Shown here: positions 1-64,000 of the stretch, piece by piece
How positions within the stretch are numbered: the first letter of the stretch is position 1
How the letters are laid out: every line of letters begins with the position of its first letter
Origin: Acholoe squamosa
Lineage: Eukaryota; Annelida; Polychaeta; Phyllodocida; Polynoidae
Assembly (NCBI GenBank): GCA_949317995.1
Contig: OX439044.1
Coordinates: 23,508,733 to 23,572,732 of the forward strand
Reading direction: 5' to 3'
Length of the DNA stretch: 64,000 bases
Position numbers and translations under genes: made by a program
The notes under the pieces: generated by a model
Databases searched by the model: none
What the model was told of the DNA's origin: nothing
What the model saw: only the letters and a program-made list of their open reading frames with translations

Positions 1-262
1 TTCTTGCCAAGAAACTATTTGAAGGAGCAAGTACATTTTTGGTGATGTCAGTACTTTAAGTGAATGGACCTTGTCCTGATTTGGGAAGTCTGTTTATGAG
101 CACATTGGGTCAGTTTCACGTATAAGACGGATCGTTTATGCCAGGATTTACGATGCATTGGATATGCTAGGTTGGTATTAGACTAAATGCAAGGGCATTC
201 TGTTAAAGAAAAAAAAGAAATTGACTGAATGTATGAAACTTCTGAAGTTACATGTACTATAA

Positions 263-620
263 GGCCAAAAAGAAATATTGTTTGTTTCCAGTAACATGAT
301 ATGAAAAAGGTAGGGTCGGTAGGTCGGATTTTTTTTTGACATAATATATGTAAATATAGGAAATGTTCAAATTCTTTGATTTCATTGCAAAATAATGATG
401 GGAAAATGTTGACAACTGTGAAAGTTTGGGAGAATATGAAAAGGAAAAGGAATGAAAAAAAATATAAAAATCCTCAAAAAAGTATGAAAACTTTGAAGAA
501 ATCAAAAAATAAATCCTAAAAAAGGACACAAATTCTTCAAAGTCCAATTTTTTTTTTTCTCTTTGGTCCTGTTTTGCTAGGGTCGGTCGGTTACTGGAAA
601 CACAACTCTTTGTTTTGGCC
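263..620. mobile_element. PIF/Harbinger-like MITE
   Basis: The two ends are inverted copies of about 33 bp, each beginning GGCCAAAA and running into a shared TTTCCAGTAAC block (left 263-295, right about 588-620). TAA directly flanks both sides (260-262 and 621-623), which fits the 3-bp TTA/TAA target duplication of PIF/Harbinger elements. The interior is AT-rich and has no coding capacity. The family assignment rests on target duplication and termini only. Confidence 0.7.
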
Positions 621-2449
621 TAAGCATCTGGTGGTAAACGCTCACTATCTGTTCGTCTAGAAGTATTTATAAACACCCCACCCTTCATCCAGTCTCTGCA
701 CGCGTAGGCCATACCAGCCTAAATGTCTGACTGTACTTCACTTTATGAGTAGTATATATGTAAAGTCTTCTTTGATGATGGCATAATGTCCTCGCCTTTT
801 GCTGCAATCAACTTCAAGTACTGGATATCTAGAACATACCGCAGGCACGCTGATCTACGTTGATTTGGACAAATTGGTGGTTCCGAAGAAAAAAAGAATT
901 CATGCCTTTATTGATCAATCTAAGCTTCTATTTTTCTCAAATCATGCTAGCAGTCAGGGATCCCACGTTGGTTGGTTGGTAGGAGCTGGTAGAATATAGG
1001 GCTCTAGACCTCTGGCCCATAGAACACAACAGTTTTATAAAATAACAAAATTTGTATAATCTGGGGTAACAAAAAAAAATCATTGAAAATGGGGGAGAGG
1101 ATTTATTCATTTTACACATGAAACTGTCAAAAGAGTGAATCGTATTATACTAGATATATAGGCCTATGGGAACCCAATGGTCAGATGTAGGGAGCCCTTT
1201 TTAGCGCGGCGACTAGTGAGTACTACTCGTGAGATGAGTAGACTAGTGTATGGTTCACAGTCGCCACAGTGTAAGGGATAGGGAGGCCTTGCAATCTATT
1301 TTTGTTTGTGGCTCCTCTGCTATAAACTATTCCTGCTCACTATTCTAATGTAATAACAACAGTGTGTGTACTTTACTTATCAGTGAAGGAATTTTCAGAA
1401 TATATCTCATACTTTTGATTTTATTCGCAGATAAGACATTTCATCATTTGGAGCCCTATGGCAGATTAGCATTAGAGCATTTTAAGATTCAGAAATGCAT
1501 CCCTGTAGCCTTTGTTTTAGAATTGTTCGTTTTGAAACTACTATATATATGTATTACAGGTTTTATCTCAGTGGGTTATGGTACAATTGGATCATATTTT
1601 CTGTATTTGAACAAAGTATTCACTGTCAAAGATCTCAATGGAGAAATCAGTGCTAAAGTGTGTGTTGCCATATGTGCATTTTTGTAAATCAGAGGAGGTT
1701 GAAGTGTAAGGCCACCTTGTGGAACTGCTACATTCTTTTCTGTGTAAAATTTTTAGTTTACATTGAAATAATGCTTTCTCAGAATATGTATCTACTATTG
1801 GTGATGAAAGATTAATTTGACTACTCCTTTCATTATATAAACGATTTTGTGGAACACTGAAAAGATGTATGTACTTACACTGTGCTCCCCCTCTACAGAG
1901 AGGTGGAGTGATCTGGCCGGTTTGCTGACCACTGGCCCGTGACGAGGTACAGACTATTACAAGTGATTGGCAGTTGGGTGTGTGGGGGGGGGGGGGGGCG
2001 GGGAGGCAGAGCAGGCTCCTGGCAATCTGAGACAGTGTACACTCATAATGACACACCTGTTGACTATGGCATTGAACATTGAATAAGACAGGTCCCTGTG
2101 GCAGCTGAGTGAGGTGCATGCAGAATGCACAGTCTACAGACTATTAGTACTTAGCTGCAGTGGGTAGATCAGGTTGAATTTGTGCTATATACTACCCAAA
2201 GCCCAGATGATAGTATGCCCTATCTCTCTCACCAACTGAAACTAGACACAAGATTACAAGTCGCCGCGCCATGTCTCACAGAACTATTCTCTACTATTGT
2301 ATTAAAATCTACAACACTATGGTTTTATCTTATCATTTATATAAGCGATCTTTGATAGTAGCAGCTATGTTTGGCCGTAGACTGCTACGCTCGGGAATGA
2401 CGGACAGCAGACAAGCCGGGCAGATAAGCAGTCATCGCCATGTAAGTAG
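621..2449. other. gene-free stretch
   Basis: No frame looks like a real protein and no splice-consistent exon chain was seen. The stretch holds a short G homopolymer at about 1984-1998 and ordinary AT-rich sequence. The longest minus-strand frame (1592-2119) is low in complexity and reads through the C-run, so it is not called. Confidence 0.5.
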
Positions 2450-2458
2450 GGTAGTACG

Positions 2459-2683
2459 GAGCCCCTTAAAGGACATCCGTTTTCTACACATTTTTTTTAT
2501 AGAGTTTGTTTCCACAACTTTTATTTTCGTTTTCGCAACTTATATCTTTGTTTCCACAACTTAAAATTCACAATTAAGTGACTGTGCACAAAACAAACCT
2601 TTCAAGTTGTGGAGACAAAAGTACAAGTTGCGGAAATGAAAATGAAAAAAAAGTGTAGAAAATGGATGTCCTCTCTAGGGCTC
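2459..2683. mobile_element. Mutator-like MITE, 9-bp target duplication
   Basis: Inverted ends start GAGCCC and continue as near-identical 31-bp arms ending TTTTCTACAC (2459-2489; 2653-2683). The 9-bp sequence GGTAGTACG flanks both sides exactly (2450-2458 and 2684-2692). A 9-bp duplication is characteristic of Mutator-like elements. The interior is made of repeated TTTCCRCAACTT blocks in opposite orientations and codes for nothing. Confidence 0.75.
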
Positions 2684-2704
2684 GGTAGTACGGTGAAAGT
2701 TGCA

Positions 2705-3315
2705 GAGCCCTGGAAAGGACATCTGTTTTCTACCAACATTTTTTCTAGAGTTTGTTTCCACAAGTTTTATTTTTGTTTCCGCAAGTTTTACTTTCGTTTC
2801 CGCAACTTTTTATTTTCATTTCCGCAAGTTATATTTCGTTTCCGCAAGTGAGTGAGTGAGTAATAGATGTTTAACACCATTTTGACAGCTAAGGTCATAT
2901 TCATGGCGAGAACCTCATTACACAATTTCACAGAGGAATGTGTCACTGCCCGCGCATATGTGCACCACACACATCCTGAGGGGATAGGAAAGAGGAGATA
3001 TAGACCCTTTTAAGTGGGCTAGGGAAGCCCGCGTTTCCGCAAGTAAACATTTTGTTTCCACAACTTTATGTTTTGTTTTCGCAACTTAAACATTCACAAT
3101 TGATTGACTATGCACAAAGAAAAACTATTAAGTTGTGGAGACAAAAGTATAAGTTGTGAAAATGAAAATAAACGTTGCGGAAACGAAAATGGAAGTTGCG
3201 GAAATTAAAATAAAGTTGCGGAAACGAAAATAGAAGTTGTGGAAACGAAAATAGAAGTTGTGGAAACGAAGTCCAGATAAAAATATGTAGAAAACGAATG
3301 TCCTCTCCAGGGCTC
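2705..3315. mobile_element. second copy of the GAGCCC foldback MITE, with nested SINE
   Basis: Ends at 2705 and 3315 are the same GAGCCCTGG...TTTTCTAC arms as the neighbouring element at 2459-2683. Between them lie many alternating TTTCCGCAAGTT / AAGTTGCGGAAA blocks. No matching 9-bp duplication flanks this copy, although GTAGTAC recurs at 3317-3323. That suggests tandem insertion or rearrangement next to the first copy. A SINE-like repeat splits it at 2849-3031. Confidence 0.6.
2849..3031. mobile_element. SINE-like repeat nested in a MITE
   Basis: The repeat starts with TGAGTGAGTGAGT, then a core with TTTAACACCATTTTGACAGC and CATGGCGAGA, and ends near GGGCTAGGGAAGCCC. It interrupts the MITE and is bounded by a perfect 12-bp duplication CGTTTCCGCAAG (2837-2848 and 3032-3043). 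The core recurs at 20748-20870. Its 3' half (the AGGAGATATAGACCC block) recurs inverted at 50561-50803. SINE status is inferred from size, target duplication and repetition; no Pol III A/B boxes were identified here. Confidence 0.6.
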
Positions 3316-3328
3316 CGTAGTACCTAGG

Positions 3329-4160
3329 CAAGCGGTTGTGCAAAAGGGTCACTTCTTGCAGATTTAACCTGCCCCTCTGTTTCCCACTCCTTCTGCTAGA
3401 TGTCGCCTTTAGTTCCTTCTTCATCCTCCAGCTGGCTCTTTCCACCCCTTCAGTGTCTCATCAAATAATTATGGTTCCCCTCTCTGTTTCTTTTCTTTAC
3501 CGGCCACTGCAGTTCCCGGGGTGCCTGGCCAAACGGGGTTTCGGGGGCAGAGCCCCCGATCAAGGATATATGCCAGATCTCATCTGAATTTGAAATACAT
3601 TCAGATGAGATCATCTGAAACGCATGTGGGTCTCTTCTTGGGATTTTGACCTGGCCGGAAGTAGAATGACGTCACACTGAAGACAAACATTCATGCCACC
3701 TTAGTTCCTCAGGGATGTGGTGGGACCATGCTGTCACACACTTCTGACTGTTTTCAGATGAGATCTCATCTGAATAATAATCTTCCATTTAAGTTTCCAT
3801 AAGTTTCAGATGATCACATCTGAATGTAATTCAAATTCAGATGAGTTCTGGCATATATCCTTGATTGGGGGCTCTGCCCCCGAACCCCCGTTAGGTAGGG
3901 CACCCAGGGAAGCGCGGCGGCATCAACATTCGTCTCCATGGAGGGCCAGGTCAATTCTGCAAAAGGTGACCCATTTGCATCTGAAACTTATGGAAACTTA
4001 CATGGAAGATTATTCCCCTGAACCCCGCAAAAGGGTCACTTCCAGATGCCCGAACCCCCCTTTGACCCGGCACCCCAGGAACCGCGCCGGCGTCAACATT
4101 CGTCTCCACGGAGGGCCAGGTTAAATCTGCAAGAAGTGCCCCTTTTGCCAGCGGCTGTCA
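3329..4160. repeat. large foldback element with multi-part inverted arms
   Basis: The outer arms (about 3329-3375 and 4112-4160) are inverted copies sharing CACTTCTTGCAGATTTAACC. Inner arms (about 3530-3625 and 3806-3900) share CAGATGAGATC, GGCATATATCCTTGAT and GGGGGCTCTGCCCCCGA. A GTCTCCATGGAGGGCCAGG-type block is also directly repeated at about 3932 and 4099. Coding capacity is absent. The nested direct and inverted repeats suggest a composite foldback element or one MITE inserted in another. Confidence 0.6.
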
Positions 4161-4349
4161 CCGTGTAAGTAGTATGGGGAAAGTCTGATTTGATGATGGG
4201 TGGTGTTGCTTCCCTAGTAGGCCTAGTGGCTAGTGACTGCTTGGTAGGGTTTTTATAGCAATAAATGTATGCATGCCGGTACATAGTATTTGATCGGTTA
4301 GTCTTTTGAATGGGAATATGCACATTAACCGATAGGATCACTGATACTG

Positions 4350-4549
4350 TGATAGTACAGCTCGCGCGTCCCTCACGCGTCTCTAGGCGGGTGGTGGCGG
4401 GAGCGGGAACCATAGCGCACCATTCTATTTTTGCGCTGTGACGTCTTGTTGATGCAGAGGCAGGCAGCACGGCAGCAGCTGCACAGCAGGGCAAGCCAGC
4501 CATCCCCCCAGTGCAAGCAGTAATACTTATGTGTGCTTTGGCGGAGGAG
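4350..4549 (+). promoter_or_regulatory. possible CpG-rich promoter and untranslated first exon
   Basis: This short block is richer in G+C and CpG than its surroundings. It holds a CRE-like TGACGTC at about 4439-4445 and ends in a strong donor-like GAG|GTAAGT at 4549/4550. No coding frame is supported and no downstream partner exon could be assigned. The nearest cellular gene lies 14 kb to the right. This is a speculative regulatory call. Confidence 0.2.
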
Positions 4550-4906
4550 GTAAGTTATAGGTTCCCTCTCATACACAATCTACATGTTTTTGTGAAAAAC
4601 AGGCGTTTTCCTACCAGCTAAGAGCCCCACCGAGGAGAAAGCCACGGTAAAGAGCTTGATGAGGGTAATTTTTCTGGGCTGTCAATTTGAGTTACCTTTG
4701 TTTTGCTTATATTATCGCCCACTACTATCATAGTAGGATGAGATTGAAGAATTCCATTCATTCATTCAGAACAAAATGAGAACTAGATGTGAATGAGGGT
4801 CATTCTCAAGCGTGGCATAGATACAGTATACGTCTATGGCAATATTATGATTATTCATAATTTCTAATAGTTTATCCTGAAGGCTGAACCATTTCTGGAA
4901 ACTTTA

Positions 4907-4993
4907 GGCCAAAGGAACTTGGGTTACAGTTTACCGTCCACCGCCCGCATACATTATAGGGGCCGCATGAGAAAATTTCATTATTCATTATCT
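4907..4993 (-). repeat. inverted partner of the 127-bp repeat flanking Gypsy element A
   Basis: The stretch contains GGTTACAGTTTACCGTCC and TTCATTATTCATTAT. Both occur in inverse orientation in the two tandem units at 9534-9788, on the other side of Gypsy element A. This suggests that A inserted into, or rearranged with, an older palindromic repeat. Confidence 0.5.
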
Positions 4994-5002
4994 AAAAAAA
5001 AA

Positions 5003-5110
5003 TGTTTTTCTTACTCCCGGTAACAACAATCTCAATACACATGGCTGAGTCAATCTAGAGCTACTCTGTGTTACTCATCTTTAATCCATGATCATCATCA
5101 TGTTTTAACA
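5003..5110 (+). repeat. 5' LTR of element A, truncated
   Basis: It matches 9412-9519 and ends in TTTTAACA like the right LTR. The first 43 bp of the LTR (the part equal to 9369-9411) are missing and replaced by an A-rich junction at about 4994-5002. TGGTAGGCAGC follows immediately and would be the primer-binding site. I could not match it confidently to a tRNA. Confidence 0.8.
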
Positions 5111-5454
5111 TGGTAGGCAGCTGGTAAAGGGATAGGGAAGGGCACCAAAGAACTGTAAGTAGAAACACTACTAAATTATTCACCCTGCAAGTGTGAAAAA
5201 GGTGTATTTTGGCCTGAAGCCAAACACAGGCAATCCCACATGCTTTCCTGAAGGAAGCCATATTGCCTGCCTTCCCTGACACCCACAGTAACTGGTTGAA
5301 GAGACTCATTGACTCAAGTTATATACAAGCTCTATGCCCTGAAAGTGTATAGGAATTTATTAAGTGACAAGTTTAGGCCTGCTAGTCTAAACACACTATT
5401 CTGAATTGTGACCTGCTAGTCACCCAACCCTGCTACTAAACCGCCGAAAATTGA

Positions 5455-5766
5455 CCCCCGAAAAAATGTATCGACATATGCCGCACCAACGAAGCGACAG
5501 GTTTACGCCTCAAGCACGTTAACGCAAGCGGCGGTACAGAAGAGGTCAACGCAGTTCACACCAAGCGGAGAGACTGGACCAAGTCTAAAGATCAACCGCA
5601 AGAATGCAAATTCTGTGCTGGCACTCACGTATTCAGAAGAAAGCACTGCCCGGCCTGGGGGAAGAAGTGTTCCACATGCGGTGGCAGAAACCACTCTGAC
5701 GCTGTATGCAAGAAGACACTGACTACAACTAAGAAACCCCAGAAGAAGAGAACAAGGAAGGTATGA
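5455..5766 (+). pseudogene. gag: element A gag remnant with nucleocapsid zinc knuckles
   Basis: This frame is open from about 5455 to a TGA at 5764-5766. It encodes CKFCAGTHVFRRKHC (C-x2-C-x4-H-x5-C) followed by CSTCGGRNHSDAVC, then a basic Lys/Arg-rich tail. This is the RNA-binding nucleocapsid end of a Ty3/Gypsy Gag. The upstream segment reading CIDICRTNEA resembles the helix just before the knuckles in this branch. The capsid and N-terminal parts are absent, so the remnant cannot build particles alone. The frame is the same as that of the downstream protease, separated only by the TGA. That is either a CGA-to-TGA mutation or a read-through-type gag-pol junction. Confidence 0.8.
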
Positions 5767-7023
5767 GCCGTGCAAGAGCAGTCCGACAGCGAGGAGAGTC
5801 AGTACAAGGTGATCAACGGAGTGAAGGAGATCAGCGCAGTTAATCAACGCGGCGACAAGCTAATATATGCCAACATGACAATAAAGGGCACACCGATCAA
5901 GTTCCAAGTAGACTGTGGTGCATCCGTCAACCTCATACCGGTGAAATATATTGACCGTACCAAGCTGAGCCCACCAAGAAACACTCTCGAGATGTGGGAC
6001 AAGAGCCTAAAGCACCCACTCGGAGAATGCCAAGTCAGAATGAAGAATACGGCAAATGGAAAAGGCTACAACGTGAACTTCATGGTGGTAGAGGACAGTC
6101 AACTGATGCCGATCCTGATACTATCGGCGTGCCAGCAAATGGGTCTCATCTCTGTCCTGGAGGACAATTTCCACCGAGTAGCCAGCGTAAAGAAGAAGGA
6201 AGACGCTCACCAGTGCCCAATCATAGTCAAATACCAAGAAGTTTTCGGAGAAGATGTCGGCTGCATGCCAGGCACCGCGACACTTCATGTCGACCCAACC
6301 GTCACGCCTACTATACAACCCTCGAGAAAGGTCACGATCTCCCTAAAAACCAGGATCAAAGAGAAGCTCAACCAGCTAGTCGAGCAGGGTGTAATAGTGC
6401 CTGTTAGCGAACCGACGGACTGGGTGAACGCCATGGTAACAGCGACCAAGAAGACTGGCGATCTGAGGATCTGCATCGATCCCAGACCTACGAATAAAGC
6501 TCTGAAGCGGGAGCACTTCCCGTTGTGCACACTAGAGGACATACTGCCAGAGCTATCCCAAGCTAAGATAGTATCGACGATGGACCTGAAGTCCGGCTAC
6601 TGGCAAGTCAAACTAGACGAAGAGTTGTCAGTGTTAACTACATTTGCAAGCCCGTATGGCCGTTACCAATGGCTGAGACTGCCATTTGGTACAAGTGTCT
6701 CGTCAGAGATATTCGCCCGAAAGCTCCATGAGTGCATCCATGACATGGATGGGGTTATCTGCATCGCAGACGATCTCATGGTATATGGCAAGGGTGAGAC
6801 AGACAACGAAGCCTTACAGGACCATAACAAGAAGTTAGAGCACCTACTTCAACGATGTCAAGAGAAGCGCATTCGACTCAACTCCGCTAAGATGAAACTA
6901 CAACAAAAATCGGTATCGTTCCTCGGACATCTCATCACCCATGAAGGCCTGAAGCCTGACCCAGAAAAGGTGGACGCGGTGATGGAGATGCAGAAACCGA
7001 CAGATGTGGAAGGACTTCAATGA
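5767..7023 (+). pseudogene. pol: element A pol, protease and reverse transcriptase part
   Basis: The open frame begins right after the gag TGA and ends at a TGA at 7021-7023. An aspartic protease motif lies near its start (FQVDCGASVNLIP, with DCG in place of the usual DTG or DSG). RT follows: a fingers region with WVNAMV and LRICIDPRP, palm motif STMDLKSGYWQVKLD, LPFGTSVSSEIF, and the catalytic box ICIADDLMVYG, then FLGHLITHEGLKPDP. The enzyme would copy element RNA to DNA in cytoplasmic particles. The stop sits inside the RT thumb/connection, where the following codons continue the same frame, so it is a single nonsense change. A CGA codon at that place would fit a CpG transition. Confidence 0.85.
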
Positions 7024-7861
7024 CTCAACTGGTTTATAAATTACCTAGCACGATTCCTACCTCGACTATCAGACGTAATGGAACCAATCCGCCAACTAAC
7101 GCGGAAGGACGTGCCATGGAACTGGTCGGGTGCCCAAGACAGAGCACTACAGCAAGTGAAGAAACTTGTGAGTGAGGCACCAGTCCTCAGGTATTATGAC
7201 CTGAGCAAGGAACTCACCATTCAGTGCGACGCCAGCAAGACCGGACTCGGGGCAGCGCTTTTACAAGAAGGCCAACCTATAGCTTTTGCCAGCCGCGCCC
7301 TGACCGACACCGAAGTGCGCTACACACAGATAGAAAAAGAAATGCTTGCTATCGTGTGGAGTGCTGAGAAATTCCATCAATATACGTTTGGAAGACAGGT
7401 CAGCGTGATGTCTAGACCACAAGCCTCTGTAGAACATCATGAACAAACCGCTAGCAAGAGCCCCAAAGTGTCTACAAGGCATGCTAATGCGCCTACAACA
7501 GTATGACGTTGATGTCACATACACACCAGGTAAACAGATGCACCTCGCTGACACTTTGTCTCGTGCTTACAGACAGACGACCGACGGTCATCATGAAGAC
7601 TTCGAGAGCGTCAACGCGACCAAATATGTGGCCATGTCCAACTCCCGAAAAGAGAGCATTCGCCGCGCCACTGAAGTTGACATGACGCTGACGACCCTCA
7701 AAGATGCTATTCTCAAAGGATGGCCAAATGAGAAGGTACATGTGCCGCCTATGCTACATCCATACTTCGCATTCCGCGATGAGCTGGCGGTATATGAGGG
7801 CCTCGTCTTCCGCGGTGAGCGCGTAGTAATCCCTATGAGTGAGCGAGCAACTCGAAGGTAA
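7024..7861 (+). pseudogene. pol: element A RT connection and RNase H, frameshifted
   Basis: Continuing the RT frame, the sequence reads YLARFLPRLSDVMEPIRQL, then RNase H: TIQCDASKTGLGAALLQEG, PIAFASRALTDTEVRYTQ, IEKEMLAIVW. At about 7412 an apparent 1-base insertion shifts the frame, and a TAG follows near 7430. The domain resumes at 7439 with the end of RNase H (YTPGKQMHLADTLSRAY) and the linker to integrase, reaching a TAA at 7861. RNase H would remove the RNA strand after first-strand synthesis. Two lesions make it non-functional as read. Confidence 0.8.
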
Positions 7862-9015
7862 AGATCCACTCGTCCCACCTCGGAATAGATGGGTGCCTGC
7901 GACGTGCAAAAGAGAGCATATTCTGGCCCAATATGACACAGGAAATAAGAGATTTCATCTCTAAGTGTCACATATGTAGGACATATGAAACAGCAAACCC
8001 AAAGGAACCTCTTATGAGCCATGATGTACCAGACAGACCGTGGGCAAAAGTAGGTACCGACATATTCACACTACACAGACGGAACTACCTCATCACGGTA
8101 GACTACCTGAGTAACTTCTGGGAAGTCGACATGCTACCAGAGATCGACTCTTCCACCATCATCGCAAAACTCAAAGCCCATTTCGCCCGATATGGTATTC
8201 CTGACACATCAGTGTCTGATAACGGACCCCAATATGTGTCCGAACAATTCCGGGATTTCTGCAACGAGTGGGACATCGAGCAGATGACCAGCAGCCCTTA
8301 TAACAGCAAGGCTAATGGTAAGGCTGAATCAGCCGTGAAGACGGCGAAAAAGATTATGCGCAAGTGCCGAGAGGCAGGGACTGATCCCTATCTTGCCATA
8401 TTAGATCATCGGAACACACCAACACAGGGCATGCTATCTAGCCCCGCGCAACGTTTGATGAGTCGCCGCACCAAAACGATGCTCCCGACAGCCCCTGCAC
8501 TTTTGAAGCCTGAAGTGGTAGATGTTAGACACACCAAACGCGACCTCAAACGAGGCCAGGCGCTGCAGGCTGAGTATGCCAACAGAAAATCTGCCACTCT
8601 GTCCCCTCTGGAGGAAGGAGACACTGTGCGACTCGAACCTTTCAAACTGGGTAACAAGGCCTGGACCAAAGGAACAGTCATTGAAAGACTGGATGATAGG
8701 TCATACACCATCGAAACACCCACTGGCATACTTCGAAGAAATTGCCAACACCTGAAGAAAACCAAGGAACCCAACACATGGGCAGAGATACCACCAATCA
8801 CTGATAACGAAGCCAGTGCAGCACCTCCAACAGTCACACCACACTCACCTGCTAAAGAACAACCTAAGAAAGCTAACACTCCGGATAAGAAACATCGGGG
8901 TAATCCAGTAGCCAAACCGGCTAACCAAATAGCTGAGCCAGCTGAGATGCCTGCACCACCAGTCAAGACCACTAGGTCTGGCCGAGCAGTTAAAGTGCCA
9001 CTACGCTTCCAGTAA
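7862..9015 (+). CDS. pol: element A integrase (open, about 380 codons)
   Basis: The frame is open from about 7862, although the first ATG is at 7933. It begins with an HHCC zinc-binding motif: HSSHLG, then CHIC before RTYE. The DDE core is complete: Asp in KVGTDIFTLHRR, Asp in SVSDNGPQYVS, and Glu in SKANGKAESAVKTAKK. A C-terminal domain with LEEGDTVRLEPF and WTKGTVIERLDDRSY follows, then a Pro/Lys-rich tail ending at 9015. The protein would insert element cDNA into the genome. It is the only large undamaged domain of element A and is separated from RNase H by a frameshift near 7855. The tail shows no chromodomain that I recognise. Confidence 0.85.
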
Positions 9016-9357
9016 AGCATACGTGTCTGACGCATAGGGCAGAATAATCCCTGTTATTCACGCAGAGGCATCAGGCAGTCTACCTGACCCTACTCTTTCA
9101 TTTCAGCGCATTGACCATTTCAAGAACGTGAAACAGACAATTATGAATTACTATAATGACCCACTGAGCATATCATTTAAAACTTATATCACATAAACAC
9201 TACGCATAGTTAGAACAGTTACATGAGTTAACTGATGATCCAAAGACAAACTTTATGAGCTATACATAAACATACATAAACTATTCCAAAGACTCGAGAT
9301 GAACTTTTAATAAGTTACCTTTATGATCTAAAGATATATGTCATTCTCATTTCTGTC

Positions 9358-9368
9358 AAAAGGGAGGA
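9358..9368 (+). promoter_or_regulatory. polypurine tract of element A
   Basis: AAAAGGGAGGA lies immediately upstream of the right LTR, where plus-strand DNA synthesis is primed in LTR elements. Confidence 0.75.
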
Positions 9369-9519
9369 TGTTGTGTGTTTACGCGTACGCACGCATGCGC
9401 GGCAGCCATCTTGTTTTTCTTACTCCTGGTAACAACAATCTCAATACACATGGCTGAGTCAATCTAGAGCTACTCTGTGTTACTCATCTTTAATCCATGA
9501 TCATCATCATGTTTTAACA
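9369..9519 (+). repeat. 3' LTR of element A (151 bp)
   Basis: The LTR begins TGTTGTGTG and ends TTTTAACA, giving TG...CA termini, and follows a polypurine tract. The last 108 bp match 5003-5110. It is unusually short for a Gypsy LTR. A target duplication cannot be tested because the left LTR is truncated. Confidence 0.85.
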
Positions 9520-9533
9520 GCAAGAAGTGTCAA

Positions 9534-9788
9534 TAACATGGTGACATATACAACCTATACATTTCCATGCACTTATACCTATATAATGAATAATGAAAAA
9601 AAGCCTCATCAATTTTCAAAATGGCTCGGACGGTAAACTGTAACCTGACTTCCCATGGCCTAACATGGTGGCATATACAACCTGGAGATTTTCAGACAGT
9701 GGTACCTATATAATGAATAATGAAAAAATGCCTCATCAATTTTCAAAATAGCTCGGACGGTAAACTGTAACCTGAGTTCTCATGGCTT
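9534..9788 (+). repeat. two tandem 127-bp units flanking element A
   Basis: Units start at 9534 and 9661. Each reads TAACATGGTGRCATATACAA, then CCTATATAATGAATAATG, then CTCGGACGGTAAACTGTAAC. An inverted partial unit sits at 4907-4993, on the other side of element A. Confidence 0.75.
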
Positions 9789-11845
9789 TAATAAAATCCA
9801 GTAACACTTTAAAGTTTTATGAAACTGGCAGTGTAAAAGCGAAGGGTAGGTATGTGAATGAAAGGGCTACTGTGAGTGAAGACCTGGTTGTGAAAAACTG
9901 TGACTACTTTTGAGAGGCTGTGCAGGGGTAGCTCTCTTCGTAGACTTTAAAAAATGATTATATTATTACTAGGCTATGGTACCACTTTGGGGTACATAGC
10001 CCCCAGTCCATAGGTTCAGGGTTCTCCACACATAGGGAGTACACGGGCGGGGTTCCCGTGTGCTTTTCAGTGCCGCCCGTGTGCTTTAGCTGAAAAGCAC
10101 CGCCTGTGTGCTTTTCAGGAGACTATAAGCTTTCTACACTTTTTTGAATTTTGCAAATAGGACAATTAGAACAGAAGTTAGGGCTGAAAAAGTAAAATTT
10201 GGTTGAAAAATTCCAACAGAATCTATTCTTTTGCCCATTTATAATATAATTTTTCAAAATTCTGTCACAAGACATACCTATGTTTTGCCGCTATGGTCCA
10301 CACAACGTTTGTATTTGAAAATTAACTGTATGCTTTTTCATCCTGTGGAGAACCCTGCAATGGTCCCCACCCACATAACCCAGTGTCCTGCAGCCCTATG
10401 GTCTGCCGGCCGCATGCCATGCTCCCCTGGCCCTCCTACTCTTTTCCAAAAATGCAGTCTTTACATTATAAAACCTACCTAAGTCACTACTATAATACCT
10501 GTATGACTTCTGATTTTCCTAATATCTCTTTATTAATGAAAAAACGATCAAAATAAACTCACAATACAGTACCTACCTGTATTTACCTAGCCACTTTGGG
10601 GCCCCTAAGCCAAGGGGTCCCCCCTTGATGTCACAATGTCACCCAAATTCAAGGCTTTAGGTCACAGGTCACCTTTTTAGGGAATGGACATGTCACATGT
10701 CACTTTTTTTTTTGTCTAACTAAAAGGTATACACTGACAATTGTACAGGGATGGATCCAGTGATTTAAAAAGGTGGGAGGGGAGGGGCATGTATACATAC
10801 ATGTTGGCCATAAAATGTAATAAAATGGGTGGAGGGAGTCATTCCATGCAAAGCACACTGAATTTGTAACCCGATTTGCAAGCAACTCCTACCCTCACCC
10901 TAGTCCCACCATTGAGGGAAGGAGGAGAGGGGCAGTAGGGGAACAGTGGGACCGGGACTGGGGTAGGAAGAGTAAGGCAGTACCGGTAGGGGAATGGTAG
11001 GGCTTGGGTGAGGGAAGAAGGAAAGAGGCAGTAGGGGAACAGTAGGGCTGGGATGAGGGTCCGGGGGGGGAGGCAATGATAAAAATAAATCATGTTTTCA
11101 AAATTGACTCAAGAATATTGGTTTGCTGGGAAAATCTTCTTGAAAAACAAGCGAAATTTGCCTGAAAAACTTGCTTTTTGCTCAAAAGTAGACTCTTGTT
11201 AGGGAGATTATCTGAAAAGTAGACCCTTTGAGATTTCTCTTTAAAAAAGGACCCTTTTAGCGGGATTTTGGTCAAAAATGGCCTTGAGAGCCACCCACAT
11301 GTGGCACCAACCCATATGAAGTGCCCCATCCCCCGGGGGTGAGGATAGAAGGAGAGAGGCAGTATGGGAATGGTGGGACAAGGGCTGTGGGTAGTATGAT
11401 GAATTCTGATGTAAACTTGAATATTCCATATTTCATGTGATGGCTATATACAACATGTATTTAATTGTAACATTTAATAATGATAATATAATGAAAACTA
11501 ATCAGATCAGTAACTAAACTGCTGGCCCTACATTAATGAATTAAAGTTCTGGTTTGAATTTTCTTCATTGTTCATTCAGCACAAACCACCTGTATTATAA
11601 AGTCAATCCATCATAGTGACAACTAAAATGTCATTGCCCATATATTATGTTGTTGATGATTCAAGCCATGTGAACAAATGAAATACTACCAACCAAAATG
11701 GATTCTGCTATGTGGGTGTTTAGGTGAACAATGAAGAAAGAGAGGGCCTTCATTCCCACTGACAAGTTCAGCATCAGTTGATTGATAAACTTATCCTCCC
11801 TAACATATGACTCAACATTCAATTCTTATACTGTTTCACAAATTA
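9789..11845. other. gene-free stretch
   Basis: No convincing coding frame was seen. A short block at about 10040-10120 repeats GTGTGCTTTTCAG three times, partly inverted. Around 10915-11060 and 11340-11390 the sequence repeats GAGGAAGGAGAGGGGCAGTAGGGGA-like purine-rich motifs, a degenerate minisatellite. The remainder is unremarkable AT-rich DNA. Confidence 0.5.
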
Positions 11846-11856
11846 ACCAAAATAAT

Positions 11857-11950
<94 letters not shown>

Positions 11951-11989
11951 GTATATATATATATGTATATATATATGTATATATATATG

Positions 11990-12057
<68 letters not shown>

Positions 12058-12058
12058 C
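11857..12058. repeat. (TA)n / TATATG microsatellite
   Basis: About 200 bp of TA dinucleotides are interrupted by regularly placed G residues (ATATGTATATAT). Frames through it give only Ile-Tyr repeats and are not genes. Confidence 0.95.
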
Positions 12059-12399
12059 ACTGTCATCTAAATCTAAATTACATAAATTTATGAGTTGATT
12101 ACAGTAATATCTTTAGCATTTATAAGAATATCAAGTGGTTTAACCCAAGACTAGAGGAACTCTATGGGCTTGGAACTAAAGCTGCAGGCCCAGAATAGCC
12201 AGTTTATTTTTTTAAAGAGAAATTAAAGGTATTTCCCATCAATTCACACCATAACTTAGCAAGAATGGCTAGATTCCTGCTGATCTTACCTTTCCAATGA
12301 TATATGAGGACGAAAAGGTAGCTGAAAGGCCAATGGTTTATATTTGATATCTTATGTAAGGTGTTAGTGTTGCTATTGGAGATGCTAGTGTAAGGTATA

Positions 12400-13400
12400 G
12401 AAGCCCATACTATGTGATGGCAGGGTGGGAGGTTGGTATAGAGCATCGTGATGATTGTTATATGTCTTAGTGTGTAAGGGTGGCATGTAGGTGAGTGCAG
12501 ATGCCAATATAAGGTGCTAGAAGCTTGTACTATGTGAGGGGAAGGTGGGAGGTCGGCATGGGGCCTTGAGATGATTGTTATATGTCTTAGTGTGTAAGGG
12601 CGTGTAGGTAAGTGCAGACACCAATATAAGGTGCTAGAAGCTTGTACTACATGAGGGGAGGGTGGGAGGTCAGTATAGAGCACTGTGATGATCGTTGTAT
12701 GTCTCAGTGTGTAAGGTCAGCGTGTAGGTGAGTGCAGATACTAATATAAGATGCTAGAAGATTGTACTACATGAGGGGAGAGTGGGAGGTCGGCATGGGA
12801 CATTGTGATGATTGTGTATGTCTTAGTGTGTAAGGGTGGCGTGTAGGTGAGTGCAGACACCAATATAAGGTGCTAGAAGCTTGTACTATGTGAGGGGAGG
12901 GTGGGAGGTCAGCATGGGGCCTTGAGATGATTGTTATATGTCTTAGTGTGTAAGGGTGTGTAGGTAAGTGCAGACACCAATATAAGGTGCTAGAAGCTTG
13001 TACTACATGAGGGGAGGGTGGGAGGTCAGTATAGAGCACTGTGATGATCGTTGTATGTCTCAGTGTGTAAGGTCAGCATGTAGGTGAGTGCAGATACTAA
13101 TATAAGATGCTAGAAGATTGTACTACATGAGGGGAGAGTGGGAGGTCGGCATGGGGCATTGTGATGATTGTGTATGTCTTAGTGTGTAAGGGTGGTGTGT
13201 AGGTGAGTGCAGACACCAATATAAGGTGCTAGAAGCTTGTACTATGTGAGGGGAGGGTGGGAGGTCAGCATTGGGCCTTGAGATGATTGTTGTATGTCTT
13301 AGTGTGTAAGAGCGATGTGCAGGTGAGTGCAGACGCCAATATAACGTGTTAAAAGCCTGTATACAGTGTAGTGTGTTGGGAGGAAAGGAGGTAATGTAGT
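12400..13400. repeat. minisatellite with three-unit higher-order structure
   Basis: Units of about 118-122 bp share TGAGGGGAGGGTGGGAGGTC, TGTATGTCTTAGTGTGTAAG and CAATATAAGGTGCTAGAAGC. Start points lie near 12534, 12650, 12770, 12888, 13005, 13127 and 13246. Units three apart are far more alike than neighbours. Type 1 has GGGGCCTTGAG, type 2 has AGAGCACTGTG, type 3 has CATTGTGATG. The true period is therefore about 355 bp. Diverged units fray out at both ends. Confidence 0.9.
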
Positions 13401-14229
13401 CAAAAAGTGCAAACTGTGATGATTAAGGGGATTAGATACTAGAGGCGACCATACATTACAAAGTAGGTAAGGGTCCTGTGCTATAAAAGCACTATATAGA
13501 GACCACAGGGAATTCTGTAACTAAAAAGTCTAGCCACTGTACTCATGGAATGATCGGCTGTGGCATTTCTTGCTATTACTGAACATACCTCTAGCCTGTT
13601 AGACTCTTCAGACTGGAAAAAATCTACCCCTAGTTCCTACTAAGCGGCTAGAACCTTTGCTTTTGCTGTTGCGAGATAGTCAGGACCATTAGCCAATAAG
13701 ATGCCTATACATGTACTCATTTGAATTGACTTTTATAGATGCCCCTCTGTAACCTTCTGTGGGCCATCCCTGACCCACAGGAAGGTAATTCTTGAGAAAA
13801 CTATGGGCCCACAGCCAAAAGGCCAATGGCTCCCAGGCCAGTGTTAGTGTCTACACCTATTTAAAGATGTTAAGATTTCTTTGAAAATATCAATGTCAAA
13901 AGATGTATTATGACTTCTGGGAATGACTTCATAACTTTGATTCTAATAGGGATATTTGAAAAATTCTTTTGCTATTGAAAAGCCCAGAAATTGTACATTT
14001 TGATAAATATATTTTTTGGTAAATCTGCACCTGTTATCCACTGGCAATTGTCACATGTCACATTTTTGAAAGAATGACATGTCTCTTGTCACTTTCATCT
14101 TGTTTTCTCATGTCACATGTCAGTTTTAAAAGGGTGCAATGTCAGAATGTCACCTCAAAATGACCAAATGTCACCATGTCGTTTTTAACCCCTTGGGGGC
14201 CACCACTTTCGTATCTCTACTCTACTCCC
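13401..14229. other. gene-free stretch
   Basis: Nothing coding was recognised. At about 13790-13855 there is a fragment containing GGCCAATGGCTCCCAGGCC followed by GTTAGTGTCTACACCT. It is related to the small palindromic repeat at 20189-20264. Confidence 0.5.
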
Positions 14230-14264
14230 GTTCCCCTAACGGCCCACCCGTGACACAGACGATA

Positions 14265-14520
14265 CTCAGTCTAGTATCTACCCAGTACCTAACCGTACCT
14301 CCTACCCAGTACCTGACCATATCTACCCAGTACCTGATCGTATGTGTATGGTGCAGGGCGAGGCCCTGTCAAAATCCCTGGGTAGGTATGGTAGTGTACT
14401 TGGTAGGTATGAGTAGGTATGGTAGCTTACTGGGTAGGTAGGGGTAGTGTATGGTAGTGTACTAGGTAGGTATTGCTTTGTACTGGGTAGGTATGGTAGT
14501 GTACTTGGTAGGTATATTAG
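14265..14520. repeat. short tandem motif present in both orientations
   Basis: TACCCAGTACCT-type units (about 14278-14340) are followed by the inverse GGTAGGTATGGTAGTGTACT units (about 14380-14520). The two arrays together form a large imperfect palindrome around 14350-14380. Confidence 0.6.
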
Positions 14521-14794
14521 CAAATGTCCACGACCATTGAGTATTTTTGCATCGTATTCCCAGAGGTGGTGCTACTGTATTCCACGAAGCCATTATATGC
14601 CATTTTTAAATTGTCACAGCTAGGTATGGACAGTATAATTTGCCAAGAGTTGGTATTCTACTCTTCTAAATCTTACGGGAGGCACCTGAGATCATATTTT
14701 GGTTATTTTAATACTATTCTTGTTTAGAATCCTCGCCTATGAGACACAGACTGAGTCGGGGTGAATCATATAGGTCACAGGTGATATAATTGCA

Positions 14795-15480
14795 GGGGCG
14801 GATCCAGGATTTTCAGAAAGGGGGGGGGGGGGCGTGAATCTGACCATGGGCAGCAAACATAGATGTGAGGTACAAGTGGAAACCTGTGATGTTGCAAGCG
14901 CAGCGCAGCAAGCTTGTTGGGGGTATCTGGGGGCATGCTCCCTCAGGAAAATTTTGAATTATAGAATGCAAATGGTGCATTCTGAGAGCTCTACAGACTG
15001 AAGTATTTGAGAGTTCACTTAGGGTTTCATCCAGGTTTCTTTTTACAGAAGGAGGGACTTCTCAGGGGTGGATCCAGGATTTTCGGAAAGGAGGCATAAT
15101 TTGGGTCCTGGACATCAGGGGAGGAACAATTGCAGCACTGTGATGTTGCAATTGCAACATAGCATCCCCTATAGGAAATTTTTGAAATATTGAAGGGGGA
15201 TAGTGCATTCTGGTGGAGTCTGAGGGCTCTCCTGACTAAGCTATCTACAGCCATAAGTAAGGATTCCTTCTCTAGGTTTCAAAAATGTCTTGTGGAGGCA
15301 AGCCCCCAGAAAATTTTGAAATCTGGAGGGGAAAAGATGGATTCTGGGGGATTCTGATGGCTCTCCTGACTAAATATACCTACAGCTATAAGTGAGGCTT
15401 TTCCCCCTTCCCATTTAAAAAAAAATTGAAATCTAGAGGAGAAACAGTGCATTTTAGTGGATTCTAAGGGTTCCACAAAC
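14795..15480. repeat. diverged tandem repeats with GGATCCAGGATTTT modules
   Basis: GGATCCAGGATTTTC starts copies at about 14797 and 15069. GAAAATTTTGAAAT followed by GTGCATTCTG and GGCTCTCCTGACTAA recurs near 14940, 15172, 15308 and 15423. Spacing is irregular (about 110-230 bp). The GGATCCAGGATTTT module also appears at 20290. No coding frame holds across copies. Confidence 0.55.
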
Positions 15481-15849
15481 ATGGATAAACATGAATAACC
15501 ATTCAAACCCATTTGAAAATGCTTTTTGCCTCATGAATTTATTTGAAAAAAAAAAAACATTAAAAAAAGGTACCAGCTCTCCTATTTTACAGCCCCCTCC
15601 CCCTCTTCTCTTGTCATATCCCTATCTGGATCCCTTTTTATCCTGATGGGCCATTTATTTTCATTCTCTAAATCCTCTCTTAAACTCTCCCCCCCCCCCA
15701 TTTCTCCTACTTCCACACATCAAGGGAGTGCCCTGGTGGATCTTTAAAAACTGGGGGAAAAGACTGAGTGGTTTGCAGATATGCATACTCATTTGTCAGC
15801 ACCCAGTATGTACCACACCCTGTCACAGTCCCAAGGGTTACATTCCCTA

Positions 15850-15965
15850 TCCATGGGGGCTGTGCACAAATGACATCATGCAGGAGGGGGGAGGGGGGGT
15901 CCCACTTGCCATGACCAAGCATGACAAGGGGGGGAGGGGGGGTCATGGGCTGCATGACATCATGT
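15850..15965. repeat. G-rich ATGACATCATG-bounded repeat, copy 1
   Basis: GGGGGCTGTGCACAAATGACATCATGC opens the copy (shown in parts: GGGGGCTGTGCACAAATGAC, then ATCATGC). G-runs GGAGGGGGGGTC appear twice around CATGACAAGGGGGGAG, and GCATGACATCATG closes it. A second copy lies in the other orientation at about 17325-17450. Confidence 0.6.
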
Positions 15966-16882
15966 CATCAAGAAATCACAATATGCTTTGGTTTTGTGGT
16001 TTTGGCAAGAACAAAAACTTTTGTAAAAAGATGTTTAAAGGTAGGGAAGTTTAATGCATTCATCTGACATAAATTTATTACCTATAGGCCCTACATGCAT
16101 GCATTCCTCAGACATCTCACTCAATGAGTGTCACTGCCATCAATGTCAGTGTAAAATCAAGGCGATGTCCAGGCCACTATAAGGGGGCACTACTACTCTA
16201 TCCTACCTATACCAATTTAACCCTTTTTGAAAAGAGCCACTGCTGCCCTCAGGATCTAAATGATGCATCTAAAATACCCCTGAACTGCTTCTGTTGCCTC
16301 AGGGCAGCATCCATAGTCATCCACAGGCTTCTTTTTGAAAAGGTGTGATATTCCCCCCCCCCCTCTTTCTTGAGGTGTCAAGGGAGATGTAAAGGGGACC
16401 TCCCCCCAAGCTTACTCTCCACATCTTTGTCTGAATGGAACTCTGTCGGACTCAACTTATTTGCAGATTCTAGAGTAAAATGCTGAGGTGACTCGATTGC
16501 TTTGTAAGATCACAAATTGGAACTATGATTGCAATCGATGGTCTCCTGAGAATTTGTGATGCTTTCTGAGTTTTTTTTCTATTAGGCCACTCACTAAGTT
16601 CAGAGTGTTCTCCCTGAAACCTATTTCTAGTACACTTGTATATGGTTAAAGTTACAGATTAAATCAATACATTCAATATATCAATACATTCAAGCTCTTG
16701 AACTATATGATCCTTAATAATAACTGTTCTTGATTTTTTCTTCGCTGACAAGTGTACAACTTTCACTGTAAAGAAGGCAGACTATTAACTGTATTGGACT
16801 ATTGATCTAGACAGTTTTTAAGCCCTTTTGTGACAGGAAATACTTGTGTATGATCACTACCTTAGTACTCCGTGTATAACTA
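15966..16882. other. gene-free stretch
   Basis: No coding potential, RNA gene or clear repeat was recognised here. The content is AT-rich. Confidence 0.45.
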
Positions 16883-17094
16883 TGTAATGGTTCAAGTTAT
16901 TATATAACTTCGGTTTAATTCGAGATATGTCAATATCAAGTAAAACCAGACAAGTTAGCTCGGGTTAGTGCAACCGGCACATAGCGGCCAGAGATCGAAG
17001 CGCCCTCTGGTCCTACCGGTGGTAACCGCACTGATCGACCCGCCCTCTCGAATAGGGAGCTAACACTATATATAACGCTCCATGAGCCCCTACA
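16883..17094 (-). mobile_element. solo LTR of an element C relative
   Basis: The block begins TGTAATGGTTCAAG and ends GAGCCCCTACA. It carries CCAGACAAG, CTCGGGTTAGTGCAACYGGC, GCCCTCTCGA and TAACACTATAT in the same order as the 358-bp LTRs at 44964 and 62032, but is only 212 bp. ACTA flanks both ends (16879-16882, 17095-17098), giving a 4-bp target duplication like that of element C. No internal sequence is attached, so it arose by LTR-LTR recombination. The strand is set by analogy with element C. Confidence 0.8.
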
Positions 17095-17324
17095 ACTACA
17101 AGGCACGGAAATGGTACATCCTCCATATAGGGACCCATACATTAAAGCTGACAGTGTTTGGCATGTTTCTCTGTTCATTTGTTGATCAGTGCTAGTTCTT
17201 TTTTCACTTTGCATGCATGTTATCCTTTATTGGCAATTCACACCCACTATATGTCCCTTTGAACCATTTTAATTTGTTTATAGCCTATAGGCCTTCACTA
17301 TTCATGCACTTTGGGGGGGGGGTA

Positions 17325-17450
17325 TCTCTCTGAATGACGTCATGCTGAGGGGGGGGGGTCAAGTGTTGTATGACGAAACATGACAAGGGGGGAGGGGGGG
17401 TCAAAAATGGTCCAAAAATGCATGACATCATTTGTACACAGCCCCATGCC
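17325..17450. repeat. G-rich ATGACATCATG-bounded repeat, copy 2
   Basis: It contains AATGACGTCATGC, two G-runs, ACATGACAAGGGGGGAGGG and CATGACATCATTTGTACACA followed by GCCCC. The order is inverse to copy 1 at 15850-15965. Confidence 0.55.
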
Positions 17451-18012
17451 CCCAGTATCATGTACCATACCCTATCCATGCCCTCAAGCTTACATAACCT
17501 GTCCATGTCCCCAGTATCATGAACCATACCCTGTCTATGCCCCAAGCTTACATACCCTGTCCATGTCCCCTGTATCATGCACCATACCCTGTCTATGCCC
17601 CCAAGCTTACATACCCTTTCTATGTCCCTAGTATCATGTACCATATCCTGCCTCATGTTTCCTGTCCATACTCCCAATATCATGTAGCAGACCCCATACC
17701 CTGTCTACGCCCCCAATATCATCTAGCAGTCCCTGTCTACGCCCCCAGTATCACGTAGCTTAACCTGTCTATGCCCCCAATATTATGTAGCAGACCTTGT
17801 CTTCACCCCCAATATCATCTAGCAGTCCCTGTCCATGCCCCCAATATCATCTAGCATAACCTGTTTGCACCCCCAATATCATGTAGCAGTCCCTGTCCAC
17901 ACCCCTAATATCATGTAGCAGTCCCTGTCCAAGCCCCCAATATCATGTAGCAGTCCCTGTCCAAGCCCCCAATATCATGTAGCAGACACTGTCTATGCCC
18001 CAGTATCATGTA
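17440..18012. repeat. degenerate minisatellite, about 32-37 bp period
   Basis: There are repeated units of the type CCCCAATATCATGTAGCAG followed by TCCCTGTCCAAGC, becoming more regular toward 17800-18000. The proline/tyrosine-rich frames it generates (for example 17380-17758) are repeat artefacts. Confidence 0.85.
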
Positions 18013-18522
18013 CCCTGCCTAATACTATTCTACTTTCATTTATATTTTAAGCTGTATAATCCTTAATAATAGTCCGATTGGAAAACCATAAAAACTGGCA
18101 TGAAGCTGAGAATTCACTGATTTCAAAACTTGGAGGCTCAAAAGGGGGGACTTACGCCACGTCCGCTCCCCCCCCTTGAATCTGCGCCTGAATTTTGGTG
18201 TATAAGCCGCGTCTTATACTCGAGGATTTACGGTAGTCATGAACCAACTTTGGACCATTCAAAATTGTATTTTATTAAACCGGAACTTACTATAGTGTGA
18301 AACCTATATAAAGTGGCAAAAAGTGTAAAGCAGTGCCATTTATCCACATGTTACCCATCCTTACTCGAACCGATGAAGAGTGTGCCTTATTTTCCAGCTC
18401 CCAGATGTACCTACAAGATGCTTCCAATATTGGCTAACACTTGGCGCTCACCCCTGGAGTGTGCCACTGCAGCTTGCTTACCAAGGAACATCTGACTATC
18501 CCTGTCGCAGCTTCCTGCGCAC
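18013..18522. other. upstream region of the alpha-arrestin gene
   Basis: A repeat edge reading CTTATACTCGAGGATTTACG lies near 18213. The rest is about 280 bp without features before the first coding exon. A TGA stop (18493-18495) in frame with the arrestin ATG shows that the coding frame does not extend upstream. No TATA box or clear 5'UTR splice site could be assigned. Confidence 0.4.
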
Positions 18523-18640
18523 ATGGGAAAGCTGCGGGCGTGTGAAATTGTCTTCAGCAACGCTCATGGGGTATTCCAGGCCGGTGACATGGTCAGGGGA
18601 CATCTCTATGTCGACTTTGCAGAGCCTGTCAAACTCAGGA
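18523..18640 (+). CDS. alpha-arrestin exon 1
   Basis: The ATG at 18523 has an in-frame stop ten codons upstream. It encodes the first strands of Arrestin_N, including VFQAGDMVRGHLYV. Donor GTAAGT at 18641, phase 1. Confidence 0.85.
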
Positions 18641-21600
18641 GTAAGTGTATCATTCTGCTTAATACCTTGCGTATAATGCACACCCTGCATATATGTCGCT
18701 TTTTTTTTTAACCTGATATAAAAACGTTTTTATAAAAACGTCAAAATAACGTTTTTTGAGTACATGTAAAAACGTTATTTTGACGTTGAAAAAAAAACGT
18801 TTTGCAAACTTAGGAGCCAAAATAAAACGTGTTTTTTTTTATGTCAAAAAACGTTTTTTTCTGCCAAGTGGGTAGTACTTATCTGATGTCGAATATCCTT
18901 GCATGTAAGGTGCCCCCAACTTTTGCTAATCATATCATATAAGGTCCACCAGGGGCTTATTCTCACTGGGGTATTGCGATACTTCTAATAAGGCGGTACA
19001 AAAGATTTTGCCAAATGGTCTCAGGCCACCCTTAAGTTAAAAATATATTCGCTTCCTGTCCAGAGGCCTGGTGGAATTTTTTGTTGAGGGTGGAAACAAT
19101 TTTTTTTTGAGTTTTTATTCTTTTCTTTTTTCCCCCTTTTTTTTTGGTCTCAGCTCAAGATTCTAGGTTTCCAACCTCTCAAATTTAGAACATTATGGCA
19201 GATTCATGCTGCCAATGCTATCATGTTCATGATAGATAAAATATTTTCACCCCCTCCCTCATGGGTCTGAAAAATACCACCCTCTGGCCAGGAAACGGAT
19301 ATACATGTATCTTTAAGGGTGGTCTCATCAACACGTTTTACTTATTGGCACCACAAGGAGGTAAATCATGCTTTGTTCATCCCAAATCCAACGTTAAACC
19401 AAACCTGATGTCAGTGTCTATGCTTTGGGACCTCTAGCCATGGACTTAAGACGCCGCCTCCCATCAATATTTCTATGATATATACATTTTTTGTACACGC
19501 ACTATGCATGTAGCTTAATTTCTATGTTGCAGGTATATCAGTGGAGTGTCAGGGAAAGGCCAAAGTCCATTGGGACAAATGGATGTTACGAGACAGTGTG
19601 CGCGCCTACTATGAGTGTTACCGAGCAGAGGAGAGCTACTTCAAGAAGGAAGTCCGGCTCTATGGAAATGGTAATGAGGCCCAATGATTTAGTAGTGTAG
19701 GGGCAGCAATTCCCCATACTCTGTTGACCGACCCCCAGGGGCGGGTCTCCGGGTAATCACTGTCCCCTAGTCGAGTACACTCTTGCACTCGGTTGTTGCC
19801 GGCTACCCCCTAGTGTGTATCATACTGATCCAGGTGTGGATGGAAGGTGGAAATGTCAGGCCAGGGGAAGTATCTCAGAGGTAGAGCAGCCGCTATAAAG
19901 TTGGAGGGTCCCGGGTTCAAGTCTAGTTTCTCCAGAACATTTTCACCAACCTCTACAGTACTAATCTACACTTTTATCAATCTTTTTGCTAATTGAGGTT
20001 CGTAATCAAGGGTAGACACTAACATTTTCAAATGTTGTGGCCAATTTCAAAGGAAATCTAGAAAAATCAGGGGCTTGCCAGGCCATGTATTACTGTCTAC
20101 CCCAGATATAATCCGTGGTAATACTGGTATGTTTTTTTCTTCTACATTAAGTCCTTTAGTCGCAACACTCCTACAGCCCACCATAAGCAGGGGTAGACAC
20201 TAACGCTGGCCCGGGAGCCATTGGCCCAGGTGGCCAGTGGCTGGTAAAGTTAGTGTCTACCCCTGATAAGTAACAAATGCTGCGCTGTGGCGGATCCAGG
20301 ATTTTGAAAAGGAGGGGGCGCGGCCTAAAAGGAGGGGGCGCACCTAAATCCGCCACTGACTGCAGGTCATTTTCTTAACTTCCTTTTAGATTTTCAATAG
20401 AGGTAAATAAATATGTCTGTCTTGCAGCAATAGGTGGCACCCCGGTCTTGCACCCCTCTGGTCGGCAGCAGTACAACTTTGAGTTCCCTCTACCAGCTGA
20501 TCTACCATCATCCTTTGAGGGGACCCATGGCTACATTCGTTATTTTTGTAAGGCAACAATAGAACGGCCATGGAAGTTTGACCAAAGTGCAAAAAAAGCG
20601 TTTTCAGTTCTTCATCATCTAGATCTCAACCAGGAAACGGGAGTGCGGGTCAGTTATTGTTAACAACCTTTTAATCACATCTGAAAAGATAAAGAATTAT
20701 GTAATTCTGACTACCATTGTGATATGTTTGTGTTCTTAATTGAATGAATGAGTGAGTAATAGATGTCCGATGTTTAACGCCATTTCGACAGCTAAGGTTA
20801 TATTGTCATATTCATGGCGAGAAGTACATTACAATTTTATAGAGGAATGTGTCAGTGCCAATGCCTTAAGGACGTAATAGCAAAAAGCAATCAGTGTAAA
20901 GTCAAAAGGAGTATTGAAAGGTATGTTTGAAGTCTTTTTGTTCTGTATCAAACTGAACTGTTTACTTTCAATTCAGGCACCAATCGAATTTGAGCGACAG
21001 TCTCCAGTTCATTGTTGTTGGTGTCCGCTGGGCTCAATCACAGCCAGTCTACACCTTCAACATCGAGGCTTCGTCCCCGGCCAGAATATTCTCATCAATG
21101 CTGAGATTCACAACTCCTCCAACACCGCCGTAGTTCACACCAAAGTTATCCTATGCCAGGTAAGTCCTCAAGATATGGTCTGGTGCAACATCATTTTCTA
21201 ATCATTAGGAATTCCTTTCCTGTTAGCTTGTACCAATCATCTCAGCCATGTAAAAACAATACTCGGTTTGTTATTTACAGCATATCAACTTCTATGCGCT
21301 ACATCAGGGCGTACCTAACTCGGCCATTTCCTGTACGAGCAAGCTGAAGCAAAATACAACTTCACGTATTGTAAAATGCATCCTGAAAGCCGGTGTTGAG
21401 CCCGGCCATACTCAGACCTGGGATGCTGAACCACTGCACATTCCCTCATTACCGCCCTCACGTCTTGATGGCTGCAAGATTATTGAAATCTTCTATACTG
21501 TAACTGTAAGTTTCATATTCTCATCACTCGTGGAATGCTTTAATCTTGAACCAGATGTACAGATCTCCACATACGATAGATATGGAAACGTCTGAATTAT

Positions 21601-23033
21601 GTTATGATTTATTTGATAACCTTTCTTTATTTATAGCAAGGTTGGAAGTCTCCAGTGTTTCCCTGATTTCAGGAATTATCAATTTTCTAATGTCCTACTA
21701 GTTGCTATACAAAACCTGCTGTATGGCCCGTTTAACTTTAAGCGCTGGGGTCTCAAATAAATAAGCAAATGTCCATGACCACAGATTTTTTTTTGTGCTC
21801 AGTCACTAGCACCCCTGTCTAGCACCCCTGTCAGTGTCAATAGACATTGTGTCATTACTTCCTATATTTTGCCAATGCTTGTTTTGCACAGTTGATGGTG
21901 GAGCCTCAATGGGGTACAAAGCTACAGATATCAACAGAAGTGATTCTGGGCACAGTGCCACTGCGTCAAGTCATCACATGCCCGCCTTCTTACAGCTCAG
22001 TTCTGTGTGAACGGAGGCCCTCCTCTCCACCACCGCCATTTGATGCTGAGTACCCTGCATCTTACGCCATCTTCCTAGATGATATACGTAAGAATGCTCC
22101 TTACTTCGATATCTCCATAAAGTTGAATGTTTTAAATGATTTTAGTTGAAGGATATCTTTTGTAATTCTCCCAGCTACATGATACACTTTTGAGTGTTTG
22201 ATATTGATAGATACATGATAATTATTATGTTTTTACAGCACCTCCAACATATGAAGAGAGTGTATTTGGACACGTTCAGTTTGAAGATGAGGAGGAACAG
22301 GAGGAGTTTGACTACACACCAGTCTATGCCTACTACAACTGGGAGCAGCTCACACCAACTCTCCTTACTAACAATGCAAGTGACTCCACACTCGTCAACG
22401 AGTCAGGTATGTGTTGCTCCTTTCCCATAGAGGTGTCTGATTTGCAGTTCAGGATTATTGCCAAGGATAGAAATTTTGGCATTGATGTCAGGGATTTTCA
22501 AGTTTGAAAGACCTACATTCCTAAGTAAAACTATATTTATGGGGTTCTAATTGGTGACTGCTCAGTCACTTTCATCCATGTATTATACCCTCTTGCTATC
22601 GTGTCAGGACCACTTATTAGTGGGGATAATCAGCCCTCCAAATCTATATATGCGCCAGGGCACTTATTCAATGTGGTAAAATGTGGACTTGAGGATAATG
22701 AGTACTACAATATATTTTCTAGCATTTCCAGAGCTGCAGCCATCACCACCAACACATCCAAAGTCAATTGCCTCTAGTGGAAGCCAGGCGGAGAGTATAG
22801 CACACTCCAGTGGCACAATGACAATGACGACAGCGACGACAACAAGTAATATAACTGAGGCAGTGGCAGCTCCCATGACCAGCACTCAGTGCCCAGAGGA
22901 ACAGGTGCCCTTGATTGAACAGCCAGGAAGTACACAGAGCAGTTGTCAGTCTTCAAATATACCACCGTGTGAATCTGATAGGAACCAACACAAAAGGAAT
23001 GGACATGTGAAAACAGAGGAGGCAACTCCCTAG
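18523..23033 (+). CDS. alpha-arrestin (ARRDC-type arrestin domain protein), eight exons
   Basis: Joining 18523-18640, 19533-19670, 20428-20648, 20977-21159, 21281-21505, 21892-22087, 22239-22406 and 22723-23033 gives 1560 nt (519 codons plus stop) with every phase consistent and GT-AG introns. Arrestin_N (about residues 1-160) includes VFQAGDMVRGHLYVDF, GKAKVHW, and EFPLPADLPSSFEGTHGYIR with KATIERPWKFD. Arrestin_C (about 170-340) includes HCCWCPLGSITASLHLQHRG and FVPGQNILINAEIHN. Two PPxY motifs (PPSY in exon 6, PPTY in exon 7) fit adaptors that bind WW domains of NEDD4-type ubiquitin ligases and direct membrane cargo to endosomes. The tail after the second PPxY is long, acidic then Ser/Thr-rich, making the protein longer than the usual 390-450 residues. 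Orthology within the ARRDC/TXNIP group cannot be settled here. Introns contain several small repeats. Confidence 0.9.
18738..18787. repeat. AACGTT-rich hairpin in intron 1
   Basis: ACGTCAAAATAACGTTTTT and its inverse AAAAACGTTATTTTGACGT face each other around an 11-nt spacer, with further AAAACGTTTTT copies to 18860. It looks like a small foldback insertion. Confidence 0.6.
19533..19670 (+). CDS. alpha-arrestin exon 2
   Basis: Acceptor TTGCAG ends at 19532, donor GTAATG at 19671. It encodes ISVECQGKAKVHWDKW and AEESYFKKEVRLYGN, the part of Arrestin_N carrying the usual G-A-VHW signature. Confidence 0.85.
19862..19935 (+). repeat. tRNA-like sequence, probably a SINE head
   Basis: GGGGAAG at the 5' side can pair over seven bases with TTTCTCC at the 3' side. 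A-box-like TATCTCAGAGGTAGAGC and B-box-like GGGTTCAAGTC are both present at tRNA spacing. The anticodon and T stems pair poorly, so it is more likely a tRNA-derived SINE or pseudogene within intron 2 than a working tRNA gene. Confidence 0.45.
20189..20264. repeat. small palindromic MITE-like repeat in intron 2
   Basis: Perfect 16-bp ends AGGGGTAGACACTAAC and GTTAGTGTCTACCCCT enclose a GGCC-rich core. Related ends occur at about 20012 and 13835, so this is a dispersed family. Confidence 0.65.
20287..20356. repeat. small foldback with GTGGCGGAT ends
   Basis: GTGGCGGAT and ATCCGCCAC bound a GGAGGGGGCGC-containing core. The adjacent CCAGGATTTT links it to the repeats at 14797 and 15069. Confidence 0.5.
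20428..20648 (+). CDS. alpha-arrestin exon 3
   Basis: Acceptor CTTGCAG ends at 20427. It encodes the Arrestin_N hallmark FEFPLPADLPSSFEG and ATIERPWKFD. The donor was placed at CGG|GTCAGT (20649) because exon 4 begins in phase 0 and GTCAGT is the best site on a codon boundary. GGA|GTGCGG six bases earlier is the alternative. Confidence 0.8.
20748..20870. repeat. SINE-core repeat in intron 3
   Basis: It carries GAATGAGTGAGTAATAGATG, GTTTAACGCCATTTCGACAG and CATATTCATGGCGAGA, the same core as 2849-2960, with a diverged end at GGAATGTGTCAGTGCC. No clear target duplication was found. Confidence 0.55.
20977..21159 (+). CDS. alpha-arrestin exon 4
   Basis: Acceptor AATTCAG, donor GTAAGT, 61 codons, phase 0 on both sides. 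It encodes the start of Arrestin_C with HCCWCPLGSITASL and the GFVPGQNILINAEI strand. Confidence 0.85.
21281..21505 (+). CDS. alpha-arrestin exon 5
   Basis: Acceptor TTATTTACAG, donor GTAAGT, 75 codons, phase 0 on both sides. The reading frame starts HINFYALHQG and ends KIIEIFYTVT, a typical Arrestin_C strand that continues directly into exon 6. Confidence 0.85.
21892..22087 (+). CDS. alpha-arrestin exon 6, first PPxY
   Basis: Acceptor TTTTGCACAG, donor GTAAGA, ending in phase 1. It encodes the last Arrestin_C strands (LQISTEVILGTVPLRQ), then PPSY and a proline-rich linker. Confidence 0.85.
22239..22406 (+). CDS. alpha-arrestin exon 7, second PPxY
   Basis: Acceptor TTTTTACAG, donor GTATGT. 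The exon begins PPPTYEES, a PPxY WW-ligand, followed by a strongly acidic run (EDEEEQEEFD) and aromatic VYAYYNW. Confidence 0.85.
22723..23033 (+). CDS. alpha-arrestin exon 8, C-terminal tail
   Basis: The acceptor is TATTTTCTAG and the stop is TAG at 23031-23033. The tail is rich in Ser, Thr, Pro and Gln without a recognised domain. It is presumably disordered. Confidence 0.8.
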
Positions 23034-23885
23034 ATGTAGAGTGAATGTAGAACAAATGGAGCAACAAAAGGATTACCTGCGATTGCGAGGTTTTGTAATG
23101 TTCTTCTATATAAAACATAGCTAGTTTATTTTAACAAAAGAAGATTACAAGTATTATAGTTGTATATTTTGCTACTATTGTCCATTGTACCTGTTTGTAA
23201 AATTCTCTGACTGCCATATAGGATTTATATACAAAATGCTTAATCAGTGGTATCTTGCAATGAGTGTAGACGAATTGGAGCCCTGAAATCGCAAACGCTT
23301 GATGCTATGTAGTTTGATAAATATTGCAAATTAGGTGAAGATAGATATGATGGAAGCCCCATCATGGAGCTATAAAAATCAAGCAACTGTTGGTGCTTTG
23401 AACAAACGAGTGTGCAGATCCTTGTTTTTCTTATTAGAGTATGTTTAGAAAAGTGTTCACAAAAATAATCTACTTAATATTTACAAGACTACATTTCCAT
23501 ATCTTTTAGGAGGTGTGACTATAAATCGCCATATTGTTAATTTGACTACACAAAATGATAAATGTCCCATATGAAGTGGACCTTTTGCTAAATATTCAAT
23601 ATAACTATCATCTTTCCTGTCATCACAGGTGTTGAAAATATGTTCTTCAGCACTGGAAAACCCTTTCCACGTTGTGTATTGGTGCTGTCAACTTTGCTGT
23701 GCAAGGTCTCTACTGTTTGAAAGCCTCTGATTTACCTCCCTTCATAGGAACATTCATCTATGGTATTTCATCTATGCCATTTCAAAATTATGCTTATAAT
23801 CTGAACACTACTCATGGTTATCTTATAACCTAACACATTAAGATGTTAAGATTTGAATTCAAATTGGAGTTTACATAGAGGCATT
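23034..23885 (+). other. probable 3' UTR of the alpha-arrestin gene
   Basis: AT-rich sequence without coding frames follows the stop codon. I could not fix the polyadenylation site. AATAAA-type signals occur much further on, at about 26610 and 27556. Confidence 0.4.
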
Positions 23886-24377
23886 AAATTGTCGCCTTAG
23901 TGCAAGAAGGTTGTAACTGACATTTTGGTGAAAATGAGCGTTCTTCTGTTTCAACATCTTATGACACTTATCTAGCTGCTATCAAACTTCTGAAGCTGTG
24001 TCTATGAGATGTGTGCCTACAGACCCCAGTGCAATGTTTAAACTTTGTGCTATAGTAAGTGGAACACTATTTTTGCCTTTCCTGCAAAGCTTGTGAATGC
24101 AGATACAACCTTCTTGCACTAAGGCACCAAAGTGTTTTGTATTACCGGTAGGTGACATTGCTTTTTACTTTTAAAAGCAGGAAACGAGTTTGCCACAAAA
24201 TTAAAAGCAAAATATTCCCTAAAAGCTGCATCTTCAACTTAGTGCAAGACTGTTTTAACTTATTGCATCTGGGTCAACAAGGTAACCGGTACCTCAGTGA
24301 GGCCCCTCATGGAGGTACCTCTTACCCTGTTTACCCAGATTCAGTCACGACCTTCTTGCACTAAGGCGACGATTTTA
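23886..24377. mobile_element. MITE with CTTAGTGCAAGAAGG arms
   Basis: The ends are inverted copies of about 34 bp with a few mismatches. Both carry GTCGCCTTAGTGCAAGAAGG (left 23890-23910, right inverse to 24372). Two further internal copies of CTTAGTGCAAG (about 24110-24130 inverted and 24238 direct) give it a nested palindromic structure. No transposase frame is present and no clear target duplication was found. Confidence 0.65.
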
Positions 24378-26073
24378 TGGTGTTACAAAGAGTGTGTGAC
24401 CCAATAGTGAAAAAAATAAGAATTTTCTGACAGTACCATCAGATTGGTTCATCCTAGTAATATCATCTGTATCCTGATACATCACAAAACATTCATTGTG
24501 CAGTACTCTGTTCAAACACTAGCAAGGCTATGTTGTCATTCAATATGTATCACTATAGTATGACTGCAATGTGTGTAGGTCATTAGTACAAACCTACTTC
24601 ATCTTCCACCCAACATCGATTTCCTTCAGACGCCTGGGCCTCCAAGTTCAGGCCCTGCTTAGGACAAAAGATGCATTCAATACTTGTGTGTTTTCTATTG
24701 AATGTGTCTTGACTGTTTGCAACACAAAGGGAAGCAGTTGCAAGGATTCATGCAAAATCTGTCACGGGTCGATGGCCTTACAAGTTGGCCATAATGTAAG
24801 ATTTATGTACATGTAGCCCATTTCATTTGCAAATATCTTCCCATATGTCCTTTTGTACCAACACCCAAGACAGTCAATTCTGCGTTTATATATATATATA
24901 TATGTAATCTCACTTAATTTTAATAGTCAAGGTTTATTGCTATCTATGGATTCTGCAGATATAGTGCCATATTTCTAAATTCCTTTTTTCTTGTATCATA
25001 CTTTAATATTGCACAACTATATTTCTGGCATTTTCTAGAAGGAAGTTGTGTTTTTCGTCAGCAAATATTTGGCATTTGTACACTATCAAATTTATCCTCA
25101 CAGGTATTTTGTACTAGTGTTATATGAATGTGATTTAGAGTTGTAAAACAAAAATCAAAGCATCAAAATCTGTGTGCCTGGTTTCAACGAGATAACAATT
25201 TATGCTTAGCAGATTGCAATTACTCTTAGAGAACTAGATCCAAATAACTGGTCAATCATTCTTATAGGACAAGGTAGTTGCATTGTTCCTTGTAGATAAC
25301 CAGTGATGCTTAAAGGATATGGCTTATGTGTATCTATGAGTCCTATCTAGGTGCTTTCACATTCTGTCTGAGACCTTCCAAGGCATTTACCAGAGATCAT
25401 CATACAATTTCAAAGCAAACATATACGATAGTATATCTGTACCACTGCTTGAGGTGTATGCACCACTATCTATTGAGAAGGCAATATTATATGCCTTCAT
25501 ATTTCATTTTTTCAGCATCATGCTGTTTGGGGGATGCTAGTAATGTCGGGGGAGTTTATCCTTTCTTCCAACATGAGTATCTGTAACTTCTATAACTGAT
25601 ATGCAGGATCAGTCCAAGCAACAGAGTGCTTTCATTACATCTTTTGGGTAGCACATATTTTTTGATAAATATTTAACATAACTCACTTTTTTGTTCATGA
25701 AATGCACATGTATTTTGTGTTTCCCTCTTGTTCTATTTCTAAACTCTATCCATTTTATGTGATTAATTATACTGAATACAAAATTAGGTTTTTGAGGGTG
25801 ATACATTTATTTTCGCATTTTTAGATGCACATGGATATTATACTTATATACAGAATTTCTAAAGAAATGAGCCCATAATTTTTGTGAATCTATTGTAGAC
25901 CAGCTTCCTATGACAAAATAAGCTGAAGAAGGTATTTTATACTGCCTTATTTTGGAGAAATTATTTTGATTACTCCTGAATATTTGCATTTGATCAAAAA
26001 TATACTGACTTTTGACTGTCCATGTTTTGTATAATGGCACTCCACAATTTATTTGATACCGGGTAGTTGTATC
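24378..26073. other. gene-free AT-rich stretch
   Basis: There is no protein-like frame of note and no recognisable RNA gene. A short (TA)n run sits at about 24889-24903. Confidence 0.45.
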
Positions 26074-26075
26074 TA

Positions 26076-26370
26076 CCGTAATCTCCCCCGTTTAAGGCGC
26101 ATCTTATACCTGGGATTTTAGTTCTCTCTGGATCCGCAAGAAGGACACCAAGAGCTTTCTTTTTGATATATTACACTCCCCCTAAGTCATAATATGACAT
26201 AGGGGGTCCGGGGGGGGGGGTCCTGAGGGCCCTAGCTACACATTGCTTTTTGATTTTTTTAAAATCCTTTTAGTAGAAGAAAAGTCATGATTTTTTTTAA
26301 CCATAATATTATTCTAAAACTCTAGGTGCGCCTTATACACGGGCTGCGCCTTATACACAGGAGAATACGG
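26076..26370. mobile_element. TA-flanked MITE with CCGTA...AAGGCGCA ends
   Basis: The 26-bp terminal arms match at about 21 positions. Left CCGTAATCTCCC...AAGGCGCA and right inverse CCGTATTCTCC...AAGGCGCA. TA flanks both ends (26074-26075, 26371-26372), which points to a Tc1/mariner or pogo-type MITE. The subterminal GCGCCTTATACAC is directly duplicated near the right end. The interior contains a G-run and codes for nothing. Confidence 0.7.
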
Positions 26371-26372
26371 TA

Positions 26373-29300
26373 ATTTATACCTTTCCGATGTGCTATATGA
26401 ATGGCATTTATAGATGTAGGTAAAGTTATTGATTGAAGTGCTTGGGTGCCTGCCATTGTAGGTATAATGTGTGATGCTTAGGGCATACCTTAACTGCAAA
26501 GGAAAAATATACCAGTTTATGCCAAACGGTAGCTGGATTATCTAACTAAACCTTAGTTAAGATAAATAACGGTGCTTCAGAGAAAATCAAATTACCAGAG
26601 AGAACATGTTAATAAAATCTGATATTCTTATTCATAATCCTAAGTGATGGGTATTTTTGTTGCCCAGTTAGCGAAGGAATTGAAAACAAAGGATTATAGG
26701 ATCAAGAATGGCTGAAAACAGCACGCAGCTGTTAGAAATGATATTTTGGATCATATAGTAATTGAAATCCAAATTACTTAGAATTTAAAGCACATAAGAT
26801 AGTTGTATTTGTTATTAACATATTGTACTAGAAGACAATGAAGTTTGATTTTATGTTGTCGAGTGTGCTTACATATCTATAATTGTCACAGCGCATTTGT
26901 TTCATGTTTGATGTTATTTATTTTGGACCAATTATATTGCTTGTTGTAAGTCCATGTTATGAAAGACCAAAGGTCAAGTAAATGATAATAGTAATATTTA
27001 ATAATGATGTTGCACATCTAAACTTTTTTAGTGTGAGTGTGGTTGTTAGTAGGCATATATGCCCAGTTTGTTATCCATAAATATGAGCATTGCTTCCCTC
27101 TGACATTATGAAGAGAAAAAAATAAGGCATTGCTTAGGTAGTGTTATAGGTGATTATGACCTAAGTAGCTGATTGATAGAAGTAGTCTTAGAAGTCATCA
27201 GTCGGTATGCATGGATAGACTGAGAATGCCATATGTACTTAAGAGCATATGCAATATCTATGATGAGAAAAATAATTCTTTGTAAGCGCATAGAAAACGT
27301 GTATAATGCAAAAGCAATTCTACCCTCTGAATCTATTCTGTGAGGTCTGATAATGTGTGCTTGAGTGTATGTAGGAAACTGTATTCCTCTTTGCATTCCA
27401 CTCCTAAGAGCCAAACCTATTTATTGACATGTCAGTACTGAATTAATATCCTATCCATATGTGTGTGCTGAATGTCATTAAAAAGAAAGAAGTATCCAAA
27501 TGTAGTAAATTTGGACTGGATTCAGCGTTTCACCTATGTGCAGCTTTAGAACACAATAAAAAGAGTCTGTTTCTGGTTGAGAGTATTAGGATTTTAAAAG
27601 TCAGTAGGTAGGTAAGGATTTTTTTCTTTTTGTGCATTCACAAGTGAAGCACCTGCTCGGTCCAGAAGCTGTGAATGGATTACTATGGCAAGTTTTCTGT
27701 TCTTCTAGGGTTTAATTTGATATTTTATCAGCTAATGATTGAGTGGTTGTACTCACCTCACTTCTATAACATTGTTTACCTACTGATGGTGGGGTTTGAT
27801 AATTTTGAAAAAAAAAAAACAAAAAAAAACCCAACTTTCTGGCACTAAAAAAGTTTCTCATACACACCTCTCTGACCCAGCCTCTCAACAACCAGAAAAA
27901 GACTTCTTGTATGACCCTAGTGTACAGAGCATGTTGGAACAAAGTAAGCAGAAAATACAAACCAACTATTAAAACTTAAAATGGGACCTTGATATCTATC
28001 TAAACCTGCTTTAACTATCTAAAACAAGACTTCTTATCTTTATAAAAGTAGTGGGCAGTCACATCTCACATGAGATGCTCTGTGATGGCTGTGGTGTTAT
28101 CAAATTCCTAAAGCTTTTTTGCATGTTGTTAGACAAATTTTTCTTAAGTTAGTATTCCTTCTAATACACATTCAGATTAGTGAAAAATGGATACATGCAA
28201 TAGAGATTAAAGTCACAAGAATTTGAATTCCACACAATCTTAAATGATACATAGGTAAAGTATAAATATGTATAGAGGATAATTCAAACAAAAGATCAAG
28301 AACTCATAAGTAAGCATCACATAGCCTCTCAAATAAATTTAACATCAAGTTAGCAGTTATACATTTCCAAGTTCGACTCACATAGAAACCATTCACGCTT
28401 GTTTTTGAGGATAGAGGCTTTGTTACAAAACATATCTGTTGTGTTAACATGACATTATTGGGAGTGTTGTGTAACTGTATGGTAAGTTGTCTTTGTTCAT
28501 GATATGTGAATGTTGACTTTGTTGTTTCTGCAAAATGCTAATGCTATAAGTATTGTACTGCCAAAGACTACTGTAGGGCTTGGTTAATATAGTGTTGTGA
28601 TACCAATGCACAGGTCATGTCGATATAGAAACATGCCCACATGAATCAAAATTATCGAAATTATATGGAAATGAAGTAACTGCCCTTTACAGAAATAGTG
28701 ATATATTTATGTGAAAGCATGAACCAGTGCTAAATATTGATTAGGAAAGGTTATAGCTGTTGGAGAGCCAACATATATTATTCTGACTCACATATGCATT
28801 AAGTGGGGACAACATTTGGAGGACACAGGAAAAAAAAGTTACTGCTTAACTAAAAATAAGACCTGGATTTGGAATCGTAGACAGGAAATTTGCATCGCTT
28901 ATTGGCCTGATTGTACCTATTGTCGTTGATAGTCACCTTGGCGTGCATATTTATGTCTACCTCATTTGTACATTATAAACTGCACTATGTCTTTTTCTAT
29001 AGTGTTGCATATCAAACCCCTTCAAATGAAGGTTAGAAATGTATCTGTTATTCACATTTTGACAAATCATTAAATAAGGGTGGATCACATATGCAGTGAC
29101 TGTAATACATGTTCAATGTTTTTGAAAAATATTGATGCAGGGATTATTTTTTTTCTTAAGTTTTGTACATGACTTAATGATGTGTTTCACAAACCTTGTA
29201 TGACCGGGAAGAAGTAAATTATAAGTGTTTTAAATGCAAATGCTTCTTCATTGTCTTGCCTTTCTCCAGTGTAGTGTACAAGTAGGTGTAGGGTTTTGGG

Positions 29301-29895
29301 TGTCATCATGATCGGCCATATATATTCAGTTTTATATGGCCGAAAATCCTGTTTAAATGCCACAGCTTATAGACCATTTCAGGGGCCTACTGCAGCTTAT
29401 AGAAGCTTCATGTGTGGGGTTTTACATAGAAAACATAAATGGGCATAAATACACAAGGGTTATGGTAGTTATCAGTCCTTATACACCAAGTTCCTCTGCT
29501 TCCTGGTGTCATATGCTGCACGGGGGAGATATGTGACCTTCATAATTATGGTCTGCCACTCCCCCCTTGCATAGTAGCAGTGATTCAGAAATGACGCTGG
29601 CTTTTGCCAGGACAGATTCTTAATAGCTGGCATAGGCCCTCTGGACGTAGGATAGAATGGCCTTTATTCATCTCACCTCCCTAAGGGTGAAAGAATTTCC
29701 CAAACCAGCCTCTTAGAATTGTAACTGCCGGGCCACCCGTCGGTAAGCCTGTTGGGATAACTGTTGATATGACACTAAAATTCTAGAGACACAAAGAACT
29801 AGAGTTTCTGAAGCTTTATTACTTGAAGGGAGTGGATACAATCTAGCTAATTCAAAATTGGCCAATAAAAACTTTCAGCGATGTTAGTTTGACAC
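26373..29895. other. gene-free AT-rich stretch
   Basis: No exon chain, RNA gene or mobile element was recognised. Candidate AATAAA signals lie near 26610 and 27556. The frames present are short and low in complexity. Confidence 0.45.
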
Positions 29896-29898
29896 TTA

Positions 29899-30171
29899 GG
29901 CCACACAAAAAAAATAAGTTGATCTACGGATTTCCCTCTCCATATTTTCAAATACAAATTTTTCTTTCTTTGAAAAAAATCTCGTCTATGGATTTCGCTC
30001 GCTTCACTTTCTACAAGTTTTCTCTTTGTGATGTTTGGCAAATTTATTTTTAAATAACATTTTTTCGCTCGCCTCATTTTTCCAGCAAGGAATCCATTGG
30101 ACCCAAAAAAATTCTCGCACCATTTTTTCAAAACCAAAATCCGTAGACCAACTTATTTTTTTGGTGTGGCC
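29899..30171. mobile_element. PIF/Harbinger-like MITE, second family
   Basis: The ends begin GGCCACAC and continue as about 35-bp inverted arms with AAAAAAATAAGTTG and CTACGGATTT. TTA flanks both sides (29896-29898, 30172-30174), a 3-bp target duplication. The interior repeats TTTCGCTCGC-type blocks. The minus-strand frame at 29847-30137 is an artefact of this element. Confidence 0.75.
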
Positions 30172-30174
30172 TTA

Positions 30175-31064
30175 GGTAAGATAAAACCATAGGTCACGGG
30201 GTCCGTTTGGCCACTGGAGGTCATTGAAGTTTGGTGGTCTTAACTGTAGCTACCTATAAGAAATTGTATTTTTCTACATCTAATTACACTGAAATAATCC
30301 TCCAACAATTTCTTAACCAAACTCCAGTTATGCATAGCTATATGACCATCAGAAACATTGTGAAACTAGATAGGAGTGGGTAACAGGTAAAATGAAAATT
30401 TCCTAAAACTATCACTCATTCCTTAATAAAGGAGTCTCGGTACAGAAAATATGAAATCAATATAAGTTAGGAATATGATCAAATAGTATCATATTTCACA
30501 GTTTCATTTTTTGCCACCAGGTGCCGTTTGTGTAGATCCTATCTACTACCTTTAAATGAACATCAACAGTGTTCGGTAGTAATTGTAAATGCACTCTTCG
30601 ATACTTTAAGACACTCTTTCCATGAACCCTATTTGCCTAGACCTAGACGGTAGACTTTAGATATACATTATAATACAGAGGTGTGAGGGGTCTTAGGGGC
30701 TAAGACACACTCACCAAACCAAGGGAACTACAGTCCCTTACATACAGAACTAATTAATACATGACCTCATTAACATGTTGATAGCAATTTGAAATGGCTG
30801 GAGGTTTTTTAAAGTCGTTTATTGGGCAAAAACAAGGTACATAATAAAATGTAAGATGTTTAACTTAGCACCTACGCATTTTAGTGCTTACGCTAGGACC
30901 CACTATATACTATAGATTCAATTCATAAAACATATTTTTTGGTAAACAATAATAGCAGTCACATTACATAGTTTGTTTAACTTAGCCTACTAGGGTTATA
31001 ATGATTGTACACTACCCTAAGTAACAACGCTGATGTCAAAAACAATCAAATGCCTTTGGCTGTA
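30175..31064. other. gene-free stretch
   Basis: No coding or RNA feature was recognised. The part from about 30820 could belong to the 3' region of the adjacent LINE fragment, but I see no boundary. Confidence 0.4.
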
Positions 31065-31065
31065 A

Positions 31066-31912
31066 TGATGATGAGATGAGATGAGCACGATGTAAAAAGA
31101 ATATCATGGGTCTATTATAAATACTTAGTCATACAAAACAGTTTGGATAGATTTTTCTAACACTATTTTTGATTTGTAAATATTGTCAATAACTGTAAAT
31201 TCTGGTTTTAACTGATTCCATCTTATAATGGCTCTATAGTGAGCACTTCGTAGAACAACTGGTTTCAAGCTATGTGGAACGGTTAGTCTCTTACCCTGAT
31301 GGTATTGTGTAGCTATATTTCTTCTATCCACAAATGACATGTTCTGAGCTAACATGAAACCATAAGATAGTAGGTGTAGATCTCGTCTAACATATAGCTC
31401 CGTGCAATTATTTCTTTCTTGTATTTCTTTGGTTGTCATAACAGGATTTTCTTCTAGTTTAACCTTATATACCATCCTTAAGGCTCTGTTCTGTAACATT
31501 TGCAAATCTCTGTTTTCTCCTCTATAGTCCCTATCCCAAACATAATCACAGTAGTCAAATATGGGTAATATCATAGATTTGAAAACAGTCAATGAGGCAT
31601 CTTCATCAAGTAAAGCTCTCACTCTACCCATTTGAAAAATCCTTTGTTGAATAGTTCGCATAGTATTCTCCCTATGTTTTACAAATTTCATCTCTGTATC
31701 CATTCTTAAACCTAAGTAAACAAATTCCTCCACTTTTTCATTAATCCACCCGCCGTCTTTTCTCTGAGAGGAAATCTATCTAAGCGGACATACTGATAGC
31801 TTGGTACATGTAGGTCGGCATCCAATACAGATGGGGTGAGCCATGTTTCCACTATTCCAATTATATCTGCTCCTGTTACTAGCTTAAATACATCAGTTCT
31901 TTTCTTATACAT
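31066..31912 (-). pseudogene. gutted CR1/Jockey-type LINE (endonuclease start joined to RT end)
   Basis: On the minus strand 31912-31750 encodes the start of an apurinic-type endonuclease (IIGIVETWLTPSVLDADLHV, with the catalytic-type E in ETWL). The frame then shifts at about 31735, and 31733-31125 encodes the far C-terminal part of a LINE ORF2 (FVYLGLRMD, ILPIFDYCDYVWD, LQNRALRMVY). Everything between, including all RT catalytic motifs, is deleted. A (TCATC)n tail-like repeat at about 31066-31085 marks the 3' end. This is a dead copy of a different family from the LINE nested in element C. Confidence 0.8.
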
Positions 31913-32176
31913 TGATCTAGTTGGTACAAATTATTTTCAGTCCCTTCATAGAGGTTAGTTCATGTAGGAAAATCATGCATTTTAAGCAAAATTGACCAGG
32001 TAGATGCAGGTGAAAATGAGGGTGAAAAGGAATGATACCTAATATGAGAAAAGCATATATATTGATTTAAAAGCATGGCAGTCATCATAGTAAAAAAAAG
32101 GGGGCTAGCTGGCGCTCTCCCGTCATGTTACTGCCATAAATCGTTTTTTTTTTCATACCGGTAGTATCATTTGTCA

Positions 32177-32178
<2 letters not shown>

Positions 32179-32237
<59 letters not shown>
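32179..32237. repeat. (TA)n microsatellite
   Basis: About 59 bp of perfect TA dinucleotides. Confidence 0.95.
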
Positions 32238-32240
<3 letters not shown>

Positions 32241-33799
32241 CCAGTGTTATAAGGATTATTTGTATACTTCAATACATGGTGTGTATATGTATGGTGATAA
32301 CATAATGTTAAGGACAATATATACATGTTAGAAAAGTCGCGTTATGGGTTGCATATAGTAATCAGCTGATCAGGTTTTATTTATATAGGTCACTCTCGCC
32401 ATAGTTATTTACAGCGTCCTGAGGGTAGGAGTCACTGTAGAGTATACACTAGTGTTGGCTATAATTGGACGCGGTATGGTTGATGGTGCATGTCAAGTTG
32501 TTACAGTTATAAGAGAAAAGACATGTATATCCAGTATTCAATAACCTCCTAGGCATGCCCTACCAGCATAACATAGTGTGTATAGACAACCAACAATACC
32601 GTGTTTGATCTACCACTTGAGGTGAAGAAGGATATTATTATTAAATTACTTAACAGAGAAAGTCCATTATTTCTTTTTAGGAGAGAAAAAACCCATCATC
32701 TTTTGCATGGCAGTAGACTCGTGGCTCTTTTCCACTCTGGGTGCCTCATTTTTCCTTCTACGTTGATATTTCATCTTCTTGGTTCGATCAGCTGAGGCAG
32801 TACTGGCCATGGTGGTAGTATTCCTAGTTGGGGTTGATGGCCCATGAGCAGCCTGAAGATCTTTCAAGGTAACATGCGGAAAGTGTAATCCCACTGTGTT
32901 ACACAATATACTGGTCGATACATAGTGCTGATAAGACATAACTTATTATAGAACATACCAAACCAGTGGCAGCGCGTGGGCTTGCCCTCTACAGAATCGA
33001 AGATAGGACCATTTATGTTAAACTGTTTAATATTAAAACATTTTCAAATTTCTTTTCAGTTATAAATAAGTCTATTGGGCTACTTTAAAATATCGATGGT
33101 CATATTGCCTGCATGAGACTGAGAAGGAAATGGCCTGCATAAGACAGCAAGACTCATTCCTCCGTTGATAAAAAGTTTTTGATAAAACTGATAGAAAAAT
33201 TGGGTGATGTGATTGTAATGAACATAGAATGTTAATTATCGGCGGCTCAGTGGCTGCCACCGGATCGGGGCGGGGGTTGCGATTTTAGTGTCACATCTGT
33301 TGCATTGATTATTTCCCATGTGTAAAACGGTTCGCAAGTGCACATATTCTCCTTTAACAATATACGAGTAGGCGAGGTAGTACCTTGAACGTTAGAGGTT
33401 CCAGCCAGAAGAGTTATATCTATGGGCGATGGGGTGGTGGTGGTAATAACGTGCGATCTTGTACAAGATATTTACCTCCATCTCCGCTGAGGTTACCCAC
33501 CTCAGCGTCTTTAGCCAGAGCTGCGATGTCTATGGGTTTAGGTGTGAGCAGCAGCAGCAGCGTCCAATCATCCGTACAGATCAATATAAAATTTGCTGTT
33601 AGGGTCACCTGTGAACAGATCAGCATGGATCTCGATATGCGTGGGGAAATATGGTGATGGTGTAGTAGTCGGTAGAGAGGTCGGTGTTTCCATGATCAAG
33701 GTGGCAGAGAAAGTGTGAGGGAACAAAATTTCACTCTCCCTTATGTACCCGTCTGAGATAAGCCTCTCAACTATGGTTTTAAATCGATCAAAGACTTAA

Positions 33800-34045
33800 A
33801 AGAAATTTAATCCCATTTTCATAAAGACCTTCGCTCGGTAGGGTATCTGTCTGTTTTGATTTTTCACCTGCCGTTTGCTGTAGGCACAGATCCCTTAGAT
33901 CATTAAGTGTGGTCAGTCCCAGAGGGAAAAGATAAAAGACTTAAAGGATCTGATTCACATAGTTACAGAGATTCTTCCTCTGTAGGGTATCTGAAAGTCA
34001 CCCACTGTTCACTGCAGGAGGGTTTAACTTAGATCATCAATGTGT
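33800..34045. repeat. two diverged tandem units of about 125 bp
   Basis: Both units read AAGACTTAAA, then GTAGGGTATCTG, then CACTG- or CACCTGCCGTTTGCTG-like sequence, then TTAGATCATYAA and GTG. They begin near 33796 and 33927. No frame persists through both. Confidence 0.45.
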
Positions 34046-34671
34046 TGTCTCATGGCGACAAGAGGAGCAGGAGGAAGGGGGATTTACTTGTTGATTTTGT
34101 TAGACTTAATCTACCTACCACACATGCGCCTTTTTAGTCACAGACAGAGTGGCAGACACGCGCCCTGGGGTATTATCCTGTGATGCATAGACAGGTAGGT
34201 AGGTAGGCGCCGTAGTACCTTGCATATTAGGCTAGGTGCCACCCCTGAAGTTTAAGGGTGTACCTTATAGGTAGGGGTTACTATAAATCACTACTGAAAT
34301 CTGTTGGCGCCACGCGCGCTGCTGCTGCTGCACACCCCACACCTTGGCTAGTGAGTGATCCAATTAAAACACTTTGACTTCTCTGTTACAAGATTATATT
34401 TTCCCCCCTACTGTTAACCACCCCCTGTAGTTTTTGTATACAGACTTTGAACGTCTTAATCTCCTAACGATCCATAATCCCCTTATACATGTCAGTCGCA
34501 TTAAGGTAATTATCATACTTGTTTCACCTGTTTATCCCACCTGATACCCTTATTCCAAAAGCATTTTTTCCTCTTGATGCGGAATGAAAGGATCCAGGTG
34601 AAAACAGGATTAGATGATTCTCTCAACTATATAAAGAGCCCTGATTTTTCTTGGAAGGGCAAAACACGTCC

Positions 34672-34760
34672 GCTGTCTCCTTTGACACCGCTTCTACCAC
34701 TGCTGCTTCTACCACTGCTGCTACTGCTGCCACCACCACCATCACCACCACCGTCACTGT
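34672..34760. repeat. trinucleotide-rich low-complexity tract
   Basis: Runs of ACCACTGCTGCT and CCACCACCATC. Any frame yields homopolymer-like Leu, Thr or Pro stretches, so none is called. Confidence 0.8.
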
Positions 34761-34889
34761 AGATACCTCGCAGCCTGTTTACCACCTACACTCTAGGAGG
34801 AAATTCGAGCTAAGGCCATCACTCTCTTTATTATTTTCTTTTTGAGCTTTTATTTTATTTTCACTCTTTTTTGAAATATTCCATTTGAG

Positions 34890-35183
34890 ATGGAGCGAGA
34901 TTTTAAAAGAACGATTAGGGAAACCCCATCTTTTTTCTTATCTGAACGTAGAGGTCAGCACATATTTCAGTCTCAAGCCTCTTTTGAGGCAATGAATAAT
35001 CTAATGAAAAGCAAAGGTGAGGAATTTAGTAGCAGCGCCAGAATCAGCAGCAGTAGTACCAAAAGTAATCGTAGTGATAGAAATAGCGAGAGAAGAAGAA
35101 GAAGTAGTGTCAGTGGCTATTCTATGTATTATAATTATCAACGACATATTCAAACCAAGCTGACCAAGCTTCCCCCTGTATAA
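34890..35183 (+). CDS. hypothetical small basic Ser-rich ORF
   Basis: An ATG-initiated 97-codon frame starts MERDFKRTIRETPSFFLSER and becomes Ser/Arg-rich (RRRRSSVSGYS). A TATA-like CTATATAAAG lies about 260 bp upstream at 34627. I do not recognise the product. The compositional bias makes chance a real possibility. It lies just before the presumed 5' LTR of element B, so it could be a fragment of flanking DNA or of another element. Confidence 0.25.
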   Translation: MERDFKRTIRETPSFFLSERRGQHIFQSQASFEAMNNLMKSKGEEFSSSARISSSSTKSNRSDRNSERRRRSSVSGYSMYYNYQRHIQTKLTKLPPV

Positions 35184-35207
35184 CCCAAGGCTCACCTATT
35201 TTTAACC

Positions 35208-35719
35208 TGACAGGGTGAGTGACTCATTCACCCTGGTCTGACTCACTCACCCCCGTCCTCCCCCAGTGAGCACCCCCAGGTCCCACCTGCGGATCCCCCA
35301 CTGGAGGACATGATATCATATGCTATTTTTAGCCTCACCTGCCCAGATGACTCACTCCTGAGAGCAGCTCCCTCCCTCCTACTCCGGATTGGACTGGATC
35401 CAACCAGATAGGGGCTGAGCTTCTCATTCCCCAGGCTGAGTCACTGAGCACTTTCAGAAATAGCATATGACGTACACTGAGTGGTATTTCCTTTATAAAC
35501 AGGCAGAACCCCACTCAGGACATCTTATTGTTCTCCAAACCTAGACCCTACGACACTCAGGTGCCTTGGCCCCAGGATATAGCTTGGTCAGACTGGCGAG
35601 TACTATACTGTGTACCATATTGATTACTCTCATGCCAATCTTACAATAAAGCTGGATCATCAACTGAACTGTCTGGACTCCTGTTACCTCACTTCATGAC
35701 ATGTAATGACCTGTTGACA
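35208..35719 (+). repeat. presumed 5' LTR of element B
   Basis: The stretch starts TGACAGGGTGAGTGAC and ends CCTGTTGACA. It holds a TATA-like CTTTATAAACAG near 35491 and AATAAA near 35646, in the order expected for U3-R-U5. The primer-site-like TGGTGGAGAACC follows at 35721. Without a 3' partner the left boundary is a guess. CATATGCTATTT and its inverse (about 35316 and 35458) make a 12-bp inverted repeat inside U3. Confidence 0.5.
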
Positions 35720-35772
35720 ATGGTGGAGAACCCTCACCGTAACAATCCCATTGTTTTCACCTCTCATGAGCC

Positions 35773-37612
35773 ATGAACCAAAGTGAGACGACGCCTAAAG
35801 AGTTTGCTTCAGAACGTGCCGTTACATCCCCAGGGCTAGACGTGCCCCAACCAGAAGCAGCGGCTCCAGACACACACCAGCCTACTCAAACAGCTGATTC
35901 GTCACCTGACGCCTTCCTGTTGGATCCCATCCTGCCAGCCTCATTGTTAACACCTAAGCCAACACCTGTGAGTAGGAACAAAACTTTCTCATCAACTATA
36001 GTTGATAGTTATACCAGTACACAGACCAGCACACCTAGCACATCACAGGCACCTGGCCTTAATTTGACTTTACCTGGTTTCTCAGACGCTGAGTCCCCAG
36101 CACTAAGACTTGCTGGTCTGCCAAGTGAAATACAGTCTACACCTGTAATTAATTTTTCCTAGTCACCTGGATTTAGACTCACACTTAGAGCCCAGGTCTC
36201 CTCAACTACAGGCTGCCTTACAGAGCATACCAGTTCCTACTCAGCAGCCTGGTACCGGTACACACCCCACCTCCAATCGAGCAGATTTTATACACCCAGA
36301 CCCCTCTGAGCTCACTTGGGATAATTTTGTCGTCCCAGACTCTACTACTTATACACCACCCACTTCTGATCTCTGGGGACAAAGGATAAGATCAGCTATT
36401 ACCAGGTGGAGATCAGCAAAGTCAAATAGTACCGACAGAGCTCAGCAGGCACCAACCTGCAACCCCGAGGACACACAGTGTGGTGAGAGTCCCTCAGCCT
36501 TTTTAGATCGTGTCAATAGAATACTGGAGGAACAGTGGCCTGACGCTACAACTTTCAGTGATCCCTTCAGATCATACCTAAATCCCTCCACCCCTGAGGC
36601 AACCCCACCACCACCGAACACCTTCTCCCCAAGCTGGGAATCTGGAGTCTCCACATCTGACTATACACCCTTACCTAGCCCCAGGAGGAGAAGAGTACAG
36701 TCCAACTCACCTCATAGGAGACAAACACCTCCTTATTATAAACTGCTAAGAAGTGTAGACTCAGCAGCAGCTGGAGGTAATATAAGAGCCACCTCTCATA
36801 TCTTCAGCAGAAGACCAAATGCCCCCGACTTTACATCAGAGGACAGCATCACTTCTGAAGAAGATACTAAGTTCTCCTTCCCTCACCTTAACAGGTACAG
36901 GACGGACAGCAGCATGGCATCAGCACCCCCACCCAGGTATGACCAGGATGACCTGGCCAGAAACCTAGTGAGAGAATGCACACAGGCAGTCAGTGATTCC
37001 TTATCTAACTTACTGACTGGCCAAATTAATCCCCTGTCCGCTGAAATAAAAAGGGTAGGCCAGGAACATCCCAGCCAACTGTCTAGAGTCAAAGACAGAC
37101 TGGATAATATGGATACCTGGAGAGCTCAGATGGAGCGTGACATGATACACACACAAAGGAGTGCTGCTGAGGACAATGCTGATGTTTTAAGAAGATCTGA
37201 AGTATTGGCTGGAGATATTTCTGAGAGAATAAACAGAAATATGGATGATGTTAGAAGGGACATTTACACAGCCTATGACAACAGGGCACCTCCTGCTTAT
37301 GCCCCTGTTACACACCTAACACCAGCCAGCACAGGGTTAACTCACACCACTCAGACCCCGAGTGCACCTCCTGCAGCATCCATCCTACCACAAGGCGCAA
37401 GCATCAGGTTAAGCCCACCCAGCGCCTTCCAATACAACACTCCAACACATGCCACGCCTACCTCAAACCAGCCGACCCGAGGCGAAATCCCTGGTTTATC
37501 CGCTACCCACCAGATGGCAGCATCAGCTCCCGCCCAAACAGAAGCAAGGCCCAGCGCCCTAGGGTCAGTAGTAGGAGACATACACTCCAGCACAAGGACA
37601 CACCCCTGGTAA
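35773..37612 (+). pseudogene. gag: element B gag, N-terminal region
   Basis: The ATG at 35773 opens a Pro/Thr/Ser-rich frame to 36162. A 1-base slip in a T-run near 36155 moves to the frame that stays open from 36164 to 37612. The encoded protein is Pro/Ser-rich, then has an Arg patch (RRRRVQSN), then a likely helical segment from about 36930 (DLARNLVRECTQAVSDSLSN), then a Gln/Pro-rich region. No standard domain is visible. It corresponds to a long matrix-like N-terminus ahead of the capsid. Only the ATG at 36914 starts the commonly seen shorter frame, but coding continuity extends 750 bp upstream of it. Confidence 0.65.
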
Positions 37613-37741
37613 TATGCCCATACCTATGCAAACCCTGCACTCCCAAAGCACTGGTGCAAACCACAAGGGTTATCACCAGGCATATGCCCATTCCACACCT
37701 ATGGTTCCAAACCTAGGGCAGTCCCACTTCACTAACAGTAT

Positions 37742-37952
37742 GGGACGAATGACACTGTAAAAAAAGATAAACTCTCCTCAGCCCAACTCAGCTCTTTTAA
37801 TAAGCCTGAGACCTTTGACAAACCAACTGAGTACAGATCTGCATCCAAGTTCATCATGGAATTTAAATTCTGGATCAAAAACATGTACCCCCGCCACCCC
37901 CACCTTCATGCCTCATGCTTGTACACCTTCCTGAAGGGGAGAGCAGCCTAAT
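37742..37952 (+). pseudogene. gag: element B capsid fragment
   Basis: This frame reads FNKPETFDKPTEYRSASKFI, then FKFWIKNMYP and LYTFLKGRAA before a TAA at 37950. The pattern of a helix followed by L-KG-A- and then WF (after the stop) is the retrotransposon Gag capsid signature. The stop lies within the motif, so it is a later mutation. Confidence 0.6.
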
Positions 37953-38009
37953 GGTTTTTCTCTAATATATTTGAGAAACCCATCCTGTATGATAACGAGG
38001 CTCTATATG

Positions 38010-38082
38010 TGGATCAACACAGTAAAAGGTACGCCCATGAGGGGGTGCACGAGCGTACCTTTTACCATGTTGATTCACATAT
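38010..38082. repeat. small foldback inserted in element B gag
   Basis: Two 28-bp arms are inverted copies with about three mismatches: ATGTGGATCAACA...GGTACGC against GCGTACC...TGTTGATTCACAT. The loop is about 17 nt. It interrupts the gag reading frame between the two capsid fragments. Confidence 0.65.
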
Positions 38083-38190
38083 GCTGCTTTCCTACAATGT
38101 TTTGGCACCCACGACCCTGCAACCATCATTAAAGGTTACAGAAATAGGAAGCAACAGCCATATGAAATCGTAGAGCAATACCTGGCTGAC

Positions 38191-39328
38191 ATGACTCTCC
38201 TCCTGGCCAATAGCAGCATGGAAGAATCCATGCAGGTGGATTATCTAATCAATGGCATAAAACCTGAGATTAAAACAGTAATCCTCCCCGAGGCACCCAA
38301 ATCTATAGTAGAGGCAGAGCGCCTAGCACTCAAACAGGAGCTCAGCCTTGAAGCCAACAAAACCTCCTTGGCCTCCCCCCAGCAAGCAGACCTCTGCGCC
38401 ATTTTTAACAACAATAAAAATAATGGCAGATCCAGAAAGGAAGCCCATTATCAAGACAATAAAAAGGATGACAGGCTTCCAAATGGCAACTACAACAAGC
38501 AGTATGATGCCAAATACAGAAGTGGTTTTAACCCTTTGAGTACCGCTGTATAAGACGGTGCATATTACATAACAGCCATACTCTGCACATGTAATGCACC
38601 CCCACAGCCGGCCATTTTTGAGAATAATGTGCCATGCTCACTTAAGAAGTACAATGCATAACCATAGCAAAGTTTTCTTGTGAAAAAACACCTAGAACAT
38701 AATTACCAATGATATCTGTTATGTCTCCTCAAAAATTGGTTTTGATATGATTATTATTTCACCAATTAACCCAAAAACAACTTTTGAGTAAGAAAATGAT
38801 AAATAGTGCATTAATGCACTATTGGTTATCCCCATGGTAGTGCATTAATGCACTATCTGCACTATTCATGGTAGTGCATTAATGCACTATCGGTAGGCAA
38901 AGGGTTAATAACCAATCTGACAACAACGACAGGAGGTACAAAGGCAGATCCAGATCCCTAGACCCACCTGGAAATAAACAGGGCCAATCACCCCAGTTTA
39001 AGAGGTATCTAGATACCCACAGGAACTCAGGTACAGATGATAATAAAATCATCATCACTGTAGCCACAGCCCCAGCTGACAATAAACAGATCTCCTTCAA
39101 GAAGCTCACACCTTCTACTAATTCCAAAGCCCCTAATGACTCCTCATACAATAAGAGAAGGACCAGGGACTCAACACCCAGCAGATACTCTAGAGGTAAT
39201 AAGGATAATGAGCCTACTGAATCTGACAATGACGCCGATCTCAATAACATTGATGATGATGACTTTGATCACAATGATGGCGATGAAGACTTCATTGATG
39301 ATGAAGAGAAATATGACGATGAAGAATA
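38191..39328 (+). pseudogene. gag: element B gag, capsid end and acidic tail
   Basis: From 38191 the frame encodes the capsid C-terminal part (NSSMEESMQVDYLINGIKPE, AERLALKQEL) and a Lys-rich stretch up to the MITE at 38532. Past it, from 38909, the frame reopens with an Arg/Ser-rich region (RRYKGRSRSL) and ends in a long acidic run (DDDDFDHNDGDEDFIDDEE) at a TAG at 39326-39328. Removal of the MITE plus one TTAA would put both halves in one frame, so the insertion is the sole break here. No CCHC knuckle is visible; the basic region may replace it. Protease follows in the same frame after the TAG. Confidence 0.65.
38532..38904. mobile_element. piggyBac-like MITE
   Basis: The ends CCCTTTGAGTACCG and the inverse CGGTAGGCAAAGGG are bounded by TTAA on both sides (38528-38531, 38905-38908), as for piggyBac elements. 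Near the right end, TAGTGCATTAATGCACTA palindromes occur three times between 38808 and 38890. There is no transposase. Insertion disrupts element B gag. Confidence 0.85.
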
Positions 39329-39889
39329 GGTTTCTGGGGAAGGTCGCCATGCACCCCATGACCCCGCCCCCACCCAAGTGGACAAGAAATCTGGAACACC
39401 CCCCACCAGCCACCAACCAAGCAATGTTCAAAGTGATGCTGAAGTCAACTCCCTCCAACGGCCTGACATCAACGGCAGGTTAAACCTTGATGACAGCTCC
39501 TCAAACAGTGAGGATTGTTATGAGGACAGCAACAGCAGAGTGGTGTGCCTCCAACTGAGAATCAAGTCAGATAAGTATGGGCAGCAAGGTAAGGTCTCTT
39601 ACAATAATACCGAGTTAACCAGAGGTGCAGTTTTTATTGACATAAATGACCACCCCTACAGAGCATTGGTAGACTCTGGTGCTTCCTGATCTTTTATCAG
39701 TCAGAAAATGGCCAATAAAGTGATTAACACCCCAAACTTTAGACATGGAAGAATATCACTTATGACTGTCCTTCTAGCAGAAAGATCCTCAGTACAGGTA
39801 AACCATGCATTAAATCTAAGTTTTCTGATAGAGAGAGTAGAATTTATCACCAGGTTCCATGTAGTACCCCTTCATCCTTGGAGTAAACT
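39329..39889 (+). pseudogene. pol: element B protease region
   Basis: The sequence continues the gag frame past the TAG. It carries GAVFIDINDHPYRALVDSGA, an aspartic protease DSG active site, at about 39640-39686. A TGA interrupts it at 39687-39689, then the same frame runs on (MANKVINTPNFRHGRISLMT) until a frameshift near 39880. The protease would cut the Gag-Pol precursor during particle maturation. As read it is inactive. Confidence 0.7.
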
Positions 39890-39891
39890 TC

Positions 39892-41097
39892 ATGACCAAA
39901 TACAAGGCCAAACTCAGTTTTGGCCCCAAGCGACCAACAGCTTTCACGATTAGGCCGGTAGAAAATTTCACAATACCTCCTAATTCGGAAACTACACTGA
40001 ACGCCATGGTCATCGGCCCAGACAAACTATCTAGACTTACAGGCATCACTGAAAATGTTGACATAAAGTTACCCTTCTTAATCAAACATGCTTTGGTTAA
40101 ACCCAAAACAGCTCAAAAGTTAATACCGGTAACTGTGGCAAACCCAAATGATTTTCCTTTACCTTTAAAGAAGCACATGGCTTTAGGCCTATTCAAGCCT
40201 TTCAACATCAAAAAGGCAATACCAATTGGCCCCTTACATAGTCACCATTCACTCAACTATGTCACCCCTGACCAAGAGCTCTTCCCAAACAATTGTGGAT
40301 AAGATCCCTTAGAGCAACTCCCAAAGGGCAATGAACCCCTAAAGTATAAAATTTGTGAGCAGCTCAATGACAACCAGAAGGAGCAAATATGTAAAGTTGT
40401 TGAGGGGAATAGACAAGCTTTTGTGATAAATGACAGTGCCATTGGCTCCAATGTAGAAAATGAGGTCAAACTGGAATTGATCCCTGACCCCAAACCCTGT
40501 AACAGGCCTTCATACAGAATGTCCCCCCACAAAGAAATTTTCCAAAAAGAGCTCTTAAATAAACATTTAGAGCAGGGAATTATTGAGGAATGCACCAAAC
40601 TTTGTGAATGGAATTCACCAGCCTTTCTAGTGCCTAAACCTCAAGGGGACAGATCTGTAGCCTCTGGTTGGAGAATTGTAGTAGACTACAGATGGGTTAA
40701 TCAAAACCTCAAATCTTTTTCGTACTCCTTCCCCAGGGCAGACGACCTCATGCAACAAATTGGCAGAACAGGTGCCAAATATTTCTCAATATTGGACGTC
40801 TATAGCGCTTACCACCAAATTCCTTTGGCTGAAGAATCTAGGCCTATAACCACCTTTTCAGCCAATGGAACCAGATATATGGCCAAAGTCCTCCCTATGG
40901 GACTTAAAACCTCAGGTCTATCCTTCATGAACGTCATGGAGCAACTACTCATGAAATGTAAATATAGAAATGCAGTAGCATATGTCGATGACGTGGCTAT
41001 TTATAGCCCAACATGGGAAAGACACCTGCAGGATCTGGATGAAGTGCTCAAACTTTTCATTAAAGGAAACATCAAATTGAAATCTGAAAAAATGTGA
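39892..41097 (+). pseudogene. pol: element B reverse transcriptase
   Basis: One frame from 39892 to 41097 is broken once by a TAA at 40300-40302. After a protease-RT linker the RT shows ECTKLCEWNSPAFLVPKP, GWRIVVDYRWVNQNL, YFSILDVYSAYHQIPL, VLPMGLKTSGLSFMNVM and the catalytic AYVDDVAIYS. It ends in an A-run at about 41093 where the frame slips. Confidence 0.85.
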
Positions 41098-41113
41098 ATT
41101 TGGCACCACCAAG

Positions 41114-41988
41114 ATGGATTTCTTGGGATTTTCTCTAGACCAACATGGTGTGTTACCTTCCCCAGACAAAATCTGGCCAATCAAAACCTTTCCCCCACCT
41201 AAGAACATTCATGACCTTAGATGCTTCAATGGTTTGGCACAGTTTTACAAAAGGTTCATAAAAGGTTTTGCTCATATCATGAAACCCCTATATGAGGCCA
41301 CTAAAAGCACCTTTAAATGGACCACAAGCTGTCAGGAAGCCTTTGAGAAAGTCAAAGCCTCGATTTGCACTGAAGCTGTACTCAAATTCCCTGATTACAG
41401 TAAACCTTTTGTTATTTTCACCGACTGGGAGCTGTGATCACACAGGTGGACGACTATGGTTTCTACAGACCCATTGAATTCGCAGGCAGAGGTTTGACCC
41501 CACAGGAAACCAGATATGGAATAACAGACAAAAAACTACTGGGCATAGTCTTTGCAGTAAAAAAATCCCACCACTACGTGGATGGAACTCACTTCAAGGT
41601 CTACTCTGACCACACCGCCCTAGTTTCCCTCTTCAACAAAAAAGAAAATATCACAAATGGGAGACTAACCAGGTGGGTGGACACAGTCATGTCTTACGAT
41701 TTTGAAGTAAGATACCTGCAAGGCAGAGCCAATCTTGTGGCAGATTTCCTCTCCAGGAGGACCTACCCACCAAGCTCTGATGACCCAATTCTCATTAGAT
41801 CAGAAGGGAAAATCATACCCATCTCTGACAATACCATGACTAAGGTTTTCAGATCCAACGAGCCAGTACCCAATCACCCAATCCAGATGGGACCTCCCAG
41901 ATCAATACTAAAAGGAGGCAAAATCTGGGAAAGCACAGGCAAACCACCAAAAGGTGGTTTGCCTGTGCTTCTGAAAGAAATTACATAG
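41114..41988 (+). pseudogene. pol: element B RT thumb/connection and RNase H
   Basis: 41114-41437 encodes MDFLGFSLDQHGVLPSPDKI through FNGLAQFYKRFIKGFAHIMK and the start of RNase H (FVIFTD). A frameshift near 41430 leads into 41434-41988 with FAGRGLTPQETRYGITDKKL, VYSDHTALVSLF and YLQGRANLVADFLSRR, the RNase H core and end. The first RNase H catalytic Asp (FTD) is in one frame and the rest in another. Confidence 0.8.
41931..41970. repeat. perfect 18-bp hairpin with AAAA loop in element B pol
   Basis: AAGCACAGGCAAACCACC (41931-41948), then AAAA, then its exact inverse complement (41953-41970). The two sides of this hairpin belong to different coding frames: the RNase H frame before it, and the basic integrase-leader frame after it. 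Confidence 0.85.
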
Positions 41989-43560
41989 CTTCACTTACAG
42001 CGCACTCAGAGCTGTGTGTCTTAACCAGAGCGCAGTCACAGAACTCCCAAGAAGACACACCCCCAGCCCCCACCCAATCACGAACCAGAACCACTGTAAA
42101 TAAACAGAGCCGACCCACAAAGGTCAAGCTGGCTGGTTCTAGGTCAAGAGGTCGATCCCCCAAAACCAGGTCACCAAGGGTATCAGTCAGGGCAACTAAT
42201 GCCAAAAGAGCCAAGCTCTCACAAAAGGCTTTACCTATAGCTGAAAGGGCAATTATGAAACTTTGCAAGCATACCTCAGCGACACCCTCTAGAGAGGCTT
42301 ACATAAAGGCACAAAAAGAAGACCTTTTTGCCTCATCAATGCTAAATTACATTGAGTATGGAAAATTGTCAAATGACTCAGGTTTAACTAACCAAATCTT
42401 GAGCAATCATGATCAGTTCATCATTCTAGATGAGGTCCTTTTCAGAATCACTGATACCGTCATGGGTAAATCCCTTGACCCCACCCTTCAAATTGTGATC
42501 CCTGAAAAATGGGCAGAGTCCATCATTGAATCCACACATTGTTCCCCATTAGGTGGACACTTGGGTTCAGTCAAAACATATGCAGCTGTCAGGTCAAGAT
42601 ACTATTGGCGCTGAATGTTCAAACAAGTGTTTGACTTTTGTGGCACCTGCCACACATGTCTCACTACAAAAAAGAGGCCAAAGCATCTAAAATCACCAAT
42701 GACACTCTGCGAACCAGTGCTAACAGCATACTCCCACGTTACCATGGATACCATAGGTCCCTTTAATCAAGCTGTGGATGACTGCCGCCATATACATGTG
42801 GTAACAGATCATGCCAGCAGACATGTCACAGCATGGTGCACAGAAGAAAACACAGCTCCCAATGTGGCCCTTGGTTTCTTTCAGAGAGTGATCTGTATCC
42901 ATGGAACACCTTCAGTCCTAAATACTGATAATGCCAAACAATACACCTCAAATTCCTTCGCATTATTTTGCACCAAATTTGGCATTAAACATGTTACAGG
43001 GAGTGCACACTGGAGCAGGTCTCAAGGCCTCTGTGAACGCCAGCACCAAACAATAGAGTCATCCCTCAGAGCTTTTGTATCCAAATCACAAAAGCATTGG
43101 TCAACCTTCCTCCAGGCTGTGATTTTCAGCATGAATAACACAGTCTCCAGCGCCTTAGGCTACTCACCCAACCTCTTTGTTTTTGGTAAACAAACAGACC
43201 TATCCACAGAGGCCGCATTGGCGCTGATCACTTCTGCAAATGAAATTAAACAGAAGGAAGATATAGCCACCCACCTATTAAATCTCAGGGATGATATCCA
43301 AATGAAGACAGCAGAAAACATGATTAAGGCTCACAAAAAAATGAAAGCCAAGCATGATGCCTCAGCAGAGATATGCACCTTCAATACTGGTCAATTGGTG
43401 TATTTACACATCCCTAACCTTCTGGTGAAACACACGACCAAAAAGCTGCAACCTACCTACTCTGGCCCATACATCATAGTCAAAATGACCTCATCAGTAA
43501 CTGCAATTATAAAAAGATTGCATGATGGAAAAGTTTTCAAAAAAGCTGTACATGTATCCA
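41971..43560 (+). pseudogene. pol: element B integrase
   Basis: From the hairpin on, the third frame is open and encodes a basic, Arg/Ser-rich linker (GSRSRGRSPKTRSPRVSVRA). The integrase follows: THCSPLGGHLG and CGTCHTC form the HHCC zinc-binding unit, with a TGA (42612-42614) between them. The DDE residues are in TMDTIGPFN, LNTDNAKQYTSN and GLCERQHQTIES. The C-terminal domain (FNTGQLVYLHIP, KLQPTYSGPYIIVKM, GPY-like) is cut at 43560 by a DNA transposon. Confidence 0.85.
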
Positions 43561-44438
43561 CACAGAAAAAAATAATGTTCAAAATCTTAGTCAGATGTTA
43601 GTCAAAAAGGCTAACTTTCTAACAATACCTAGTCAAAAGCACGTGCCTAAGTGTCCAAGTTTTTCTTAGTCAAATACGACTAACCATTAGTCAAAGTGCC
43701 CAACTTGCCTTGGCTTGCCTGATTTTGACTAAGATTCCTCAGTAGTTTTGACTAAGTATGGAATCTAATAATGGTGAGTGTAAGCTCTGTATAGGATCCA
43801 CATCCCACAAATAATTATCTCATCATTTAGGAAGCATACATGTAGAATGCCTCACATCATTTTCATTAGAGCCCCGGAGTCAATTACTCTGGGTTTCCCA
43901 CAAAGAAGCAGATACATCTGTGGATATTTTACTTATCTAGATTCCCACAGTAAAGGTGTAATTATCTGTCTACCTGGTTCATTTAACAAATCATTAAACT
44001 ATTTGACATATTTTGCCAAGCTTGATGTTATATTGAATTGTGAAAGCCTCAAAATTATACAGCACCTGAAAATCACCATCATTTTGACATCCATCGAATA
44101 GTTTATGGTACACAGCCACCAGAAAAATCCTGTTTCAAACCACGCTGCCACCTGGTGTGTAAAGGCAATACTATGCCAATATAGCTTAGTTAAAGTCACT
44201 AAGAGATCTTAGTCAAAGTGACTAAGTGACAGTGACTAAGATAAGTTAGCTTGCCTGAAACTCCCATCAGATACCTTATTCAAGATTGTGGTTGGAGAGA
44301 GAAACTGATTTGGGTAGTCAATGTGACTCAAATAAACTAGACATTGTTAGTCACACATTAGTCATATGTACTAACTAAGATTATTTGGGCGTTTTGACTA
44401 AGTAAAGTTAGACTGACTAACATGGATTTTTTTCTGTG
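43561..44438. mobile_element. non-autonomous CACAG-ended DNA transposon with subterminal TTAGTCA repeats
   Basis: The termini are CACAGAAAAAAAT and the inverse ATTTTTTTCTGTG, with ATGTTAGTCA just inside. The 2-bp CA flanks both sides (43559-43560, 44439-44440). Many copies of TTAGTCA/TGACTAA in both orientations cluster in the outer few hundred base pairs, as transposase-binding subterminal repeats do in CACTA-like and related elements. The interior has no transposase. It interrupts the integrase C-terminal domain of element B, and the coding frame resumes immediately after the right CA. The superfamily is inferred from termini and duplication length. Confidence 0.8.
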
Positions 44439-44772
44439 CAGGCTGAGAAGACCAATCACAAAGGGCAGTGCCAAAGCCATCATAAAAAGGCTTCAAGCTG
44501 GTCCTGTGACAACCTTTTTTGACCCTGACTTAAGCACAATACCTGATGCTAACACACCAGCCCCCCTACCAAAAAGAAGAGAGGATGGCCTGCCAAAAAA
44601 GGTATTGTCACCTTTGCCCCATCTCCACTCAAAAAGGCAAAGAAGAAAAGAGCAGCAATCACTTGTTAAAACTCGAAAAGAAATATGTAAAAACACAATT
44701 AGCCCGACCCCATGTGACATCCCGACCTCAGCACAACCTGGCGATAACGACCCAACTCCAGCGACTCCTTAA
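44439..44772 (+). pseudogene. pol: element B integrase tail after the transposon
   Basis: The frame beginning right after the inserted transposon encodes a basic tail (LRRPITKGSAKAIIKRLQAG, PKRREDGLPKKV, SKRQRRKEQQ) ending at 44772. Its first residues continue the integrase C-terminal strand cut at 43560. The published-style start at 44422 lies inside the transposon and is artificial. Confidence 0.7.
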
Positions 44773-44963
44773 AACACCAGCATCTTAAAAATTTCCAAAA
44801 TACTAACCATTTATTATTATTCTCACTGTACATAATTTTGTTTATTCATTTTTGATATGTCTTCTCATCAAAAACAAACCTTTACTCGTAAATTATTACA
44901 CTGAATTTTAAATTGCCCCCGGCAGCTGTGTATCCTCTGGTACATGCCTTTTATTTATAAAAG
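44773..44963 (+). other. element B 3' untranslated or flanking sequence
   Basis: AT-rich sequence between the integrase tail and element C. No polypurine tract or LTR start was recognised. Confidence 0.4.
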
Positions 44964-45321
44964 TGTAGTTGTTCGAATCAATGTCTTGACTAGTTCGAAG
45001 TAAAGACCAGACAAGGGATCTCGGGTTAGTGCAACTGGCACGTATTTATTACGGTATATGGTTTACATCTACCTCGAAGTGTACTGCTTAACTATAGTGT
45101 AAGCTCAGGTAAAAGTGGTCCGACTGCGTCGACAGCTAGAGCCAGACTAATGCCTTCCCCGGCCCCAGGTAGGAGCTGGGACCAGGTGAACAGTGCTGCC
45201 ACCTACCCGCAGATACCAGGGGTCGAGGAGACCTCTAGTGACTACCGGTGATGGGCGCACCGCTCGAAACGCCCTCTCGAGGAAGACGCTCACACTATAT
45301 CATGATCTACGAGCCCCTACA
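44964..45321 (-). repeat. element C 3' LTR (left on the plus strand)
   Basis: On the minus strand it begins TGTAGGGGCTCG and ends AACTACA, so 5-bp inverted ends TGTAG/CTACA are visible. AATAAA on the minus strand (45045-45050) is the likely polyadenylation signal. It matches 62032-62389 over the full length. Confidence 0.93.
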
Positions 45322-45333
45322 CTACCCCCACCA
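45322..45333 (-). promoter_or_regulatory. element C polypurine tract
   Basis: On the minus strand TGGTGGGGGTAG lies directly before the 3' LTR start TGTAGGGG. This is the expected plus-strand primer position. Confidence 0.75.
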
Positions 45334-45781
45334 GAATAAGGAAAGGGGTGTGTAAAAAAAAATGTATTTAACATTGTGACAACTTCGTTATTCTAAAAAA
45401 TAAGGGCTCGAATTAATAAACGAGAGTTCGAAGTAGAATGTGATATGTTATTTGTGTGACGTCTTAGTAGTAGGAGTCGACCACATATAATTATATTAGG
45501 TATTTTAAAAGTAAACATATTTATACACTATGAAACAATATAGGAAATGGATTGAGACAAGTTCGGAAGAACATGTTCGAATCCGTACATAGAGTATTTA
45601 ATGTATGTTATTAATGACATACTATGTTTGTAATTATATATGGTAATATGTGTTACATAACCCGAAAAGAAAAATTTTACAGTTCATGTATGAACCCTAT
45701 ATTATAGTTTTTTTTGCACAGTTTACAGTAACTGTGGGTTTTTTTACATTTATAATTATACATATATATATGTGGTATAGT

Positions 45782-45844
<63 letters not shown>

Positions 45845-45857
45845 TTATATATTTAGT

Positions 45858-45893
<36 letters not shown>

Positions 45894-46414
45894 ACTATTA
45901 GCCTCGAAGTGTGAACACAATCGGTATGTACCTGAGGAATATTATTAATATTTAAGGTAACAGATCTCGTAGGTTTATAGCACCAATTAGTTTGTTTACT
46001 AGTGATAAATAGACATAATTTATGAGATCGAACCTAGTGGATGACGTTATGATCGAAATTTTAAATAAAACTAATTTTATGCGTAAGGTGAGAGGAATAG
46101 TGGTTAACTATATAATATAAAATATATGAATTTATAGCAGCCCACCAGTGTAGTGGGTCTGCCGCACAATAATAAATGACTTCGGGGTGTGTTCGGGGTT
46201 ATCCACTGCTTGTCTGCAGATCCAATCGGCGAACGATGGACTTGGCGGTGGCAAGCCGCGTCGCTGTGTGGTGTGCCCTGATCAAGATGGGAAGATGTAG
46301 ATTCGTCCATTGGGTTTTGTGGGTCTGCATCCGTCCGGACATCCTTTGAGGGTGGGGCACAGTTCGGGTCTTCGAGGATCCCATATAGAGGATAGGGTCG
46401 GCAGCTGTAGTTAT
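45334..46414 (-). other. element C 3' untranslated region with (TA)n tracts
   Basis: About 1.1 kb lies between the last ORF and the polypurine tract. It contains two (TA)n runs (about 45790-45835 and 45859-45890) separated by TTTATATATTTAGTGG. Small frames near 46104-46384 are not convincing. Confidence 0.6.
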
Positions 46415-48058
46415 CTACATCGAGGCTCCCAAGTCTGTCTCCATCACCATCTCACCGGAGTTGGTTTCTGGATCGGAGTCCAGACTTATCAGGTTGTGGA
46501 CCACTGGGGGTGGGTCAGGGGCTGTGGCCGCAGTGGTCGCCTCGGGGATAGGGGTTAGGGTTTTGGTCTGTCTAACCGTGGTGGCAGTCGGGGCAGTGGT
46601 AGTGGCTTCGGGTTCCCTTCCGGGTCCGGTTGGGGGTGTACCTGCGCTGGCAGAAGGTCTCGGGGTAAACACACTCATGAATCCAAAAGATTCGATGTCC
46701 GCCTCGAGCTGTCTGGCCTCCTGCAGCTTGCCCTGGAGCTTCTCGAACGCGCTCTCTGCAGTGCCGTCCCAATCTTTCATGAAACAGCCGAACACTGCCA
46801 TGAATCGAACATCCTGGTGGTCGTATTGGCTTCTCAGCTCCTGAAGCTGCGACTCGTATTTCAGCTTCATGGCCTTAGCCTCGTTTTCATGCTGGAGCGA
46901 GGCCCGAAGCTGGTCTCTTGCCTGTCCTTGCATGTCTTGTGAGATCCGGGTTATTTCCCGTCGCTGGATCTCATGCAGACATTCGAACACACCTTCGGTC
47001 ACGCCTCGAAGGTATCCGGTGGCTTGGCTGATATGCCTCTCTTGCCACGCCTGGAATACGTCGGCCTGAATATCACAGGATTCCTGTGTCGGGTTTTTGA
47101 TGTAATCATCGGGGTCCTCCTGTTCGAAGTTAGATTTCACCAAGTGTAGCACATTGGTGGTCCTCATATTTCTTACTGGAGGCGTCGGTACAGGGGTCGT
47201 GTGTATGTCTGAACCACTCTCATAAGCGGAGCTCGAGGTGGCAGTAGCTCTCGGGGATGGGGTGGCAGTGCTGGTTTGTCGAGACGAACCGACTACCGCC
47301 CCACTCTCATCAATGGTTAGGCCTCGCCCCCTTCAAACCTCGGGGAGAGGTTGACTGGGGTCTTTTAGCACCAACTCTCTTCCTGGTCGCTTTGGATCCA
47401 CAGGTCGGACCCGTCCGCGAGCAGAGGTGGTAGCAGGAGTAGCTGGGGGACCCATAGACTTCGGTTTCCCTGAAGGCAGTAAGGTCTGGGATTCGGGGCC
47501 TGGTTTCTGGGTGTCAGACAGAGCGGGGAACTCATCTGGTTCGGCTGCCTTAAGCCTGCGGAGTAAGGCATCTTCCTCTGGGGTGCCCTGGTAGCGTGGA
47601 GTAGACTCCGACTCACCCCTCATCCAGTCTGAGTGGGAGAGGGTAGTCCGCCCCTCGAACCAGGTCTGGTGGTTACCAGTCGAGGTCCCTGCTACGGGTC
47701 GGTAACCACTCGAGCTTAGGGGCGAGACATGCTCCATGCTCGTGAGGTCTCGAGATGCAGCACCCAGGATCGTGCTAGGATCGGGGGATCTCTTCTTGTG
47801 GTTGGGGGTCGGGGCTGGAGATTGTGACTCCGACCTCGGTCGCTTGGCGTCACGAGTTCGAGGGTCACCACCAGGGTGTGGTTGTGGTTTCCCATGTCGG
47901 TCCACTGCGTCAGGGTCCCTTCTCTGGACTTTGACAAGCCAGTGCATTTCTGCTGACATGTCAAATCGATGGGAACGCACGTTCTTGAGGAAGTAGGCGT
48001 CCTGCTTCCCCTCGACCGAGTGACAGAGGTGGTCAGTTCTCATAGTGATCGAAGCCAT
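46415..48058 (-). CDS. element C accessory ORF 4 (about 547 codons, one internal TGA)
   Basis: Two frames, 48058-47333 and 47167-46415, lie in the same phase, and the 55 codons between them are open apart from a TGA at 47333-47335. The N-terminal part starts MASITMRTDHLCHSVEGKQD and soon becomes Pro/Ser/Arg-rich with a KRPRSESQSP patch. The C-terminal part has a long helical, probably coiled-coil region (QRREITRISQDMQGQARDQL, LKYESQLQELRSQYDHQD) followed by a Thr/Ala/Pro-rich tail. No signal peptide, transmembrane segment or zinc motif is visible, so it does not look like an envelope. I do not recognise the family. The TGA fits CGA decay. Confidence 0.65.
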
Positions 48059-48097
48059 AGTAAGACTTGGGAGTCTTTACTGTGTCTCCGAGCGACG

Positions 48098-48882
48098 CTA
48101 CCCACACGCGATAAAATTCTGCGGGCCGGAGTCTTTTTTCAGGATTTTCATCCATTCCTCGTCGTCACTCTGGCCGTCGCGATTGGTGGCCGGAGGACTC
48201 GAGTAACTGTCAGTGTAACGCTGATAGTCCATGAAGCATTTCGGGTGTAATCAGGGAATCCAGAGTGGGCATTGACCCACTTGTTCAAGCTGGATTCGTC
48301 GGGAGCGTCTTTTAACGGTTCCTCCAACGAGTCGATATTTTCCAGCAGCTGCCGGCTCATTTCGGCGACCTGCCGGTCTCGGTCCCCATTGCCTTCCTCC
48401 TGAAGCTCTTCCTCCTCGACCGCAGTGCTACTAACGGGCTCGGGGGGTAGAGGGGTCACCTTTCGAGAAGTTCTCGTTCGGGTGGATCTAACTGGGGAGG
48501 AGGCATCCTCCTCCTTCGTGCTCTTTCCACTTCGAGTTCGGCTCCGCGAGCTTCGAGACGAAGTCGAGGCTGCAGAGTCGTCGCTCTCTTCGGCTTTCTC
48601 TTCTACCACCTTCTTTTTGCGGCGGCTCGTCTTTGGTTTAGCTTTGGGTTTGTCCGTAGACTCCTTCTTAGCTTTCTCCACGTCTCTCTTTAGTTTCGTT
48701 CTGCGCTTCATAAGGTCCTTGCGCTCTGTGTCGATGGCTTCTTGGCAGGCATCAAGCTCCTCGAGGCTCATCTCTTTCACAGTGGTTACTTTGGTGGAGT
48801 AGCAAGCTCCACCTTCCATACTCGAGGCAGCGTCGGGGATTTTGCTAGCAGCATCCCCGTCGCGAGCTGTCTCGTTTGCCAT
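48098..48882 (-). CDS. element C accessory ORF 3 (coiled coil, charged, frameshifted end)
   Basis: The ATG at 48882 opens a frame starting MANETARDGDAASKIPDAAS. Residues about 35-75 form a strongly charged heptad-like helix (MSLEELDACQEAIDTERKDL followed by MKRRTKLKRDVEKAKKES). A Lys/Arg-rich and then Ser/Arg region comes next (RSSRSRTRSGKS), which suggests nucleic acid or nuclear association. The listed end at 48148 is unlikely. About 48228 the neighbouring frame becomes the protein-like one (SDDEEWMKILKKD) and runs to a TAG at 48098, so a 1-base deletion is inferred. Function unknown. Confidence 0.6.
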
Positions 48883-48958
48883 TCATCGCTCTTCCTTTTT
48901 CGAGCTCGGGGTCTGCTAACAAAGCATCTTCTTCTTCACGGACAGGGGAGTTCTTCTG

Positions 48959-49487
48959 TTAATCCGACATGAACACAAAAGTGCATTCTCAGGGCGTTCC
49001 TTGTGGAAGGAGTACTTCGGGGGAGTGGACGCTTGGCAAGCGCTCCTCGAACCCAACTAGGCCATACAACAGCAGGTACGCTGTCTGTGACCTAATTCGG
49101 TCGTCCTCGCGGAGGTTCACCTTTAAGGCCCAGGTATTTCGGTGGGCAATATCGGTTTTTACCTGTGACCGTCCGGATAAATCCTTTGGTCACATTCACG
49201 TACCTGATGGCTGGTGGTCGGTCGGTGAAAGTCACGGGGACTTCGATGATGACTGAAGGAGTAGTTCCCTCAGTCGTACTCGGGCGTGGTGTCCTGGGAG
49301 CAATCAGTTCAGCACCTTTAGGGATGCTCAGGGTATCTGGAGTCGAATCGGGAAGAGACGGCTCCATTTCGGTGGTGTCCATCAGCTTAACTGCTGGACT
49401 TCGGGGTGCCTCGTCTTGGGCTCGAAGTGGGGTTGGGTGCCCATCAGGATTGGCCGTTACGGTCGCCACCACCTCCAACTGAGCCAT
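48959..49487 (-). CDS. element C accessory ORF 2 (frameshifted)
   Basis: The ATG at 49487 follows the candidate leader intron. The N-terminal half is Pro/Thr/Ser-rich (MAQLEVVATVTANPDGHPTP). It then reads VTFTDRPPAIRYVNVTKGFI, which has the feel of a folded strand-rich domain. In an A5 run near 49160 the coherent reading moves to the next frame (WALKVNLREDDRIRSQTAYL, LYGLVGFEERLPSVH). That frame passes one TGA at 48989-48991 and ends at TAA 48959-48961. The total would be about 175 residues. I cannot assign a family. Confidence 0.55.
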
Positions 49488-50026
49488 ATTTCGAGCTCAG
49501 ACGGCTCAGGGGATTGTCCTCCTTTGTTCAAGAACAGAAGGAGTCAATATTAGTCAGTGGAAAAGGAATTCTGTCACTATAAGTGGCAGAGGAAACAGCG
49601 GCACGTCTTACCTCGGTAAGACGGTTCGCGTGCTGTGAGCGATATTGGAGGCACAACAAGCGAGGCGGAACCAATGCGCATGCGCCGCTGCACTGCGCCA
49701 CTCTGGTACCCCGCTCACTAGCGCCCCCCTTCCCGCTCGTGGCAGGCGTCCGTACTACCCCGGATAACCAAGGTTCGGGGTTGGTTTTCTCCATAGGCCG
49801 TTGGTGGGACTACCCCCTTCACTATTCATTTCAACAGGAGTTTGGCAGAAGAACATGTAGCATCATGCGTACACGTCAGACAAGCTGTCTGCCACCCAGA
49901 GGTACCATGAATAGGTTGGTAATACCCGTCGTGGTCGTATTTCGAATCATGGCCGAGGTATCTCAACCTCCAAACATATAACAAAAAATGTAAACAGGAC
50001 TATACACTTGTTGTGATTTCGGAACA
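49488..50026 (-). promoter_or_regulatory. leader/promoter-like gap before element C accessory ORFs 2-4
   Basis: A 539-bp non-coding interval separates the AT-hook-like ORF from ORF 2. Its middle (about 49640-49745) is GC- and CpG-rich with a CCAAT-type ATTGG. It ends in what looks like a small intron. This layout suggests a separate transcript for the accessory genes, either from an internal promoter or by splicing. It is an inference from sequence layout only. Confidence 0.4.
49522..49611 (-). other. candidate 90-bp leader intron in element C
   Basis: On the minus strand: donor CCGAG|GTAAGA, branch-like CTGACTAAT about 38-30 bases before the acceptor, pyrimidine-rich TCCTTCTGTTCTT, acceptor AACAAAG|GAGG. 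The ORF 2 start codon follows 34 bases later. The sites are good by eye but unproven. Confidence 0.4.
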
Positions 50027-50350
50027 TTAAGTAACGGCAGTCCGCCCAGCAAATCTGGGACTGCGCCTCACCTCTTTTTCTTTGTTTTTCAACCGAGAAT
50101 CTCGAGAAGGTCCGGTGGAAGGTGCCGATGTTTTCCCCCTACCTCGGATTCTCCGTTCCACCAAGACAATTTTATCACGATTAGGTTTTAAATTCGTGTC
50201 AGTGTCGACCTTCTTGGGTCGTCCTCTCTTTGGCTTTTTCTCAACTGCTATTTTGCAAGGTCGGCCTCTTTTCCTCTTCGGGGCCTTTCCCTTCAATTTC
50301 CTTGATAGCTCATTAGTTTCCATTAGGATCTCGTCCTTCTGTTCATTCAT
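50027..50350 (-). CDS. element C accessory ORF 1, AT-hook-like basic protein
   Basis: The frame starts MNEQKDEILMETNELSRKLK and contains KRKRGRPCK and KPKRGRPKK, two GRP cores flanked by Lys/Arg as in AT-hook minor-groove binders, plus RRIRGRGKTS. Its ATG (50350-50348) overlaps the integrase TGA (50349-50347) as ATGA. That implies coupled termination-reinitiation or a frameshift fusion onto integrase. A DNA-binding tail on or beside integrase could steer integration or compact the DNA. No lesion is visible in its 107 codons. Confidence 0.65.
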   Translation of the reverse strand: MNEQKDEILMETNELSRKLKGKAPKRKRGRPCKIAVEKKPKRGRPKKVDTDTNLKPNRDKIVLVERRIRGRGKTSAPSTGPSRDSRLKNKEKEVRRSPRFAGRTAVT

Positions 50351-52279
50351 CTGGAAATTTCCTCACACTCGGAGTTGGCGGCATCCCATCCCCTCCATTT
50401 CCTTAATCTACACACGTTAGACTTATTTATTGGGCCTGTGGCCAGACTCATAAGCATAACTGTGTTTTCAGATATGATTCGGGTGACCATGTGAGGTCCA
50501 TCCCAACTCGAGATTAATTTCTTGCACCTTAAAGGTTCATGTATTCTAAACACTCGGTCAGGCCTCCCTAGCCCACTTAAAAGGGTCTATTTCTCCTCTT
50601 TCCTATCCCCTCGGGATGTCGGGCTTTCCTAGCCCACTTAAAAGGGTCTATATCTCCTCTTTCCTATCCCCTCAGGATGTGTGTGGTGCACATATGCGCA
50701 GGCACTGACACATTCTTCTGTTAGATTATCAACCTGTGAAGCACGGGATAGCCACTTAGTGCCGCTAAAGTGCTGTAAAACACAAATCAATCAATCAATA
50801 AATAAACACTCGGTCACCCACGCTAAACTGGTGTGGCTTCAGGTGGGTATCATACCCAATTTTCTGCCAATTTGTGTTATTTAATAGCTCATTTCGAACT
50901 ACTTCATAAGCTCTCTTAAATTGATCTCGTAGGGATTCTACAAACATCACCGTACATGGGGCTACGGGGCTCACCCCTATAACACCATATACGAGATCTG
51001 CAGGCATTTTAATATCTTCCCCGAATACTAATAGATTGGGGGAACAGTTCGTTGCAGAGTGTACAATGCTATTATAAGCATGTACTACAAAATGACATTG
51101 CTCCTCCCAGTCGTCTTGGCAAGAATTTACCAAGGGTTTTAGAACTTGTACCAATGTTCGATTGAATCTTTCTACTTGACCATCAGACTGAGATCTGTAT
51201 GGATTAGTTCGAGTTTTACAAATGGCCAAAAAGTGGCACATTTCTTGCCATAGGTTGGACTCAAATTCTCGTCCTTGGTCACTGTGCATCATTAATGGTG
51301 CACCTAAGTGTAGAACCCATCCTTTCACGAAGGCGCTAGCGCAGGTGGCTGCCTTGTGGTCAGGTAAAGGATATACTCGAGTGTACTTAGTATAGTAGTC
51401 AGTCACTACCATCATACAAGTGTTTCCCCGAGGTGTGGGTTCGATTCCACTGATGATGTCAATTGCTACTCGAGCAAAACGAACGCCAAATAGCTCTTGC
51501 ACCAGAGGTATCTTTCCCATTCCAGGACCAGGCTTATTCTTACTGCATTCGGGGCAAGTCATTACCCATCTTATGATGTTGTTGTGCATCCCTGGCCAGT
51601 AGTATCTTCTGGCTAGGCGTTCTAAAGTTCTCTTCTTCCCGAAGCGTCCGCTAGTCTTATGTCCGTGACAATAAAACATAATGTCTCGTCTTAGTGACAT
51701 GGGTATCACTATCTGTAGGACCTTGTCCTTAGTAGGACAGGTTTTCCATCGACACAGTAACCCGTCTTGAACTTCTAGCTCGGTCCATTGGGCTAGAAAT
51801 TTGCAAGTTTCTCTGTCTTCGAGGGACAATGCCGGCCGTTCGGGCTTGGCATTCTTATTCAGGAAAGAAATTACTCTCTTGATAGCGGGATCGTTTTGTT
51901 GGAAATGTTGGATGGTTTCTGCTGGCCATTCTATAACATTTTCCATGCTGGCGCAAGGTAGCAGTTTGGACTGTCTAGTTCGAACCGTTGCAACTACCGC
52001 GTTGTGGGCCCCACAATCATCACAATCGATTTTCTGGCACTTTCTAAAGGGCCTCCGGGATAGGGAGTCCGCATTAATATGCTTCGAACCCGGTCGATGT
52101 TGGATCTGGCTATGCTCCAACCCAAATTCTGACAGGTGTGCCAGCCAACGGCCAATCATTCCTTCGGTGTCCTTAAAATTAAGTAGCCACCTCAGGGACG
52201 AGTGGTCAGTTCGAAGAGTAAAATCGGTACCCCATAGGAAGTGTCGAAACTTTTTGGTATACACCACCACAGCCAGCAA
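50347..52279 (-). pseudogene. pol: element C RNase H and integrase, split by a SINE
   Basis: From 52279 the frame encodes most of RNase H (FTLRTDHSSLRWLLNF, HRPGSKHINADSLSRR). Integrase follows: a zinc-binding region ending TCPEC, then the DDE core with Asp in ARVAIDIISGIEP, Asp in MMHSDQGREFESN and Glu in SDGQVERFNRTL. At the Q-F-S-V-G-D-R-V strand of the C-terminal domain a SINE (50561-50803) interrupts it. The domain resumes at 50553 with KLISSWDGPHMVTRIISEN, a GPY-type module, and ends at 50347. The start of RNase H lies upstream in a shifted frame between 52280 and 52400. Confidence 0.85.
50561..50803 (+). mobile_element. SINE inserted in element C integrase
   Basis: A 13-bp duplication AAACACTCGGTCA flanks it (50548-50560, 50804-50816). 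The body has two tandem copies of TAGCCCACTTAAAAGGGTCT plus TCCTCTTTCCTATCCCCTC, then GTGTGTGGTGCACATATG. It ends GTGCTGTAAAACACAAATCA followed by (ATCA/ATAA)n, a typical SINE-type tail. The first part matches, inverted, the SINE-like repeat at 2849-3031. Confidence 0.8.
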
Positions 52280-52317
52280 CTCATGTTTAGTGGTGCAATA
52301 GTTTCATTGTGCCCTAT

Positions 52318-53404
52318 TCAAAGTGTTACTAGCAAAGGCAATTGGTACTTCGACCCCGTCCTGGACCTGCGACAGGGCTGCACCAATGCTATCATTGCTA
52401 GCGTCGGTATGAAATGGTCATCCGCAGTTGGATATTTAAATACTGGTGTGTTAGCAAACAAATGTTTTATTTGCTCGAAGGCTGCGTCTTGTTCATCTCC
52501 CCAGGGAAAACGTTCCTTTGCTCGACCTGGGGTCCAATGTGCTAGCATTTGCAAGGGGTAGCTCACTTTAGAATAGTTTGGGAGGAAGTCTCGATAATAT
52601 GAACAGAACCCGAGGACGGATCTTAATTCCTTCGCACCTATGGGCTTCTGCCATTCGGACACTGTCAGGAGTTTTTCAGGGTCGGCTTTTACGCCGTCAG
52701 GAGTTATTATGCGACCAAGATATGTAATAGATGATTTAAATAAATTACATTTCTTAGCTTTTAACTTCAGACCATTTGCTAGTATTCTTTTCAAGACTAA
52801 ATTGAGGTTGTTCATGCAATCCTCGAAAGTCTTTCGAAATACTATAACATCGTCGAGGTACACTAAACAACTCTTCCAAAGAAGGTCGCTTAGCATTTCC
52901 TCCATCATAGCTTCGAAAGTGGCTGGTGCATTACACAGCCCAAAAGGTAAAACATTGTATTGGAATAAACCCATATGGCTCGAGACAGCTGTATCCTTAG
53001 GGTCCATCCCGATCTGCCAATACCCGGACTGAAGGTCCAGGGTACAGAAGTATTTGTTTCTTCCTAAGGAGTCTAAGGTCTCATCTATCCTTGGTAAGGG
53101 ATAGGAGTTCTTTTTAGTTAAGCCATTCAGCTTCCTGTAATCGATGCAAAATCGAATAGACCCATCCTTCTTTGTGGTCATACACATGGGGCTGGACCAG
53201 GGACTCATGCTAGGCACAATAACCCCTTTTTCCAGCTGTTCGAGGTTTTTGTTTCTCAGCCTCCACTTTCTTTTTAAGTGGTAATCTCCTATAATGTATT
53301 TTAAATGGCTTCGAATCGCCAGTGTCAATCGTGTGCAACACCTTGCTAGTGCGGCCTACCAGGCCCCCAGGTTTCCCGAAGGCATCATGGAAGGTAGCAA
53401 GCAA
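52318..53404 (-). pseudogene. pol: element C reverse transcriptase
   Basis: 53404-53210 holds the RT N-terminal lead (KVLHTIDTGDSKPFKIHYRR) in one frame, and 53328-52318 the rest in another. The sequence reads LEKGVIVPSMSPWSSPMCMT, SIRFCIDYRKLNGLTKKNSY, FCTLDLQSGYWQIGMD, LPFGLCNAPATFEAMM and the catalytic LVYLDDVIVF, then YLGRIITPDGVKADPEK. The active-site residues are intact. The C-terminal part slips frame at the RNase H boundary near 52400. Confidence 0.85.
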
Positions 53405-53407
53405 AGC

Positions 53408-54294
53408 TCAAAGCCTTTCTTTCTCTGAATTTTTCCTCAGGGAAGAATCATCAACTAATTTTCTTAAATCATCTGGTAATCCTCGGACTGCGTCCTCAGG
53501 TAGCTCAGTTCGAAATTGAGCTTCGGAGACATGTTCGGTCAGGAACATATCACCAATCTTCTCGTTTTTTCTCAAGTACACAGGTTTTTGTCCTCTGTTC
53601 ATGATCGGGACTACCGTCCACGATCCGTTTCCCACCAGAGTGTCAACAGAATCTAGCTGTAAACTAGATAATACTTCAGAATTAGGTTCGAAAACAGCAT
53701 TCGAACCTCGAAAAGCATTGTTCGAGGAACACATAACGTCACAAGTCATTCCAGATGGAATTTTCACAGTCTGTACCATGGTGGCTACCGAGGATACATG
53801 TCTCAATATACATGGGATCTCGCAATTGTATGGTTGCTGAATCTTCAGCATCCCGAACCGGTGATCCAACACAGCACCGTACAAGCTTGCGAAATCCAAA
53901 CCGATTATTCCATCGTCACTTATGTCGGCTATGGTAGGGTTCATCACACGTAGCCCCCCATTCCGATCTGTATGAACGTCTTACCAAAAGTCTGCATCTG
54001 GCTACCGTCGGCCGTGCAAGCATTAACACCAACAGGTAGTGTTTCATGGTTGCCGGACACCAGATTGAAGAATTTTCTCGAGACACACAAATGGCTGGCA
54101 CCTGTGTCAATCAAAAATTCCCCAGTCCGCCCCTTCACCGATGCAGCGATGTACCATCGTTTCCCCCCCAAAGGTGAGGAGTTCTGTGCAAATCGGAGTT
54201 GATCCTGAGAGTCACCGATCTCCCATCCGAAACCCTTCAGGAAGGTTACACACGGATGGTTCGGGGGGAGGTGTGCCGCACTCACACGCGTCAA
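53408..54294 (-). pseudogene. pol: element C protease
   Basis: 54294-53944 carries the aspartic protease active site in EFLIDTGASHLCVSRKFF, with CTADGSQMQTFG after it. The domain continues in a shifted frame from 53947 (ISDDGIIGLDF is the ILG-type strand) to 53408, followed by a protease-RT linker. The two frames overlap by four bases, which more likely marks an indel than a design. Confidence 0.75.
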
Positions 54295-54563
54295 CTCAAC
54301 CCAACCTCCCTCTTCTTTGACGTAGGATTGCTCCTTCGGGTTCTGACCTTCCTCTGTCCCTACCCCGTCGAAGTCCCCGGTTCGGACTGGGGTGAGAGGA
54401 TCCTACTCACATACCAGTCCCCCAGAGGGTATTGACTCTTGTACTAGCTCGGATTCACCAGTGGTGGCATTTTGGCAGATTTTTGAATCACGGATCACAT
54501 CCTTTGCCACAGATGCGACCCTCTTTAGTTTTCTTCCTCCTTCTTTTCTTCTACATAATTAAC

Positions 54564-54791
54564 TCAGGATAGCACAGGCTTCGGGGCTGTACACTCATGA
54601 GCGTAATGCCCCATTTCTTGACAACAGTAGCAGCGTAGTCTGCTCCGATCTACTCTCCGTCGTTCAGGTCTGGCATACATAGTTTCAGCAAAAGTTTTCA
54701 TGAAATCCTCCATCATTTTCTTCATATCCAGAGGTTCAGGTGGAGCAGGGGCTCTCGATAGAGGTTGTCTTGGGGGCCGACTAACAGCCAT
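54564..54791 (-). CDS. gag: element C nucleocapsid zinc knuckle
   Basis: The frame contains CYCCQEMGHYAHEC, a C-x2-C-x4-H-x4-C knuckle, preceded by an Arg-rich PERRRVDRSR. This RNA-packaging motif ends Gag. It is separated from the capsid by about 250 bp with shifted frames. Confidence 0.8.
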   Translation of the reverse strand: MAVSRPPRQPLSRAPAPPEPLDMKKMMEDFMKTFAETMYARPERRRVDRSRLRCYCCQEMGHYAHECTAPKPVLS

Positions 54792-55040
54792 TTCAGTAGT
54801 TCGACTGTCTGGGCTGGGTCTTGTTTCCCCTCAAGCTTCATTAGCGCTTCGGTTATATATCCGTCGAGGAATATACTTGCGCTTAACATCTTTCTTTACT
54901 TGTACTGCGGAGATACTACCGTCCTCCTCCTCGATCTCAATGATCTCGAAGTCATTGTCTGTTGTTTCAGTGTATGTCGGTTGGTGTATTCCCGACATGG
55001 AAGCCGTACTAGTATTAGTACTCGCACAAACCTTGGTATT

Positions 55041-55790
55041 CTAGGTTTTCATCTCCACTTTTCCTGCCATGAGGGTCTTCTTTACTGTCCAGCACTCAAT
55101 CCCTTCAAAAAGGTCCATCAGGGTAGGTTTTCTCCCTTTCCAAGCATCTAAAGCTACTTGCTGCTGATCTTCATCTCGAAGTCCATGTACCAATTGTGGC
55201 AACAAGTCGTTCAGGAAATATTTATTGGAAGGATTGGTTCCTAGCCGTGCCCTCTGTAACAGGGATAGCAACTCATACCCGTAGGCTCGAAATGATTCTT
55301 GTGGTTTCTGCATTTGCTTCTTGAAGAGCATGAAAGGGTCTTCACTCACTAAATTGTACAGCAAAATGCTGGCAATCTCGACTAGCTGTTGGAAAGTACC
55401 CCTCTCGAAGTATACTTCGTTCCACTTTTCAACGGCTATCCGGCCTTGGCCATGTTTCAGACATCAAATCAGGTGAGGTAATGCCTCTTCGGGAGTCCAT
55501 GCGTTGCACCTCATATCATCAGTGAAGTTCGAGAACCATTCTTTCCAGGTTTTCACACCCTCGTAAATCTTAGGCAGGATGGCTTGTCGCCTAGCTGCGT
55601 TATTTGTGCGTACCAATTTCTGACATTGGTTGACACTCCATTCTCGGATGGTCTCCTCACTGTGTGCAGTGTTCGAAGTGTTGGCTGACTGATTCAGCAT
55701 GTCTTCTAACACACTGCTTCGGGATCTGCGCCTCGAAGTTCCTCCCGTGGTGCCACCAGCCCCTGGAGGGGGTACAGTCGGTCCTTGGGT
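55041..55790 (-). pseudogene. gag: element C capsid part of gag
   Basis: One frame from about 55790 through 55464 and on to 55041 is broken only by a TGA at 55464-55466. It includes YEGVKTWKEWFSNFTDDMRC, LYNLVSEDPFMLFKKQMQKP and YFLNDLLPQLVHGLRDEDQQ, with the helical layout of a Gypsy capsid C-terminal domain. It is cut off from the N-terminal Gag by the LINE inserted at 55797. The TGA again replaces a codon where CGA is plausible. Confidence 0.75.
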
Positions 55791-56159
55791 AGAACTTTTT
55801 TTTTTTTTTTTTTGGACTAGCTCATTGCGTTAATGAACTGTCAGGTTCATTTATGTAACGCTATAGAGCCGACCAATTTTATTTATATTTCAAACAGATA
55901 CCAAACAGTTGAAGTAAATATAGACTCCACATAATCAGACATATGTCATTATGTACAATAACAGTAAGGAAGCAGGCAAGTGTGTCAAATCAATCACATA
56001 GTATTTGTTGAGATATATATCAATATGACACAAGAAACACATAATACAATCAAATGATCATCAATGATATAATATTATATAATGATGAAAATATGCTGAT
56101 CACATAAATAATATTTGGAGCGGCGCGGTGACTACACCGTCTCCATCAACCTTTGTTCC

Positions 56160-59032
56160 TTAGTTATATCCAACCTTTAGCCTTGATCTGAGGTTTTTTA
56201 ACTTTTTAACCTCATTCTTAAATTTAACTTTTGTGGTAGCCCTCTGAACCTCCTCAGATAGTAGGTCCCAGAGGACTACACCCCTGTACCATGGCGATCT
56301 TTTATAATGGCGAGATATACTTCTTGGCAATTTAAAACGTATCTTATTTTGCGATCTTGTATTATATGCATGACCATGATTTATCTGATCCTTGGATTTC
56401 TTATACATCAAACTTAAAAGTAACATATCAAATCTTTGTTCTAATTTTTCCACTTTACAGATGACATGTAACTCATCAACACTATATTTAACAATATTGC
56501 ATCTAAGGCAAATTCTCAAAGCTCTATTCTGTAAACGTTGTAATGCCTTTAAACCTTCCTCATTACAACTAGTACTTATTCAATAATCGGCCGGATGGTA
56601 CAACAATATATTTTTATGCTTTCTTCTTGTGTGAGATATTTCCTTAATTTAGCAAATCTAAATAATTTATTACAAATGTTTCTTTTAATAAGCTTAATTT
56701 GTTTGTCAAAACTTAACTTACTGTCTACTGTAACTCCTAGGTAGGGAAAAAAACTTACAGTTTCTACTCTGGTACCATTTATTACAATATCTGTATCTGG
56801 ACAATTTTTCAATTTGTGAGCACTACAAAACCACATAAATTTTGTTTTCTTTGGATTAACAGTCAACTTGTTGTGAAATACCCATGTCTTAAAGCGTTCA
56901 AGATCATCATTTAACACTCTCATTACATCTTGGGGTGTTTTCGCTGCATGATATAAAACAATGTCATCTGCATACATTATAATTTTGCACTTGTTCAACT
57001 TTTTAATCACGTCATCTATGTATAAAACAAACAACAGGGGGCCTAAAACAGACCCTTGTGGGACACCATATTTGATTTCAGATTCTTGAGAGAGATTATT
57101 GCCATAACTAGTTCTTTGTTTGCGGTTTTTTAGATAACTATTAAACCAGAGAAAGTTATTTTTGCTGAAACCTAATTTGCTAATTTTTTCCAGAAGTCTA
57201 ACATGGATTACACTGTCAAACGCTTTAGTAAAGTCAATAAATAGGGCCCCTGTTATTAAACCATCATTTCGATACTCATATAGATCATTAACAAAGTCAA
57301 AGGTGGCATCACCTGTACCACTACCTTTCTTGTAACCATATTGCTCATCTGAAACATTATCGTGATCTTTCATGGCACAACTTAAATAATAATACATTAT
57401 TTTTTCAATAATTTTTGAGGGCATTGGCAATAGCGAAATAGGCCTCCAATTCTTAACTTGTGATAAATCTCCATCTTTGGGTAATGGCTTGACCAATGCA
57501 GAAGCCCATTTGACAGGAAAACCACCACTATCAAAACTTCTCTGAACAAGAAAAGTAAATTGATCTAGCAGGCATATTATTGCACATTGTAGTATATCAC
57601 CTCTGATCCCCTCTATTCCGGATGATTTATTTTTATCAATCTCTTTTACTGTATAATAGATATCCCAGGAATTAATCTTTATATTTGATTCAGAGAAAAT
57701 TCCACCCTGAATGATTTCCTCTATACTCACATTATTATCCATGTCACACTGTACTTTACCAACAGAAGCCACATGTAAGTCTTTTCCAATATTGCAAAAG
57801 TATTGATTAATATATTCACAAGCAGTTTTGGATGGGACCTTAACACCATCTACATGGTGCTTCATATCTGGATAAATCTCAGACCCATTACCCTTAAACA
57901 TGTTATTAATATATTTCCAAAAACTCTTAGGATTTCCTCTACATTCATGTAATTCTTGCATAATACCACCAATTTGATTAGCTTTTATTTTTTTCCTAAT
58001 TTTTCTCCTGCAATCTTTAATAGCTTGCTTCTCTTCATCACTTTTATTCACCTTATACAACCTTAACCACCCTTCCCTCTCAAAAACAAGATCCATTACT
58101 TCATCATCTATCCAACTTTTTCTAGTTTTTTTAACTAATCTCTCAACAAAGGGATGATATTTATCCAGATACTGATTAATAGGTGTTAGGAACATGTCCC
58201 ACAGCACATCAGTACTCAAATTTTTATCATAATACAATGTCCAATCACAAGATTGCAGGAAATCTTTGAAATTACTTTCTTTAAAATTCCTATAATCACG
58301 GCCCGAATAAGTTGTTTTAGTATACTTGTAATTCTCACGGCCCTTACAGCCAAATACAGGAATGTGATCAGAAATGAATGCTTCTACCGTACCTGCATCA
58401 GTAATGTTAACACAATTTGATAATACATTGTCAATACAAGTACCACTAAAGGGACGAGTAACCTCATGTACCAGAATTTTCCATCCTAAATCTTTACATA
58501 ATGACCTAAAACTCTCACAGCTTGCATCAGTATCATCAAACATATTTAGATTAATATCACCTAATACCCAAGTCTCATGTCTCCCTTGATTATCATTATA
58601 TTCAAATCCAGCTACCTTCTTTAGAAAAGTAAGAAAATTTGGTACATTGGTATTTGGTATTCTATAAATAGATACTATGAGCTGTTCTTTCTCACCCGGT
58701 AGACATAGCATAATAGCAATACTTTCAAAATCAATCGATTGAATAGTCAAATCATTTACAATGCTAATATATCGACATAGACCAGATCTACAACTAAGGC
58801 CTACTCCACCACAATTCTTACCAATTCGATCATTTCTATACAAAATACAATCAGGTATATTTATAATTCCCTCTGGTGAAGCAGGCTTAAGCCAGGTTTC
58901 ACATAAACAAATTATATCACTACGTTTCAATAACTTGTATATCTCTTCATGTTTGTCTTCAAAACTACGACAATTAATTGAAGAAATCACCAGCCCCTTA
59001 CTGTTGTTAAATTCCTCAATACAAAGTACCAT
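56160..59032 (-). CDS. LINE ORF2, endonuclease and reverse transcriptase
   Basis: The ATG at 59032 gives 818 codons to 56576. Residues 1-220 form an apurinic-type endonuclease (SSINCRSFEDKHEEIYKLLK, LCETWLKPA, WVLGDINLNMFDD, FISDHIPVFG). RT follows from about 440 (NWRPISLLPMPSKIIEKIMY, ALFIDFTKAFDSV, KYGVPQGSVLGPLLFVLYID, MYADDIVLYH). The stop at 56576 is not the natural end. A small deletion shifts the frame, and 56560-56160 continues the family C-terminus (LQRLQNRALRICLRC, KSDQINHGHAYNTRS-type basic region). Catalytic residues all appear intact, so this is a young copy with one late lesion. The element would reverse-transcribe itself at a nicked target. Confidence 0.88.
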
Positions 59033-59539
59033 TACAAATAATAATGGGATAATAATGATGCCATCTCATTAGGTAATATACAAGGTGAGATACATTAACA
59101 ACAACAGAAAAGAAAGCAATGTCCAATACCAGTATCATCATACAGTATTTACAAAGTCTTCTACCACAAATTATCCTCGTAGTAGAGGTGACTGTTATAA
59201 GCAGTCTACTGTGTGTTCAACTATTGCTTACAACAGGTTAAACCCCCAGCCCCCCTTACACTTGACTATACGGTGGTAAACTTATCAGGGGTATCACTGG
59301 GGTTAGTGGACTTAGTACACAACAAAAAGGGGCAGTGTCCTAATCCAAAAGAATTTTGAATAGAGAAAAATGATTTAGCACATTCAATTAATATGAATAG
59401 AAAATTTAACAATGCTTTCATGATGACACTGTCAAGAAAAATGTGAAAAAAAGGCAAACATCCATTTCCGAATCAGTAGACATATATCAATAATGCAAAG
59501 CCTGTTATTTAATTTAACACTAACATATACAAGTAATTA

Positions 59540-60319
59540 TTAAAAATCATCATCAGCATCAGCATGATCCCTGTTTGGATTCAAACCAAGTGCTAGGTCA
59601 AGGTCAGTGTCTGTGTATTCAACACAAAAGTGGTGAAAGATCTTAACTACCATTGCACGTACCATCTTCTTTTTGTGTTTCCCATTCTTGAGGTGAATGC
59701 CATCTCTCATATGACTAGATAAGTCTCTCTTATGACAGCTACCTGCTCTTGATTTACTCACTGCACGTTCAAATCGCATTGTAGGGAGCCCCTCAGCAGC
59801 ATTAAATGCCCTTATATTAGCATTAATTGTATCCAATGCTATGTCGAATTCCTCCTGAATTTTCGTACAATCCATTGTCCAGTTATTGGCCATAGCTAGG
59901 TTGGCTCCATAAATACATGTATAACAGGTTGGTTGATCAAAAGGCAAGTTATTCAGGGCAGTAGTTATAGACTGGAACCCATCGCGAACAGACTGATATA
60001 CCTCCTCCGCATATTCTCCTTGTAAGCCGTATGACTTGTGGCCCTGTCTGTCCTTCCTCATAAATGACATGTTGTTAATGCCAGCTGATATTACACATAA
60101 ATCAAATGGTCCATTCATCAGCAGTTCCTGAACCAACCTTCTTTGAATGTGTTCAAGTTTTGCCCCAGGCATGACAATAGTATGATGCAAGATACCTTTT
60201 TGTGGAAACACAAGGTCTAGTAGCTCTTCAAAACCTGCTACACGTGAATCTCCAATAAATAACACATTAACTCTATAGTACAACAGCTGATCCATAGTGT
60301 CATATGTCCATATGTACAT
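59540..60319 (-). CDS. LINE ORF1 with SGNH/GDSL esterase domain
   Basis: The intact 259-codon frame shows the hydrolase blocks: VLFIGDSRVAGFEE (block I with the nucleophile Ser), VISAGINNMS (block III, with the Asn), and RDGIHLKNGKH (block V with Asp and His). Esterase-type ORF1 proteins are known from CR1-like LINEs, where they are thought to act on membranes or lipids or to serve as an RNA-binding scaffold. There is no RRM or zinc knuckle. It lies upstream of ORF2 on the same strand with about 500 bp between them, and its composition matches ORF2. Confidence 0.8.
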   Translation of the reverse strand: MYIWTYDTMDQLLYYRVNVLFIGDSRVAGFEELLDLVFPQKGILHHTIVMPGAKLEHIQRRLVQELLMNGPFDLCVISAGINNMSFMRKDRQGHKSYGLQGEYAEEVYQSVRDGFQSITTALNNLPFDQPTCYTCIYGANLAMANNWTMDCTKIQEEFDIALDTINANIRAFNAAEGLPTMRFERAVSKSRAGSCHKRDLSSHMRDGIHLKNGKHKKKMVRAMVVKIFHHFCVEYTDTDLDLALGLNPNRDHADADDDF

Positions 60320-60619
60320 TCCCTTTCTATCCCTAATGCTATGTAAGCTCTATATAGCCCAGATATATATAGCATGAGACATAGTCCTACTAACAAATGG
60401 CACTTGTGCACAGTTGGCTGGCGCGGTAACTACACCAGTCACTTTAATTAAGGGTATACAGTCGCCTCCAAGATCACCTATTTACAATGCATAACCAATG
60501 GCTACCCCTACCCTCAGGACGTCACAGATTTATCATTGTTTGAAACACTCACTCTCTGCACTAGATTTACCATCAACTTGATGCACTACCCCCTACCCCA
60601 CCTTGGTTCCCTGTGCCCA

Positions 60620-61100
60620 AAGGTTCAGAATCATCTACAGAATGATCATCATATGATAACTCGAAGTGGCCCTCCTGTCCATATGCATTGTTGGGTTCAT
60701 TCTCTTTATGTGGTAAGTCAGTGGCGACACTGAATCTTATCCTCCGTTTTTCAGGTTCAGTTTGCCTGGGTTCATGTGTGGGGTCATAGACACCATCGTC
60801 CCGAACATGGACGTTGGCATTATCATTTACGAATGGATCGTATCGGTCTGGCTTCTTTAAAGCTTCAGCTGGCGTCGATGTCGCTAAAGGTGTATTTCCT
60901 TTTACGAAAGTAGCGCCGGAAGGTATGTCGTTATTAGACATTTCCTGGTGATAAAGTATATCCAGTTGTGTAACTGATACACTCGTGTCGGTTTCGAAAG
61001 ATTTATCTTCCTCTTCGGGGCATGTTCTGGCAGTTTGATCACTGTTCTCTATTCCCGACACATATGTATCCGTTTTGTCAGGTTGGCTATTTCGAGACAT
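60620..61100 (-). pseudogene. gag: element C gag, second N-terminal frame
   Basis: The ATG at 61100 starts a frame (MSRNSQPDKTDTYVSGIENS) that overlaps the end of the coiled-coil gag frame by 52 bases. It is rich in Asp, Glu, Ser and Asn, probably disordered, and runs into the LINE at about 60600. The overlap may be a frameshift junction within one Gag or simply an indel. Codon style (frequent TTCG) is that of element C. Confidence 0.5.
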
Positions 61101-61819
61101 AGCTCTTGCTGCTTCAAGAATAGATCTTGATTGCTATCTTTCATGGACTCCATTACGTCCTCGTTTTTCAAGATGCATTGATCTCGGATCTCTAGCAGCT
61201 TATTTGCCTCGTATTTATATTGTTCCATTTCGGCTCTTATTTGCTTGGCCTCTTTCTTTAATTCAAGATTCTTGATGGTGGAAGTAGCTTCCTGTTCCTC
61301 TAGATCAACTCCTTGTCTAAGCTTTTCATTTTCCCACTCGGCTTTAGCAAGTTCGAGTTTCCTTTGAATGACATATGTTTGTTGTTCGAGGTCGCGATTG
61401 ATTTGCTCTTTCAATTCGGTTCTTTCCTCGAGTTTCTTCATGTCGTTCATCATTCGTTGTTTATCGGTTTCATACTGGTGATATTGTTTCTCCAGATTCC
61501 TAAGTCTCAGAACTTTTTGTTCAGAGTCTTCTAACTTTGGTAAACCTTGGTATAGGCGAACTTTATTCATGGCGTCGATGCTCAACTTGGCCTGTTCGCA
61601 CAAGTATTCTCCTGCCGACTCAGTAACTTTCTTCGAACCTCCTATGTCGAATACCGAGACGTCTACACCGTCTAAGGATCGACGGGGGTTCGCTGTTCTC
61701 GTTTCTGCTCGAGCCGAGGCTGCTCGTTGAGCATCTAAAGTCATCATCATAATTGGTGTCGATCTTTCTGCGGAATCGGTACTTAGTCTGTATGTATAAT
61801 TCGTGACTGGAGCGGGCAT
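61049..61819 (-). CDS. gag: element C gag N-terminal coiled-coil protein
   Basis: The ATG at 61819 lies about 200 bases after the primer-binding site and opens 256 codons. After a short N-terminus (MPAPVTNYTYRLSTDSAERS) the residues from about 100 to 250 are a long heptad-patterned helix (VLRLRNLEKQYHQYETDKQR, ELKEQINRDLEQQTYVIQRK, LELKKEAKQIRAEMEQYKYE). This is a strong coiled coil that should drive Gag multimerisation. It is intact as read. Such an extended coiled coil is unusual in Gypsy Gag. Confidence 0.7.
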   Translation of the reverse strand: MPAPVTNYTYRLSTDSAERSTPIMMMTLDAQRAASARAETRTANPRRSLDGVDVSVFDIGGSKKVTESAGEYLCEQAKLSIDAMNKVRLYQGLPKLEDSEQKVLRLRNLEKQYHQYETDKQRMMNDMKKLEERTELKEQINRDLEQQTYVIQRKLELAKAEWENEKLRQGVDLEEQEATSTIKNLELKKEAKQIRAEMEQYKYEANKLLEIRDQCILKNEDVMESMKDSNQDLFLKQQELCLEIANLTKRIHMCRE

Positions 61820-61841
61820 CTCTTCGGATTTGAGGTCTCAA

Positions 61842-62018
61842 ACTACCCTCTCTACCTTGGGTCCAATTATAGAGGTATACCCCTTCATTTGAATTCGGCT
61901 TAAATCGTTGGCATAAGCAGTGTCATTCGATGTGGATCCCGAGATACTCGATCTTTCATCTCGAGATCCATCGTGTGCATGTTCGGCCTCCAGGGTCGCA
62001 CACTAACACCAAGAGCTG
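61842..62018 (-). promoter_or_regulatory. element C 5' leader
   Basis: Non-coding leader between the primer-binding site and the gag ATG, expected to hold the packaging signal. It contains several TCGA words (CTCGAGATG, ACTCGATC) and no recognisable frame. Confidence 0.5.
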
Positions 62019-62030
62019 GTCACGGCACCA
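62019..62030 (-). promoter_or_regulatory. tRNA-His primer-binding site of element C
   Basis: On the minus strand TGGTGCCGTGAC starts one base after the 5' LTR. It is the 12-nt complement of GTCACGGCACCA, the 3' end (with CCA) of animal cytosolic tRNA-His. It thus primes minus-strand DNA synthesis. Confidence 0.85.
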
Positions 62031-62031
62031 G

Positions 62032-62389
62032 TGTAGTGGTTCGAATCAATGTCTTGACTAGTTCGAAGTAAAGACCAGACAAGGGATCTCGGGTTAGTGC
62101 AACTGGCACGTATTTATTACGGTATATGGTTTACATCTACCTCGAAGTGTACTGCTTAACTATAGTGTAAGCTCAGGTAAAAGTGGTCCGACTGTGTCGA
62201 AAGCTAGAGCCAGACAAACGCCTTCCCCGGCCCCAGGTAGGAGCTGGGACGAGGCGAACAGTGCTGCCACCACCCTGCAGAGACCAGGGGTCGAGGAGAC
62301 CTCTAGTGACTACCGGTGATGGGCGCACCGCTCGAAACGCCCTCTCGAGGAAGACGCTCACACTATTTCACGATCTACGAGCCCCTACA
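62032..62389 (-). repeat. element C 5' LTR (right on the plus strand)
   Basis: Full-length match to 44964-45321 with the same TGTAG/CTACA ends. It is flanked outside by AAAG. It should carry the promoter for the genomic RNA. Confidence 0.93.
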
Positions 62390-62830
62390 AAAGCATGCAT
62401 GCACCGGCTTGTTAGCTTTTCAGGGCTCCTATTTACCAGTGACACGCCTATTGTAGGTGTCTGTGTTCCCCCATGCCCAATCCATGTTTGTACCTCTGTA
62501 TAGCATGAGGGCGGTGATGTAGGTAGAACCCAATAGGTACGACGGTCAATTAAGGCAGATCACCAGTTCATGCATGATGTTCCACACATCCATGATCCCC
62601 TGGTCAGCAGTTTTTCCCACATACAACTGACCTTCCCACTCCCACCTTATCATACCACTGACCCCAAGGTCCCAATTATAAATCTTCATTACCTAGGCAT
62701 AGGTACCATAATTTGCATAGAGGGCAGCGCAGCCTAAACTGCATTCATCCATTAAAATTTAGCCACAGCTTTATAGGGCAAGACATACCACTACAGGGAA
62801 ATCCGGAAGTGAGAAATAGCCACCCTCACG
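62390..62830. other. flank of element C, no gene seen
   Basis: Mixed-composition sequence without protein-like frames. No similarity to the presumed 5' LTR of element B was noticed, so element B's 3' LTR is not evident here. Confidence 0.4.
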
Positions 62831-62837
62831 GATGGGT

Positions 62838-62844
62838 TTATAAG
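62838..62844 (+). promoter_or_regulatory. TATA box upstream of the 62939 gene candidate
   Basis: TTTATAA in the context GGGTTTATAAGCC, about 95 bases before an ATG in good context. Confidence 0.45.
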
Positions 62845-62938
62845 CCTTAGCCCACACCCACCTTACCCACTTTTACAATAACACTAAATCCAACCACATC
62901 ACCGTAGCAAGTGAACAAGTCCCTGGATTAGGAGCAAC

Positions 62939-63686
62939 ATGGCGTCTACAGCATGCAATAAGCCAAGGTAGGCCTGTCCTATGTGCCCATTCTTAGTACT
63001 AGACTATCAGCCGTTCTTGTATCGTCAATGGCAAAGTTTGTTGCCATGATACCCAGGTACCTCTATGAACCAATGGCAGTGTGAGCACCAGAATACCTGT
63101 AAAAAGTTAGAAGTTACTGATACTCTTCACAACCCACACTTAACTTAATTTGTTTCCCTCTGTACTCACCCCTCTATCTGGTTACCAGATTATTCAAAAA
63201 GTAGCTTACACAAAAATTCTTCTCTTCAGGAGGAAGTCACAATCTGATTGGACAATTCATGACCTCCTGGGACCCATTGGAATATTGAATGACAGAAGAC
63301 ACATTTTAGAGACTAGGCAACTTATTGTAAACCACCAAAATTTGGTTTTAGATATGACCCCTGATTATTTGAGCTGCTACCTGAATGACCCGGCAGTCCT
63401 CAAAGAACTGCCCCTACATGACCCATTGGTCTCTACACTCATCAAAAGGATGATGTTTTACTTATCTAGTGACATATCTACTTCTCCAGATTGGAGTACC
63501 TTTTCCCCCAAAGCAGCTGCTTATATTGCGCTGTTATGTGCGCGCACACTACTGGCTTCTGATAAGCCCCTTAAAGACCTTCCTAGTTATTTCACCAGGA
63601 TAGGCAGAATTCTGGTCATCAGAGACACAATAGAGCTCACCTTCCAGCAGGCCATTTTTGAAGCCCACTTGTGGTCCAATAAGTAA
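62939..63686 (+). CDS. two-exon gene candidate of unknown function (161 residues)
   Basis: The ATG at 62939 (AGCAACATGG) opens a 29-nt exon ending at 62967 before GTAGGC. The acceptor TTCTCTTCAG ends at 63229. Exon 2 (63230-63686) continues in the matching phase and ends in TAA. The product would begin MASTACNKPRR. Exon 2 encodes a helical, leucine-rich segment with HDLLGPIGILNDRRHILETR, MTPDYLSCYLNDPAVLKELP and AYIALLCARTLLASDKPLKD. I recognise no domain, signal peptide or membrane segment. The open frame also runs upstream of the acceptor to 63150 without an ATG, so an alternative start cannot be excluded. It could be a host gene or part of another mobile element beyond the window. Confidence 0.5.
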
Positions 63687-64000
63687 TCTACTCTCCCTAC
63701 ACCAGCCACCAGCGCTGATCTAAAAACCCAAAAGGGTTAGCTACCATTCTAACAACTCAAACTCCCCCCCAAATTAGCACTAGCTCACTAACACCCCAAG
63801 TCGCGTCACACCAACCACACATTTTTACCTCACATAAAAGCCAAGCACCCCCCCACTCACACACACATACCACACCCACACTCACCTAGGTGTACATACA
63901 AGCCTCACACAAGAGGATATACCCCCACGCGACAACCAAAAATTTAAACTCCCCTAATTTTTCTAAAACAATTCTCATTACCTTTTTTAGGGCTGCAGTC
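63687..64000. other. C/A-rich tail of the window
   Basis: Sequence rich in CACAC, CCCC and ACTCAC without coding potential. No AATAAA was seen after the upstream ORF. Confidence 0.4.

What the first reader, a model, noticed from the sequence alone, without database searches (positions are those of the whole stretch)
46415..50350. Ty3/Gypsy element with a four-gene accessory block downstream of integrase
Element C carries about 4 kb of open frames between integrase and the 3' LTR: an AT-hook-like protein, a strand-rich protein of about 175 aa, a charged coiled-coil protein, and a roughly 547-codon coiled-coil/Pro-rich protein. None has a signal peptide or membrane segment, so they are not an envelope gene. 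Ordinary Gypsy elements end soon after integrase. Each frame is protein-like and damaged only by isolated lesions, which suggests they were maintained until recently. This looks like an undescribed retrotransposon lineage with several proteins added after pol.
Basis: partly seen in the sequence, partly recalled or inferred. Interest (0 to 1): 0.9.

Follow-up and report, generated by a model that had tools for sequence, protein, structure and literature searches.

The report
Gypsy retrotransposon with large third gene
A family of jumping genes in an animal genome carries, besides its usual genes, one large extra gene that evolution has kept intact for a long time and that looks like a DNA- or RNA-binding helper protein rather than a virus coat, although what it does is not known.

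Summary
The open frames exist, but they are not four genes. Element C is a Ty3/Gypsy element on the minus strand. In open copies elsewhere in the same 1.48-Gb genome, the AT-hook frame is the C-terminal tail of pol, and the other three frames are pieces of ONE ORF3 of 1179 codons, about 540 nt downstream of pol. The window copy lost about 47 and 117 codons of it and carries frameshifts and a stop. A piece of ORF3 lies behind 63 of the 85 integrase matches scored; 6 fetched from the other 22 also carry it, 16 were not looked at. It evolved under constraint: substitutions shared by at least 3 of 30 copies give dN/dS 0.15, singletons 0.81; pairwise values are 0.09-0.12 in 15 copies. A second family in the same genome has a homologous ORF3 (26% identity, E 2e-72; one copy read). 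ORF3 has two C2H2-like Cys/His sets, charged stretches and a likely coiled coil, and no Pfam match above cut-off. Best guess: a nuclear, nucleic-acid-binding accessory protein working like CERV of Cer1. That function is inferred, not shown. No description was found in eight paper searches; Repbase was not available.

The parts
62032..62389 (-). 5' LTR of element C
   Evidence: pairs with 44964-45321 at 96.4% over the 360 bases aligned; AAAG outside both LTRs
62019..62030 (-). primer binding site TGGTGCCGTGAC, one base after the 5' LTR
   Evidence: read; match to tRNA-His recalled
60576..61837 (-). N-terminal part of gag: coiled-coil-like frame 61837-61052 and acidic frame 61133-60576, broken by a frameshift
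   Evidence: frames; copy L017 reads from this part into the capsid part without an insert (match, letters read)
55796..60580 (-). LINE inserted in gag (not part of the element): GDSL-like frame 60349-59543, endonuclease-RT frame 59065-56576, poly(A) at about 55796-55813; the high-coordinate end is approximate
   Evidence: Pfam (GDSL match below cut-off); lower TCGA density and CpG ratio than the element, and L017 without the insert
54567..55795 (-). gag capsid region and CCHC zinc knuckle
   Evidence: frames; no Pfam match above cut-off for the two capsid frames; identified by position and the zinc knuckle read
50816..54402 (-). pol: protease, RT, RNase H, integrase
   Evidence: Pfam: gag-asp_proteas E 1.2e-5 (26.2 bits, cut-off 28.2), RVT_1 1.3e-29, RT_RNaseH 2.3e-16, Integrase_H2C2 3.2e-19, rve 8e-10
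50560..50804 (.). SINE-like insert in the integrase, flanked by a direct repeat (AACACTCGGTC at 50549-50559 and 50805-50815)
   Evidence: read; part of it 94% identical to 2924-3031
50350..50548 (-). integrase C-terminal domain
   Evidence: frame; aligned in other copies
50027..50362 (-).
   Evidence: AT_hook E 0.039, below cut-off; in frame with integrase in L009, L010, L012; C-terminal motif in 10 of 120 relatives
49488..50026 (-). non-coding spacer between pol and ORF3, conserved beyond third codon positions
   Evidence: mean identity to L009 0.86, 20-nt bins 0.69-0.98, against 0.66 at ORF3 third positions; no codon periodicity
46415..49487 (-). ORF3, one gene, broken in this copy: pieces 49487-49095 (residues 1-131 of L009 ORF3), 49108-48896 (179-249), 48909-48244 (245-466), 48244-48113 (467-510), 48140-48045 (502-533), 48049-46430 (651-1179, with one in-frame stop)
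   Evidence: tblastn of L009 ORF3 against the window
44964..45321 (-). 3' LTR of element C; purine-rich tract just before it at 45322-45332 (read on the minus strand)

Best explanation
Element C is a broken copy of a multi-copy animal Ty3/Gypsy family with the layout LTR - long gag - pol with AT-hook-like tail - 540-nt conserved spacer - ORF3 (about 1180 aa) - LTR. Shown: ORF3 is one gene, is widespread in the family, evolved under purifying selection, and has a distant homologue in a second family of the same genome. Inferred: it works as a nuclear or nucleoprotein-associated accessory protein. The two C2H2-like Cys/His sets and basic stretches would bind the element's RNA or DNA, and the C-terminal helix-like part would make oligomers. 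I think it most likely helps the unspliced genomic RNA out of the nucleus and into particles, as CERV does for Cer1. It would be made from a spliced mRNA or by internal initiation, with the conserved spacer as the cis-acting part. Anatomy and selection: about 0.95. The RNA-export/packaging role: about 0.35.
For: One open frame of 1182 codons in L009-L011, and an open frame of 1182 or 1183 codons without a stop in the match around 24 of the 150 scored matches of the cc frame. A match to the cc piece lies within 7 kb behind integrase in 63 of the 85 integrase matches scored; 6 copies fetched from the other 22 carry ORF3 (987-1179 residues covered), with internal deletions or frameshifts. Changes shared by at least 3 of 30 copies fall 173/93/605 on codon positions 1/2/3 in ORF3 and 34/35/34 in the spacer; singletons in ORF3 fall 273/251/297. 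dN/dS of shared changes is 0.147 for ORF3 and 0.055 for the sampled part of pol, of singletons 0.81 and 0.65; pairwise dN/dS against L009 is 0.09-0.12 in 15 copies, window included. The eight residues of both Cys/His sets (C551 C556 H575 H580; C589 C599 H613 H618) are kept in 0.93-1.00 of copies and are identical in the second family. Spacer conserved beyond third codon positions. Analogue: CERV, whose C-terminal half comes from the frame between pol and 3' LTR of a Gypsy element; nuclear, with a potential leucine zipper and a possible C4 finger (PMC10309623: abstract, passages and one section read).
Against: No RNA or protein data: no splice, transcript or product was seen. ORF3 has no match above cut-off to a nucleic-acid-binding family (Pfam: best DUF1818, 16.5 bits against 25; HVO_A0114, 12.2 against 27.6, for the second family; none in NCBIfam or PHROGs) and no PDB sequence match up to E 1; the finger spacing is unusual. 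The spacer's paired changes exceed shuffles (11 against 5.0), but its folding z-score in L009 (-2.2) is no better than that of many coding windows of the same copy and the L017 spacer has +1.3, so an RNA element is not shown. The second family's spacer has a similar length (520 nt) but no detectable similarity. No CERV sequence was compared.
Confidence: 0.6

Rival explanations
1. ORF3 is a second structural protein: it coats the nucleoprotein or scaffolds the particle together with the long coiled-coil gag.
For: Strongest constraint in the coiled-coil-like residues 931-1115 (shared dN/dS 0.065) and in residues 521-680 (0.092); gag of this element also starts with a coiled-coil-like frame.
Against: No capsid-like match in ORF3; gag already has a capsid region and a zinc knuckle.
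Confidence: 0.2
2. ORF3 and the AT-hook-like pol tail act on host chromatin: they steer integration or counter silencing of the element.
For: AT-hook-like tail conserved in the clade; C2H2-like sets and basic stretches in ORF3.
Against: The tail evolves loosely in this family (shared dN/dS 0.53); nothing ties ORF3 to chromatin.
Confidence: 0.2
3. ORF3 is an envelope or fusogen substitute that lets particles pass between cells.
For: Sits where env sits; env-less elements can use other fusogens (PMC11952523, passages read).
Against: 1179 residues with only one marginal hydrophobic stretch (1.78); sORF2-like proteins are 63-107 aa with a transmembrane domain.
Confidence: 0.05
4. The block is captured host sequence, chance open frames or a gene of another element, private to this copy.
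For: Its G+C content (54%) is higher than that of pol (46%).
Against: Present behind integrase in other copies and in a second family; third-position bias of shared changes.
Confidence: 0.01

Closest known systems
Cer1 of Caenorhabditis elegans and its CERV protein (Ty3/Gypsy; PMC10309623)
   Same: Gypsy element; long frame between pol and 3' LTR that does not resemble ENV and has no obvious homologues outside its group; CERV has a potential leucine zipper and a possible zinc finger
   Different: CERV is 517 aa, shares its first exons with gag and is made from a 5-exon spliced mRNA; ORF3 is about 1180 aa, has an ATG at its own start and two C2H2-like sets; splicing untested; no sequence comparison made
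Bdelloid rotifer LTR retrotransposons with enzymatic ORF3 (PMC5408684)
   Same: animal LTR elements with a non-envelope ORF3, present in some branches
   Different: their ORF3 are GDSL esterases or DEDDy exonucleases; no such Pfam domain in this ORF3. The GDSL-like frame near element C belongs to a nested LINE
Sense additional ORFs of plant LTR retrotransposons (review PMC7264820)
   Different: plants; called env-like, some with transmembrane domains; Grande gene23, a nuclear protein, is antisense
Troyka LTR retrotransposons (PMC12440569)
   Same: LTR elements of aquatic animals, widespread in molluscs
   Different: CG...CG termini, 3-bp target duplications, in the majority one gag-pol protein, internal part at most 7.7 kb, no GPF/Y motif
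mdg1-group and other insect elements with sORF2 (PMC11952523)
   Same: env-less elements with a conserved accessory ORF
   Different: sORF2-like proteins are 63-107 aa with a transmembrane domain; in the mdg1 group upstream of gag, in some Lepidoptera downstream of pol

Membership tests
Ty3/Gypsy (Metaviridae) | pol order protease - RT - RNase H - integrase | tested here: met
   Pfam; the protease match is 2 bits below its cut-off
Ty3/Gypsy (Metaviridae) | LTRs with TG...CA ends and a 4-6 bp target duplication | tested here: met
   TGTAGG...CTACA ends and AAAG on both sides, read; no empty site was compared
Ty3/Gypsy (Metaviridae) | GPY/F motif in the integrase C-terminus | tested here: inconclusive
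   WDGPH in L009, WEGPF in L047, WDGPF in P0001; motif recalled, also named in PMC12440569
Gypsy element with an additional ORF between pol and 3' LTR (aORF) | extra ORF present in all or most copies and not in gag or pol | tested here: met
   63 of 85 by position, 6 of 6 fetched from the other 22; 16 not looked at
Gypsy elements with an envelope gene (errantivirus-like) | signal peptide and transmembrane anchor in ORF3 | tested here: inconclusive
   hydropathy only: one marginal stretch at residues 160-178; no dedicated predictor used
Troyka | CG...CG LTR termini and 3-bp target duplication | tested here: not met
   TG...CA and AAAG
CERV-like accessory protein of Cer1 | sequence homology to CERV | not tested
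   no CERV sequence was fetched
CERV-like accessory protein of Cer1 | product of a spliced mRNA, nuclear, needed for export of genomic RNA | not testable with these tools
   needs RNA and protein data
GDSL- or DEDDy-type ORF3 of bdelloid elements | SGNH hydrolase or DEDDy exonuclease domain in ORF3 | tested here: not met
   Pfam: no such domain listed up to E 1

The most novel reading that the evidence does not exclude
A clade of animal Gypsy elements, marked by an AT-hook-like pol tail ending in a conserved RRSPR...AVT motif and by an ancient ORF3 of about 1180 aa, has evolved its own protein-plus-cis-element system for exporting or packaging genomic RNA (ORF3 acting on the conserved pol-ORF3 spacer), independent of the Rev and CERV systems.
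Probability: 0.2. Interest if true: 0.8.

Novelty: new variant of a known kind. Interest (0 to 1): 0.55.

Why it matters
A large non-envelope ORF can here be followed over copies with dS to the reference of about 0.4 to 1.3 at dN/dS of 0.09-0.12, and into a second family at 26% identity. That makes it a testable case for how an intracellular retroelement gains and keeps an accessory gene. Both families have many open, equally scoring copies in one genome, which suggests recent activity, so transcripts and proteins could be looked for directly.

Tried and rejected
Four separate genes: rejected, because open copies have one frame. GDSL-like frame at 60349-59543 as a gene of element C: rejected, since it lies in a nested LINE. 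Troyka: rejected on termini. Spacer as a proven RNA structure: not upheld; pair counts were favourable, but a sliding-window control (25 shuffles a window) showed many coding windows of L009 and L047 to be as structured or more so, and of five further spacers four gave z of -2.2 to -3.5 and one +1.3. Promoter motifs and splice acceptors in the spacer: looked at by eye and with a simple AG/pyrimidine scan, nothing decisive; the bacterial promoter scan has no bearing. TCGA richness as a mark of the element: it separates the element from LINE, SINE and flanks in the window, but in L009 TCGA is only 1.11 times the expectation from its trinucleotides, so it may mostly reflect CpG content. Protein search with the C-terminal piece alone could not have found full-length relatives because of its length limit. 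The whole-ORF3 search scored the 7999 candidates sharing most words, none at E 0.001 or better, and is weak against relatives at 26% identity. Viral contigs: no relative of integrase or ORF3 found. Host identity: not settled; a planned test with the egg-lysin family did not complete.

Papers, as seen: PMC10309623 abstract, passages and section 9; PMC5408684 abstract and sections 3.3 and 4; PMC12440569 abstract and parts 1-3 of 5; PMC11952523, PMC7264820, PMC8220671 and PMC6238403 passages. Search listings. 'Not found in print' rests on these eight searches only.
Full report
WHAT IS THERE. Element C runs on the minus strand from 62389 to 44964. Its LTRs are 96.4% identical over the 360 bases aligned, begin TGTAGG and end CTACA in element orientation, and have AAAG outside both ends. 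TGGTGCCGTGAC follows the 5' LTR; that this fits tRNA-His is recalled. Pfam finds protease (2 bits below cut-off), RT, RNase H and integrase in the usual Gypsy order. Two insertions disturb the copy. One is a LINE of about 4.8 kb in gag, whose first frame is GDSL-like, below cut-off. Copy L017 shows gag without it, and the LINE's CpG ratio of 0.37 contrasts with 1.01 and 0.64 in the gag parts around it. The other is a SINE-like insert with a direct repeat in the integrase.

THE BLOCK IS ONE GENE PLUS A POL TAIL. The genome in which the window lies is held (1.48 Gb, 63 contigs). Twelve copies were fetched first. Of 85 integrase matches scored, 22 lie in a 1425-codon frame without a stop in the match. 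Against the L009 ORF3, the window copy lacks residues of about 132-178 and 534-650 and is otherwise broken by frameshifts and one in-frame stop.

IT IS A FAMILY FEATURE. The other 22 lacked one among the 150 scored. I fetched 6 of these 22 and all 6 carry ORF3, covering 987-1179 residues, with internal deletions or frameshifts. The other 16 were not looked at. L009-L040 were chosen because they match the third frame, so their having ORF3 is by construction and is not counted as evidence.

SELECTION. L009 served as reference; 30 other copies were compared, window included, after dropping 8 near-identical copies. CpG contexts and sites with fewer than 8 copies were left out. Changes shared by at least 3 copies, which should mostly predate insertion, fall 173/93/605 on ORF3 codon positions 1/2/3; singletons, mostly decay after insertion, fall 273/251/297. 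The spacer gives 34/35/34 for shared changes. The corresponding dN/dS values are 0.147 and 0.806 for ORF3 and 0.055 and 0.65 for the sampled part of pol. Read in the two wrong frames, shared changes in ORF3 give 1.75 and 2.76; in the spacer they give 0.98-1.06 in the three frames. Pairwise dN/dS against L009 is 0.09-0.12 for ORF3 in 15 of 16 copies tried (the sixteenth, L019, gave no value), the window at 0.12 with dS 0.73. The pol tail is much looser (0.53), as are the last 64 residues of ORF3 (0.54). The tightest parts are residues 931-1115 (0.065, coiled coil by eye) and 521-680 (0.092, two Cys/His sets).

A SECOND FAMILY. A search with P0004, a pol relative from an unnamed contig, brought up another family: 61 matches scored, 63-64% identical to P0004, 40 of them with the same score. 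One copy (L047) has a pol tail ending RRSPRLRSAVT and, 520 nt further on, an ORF3 of 1168 codons. Its integrase end and tail are 46% identical to those of L009. Its ORF3 aligns with the L009 ORF3 over most of its length at 26% identity, E 2e-72 with composition adjustment. The Cys/His sets, a DGDSDDEEWMK stretch and an EIQRRE stretch near the coiled coil are shared; residues 451-520 are the most alike, 33 of 68 aligned. In databases, 10 of 120 listed integrase relatives end in the same pol-tail motif, all with 58-81% identity to the query; 8 of the top 18 lack it, and by eye these end early or elsewhere.

WHAT ORF3 LOOKS LIKE. No match above cut-off in Pfam (best DUF1818, 16.5 bits against 25; second family HVO_A0114, 12.2 against 27.6), none in NCBIfam up to E 0.1, PHROGs up to E 0.01 or PDB sequences up to E 1. 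Two Cys/His sets, C551-X4-C556-X18-H575-X4-H580 and C589-X9-C599-X13-H613-X4-H618, resemble C2H2 fingers in order though not in exact spacing; each of the eight residues is kept in 0.93-1.00 of copies. There are Arg/Ser- and Lys-rich stretches, acidic stretches and a long C-terminal helix-like part (by eye). One stretch (160-178) is marginally hydrophobic. The reading as a nucleic-acid-binding, oligomeric protein follows from this and is an inference.

THE SPACER. The 540 nt between pol and ORF3 have a mean identity to L009 of 0.86, 0.69-0.98 in 20-nt bins with few gaps (at most 0.10 in a bin), against 0.66 at third positions of ORF3 and 0.71 of pol. So it probably has a function of its own, most simply in expressing ORF3 or handling the RNA. 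A consensus fold gave 11 pairs with changes on both sides against 5.0 in shuffles and 2-5 in slid versions, and the L009 and L047 spacers fold better than shuffles (z -2.09 and -4.35). But coding windows of L009 reach -4.5 and of L047 -9.8; the spacers give -2.2 and -4.8 in the same control, and five further spacers give -3.2, -2.2, -3.5, -2.7 and +1.3. I therefore do not claim a conserved RNA structure. The spacers of the two families are not recognisably similar.

HOW IT MAY WORK, AND RELATIVES. The nearest worked-out case is CERV of the C. [quoted passage not shown] It is nuclear, needed for export of genomic RNA, and has a potential leucine zipper and a possible zinc finger (PMC10309623). 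ORF3 fits that mould but is twice as long and has an ATG of its own. Rotifer elements have enzymatic ORF3s (PMC5408684) and plant elements have additional ORFs in the same place (PMC7264820), so a third ORF as such is a known kind. The mollusc survey PMC6238403 does not use the terms 'additional ORF', 'ORF3' or 'third ORF'. That the host is a mollusc is a guess from the genome's size and make-up and was not tested.

VERDICT. A real, selected, large non-envelope gene in an animal Gypsy family and at least one relative. It is one gene, not four. Function unproven. Novelty against print rests on eight paper searches, and Repbase could not be consulted.

Noticed in passing
55796-60580: LINE nested in gag of element C; its first frame (60349-59543) is GDSL-like (Pfam E 0.021, below cut-off), its second endonuclease-RT.
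   Followed up: partly
50560-50804 and 2924-3031: SINE-like repeat with a duplicated 61-nt unit, inserted in the integrase of element C with a direct repeat; a stretch 94% identical over 108 nt lies at 2924-3031 in the other orientation.
   Followed up: partly
36000-43700: Another Gypsy-like element on the plus strand (RT about 32% identical to that of element C), CpG-poor (0.24).
   Followed up: no
5003-9519: Compact Gypsy-like element: 108-nt direct repeats 99% identical about 4.4 kb apart, with an RT about 33% identical to that of element C between them.
   Followed up: no
16988-17099: Stretch 73% identical to one end of the element C LTR; possibly a remnant of a related LTR.
   Followed up: no
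12355-13365 and 17444-18014: Tandem arrays of about 119-nt and 32-nt units.
   Followed up: no
L014:1700-3316: This copy carries part of the spacer and the start of ORF3 twice in tandem (about 960 nt apart in the ORF3 matches).
   Followed up: no
L009 and L047: Many 520-nt windows of coding sequence fold much better than dinucleotide shuffles (z down to -9.8 in L047 ORF3); cause unknown.
   Followed up: partly
L047 (second family): 40 of 61 pol matches have the same score, which points to a recent burst of a related family with its own ORF3; only one copy was read.
   Followed up: partly
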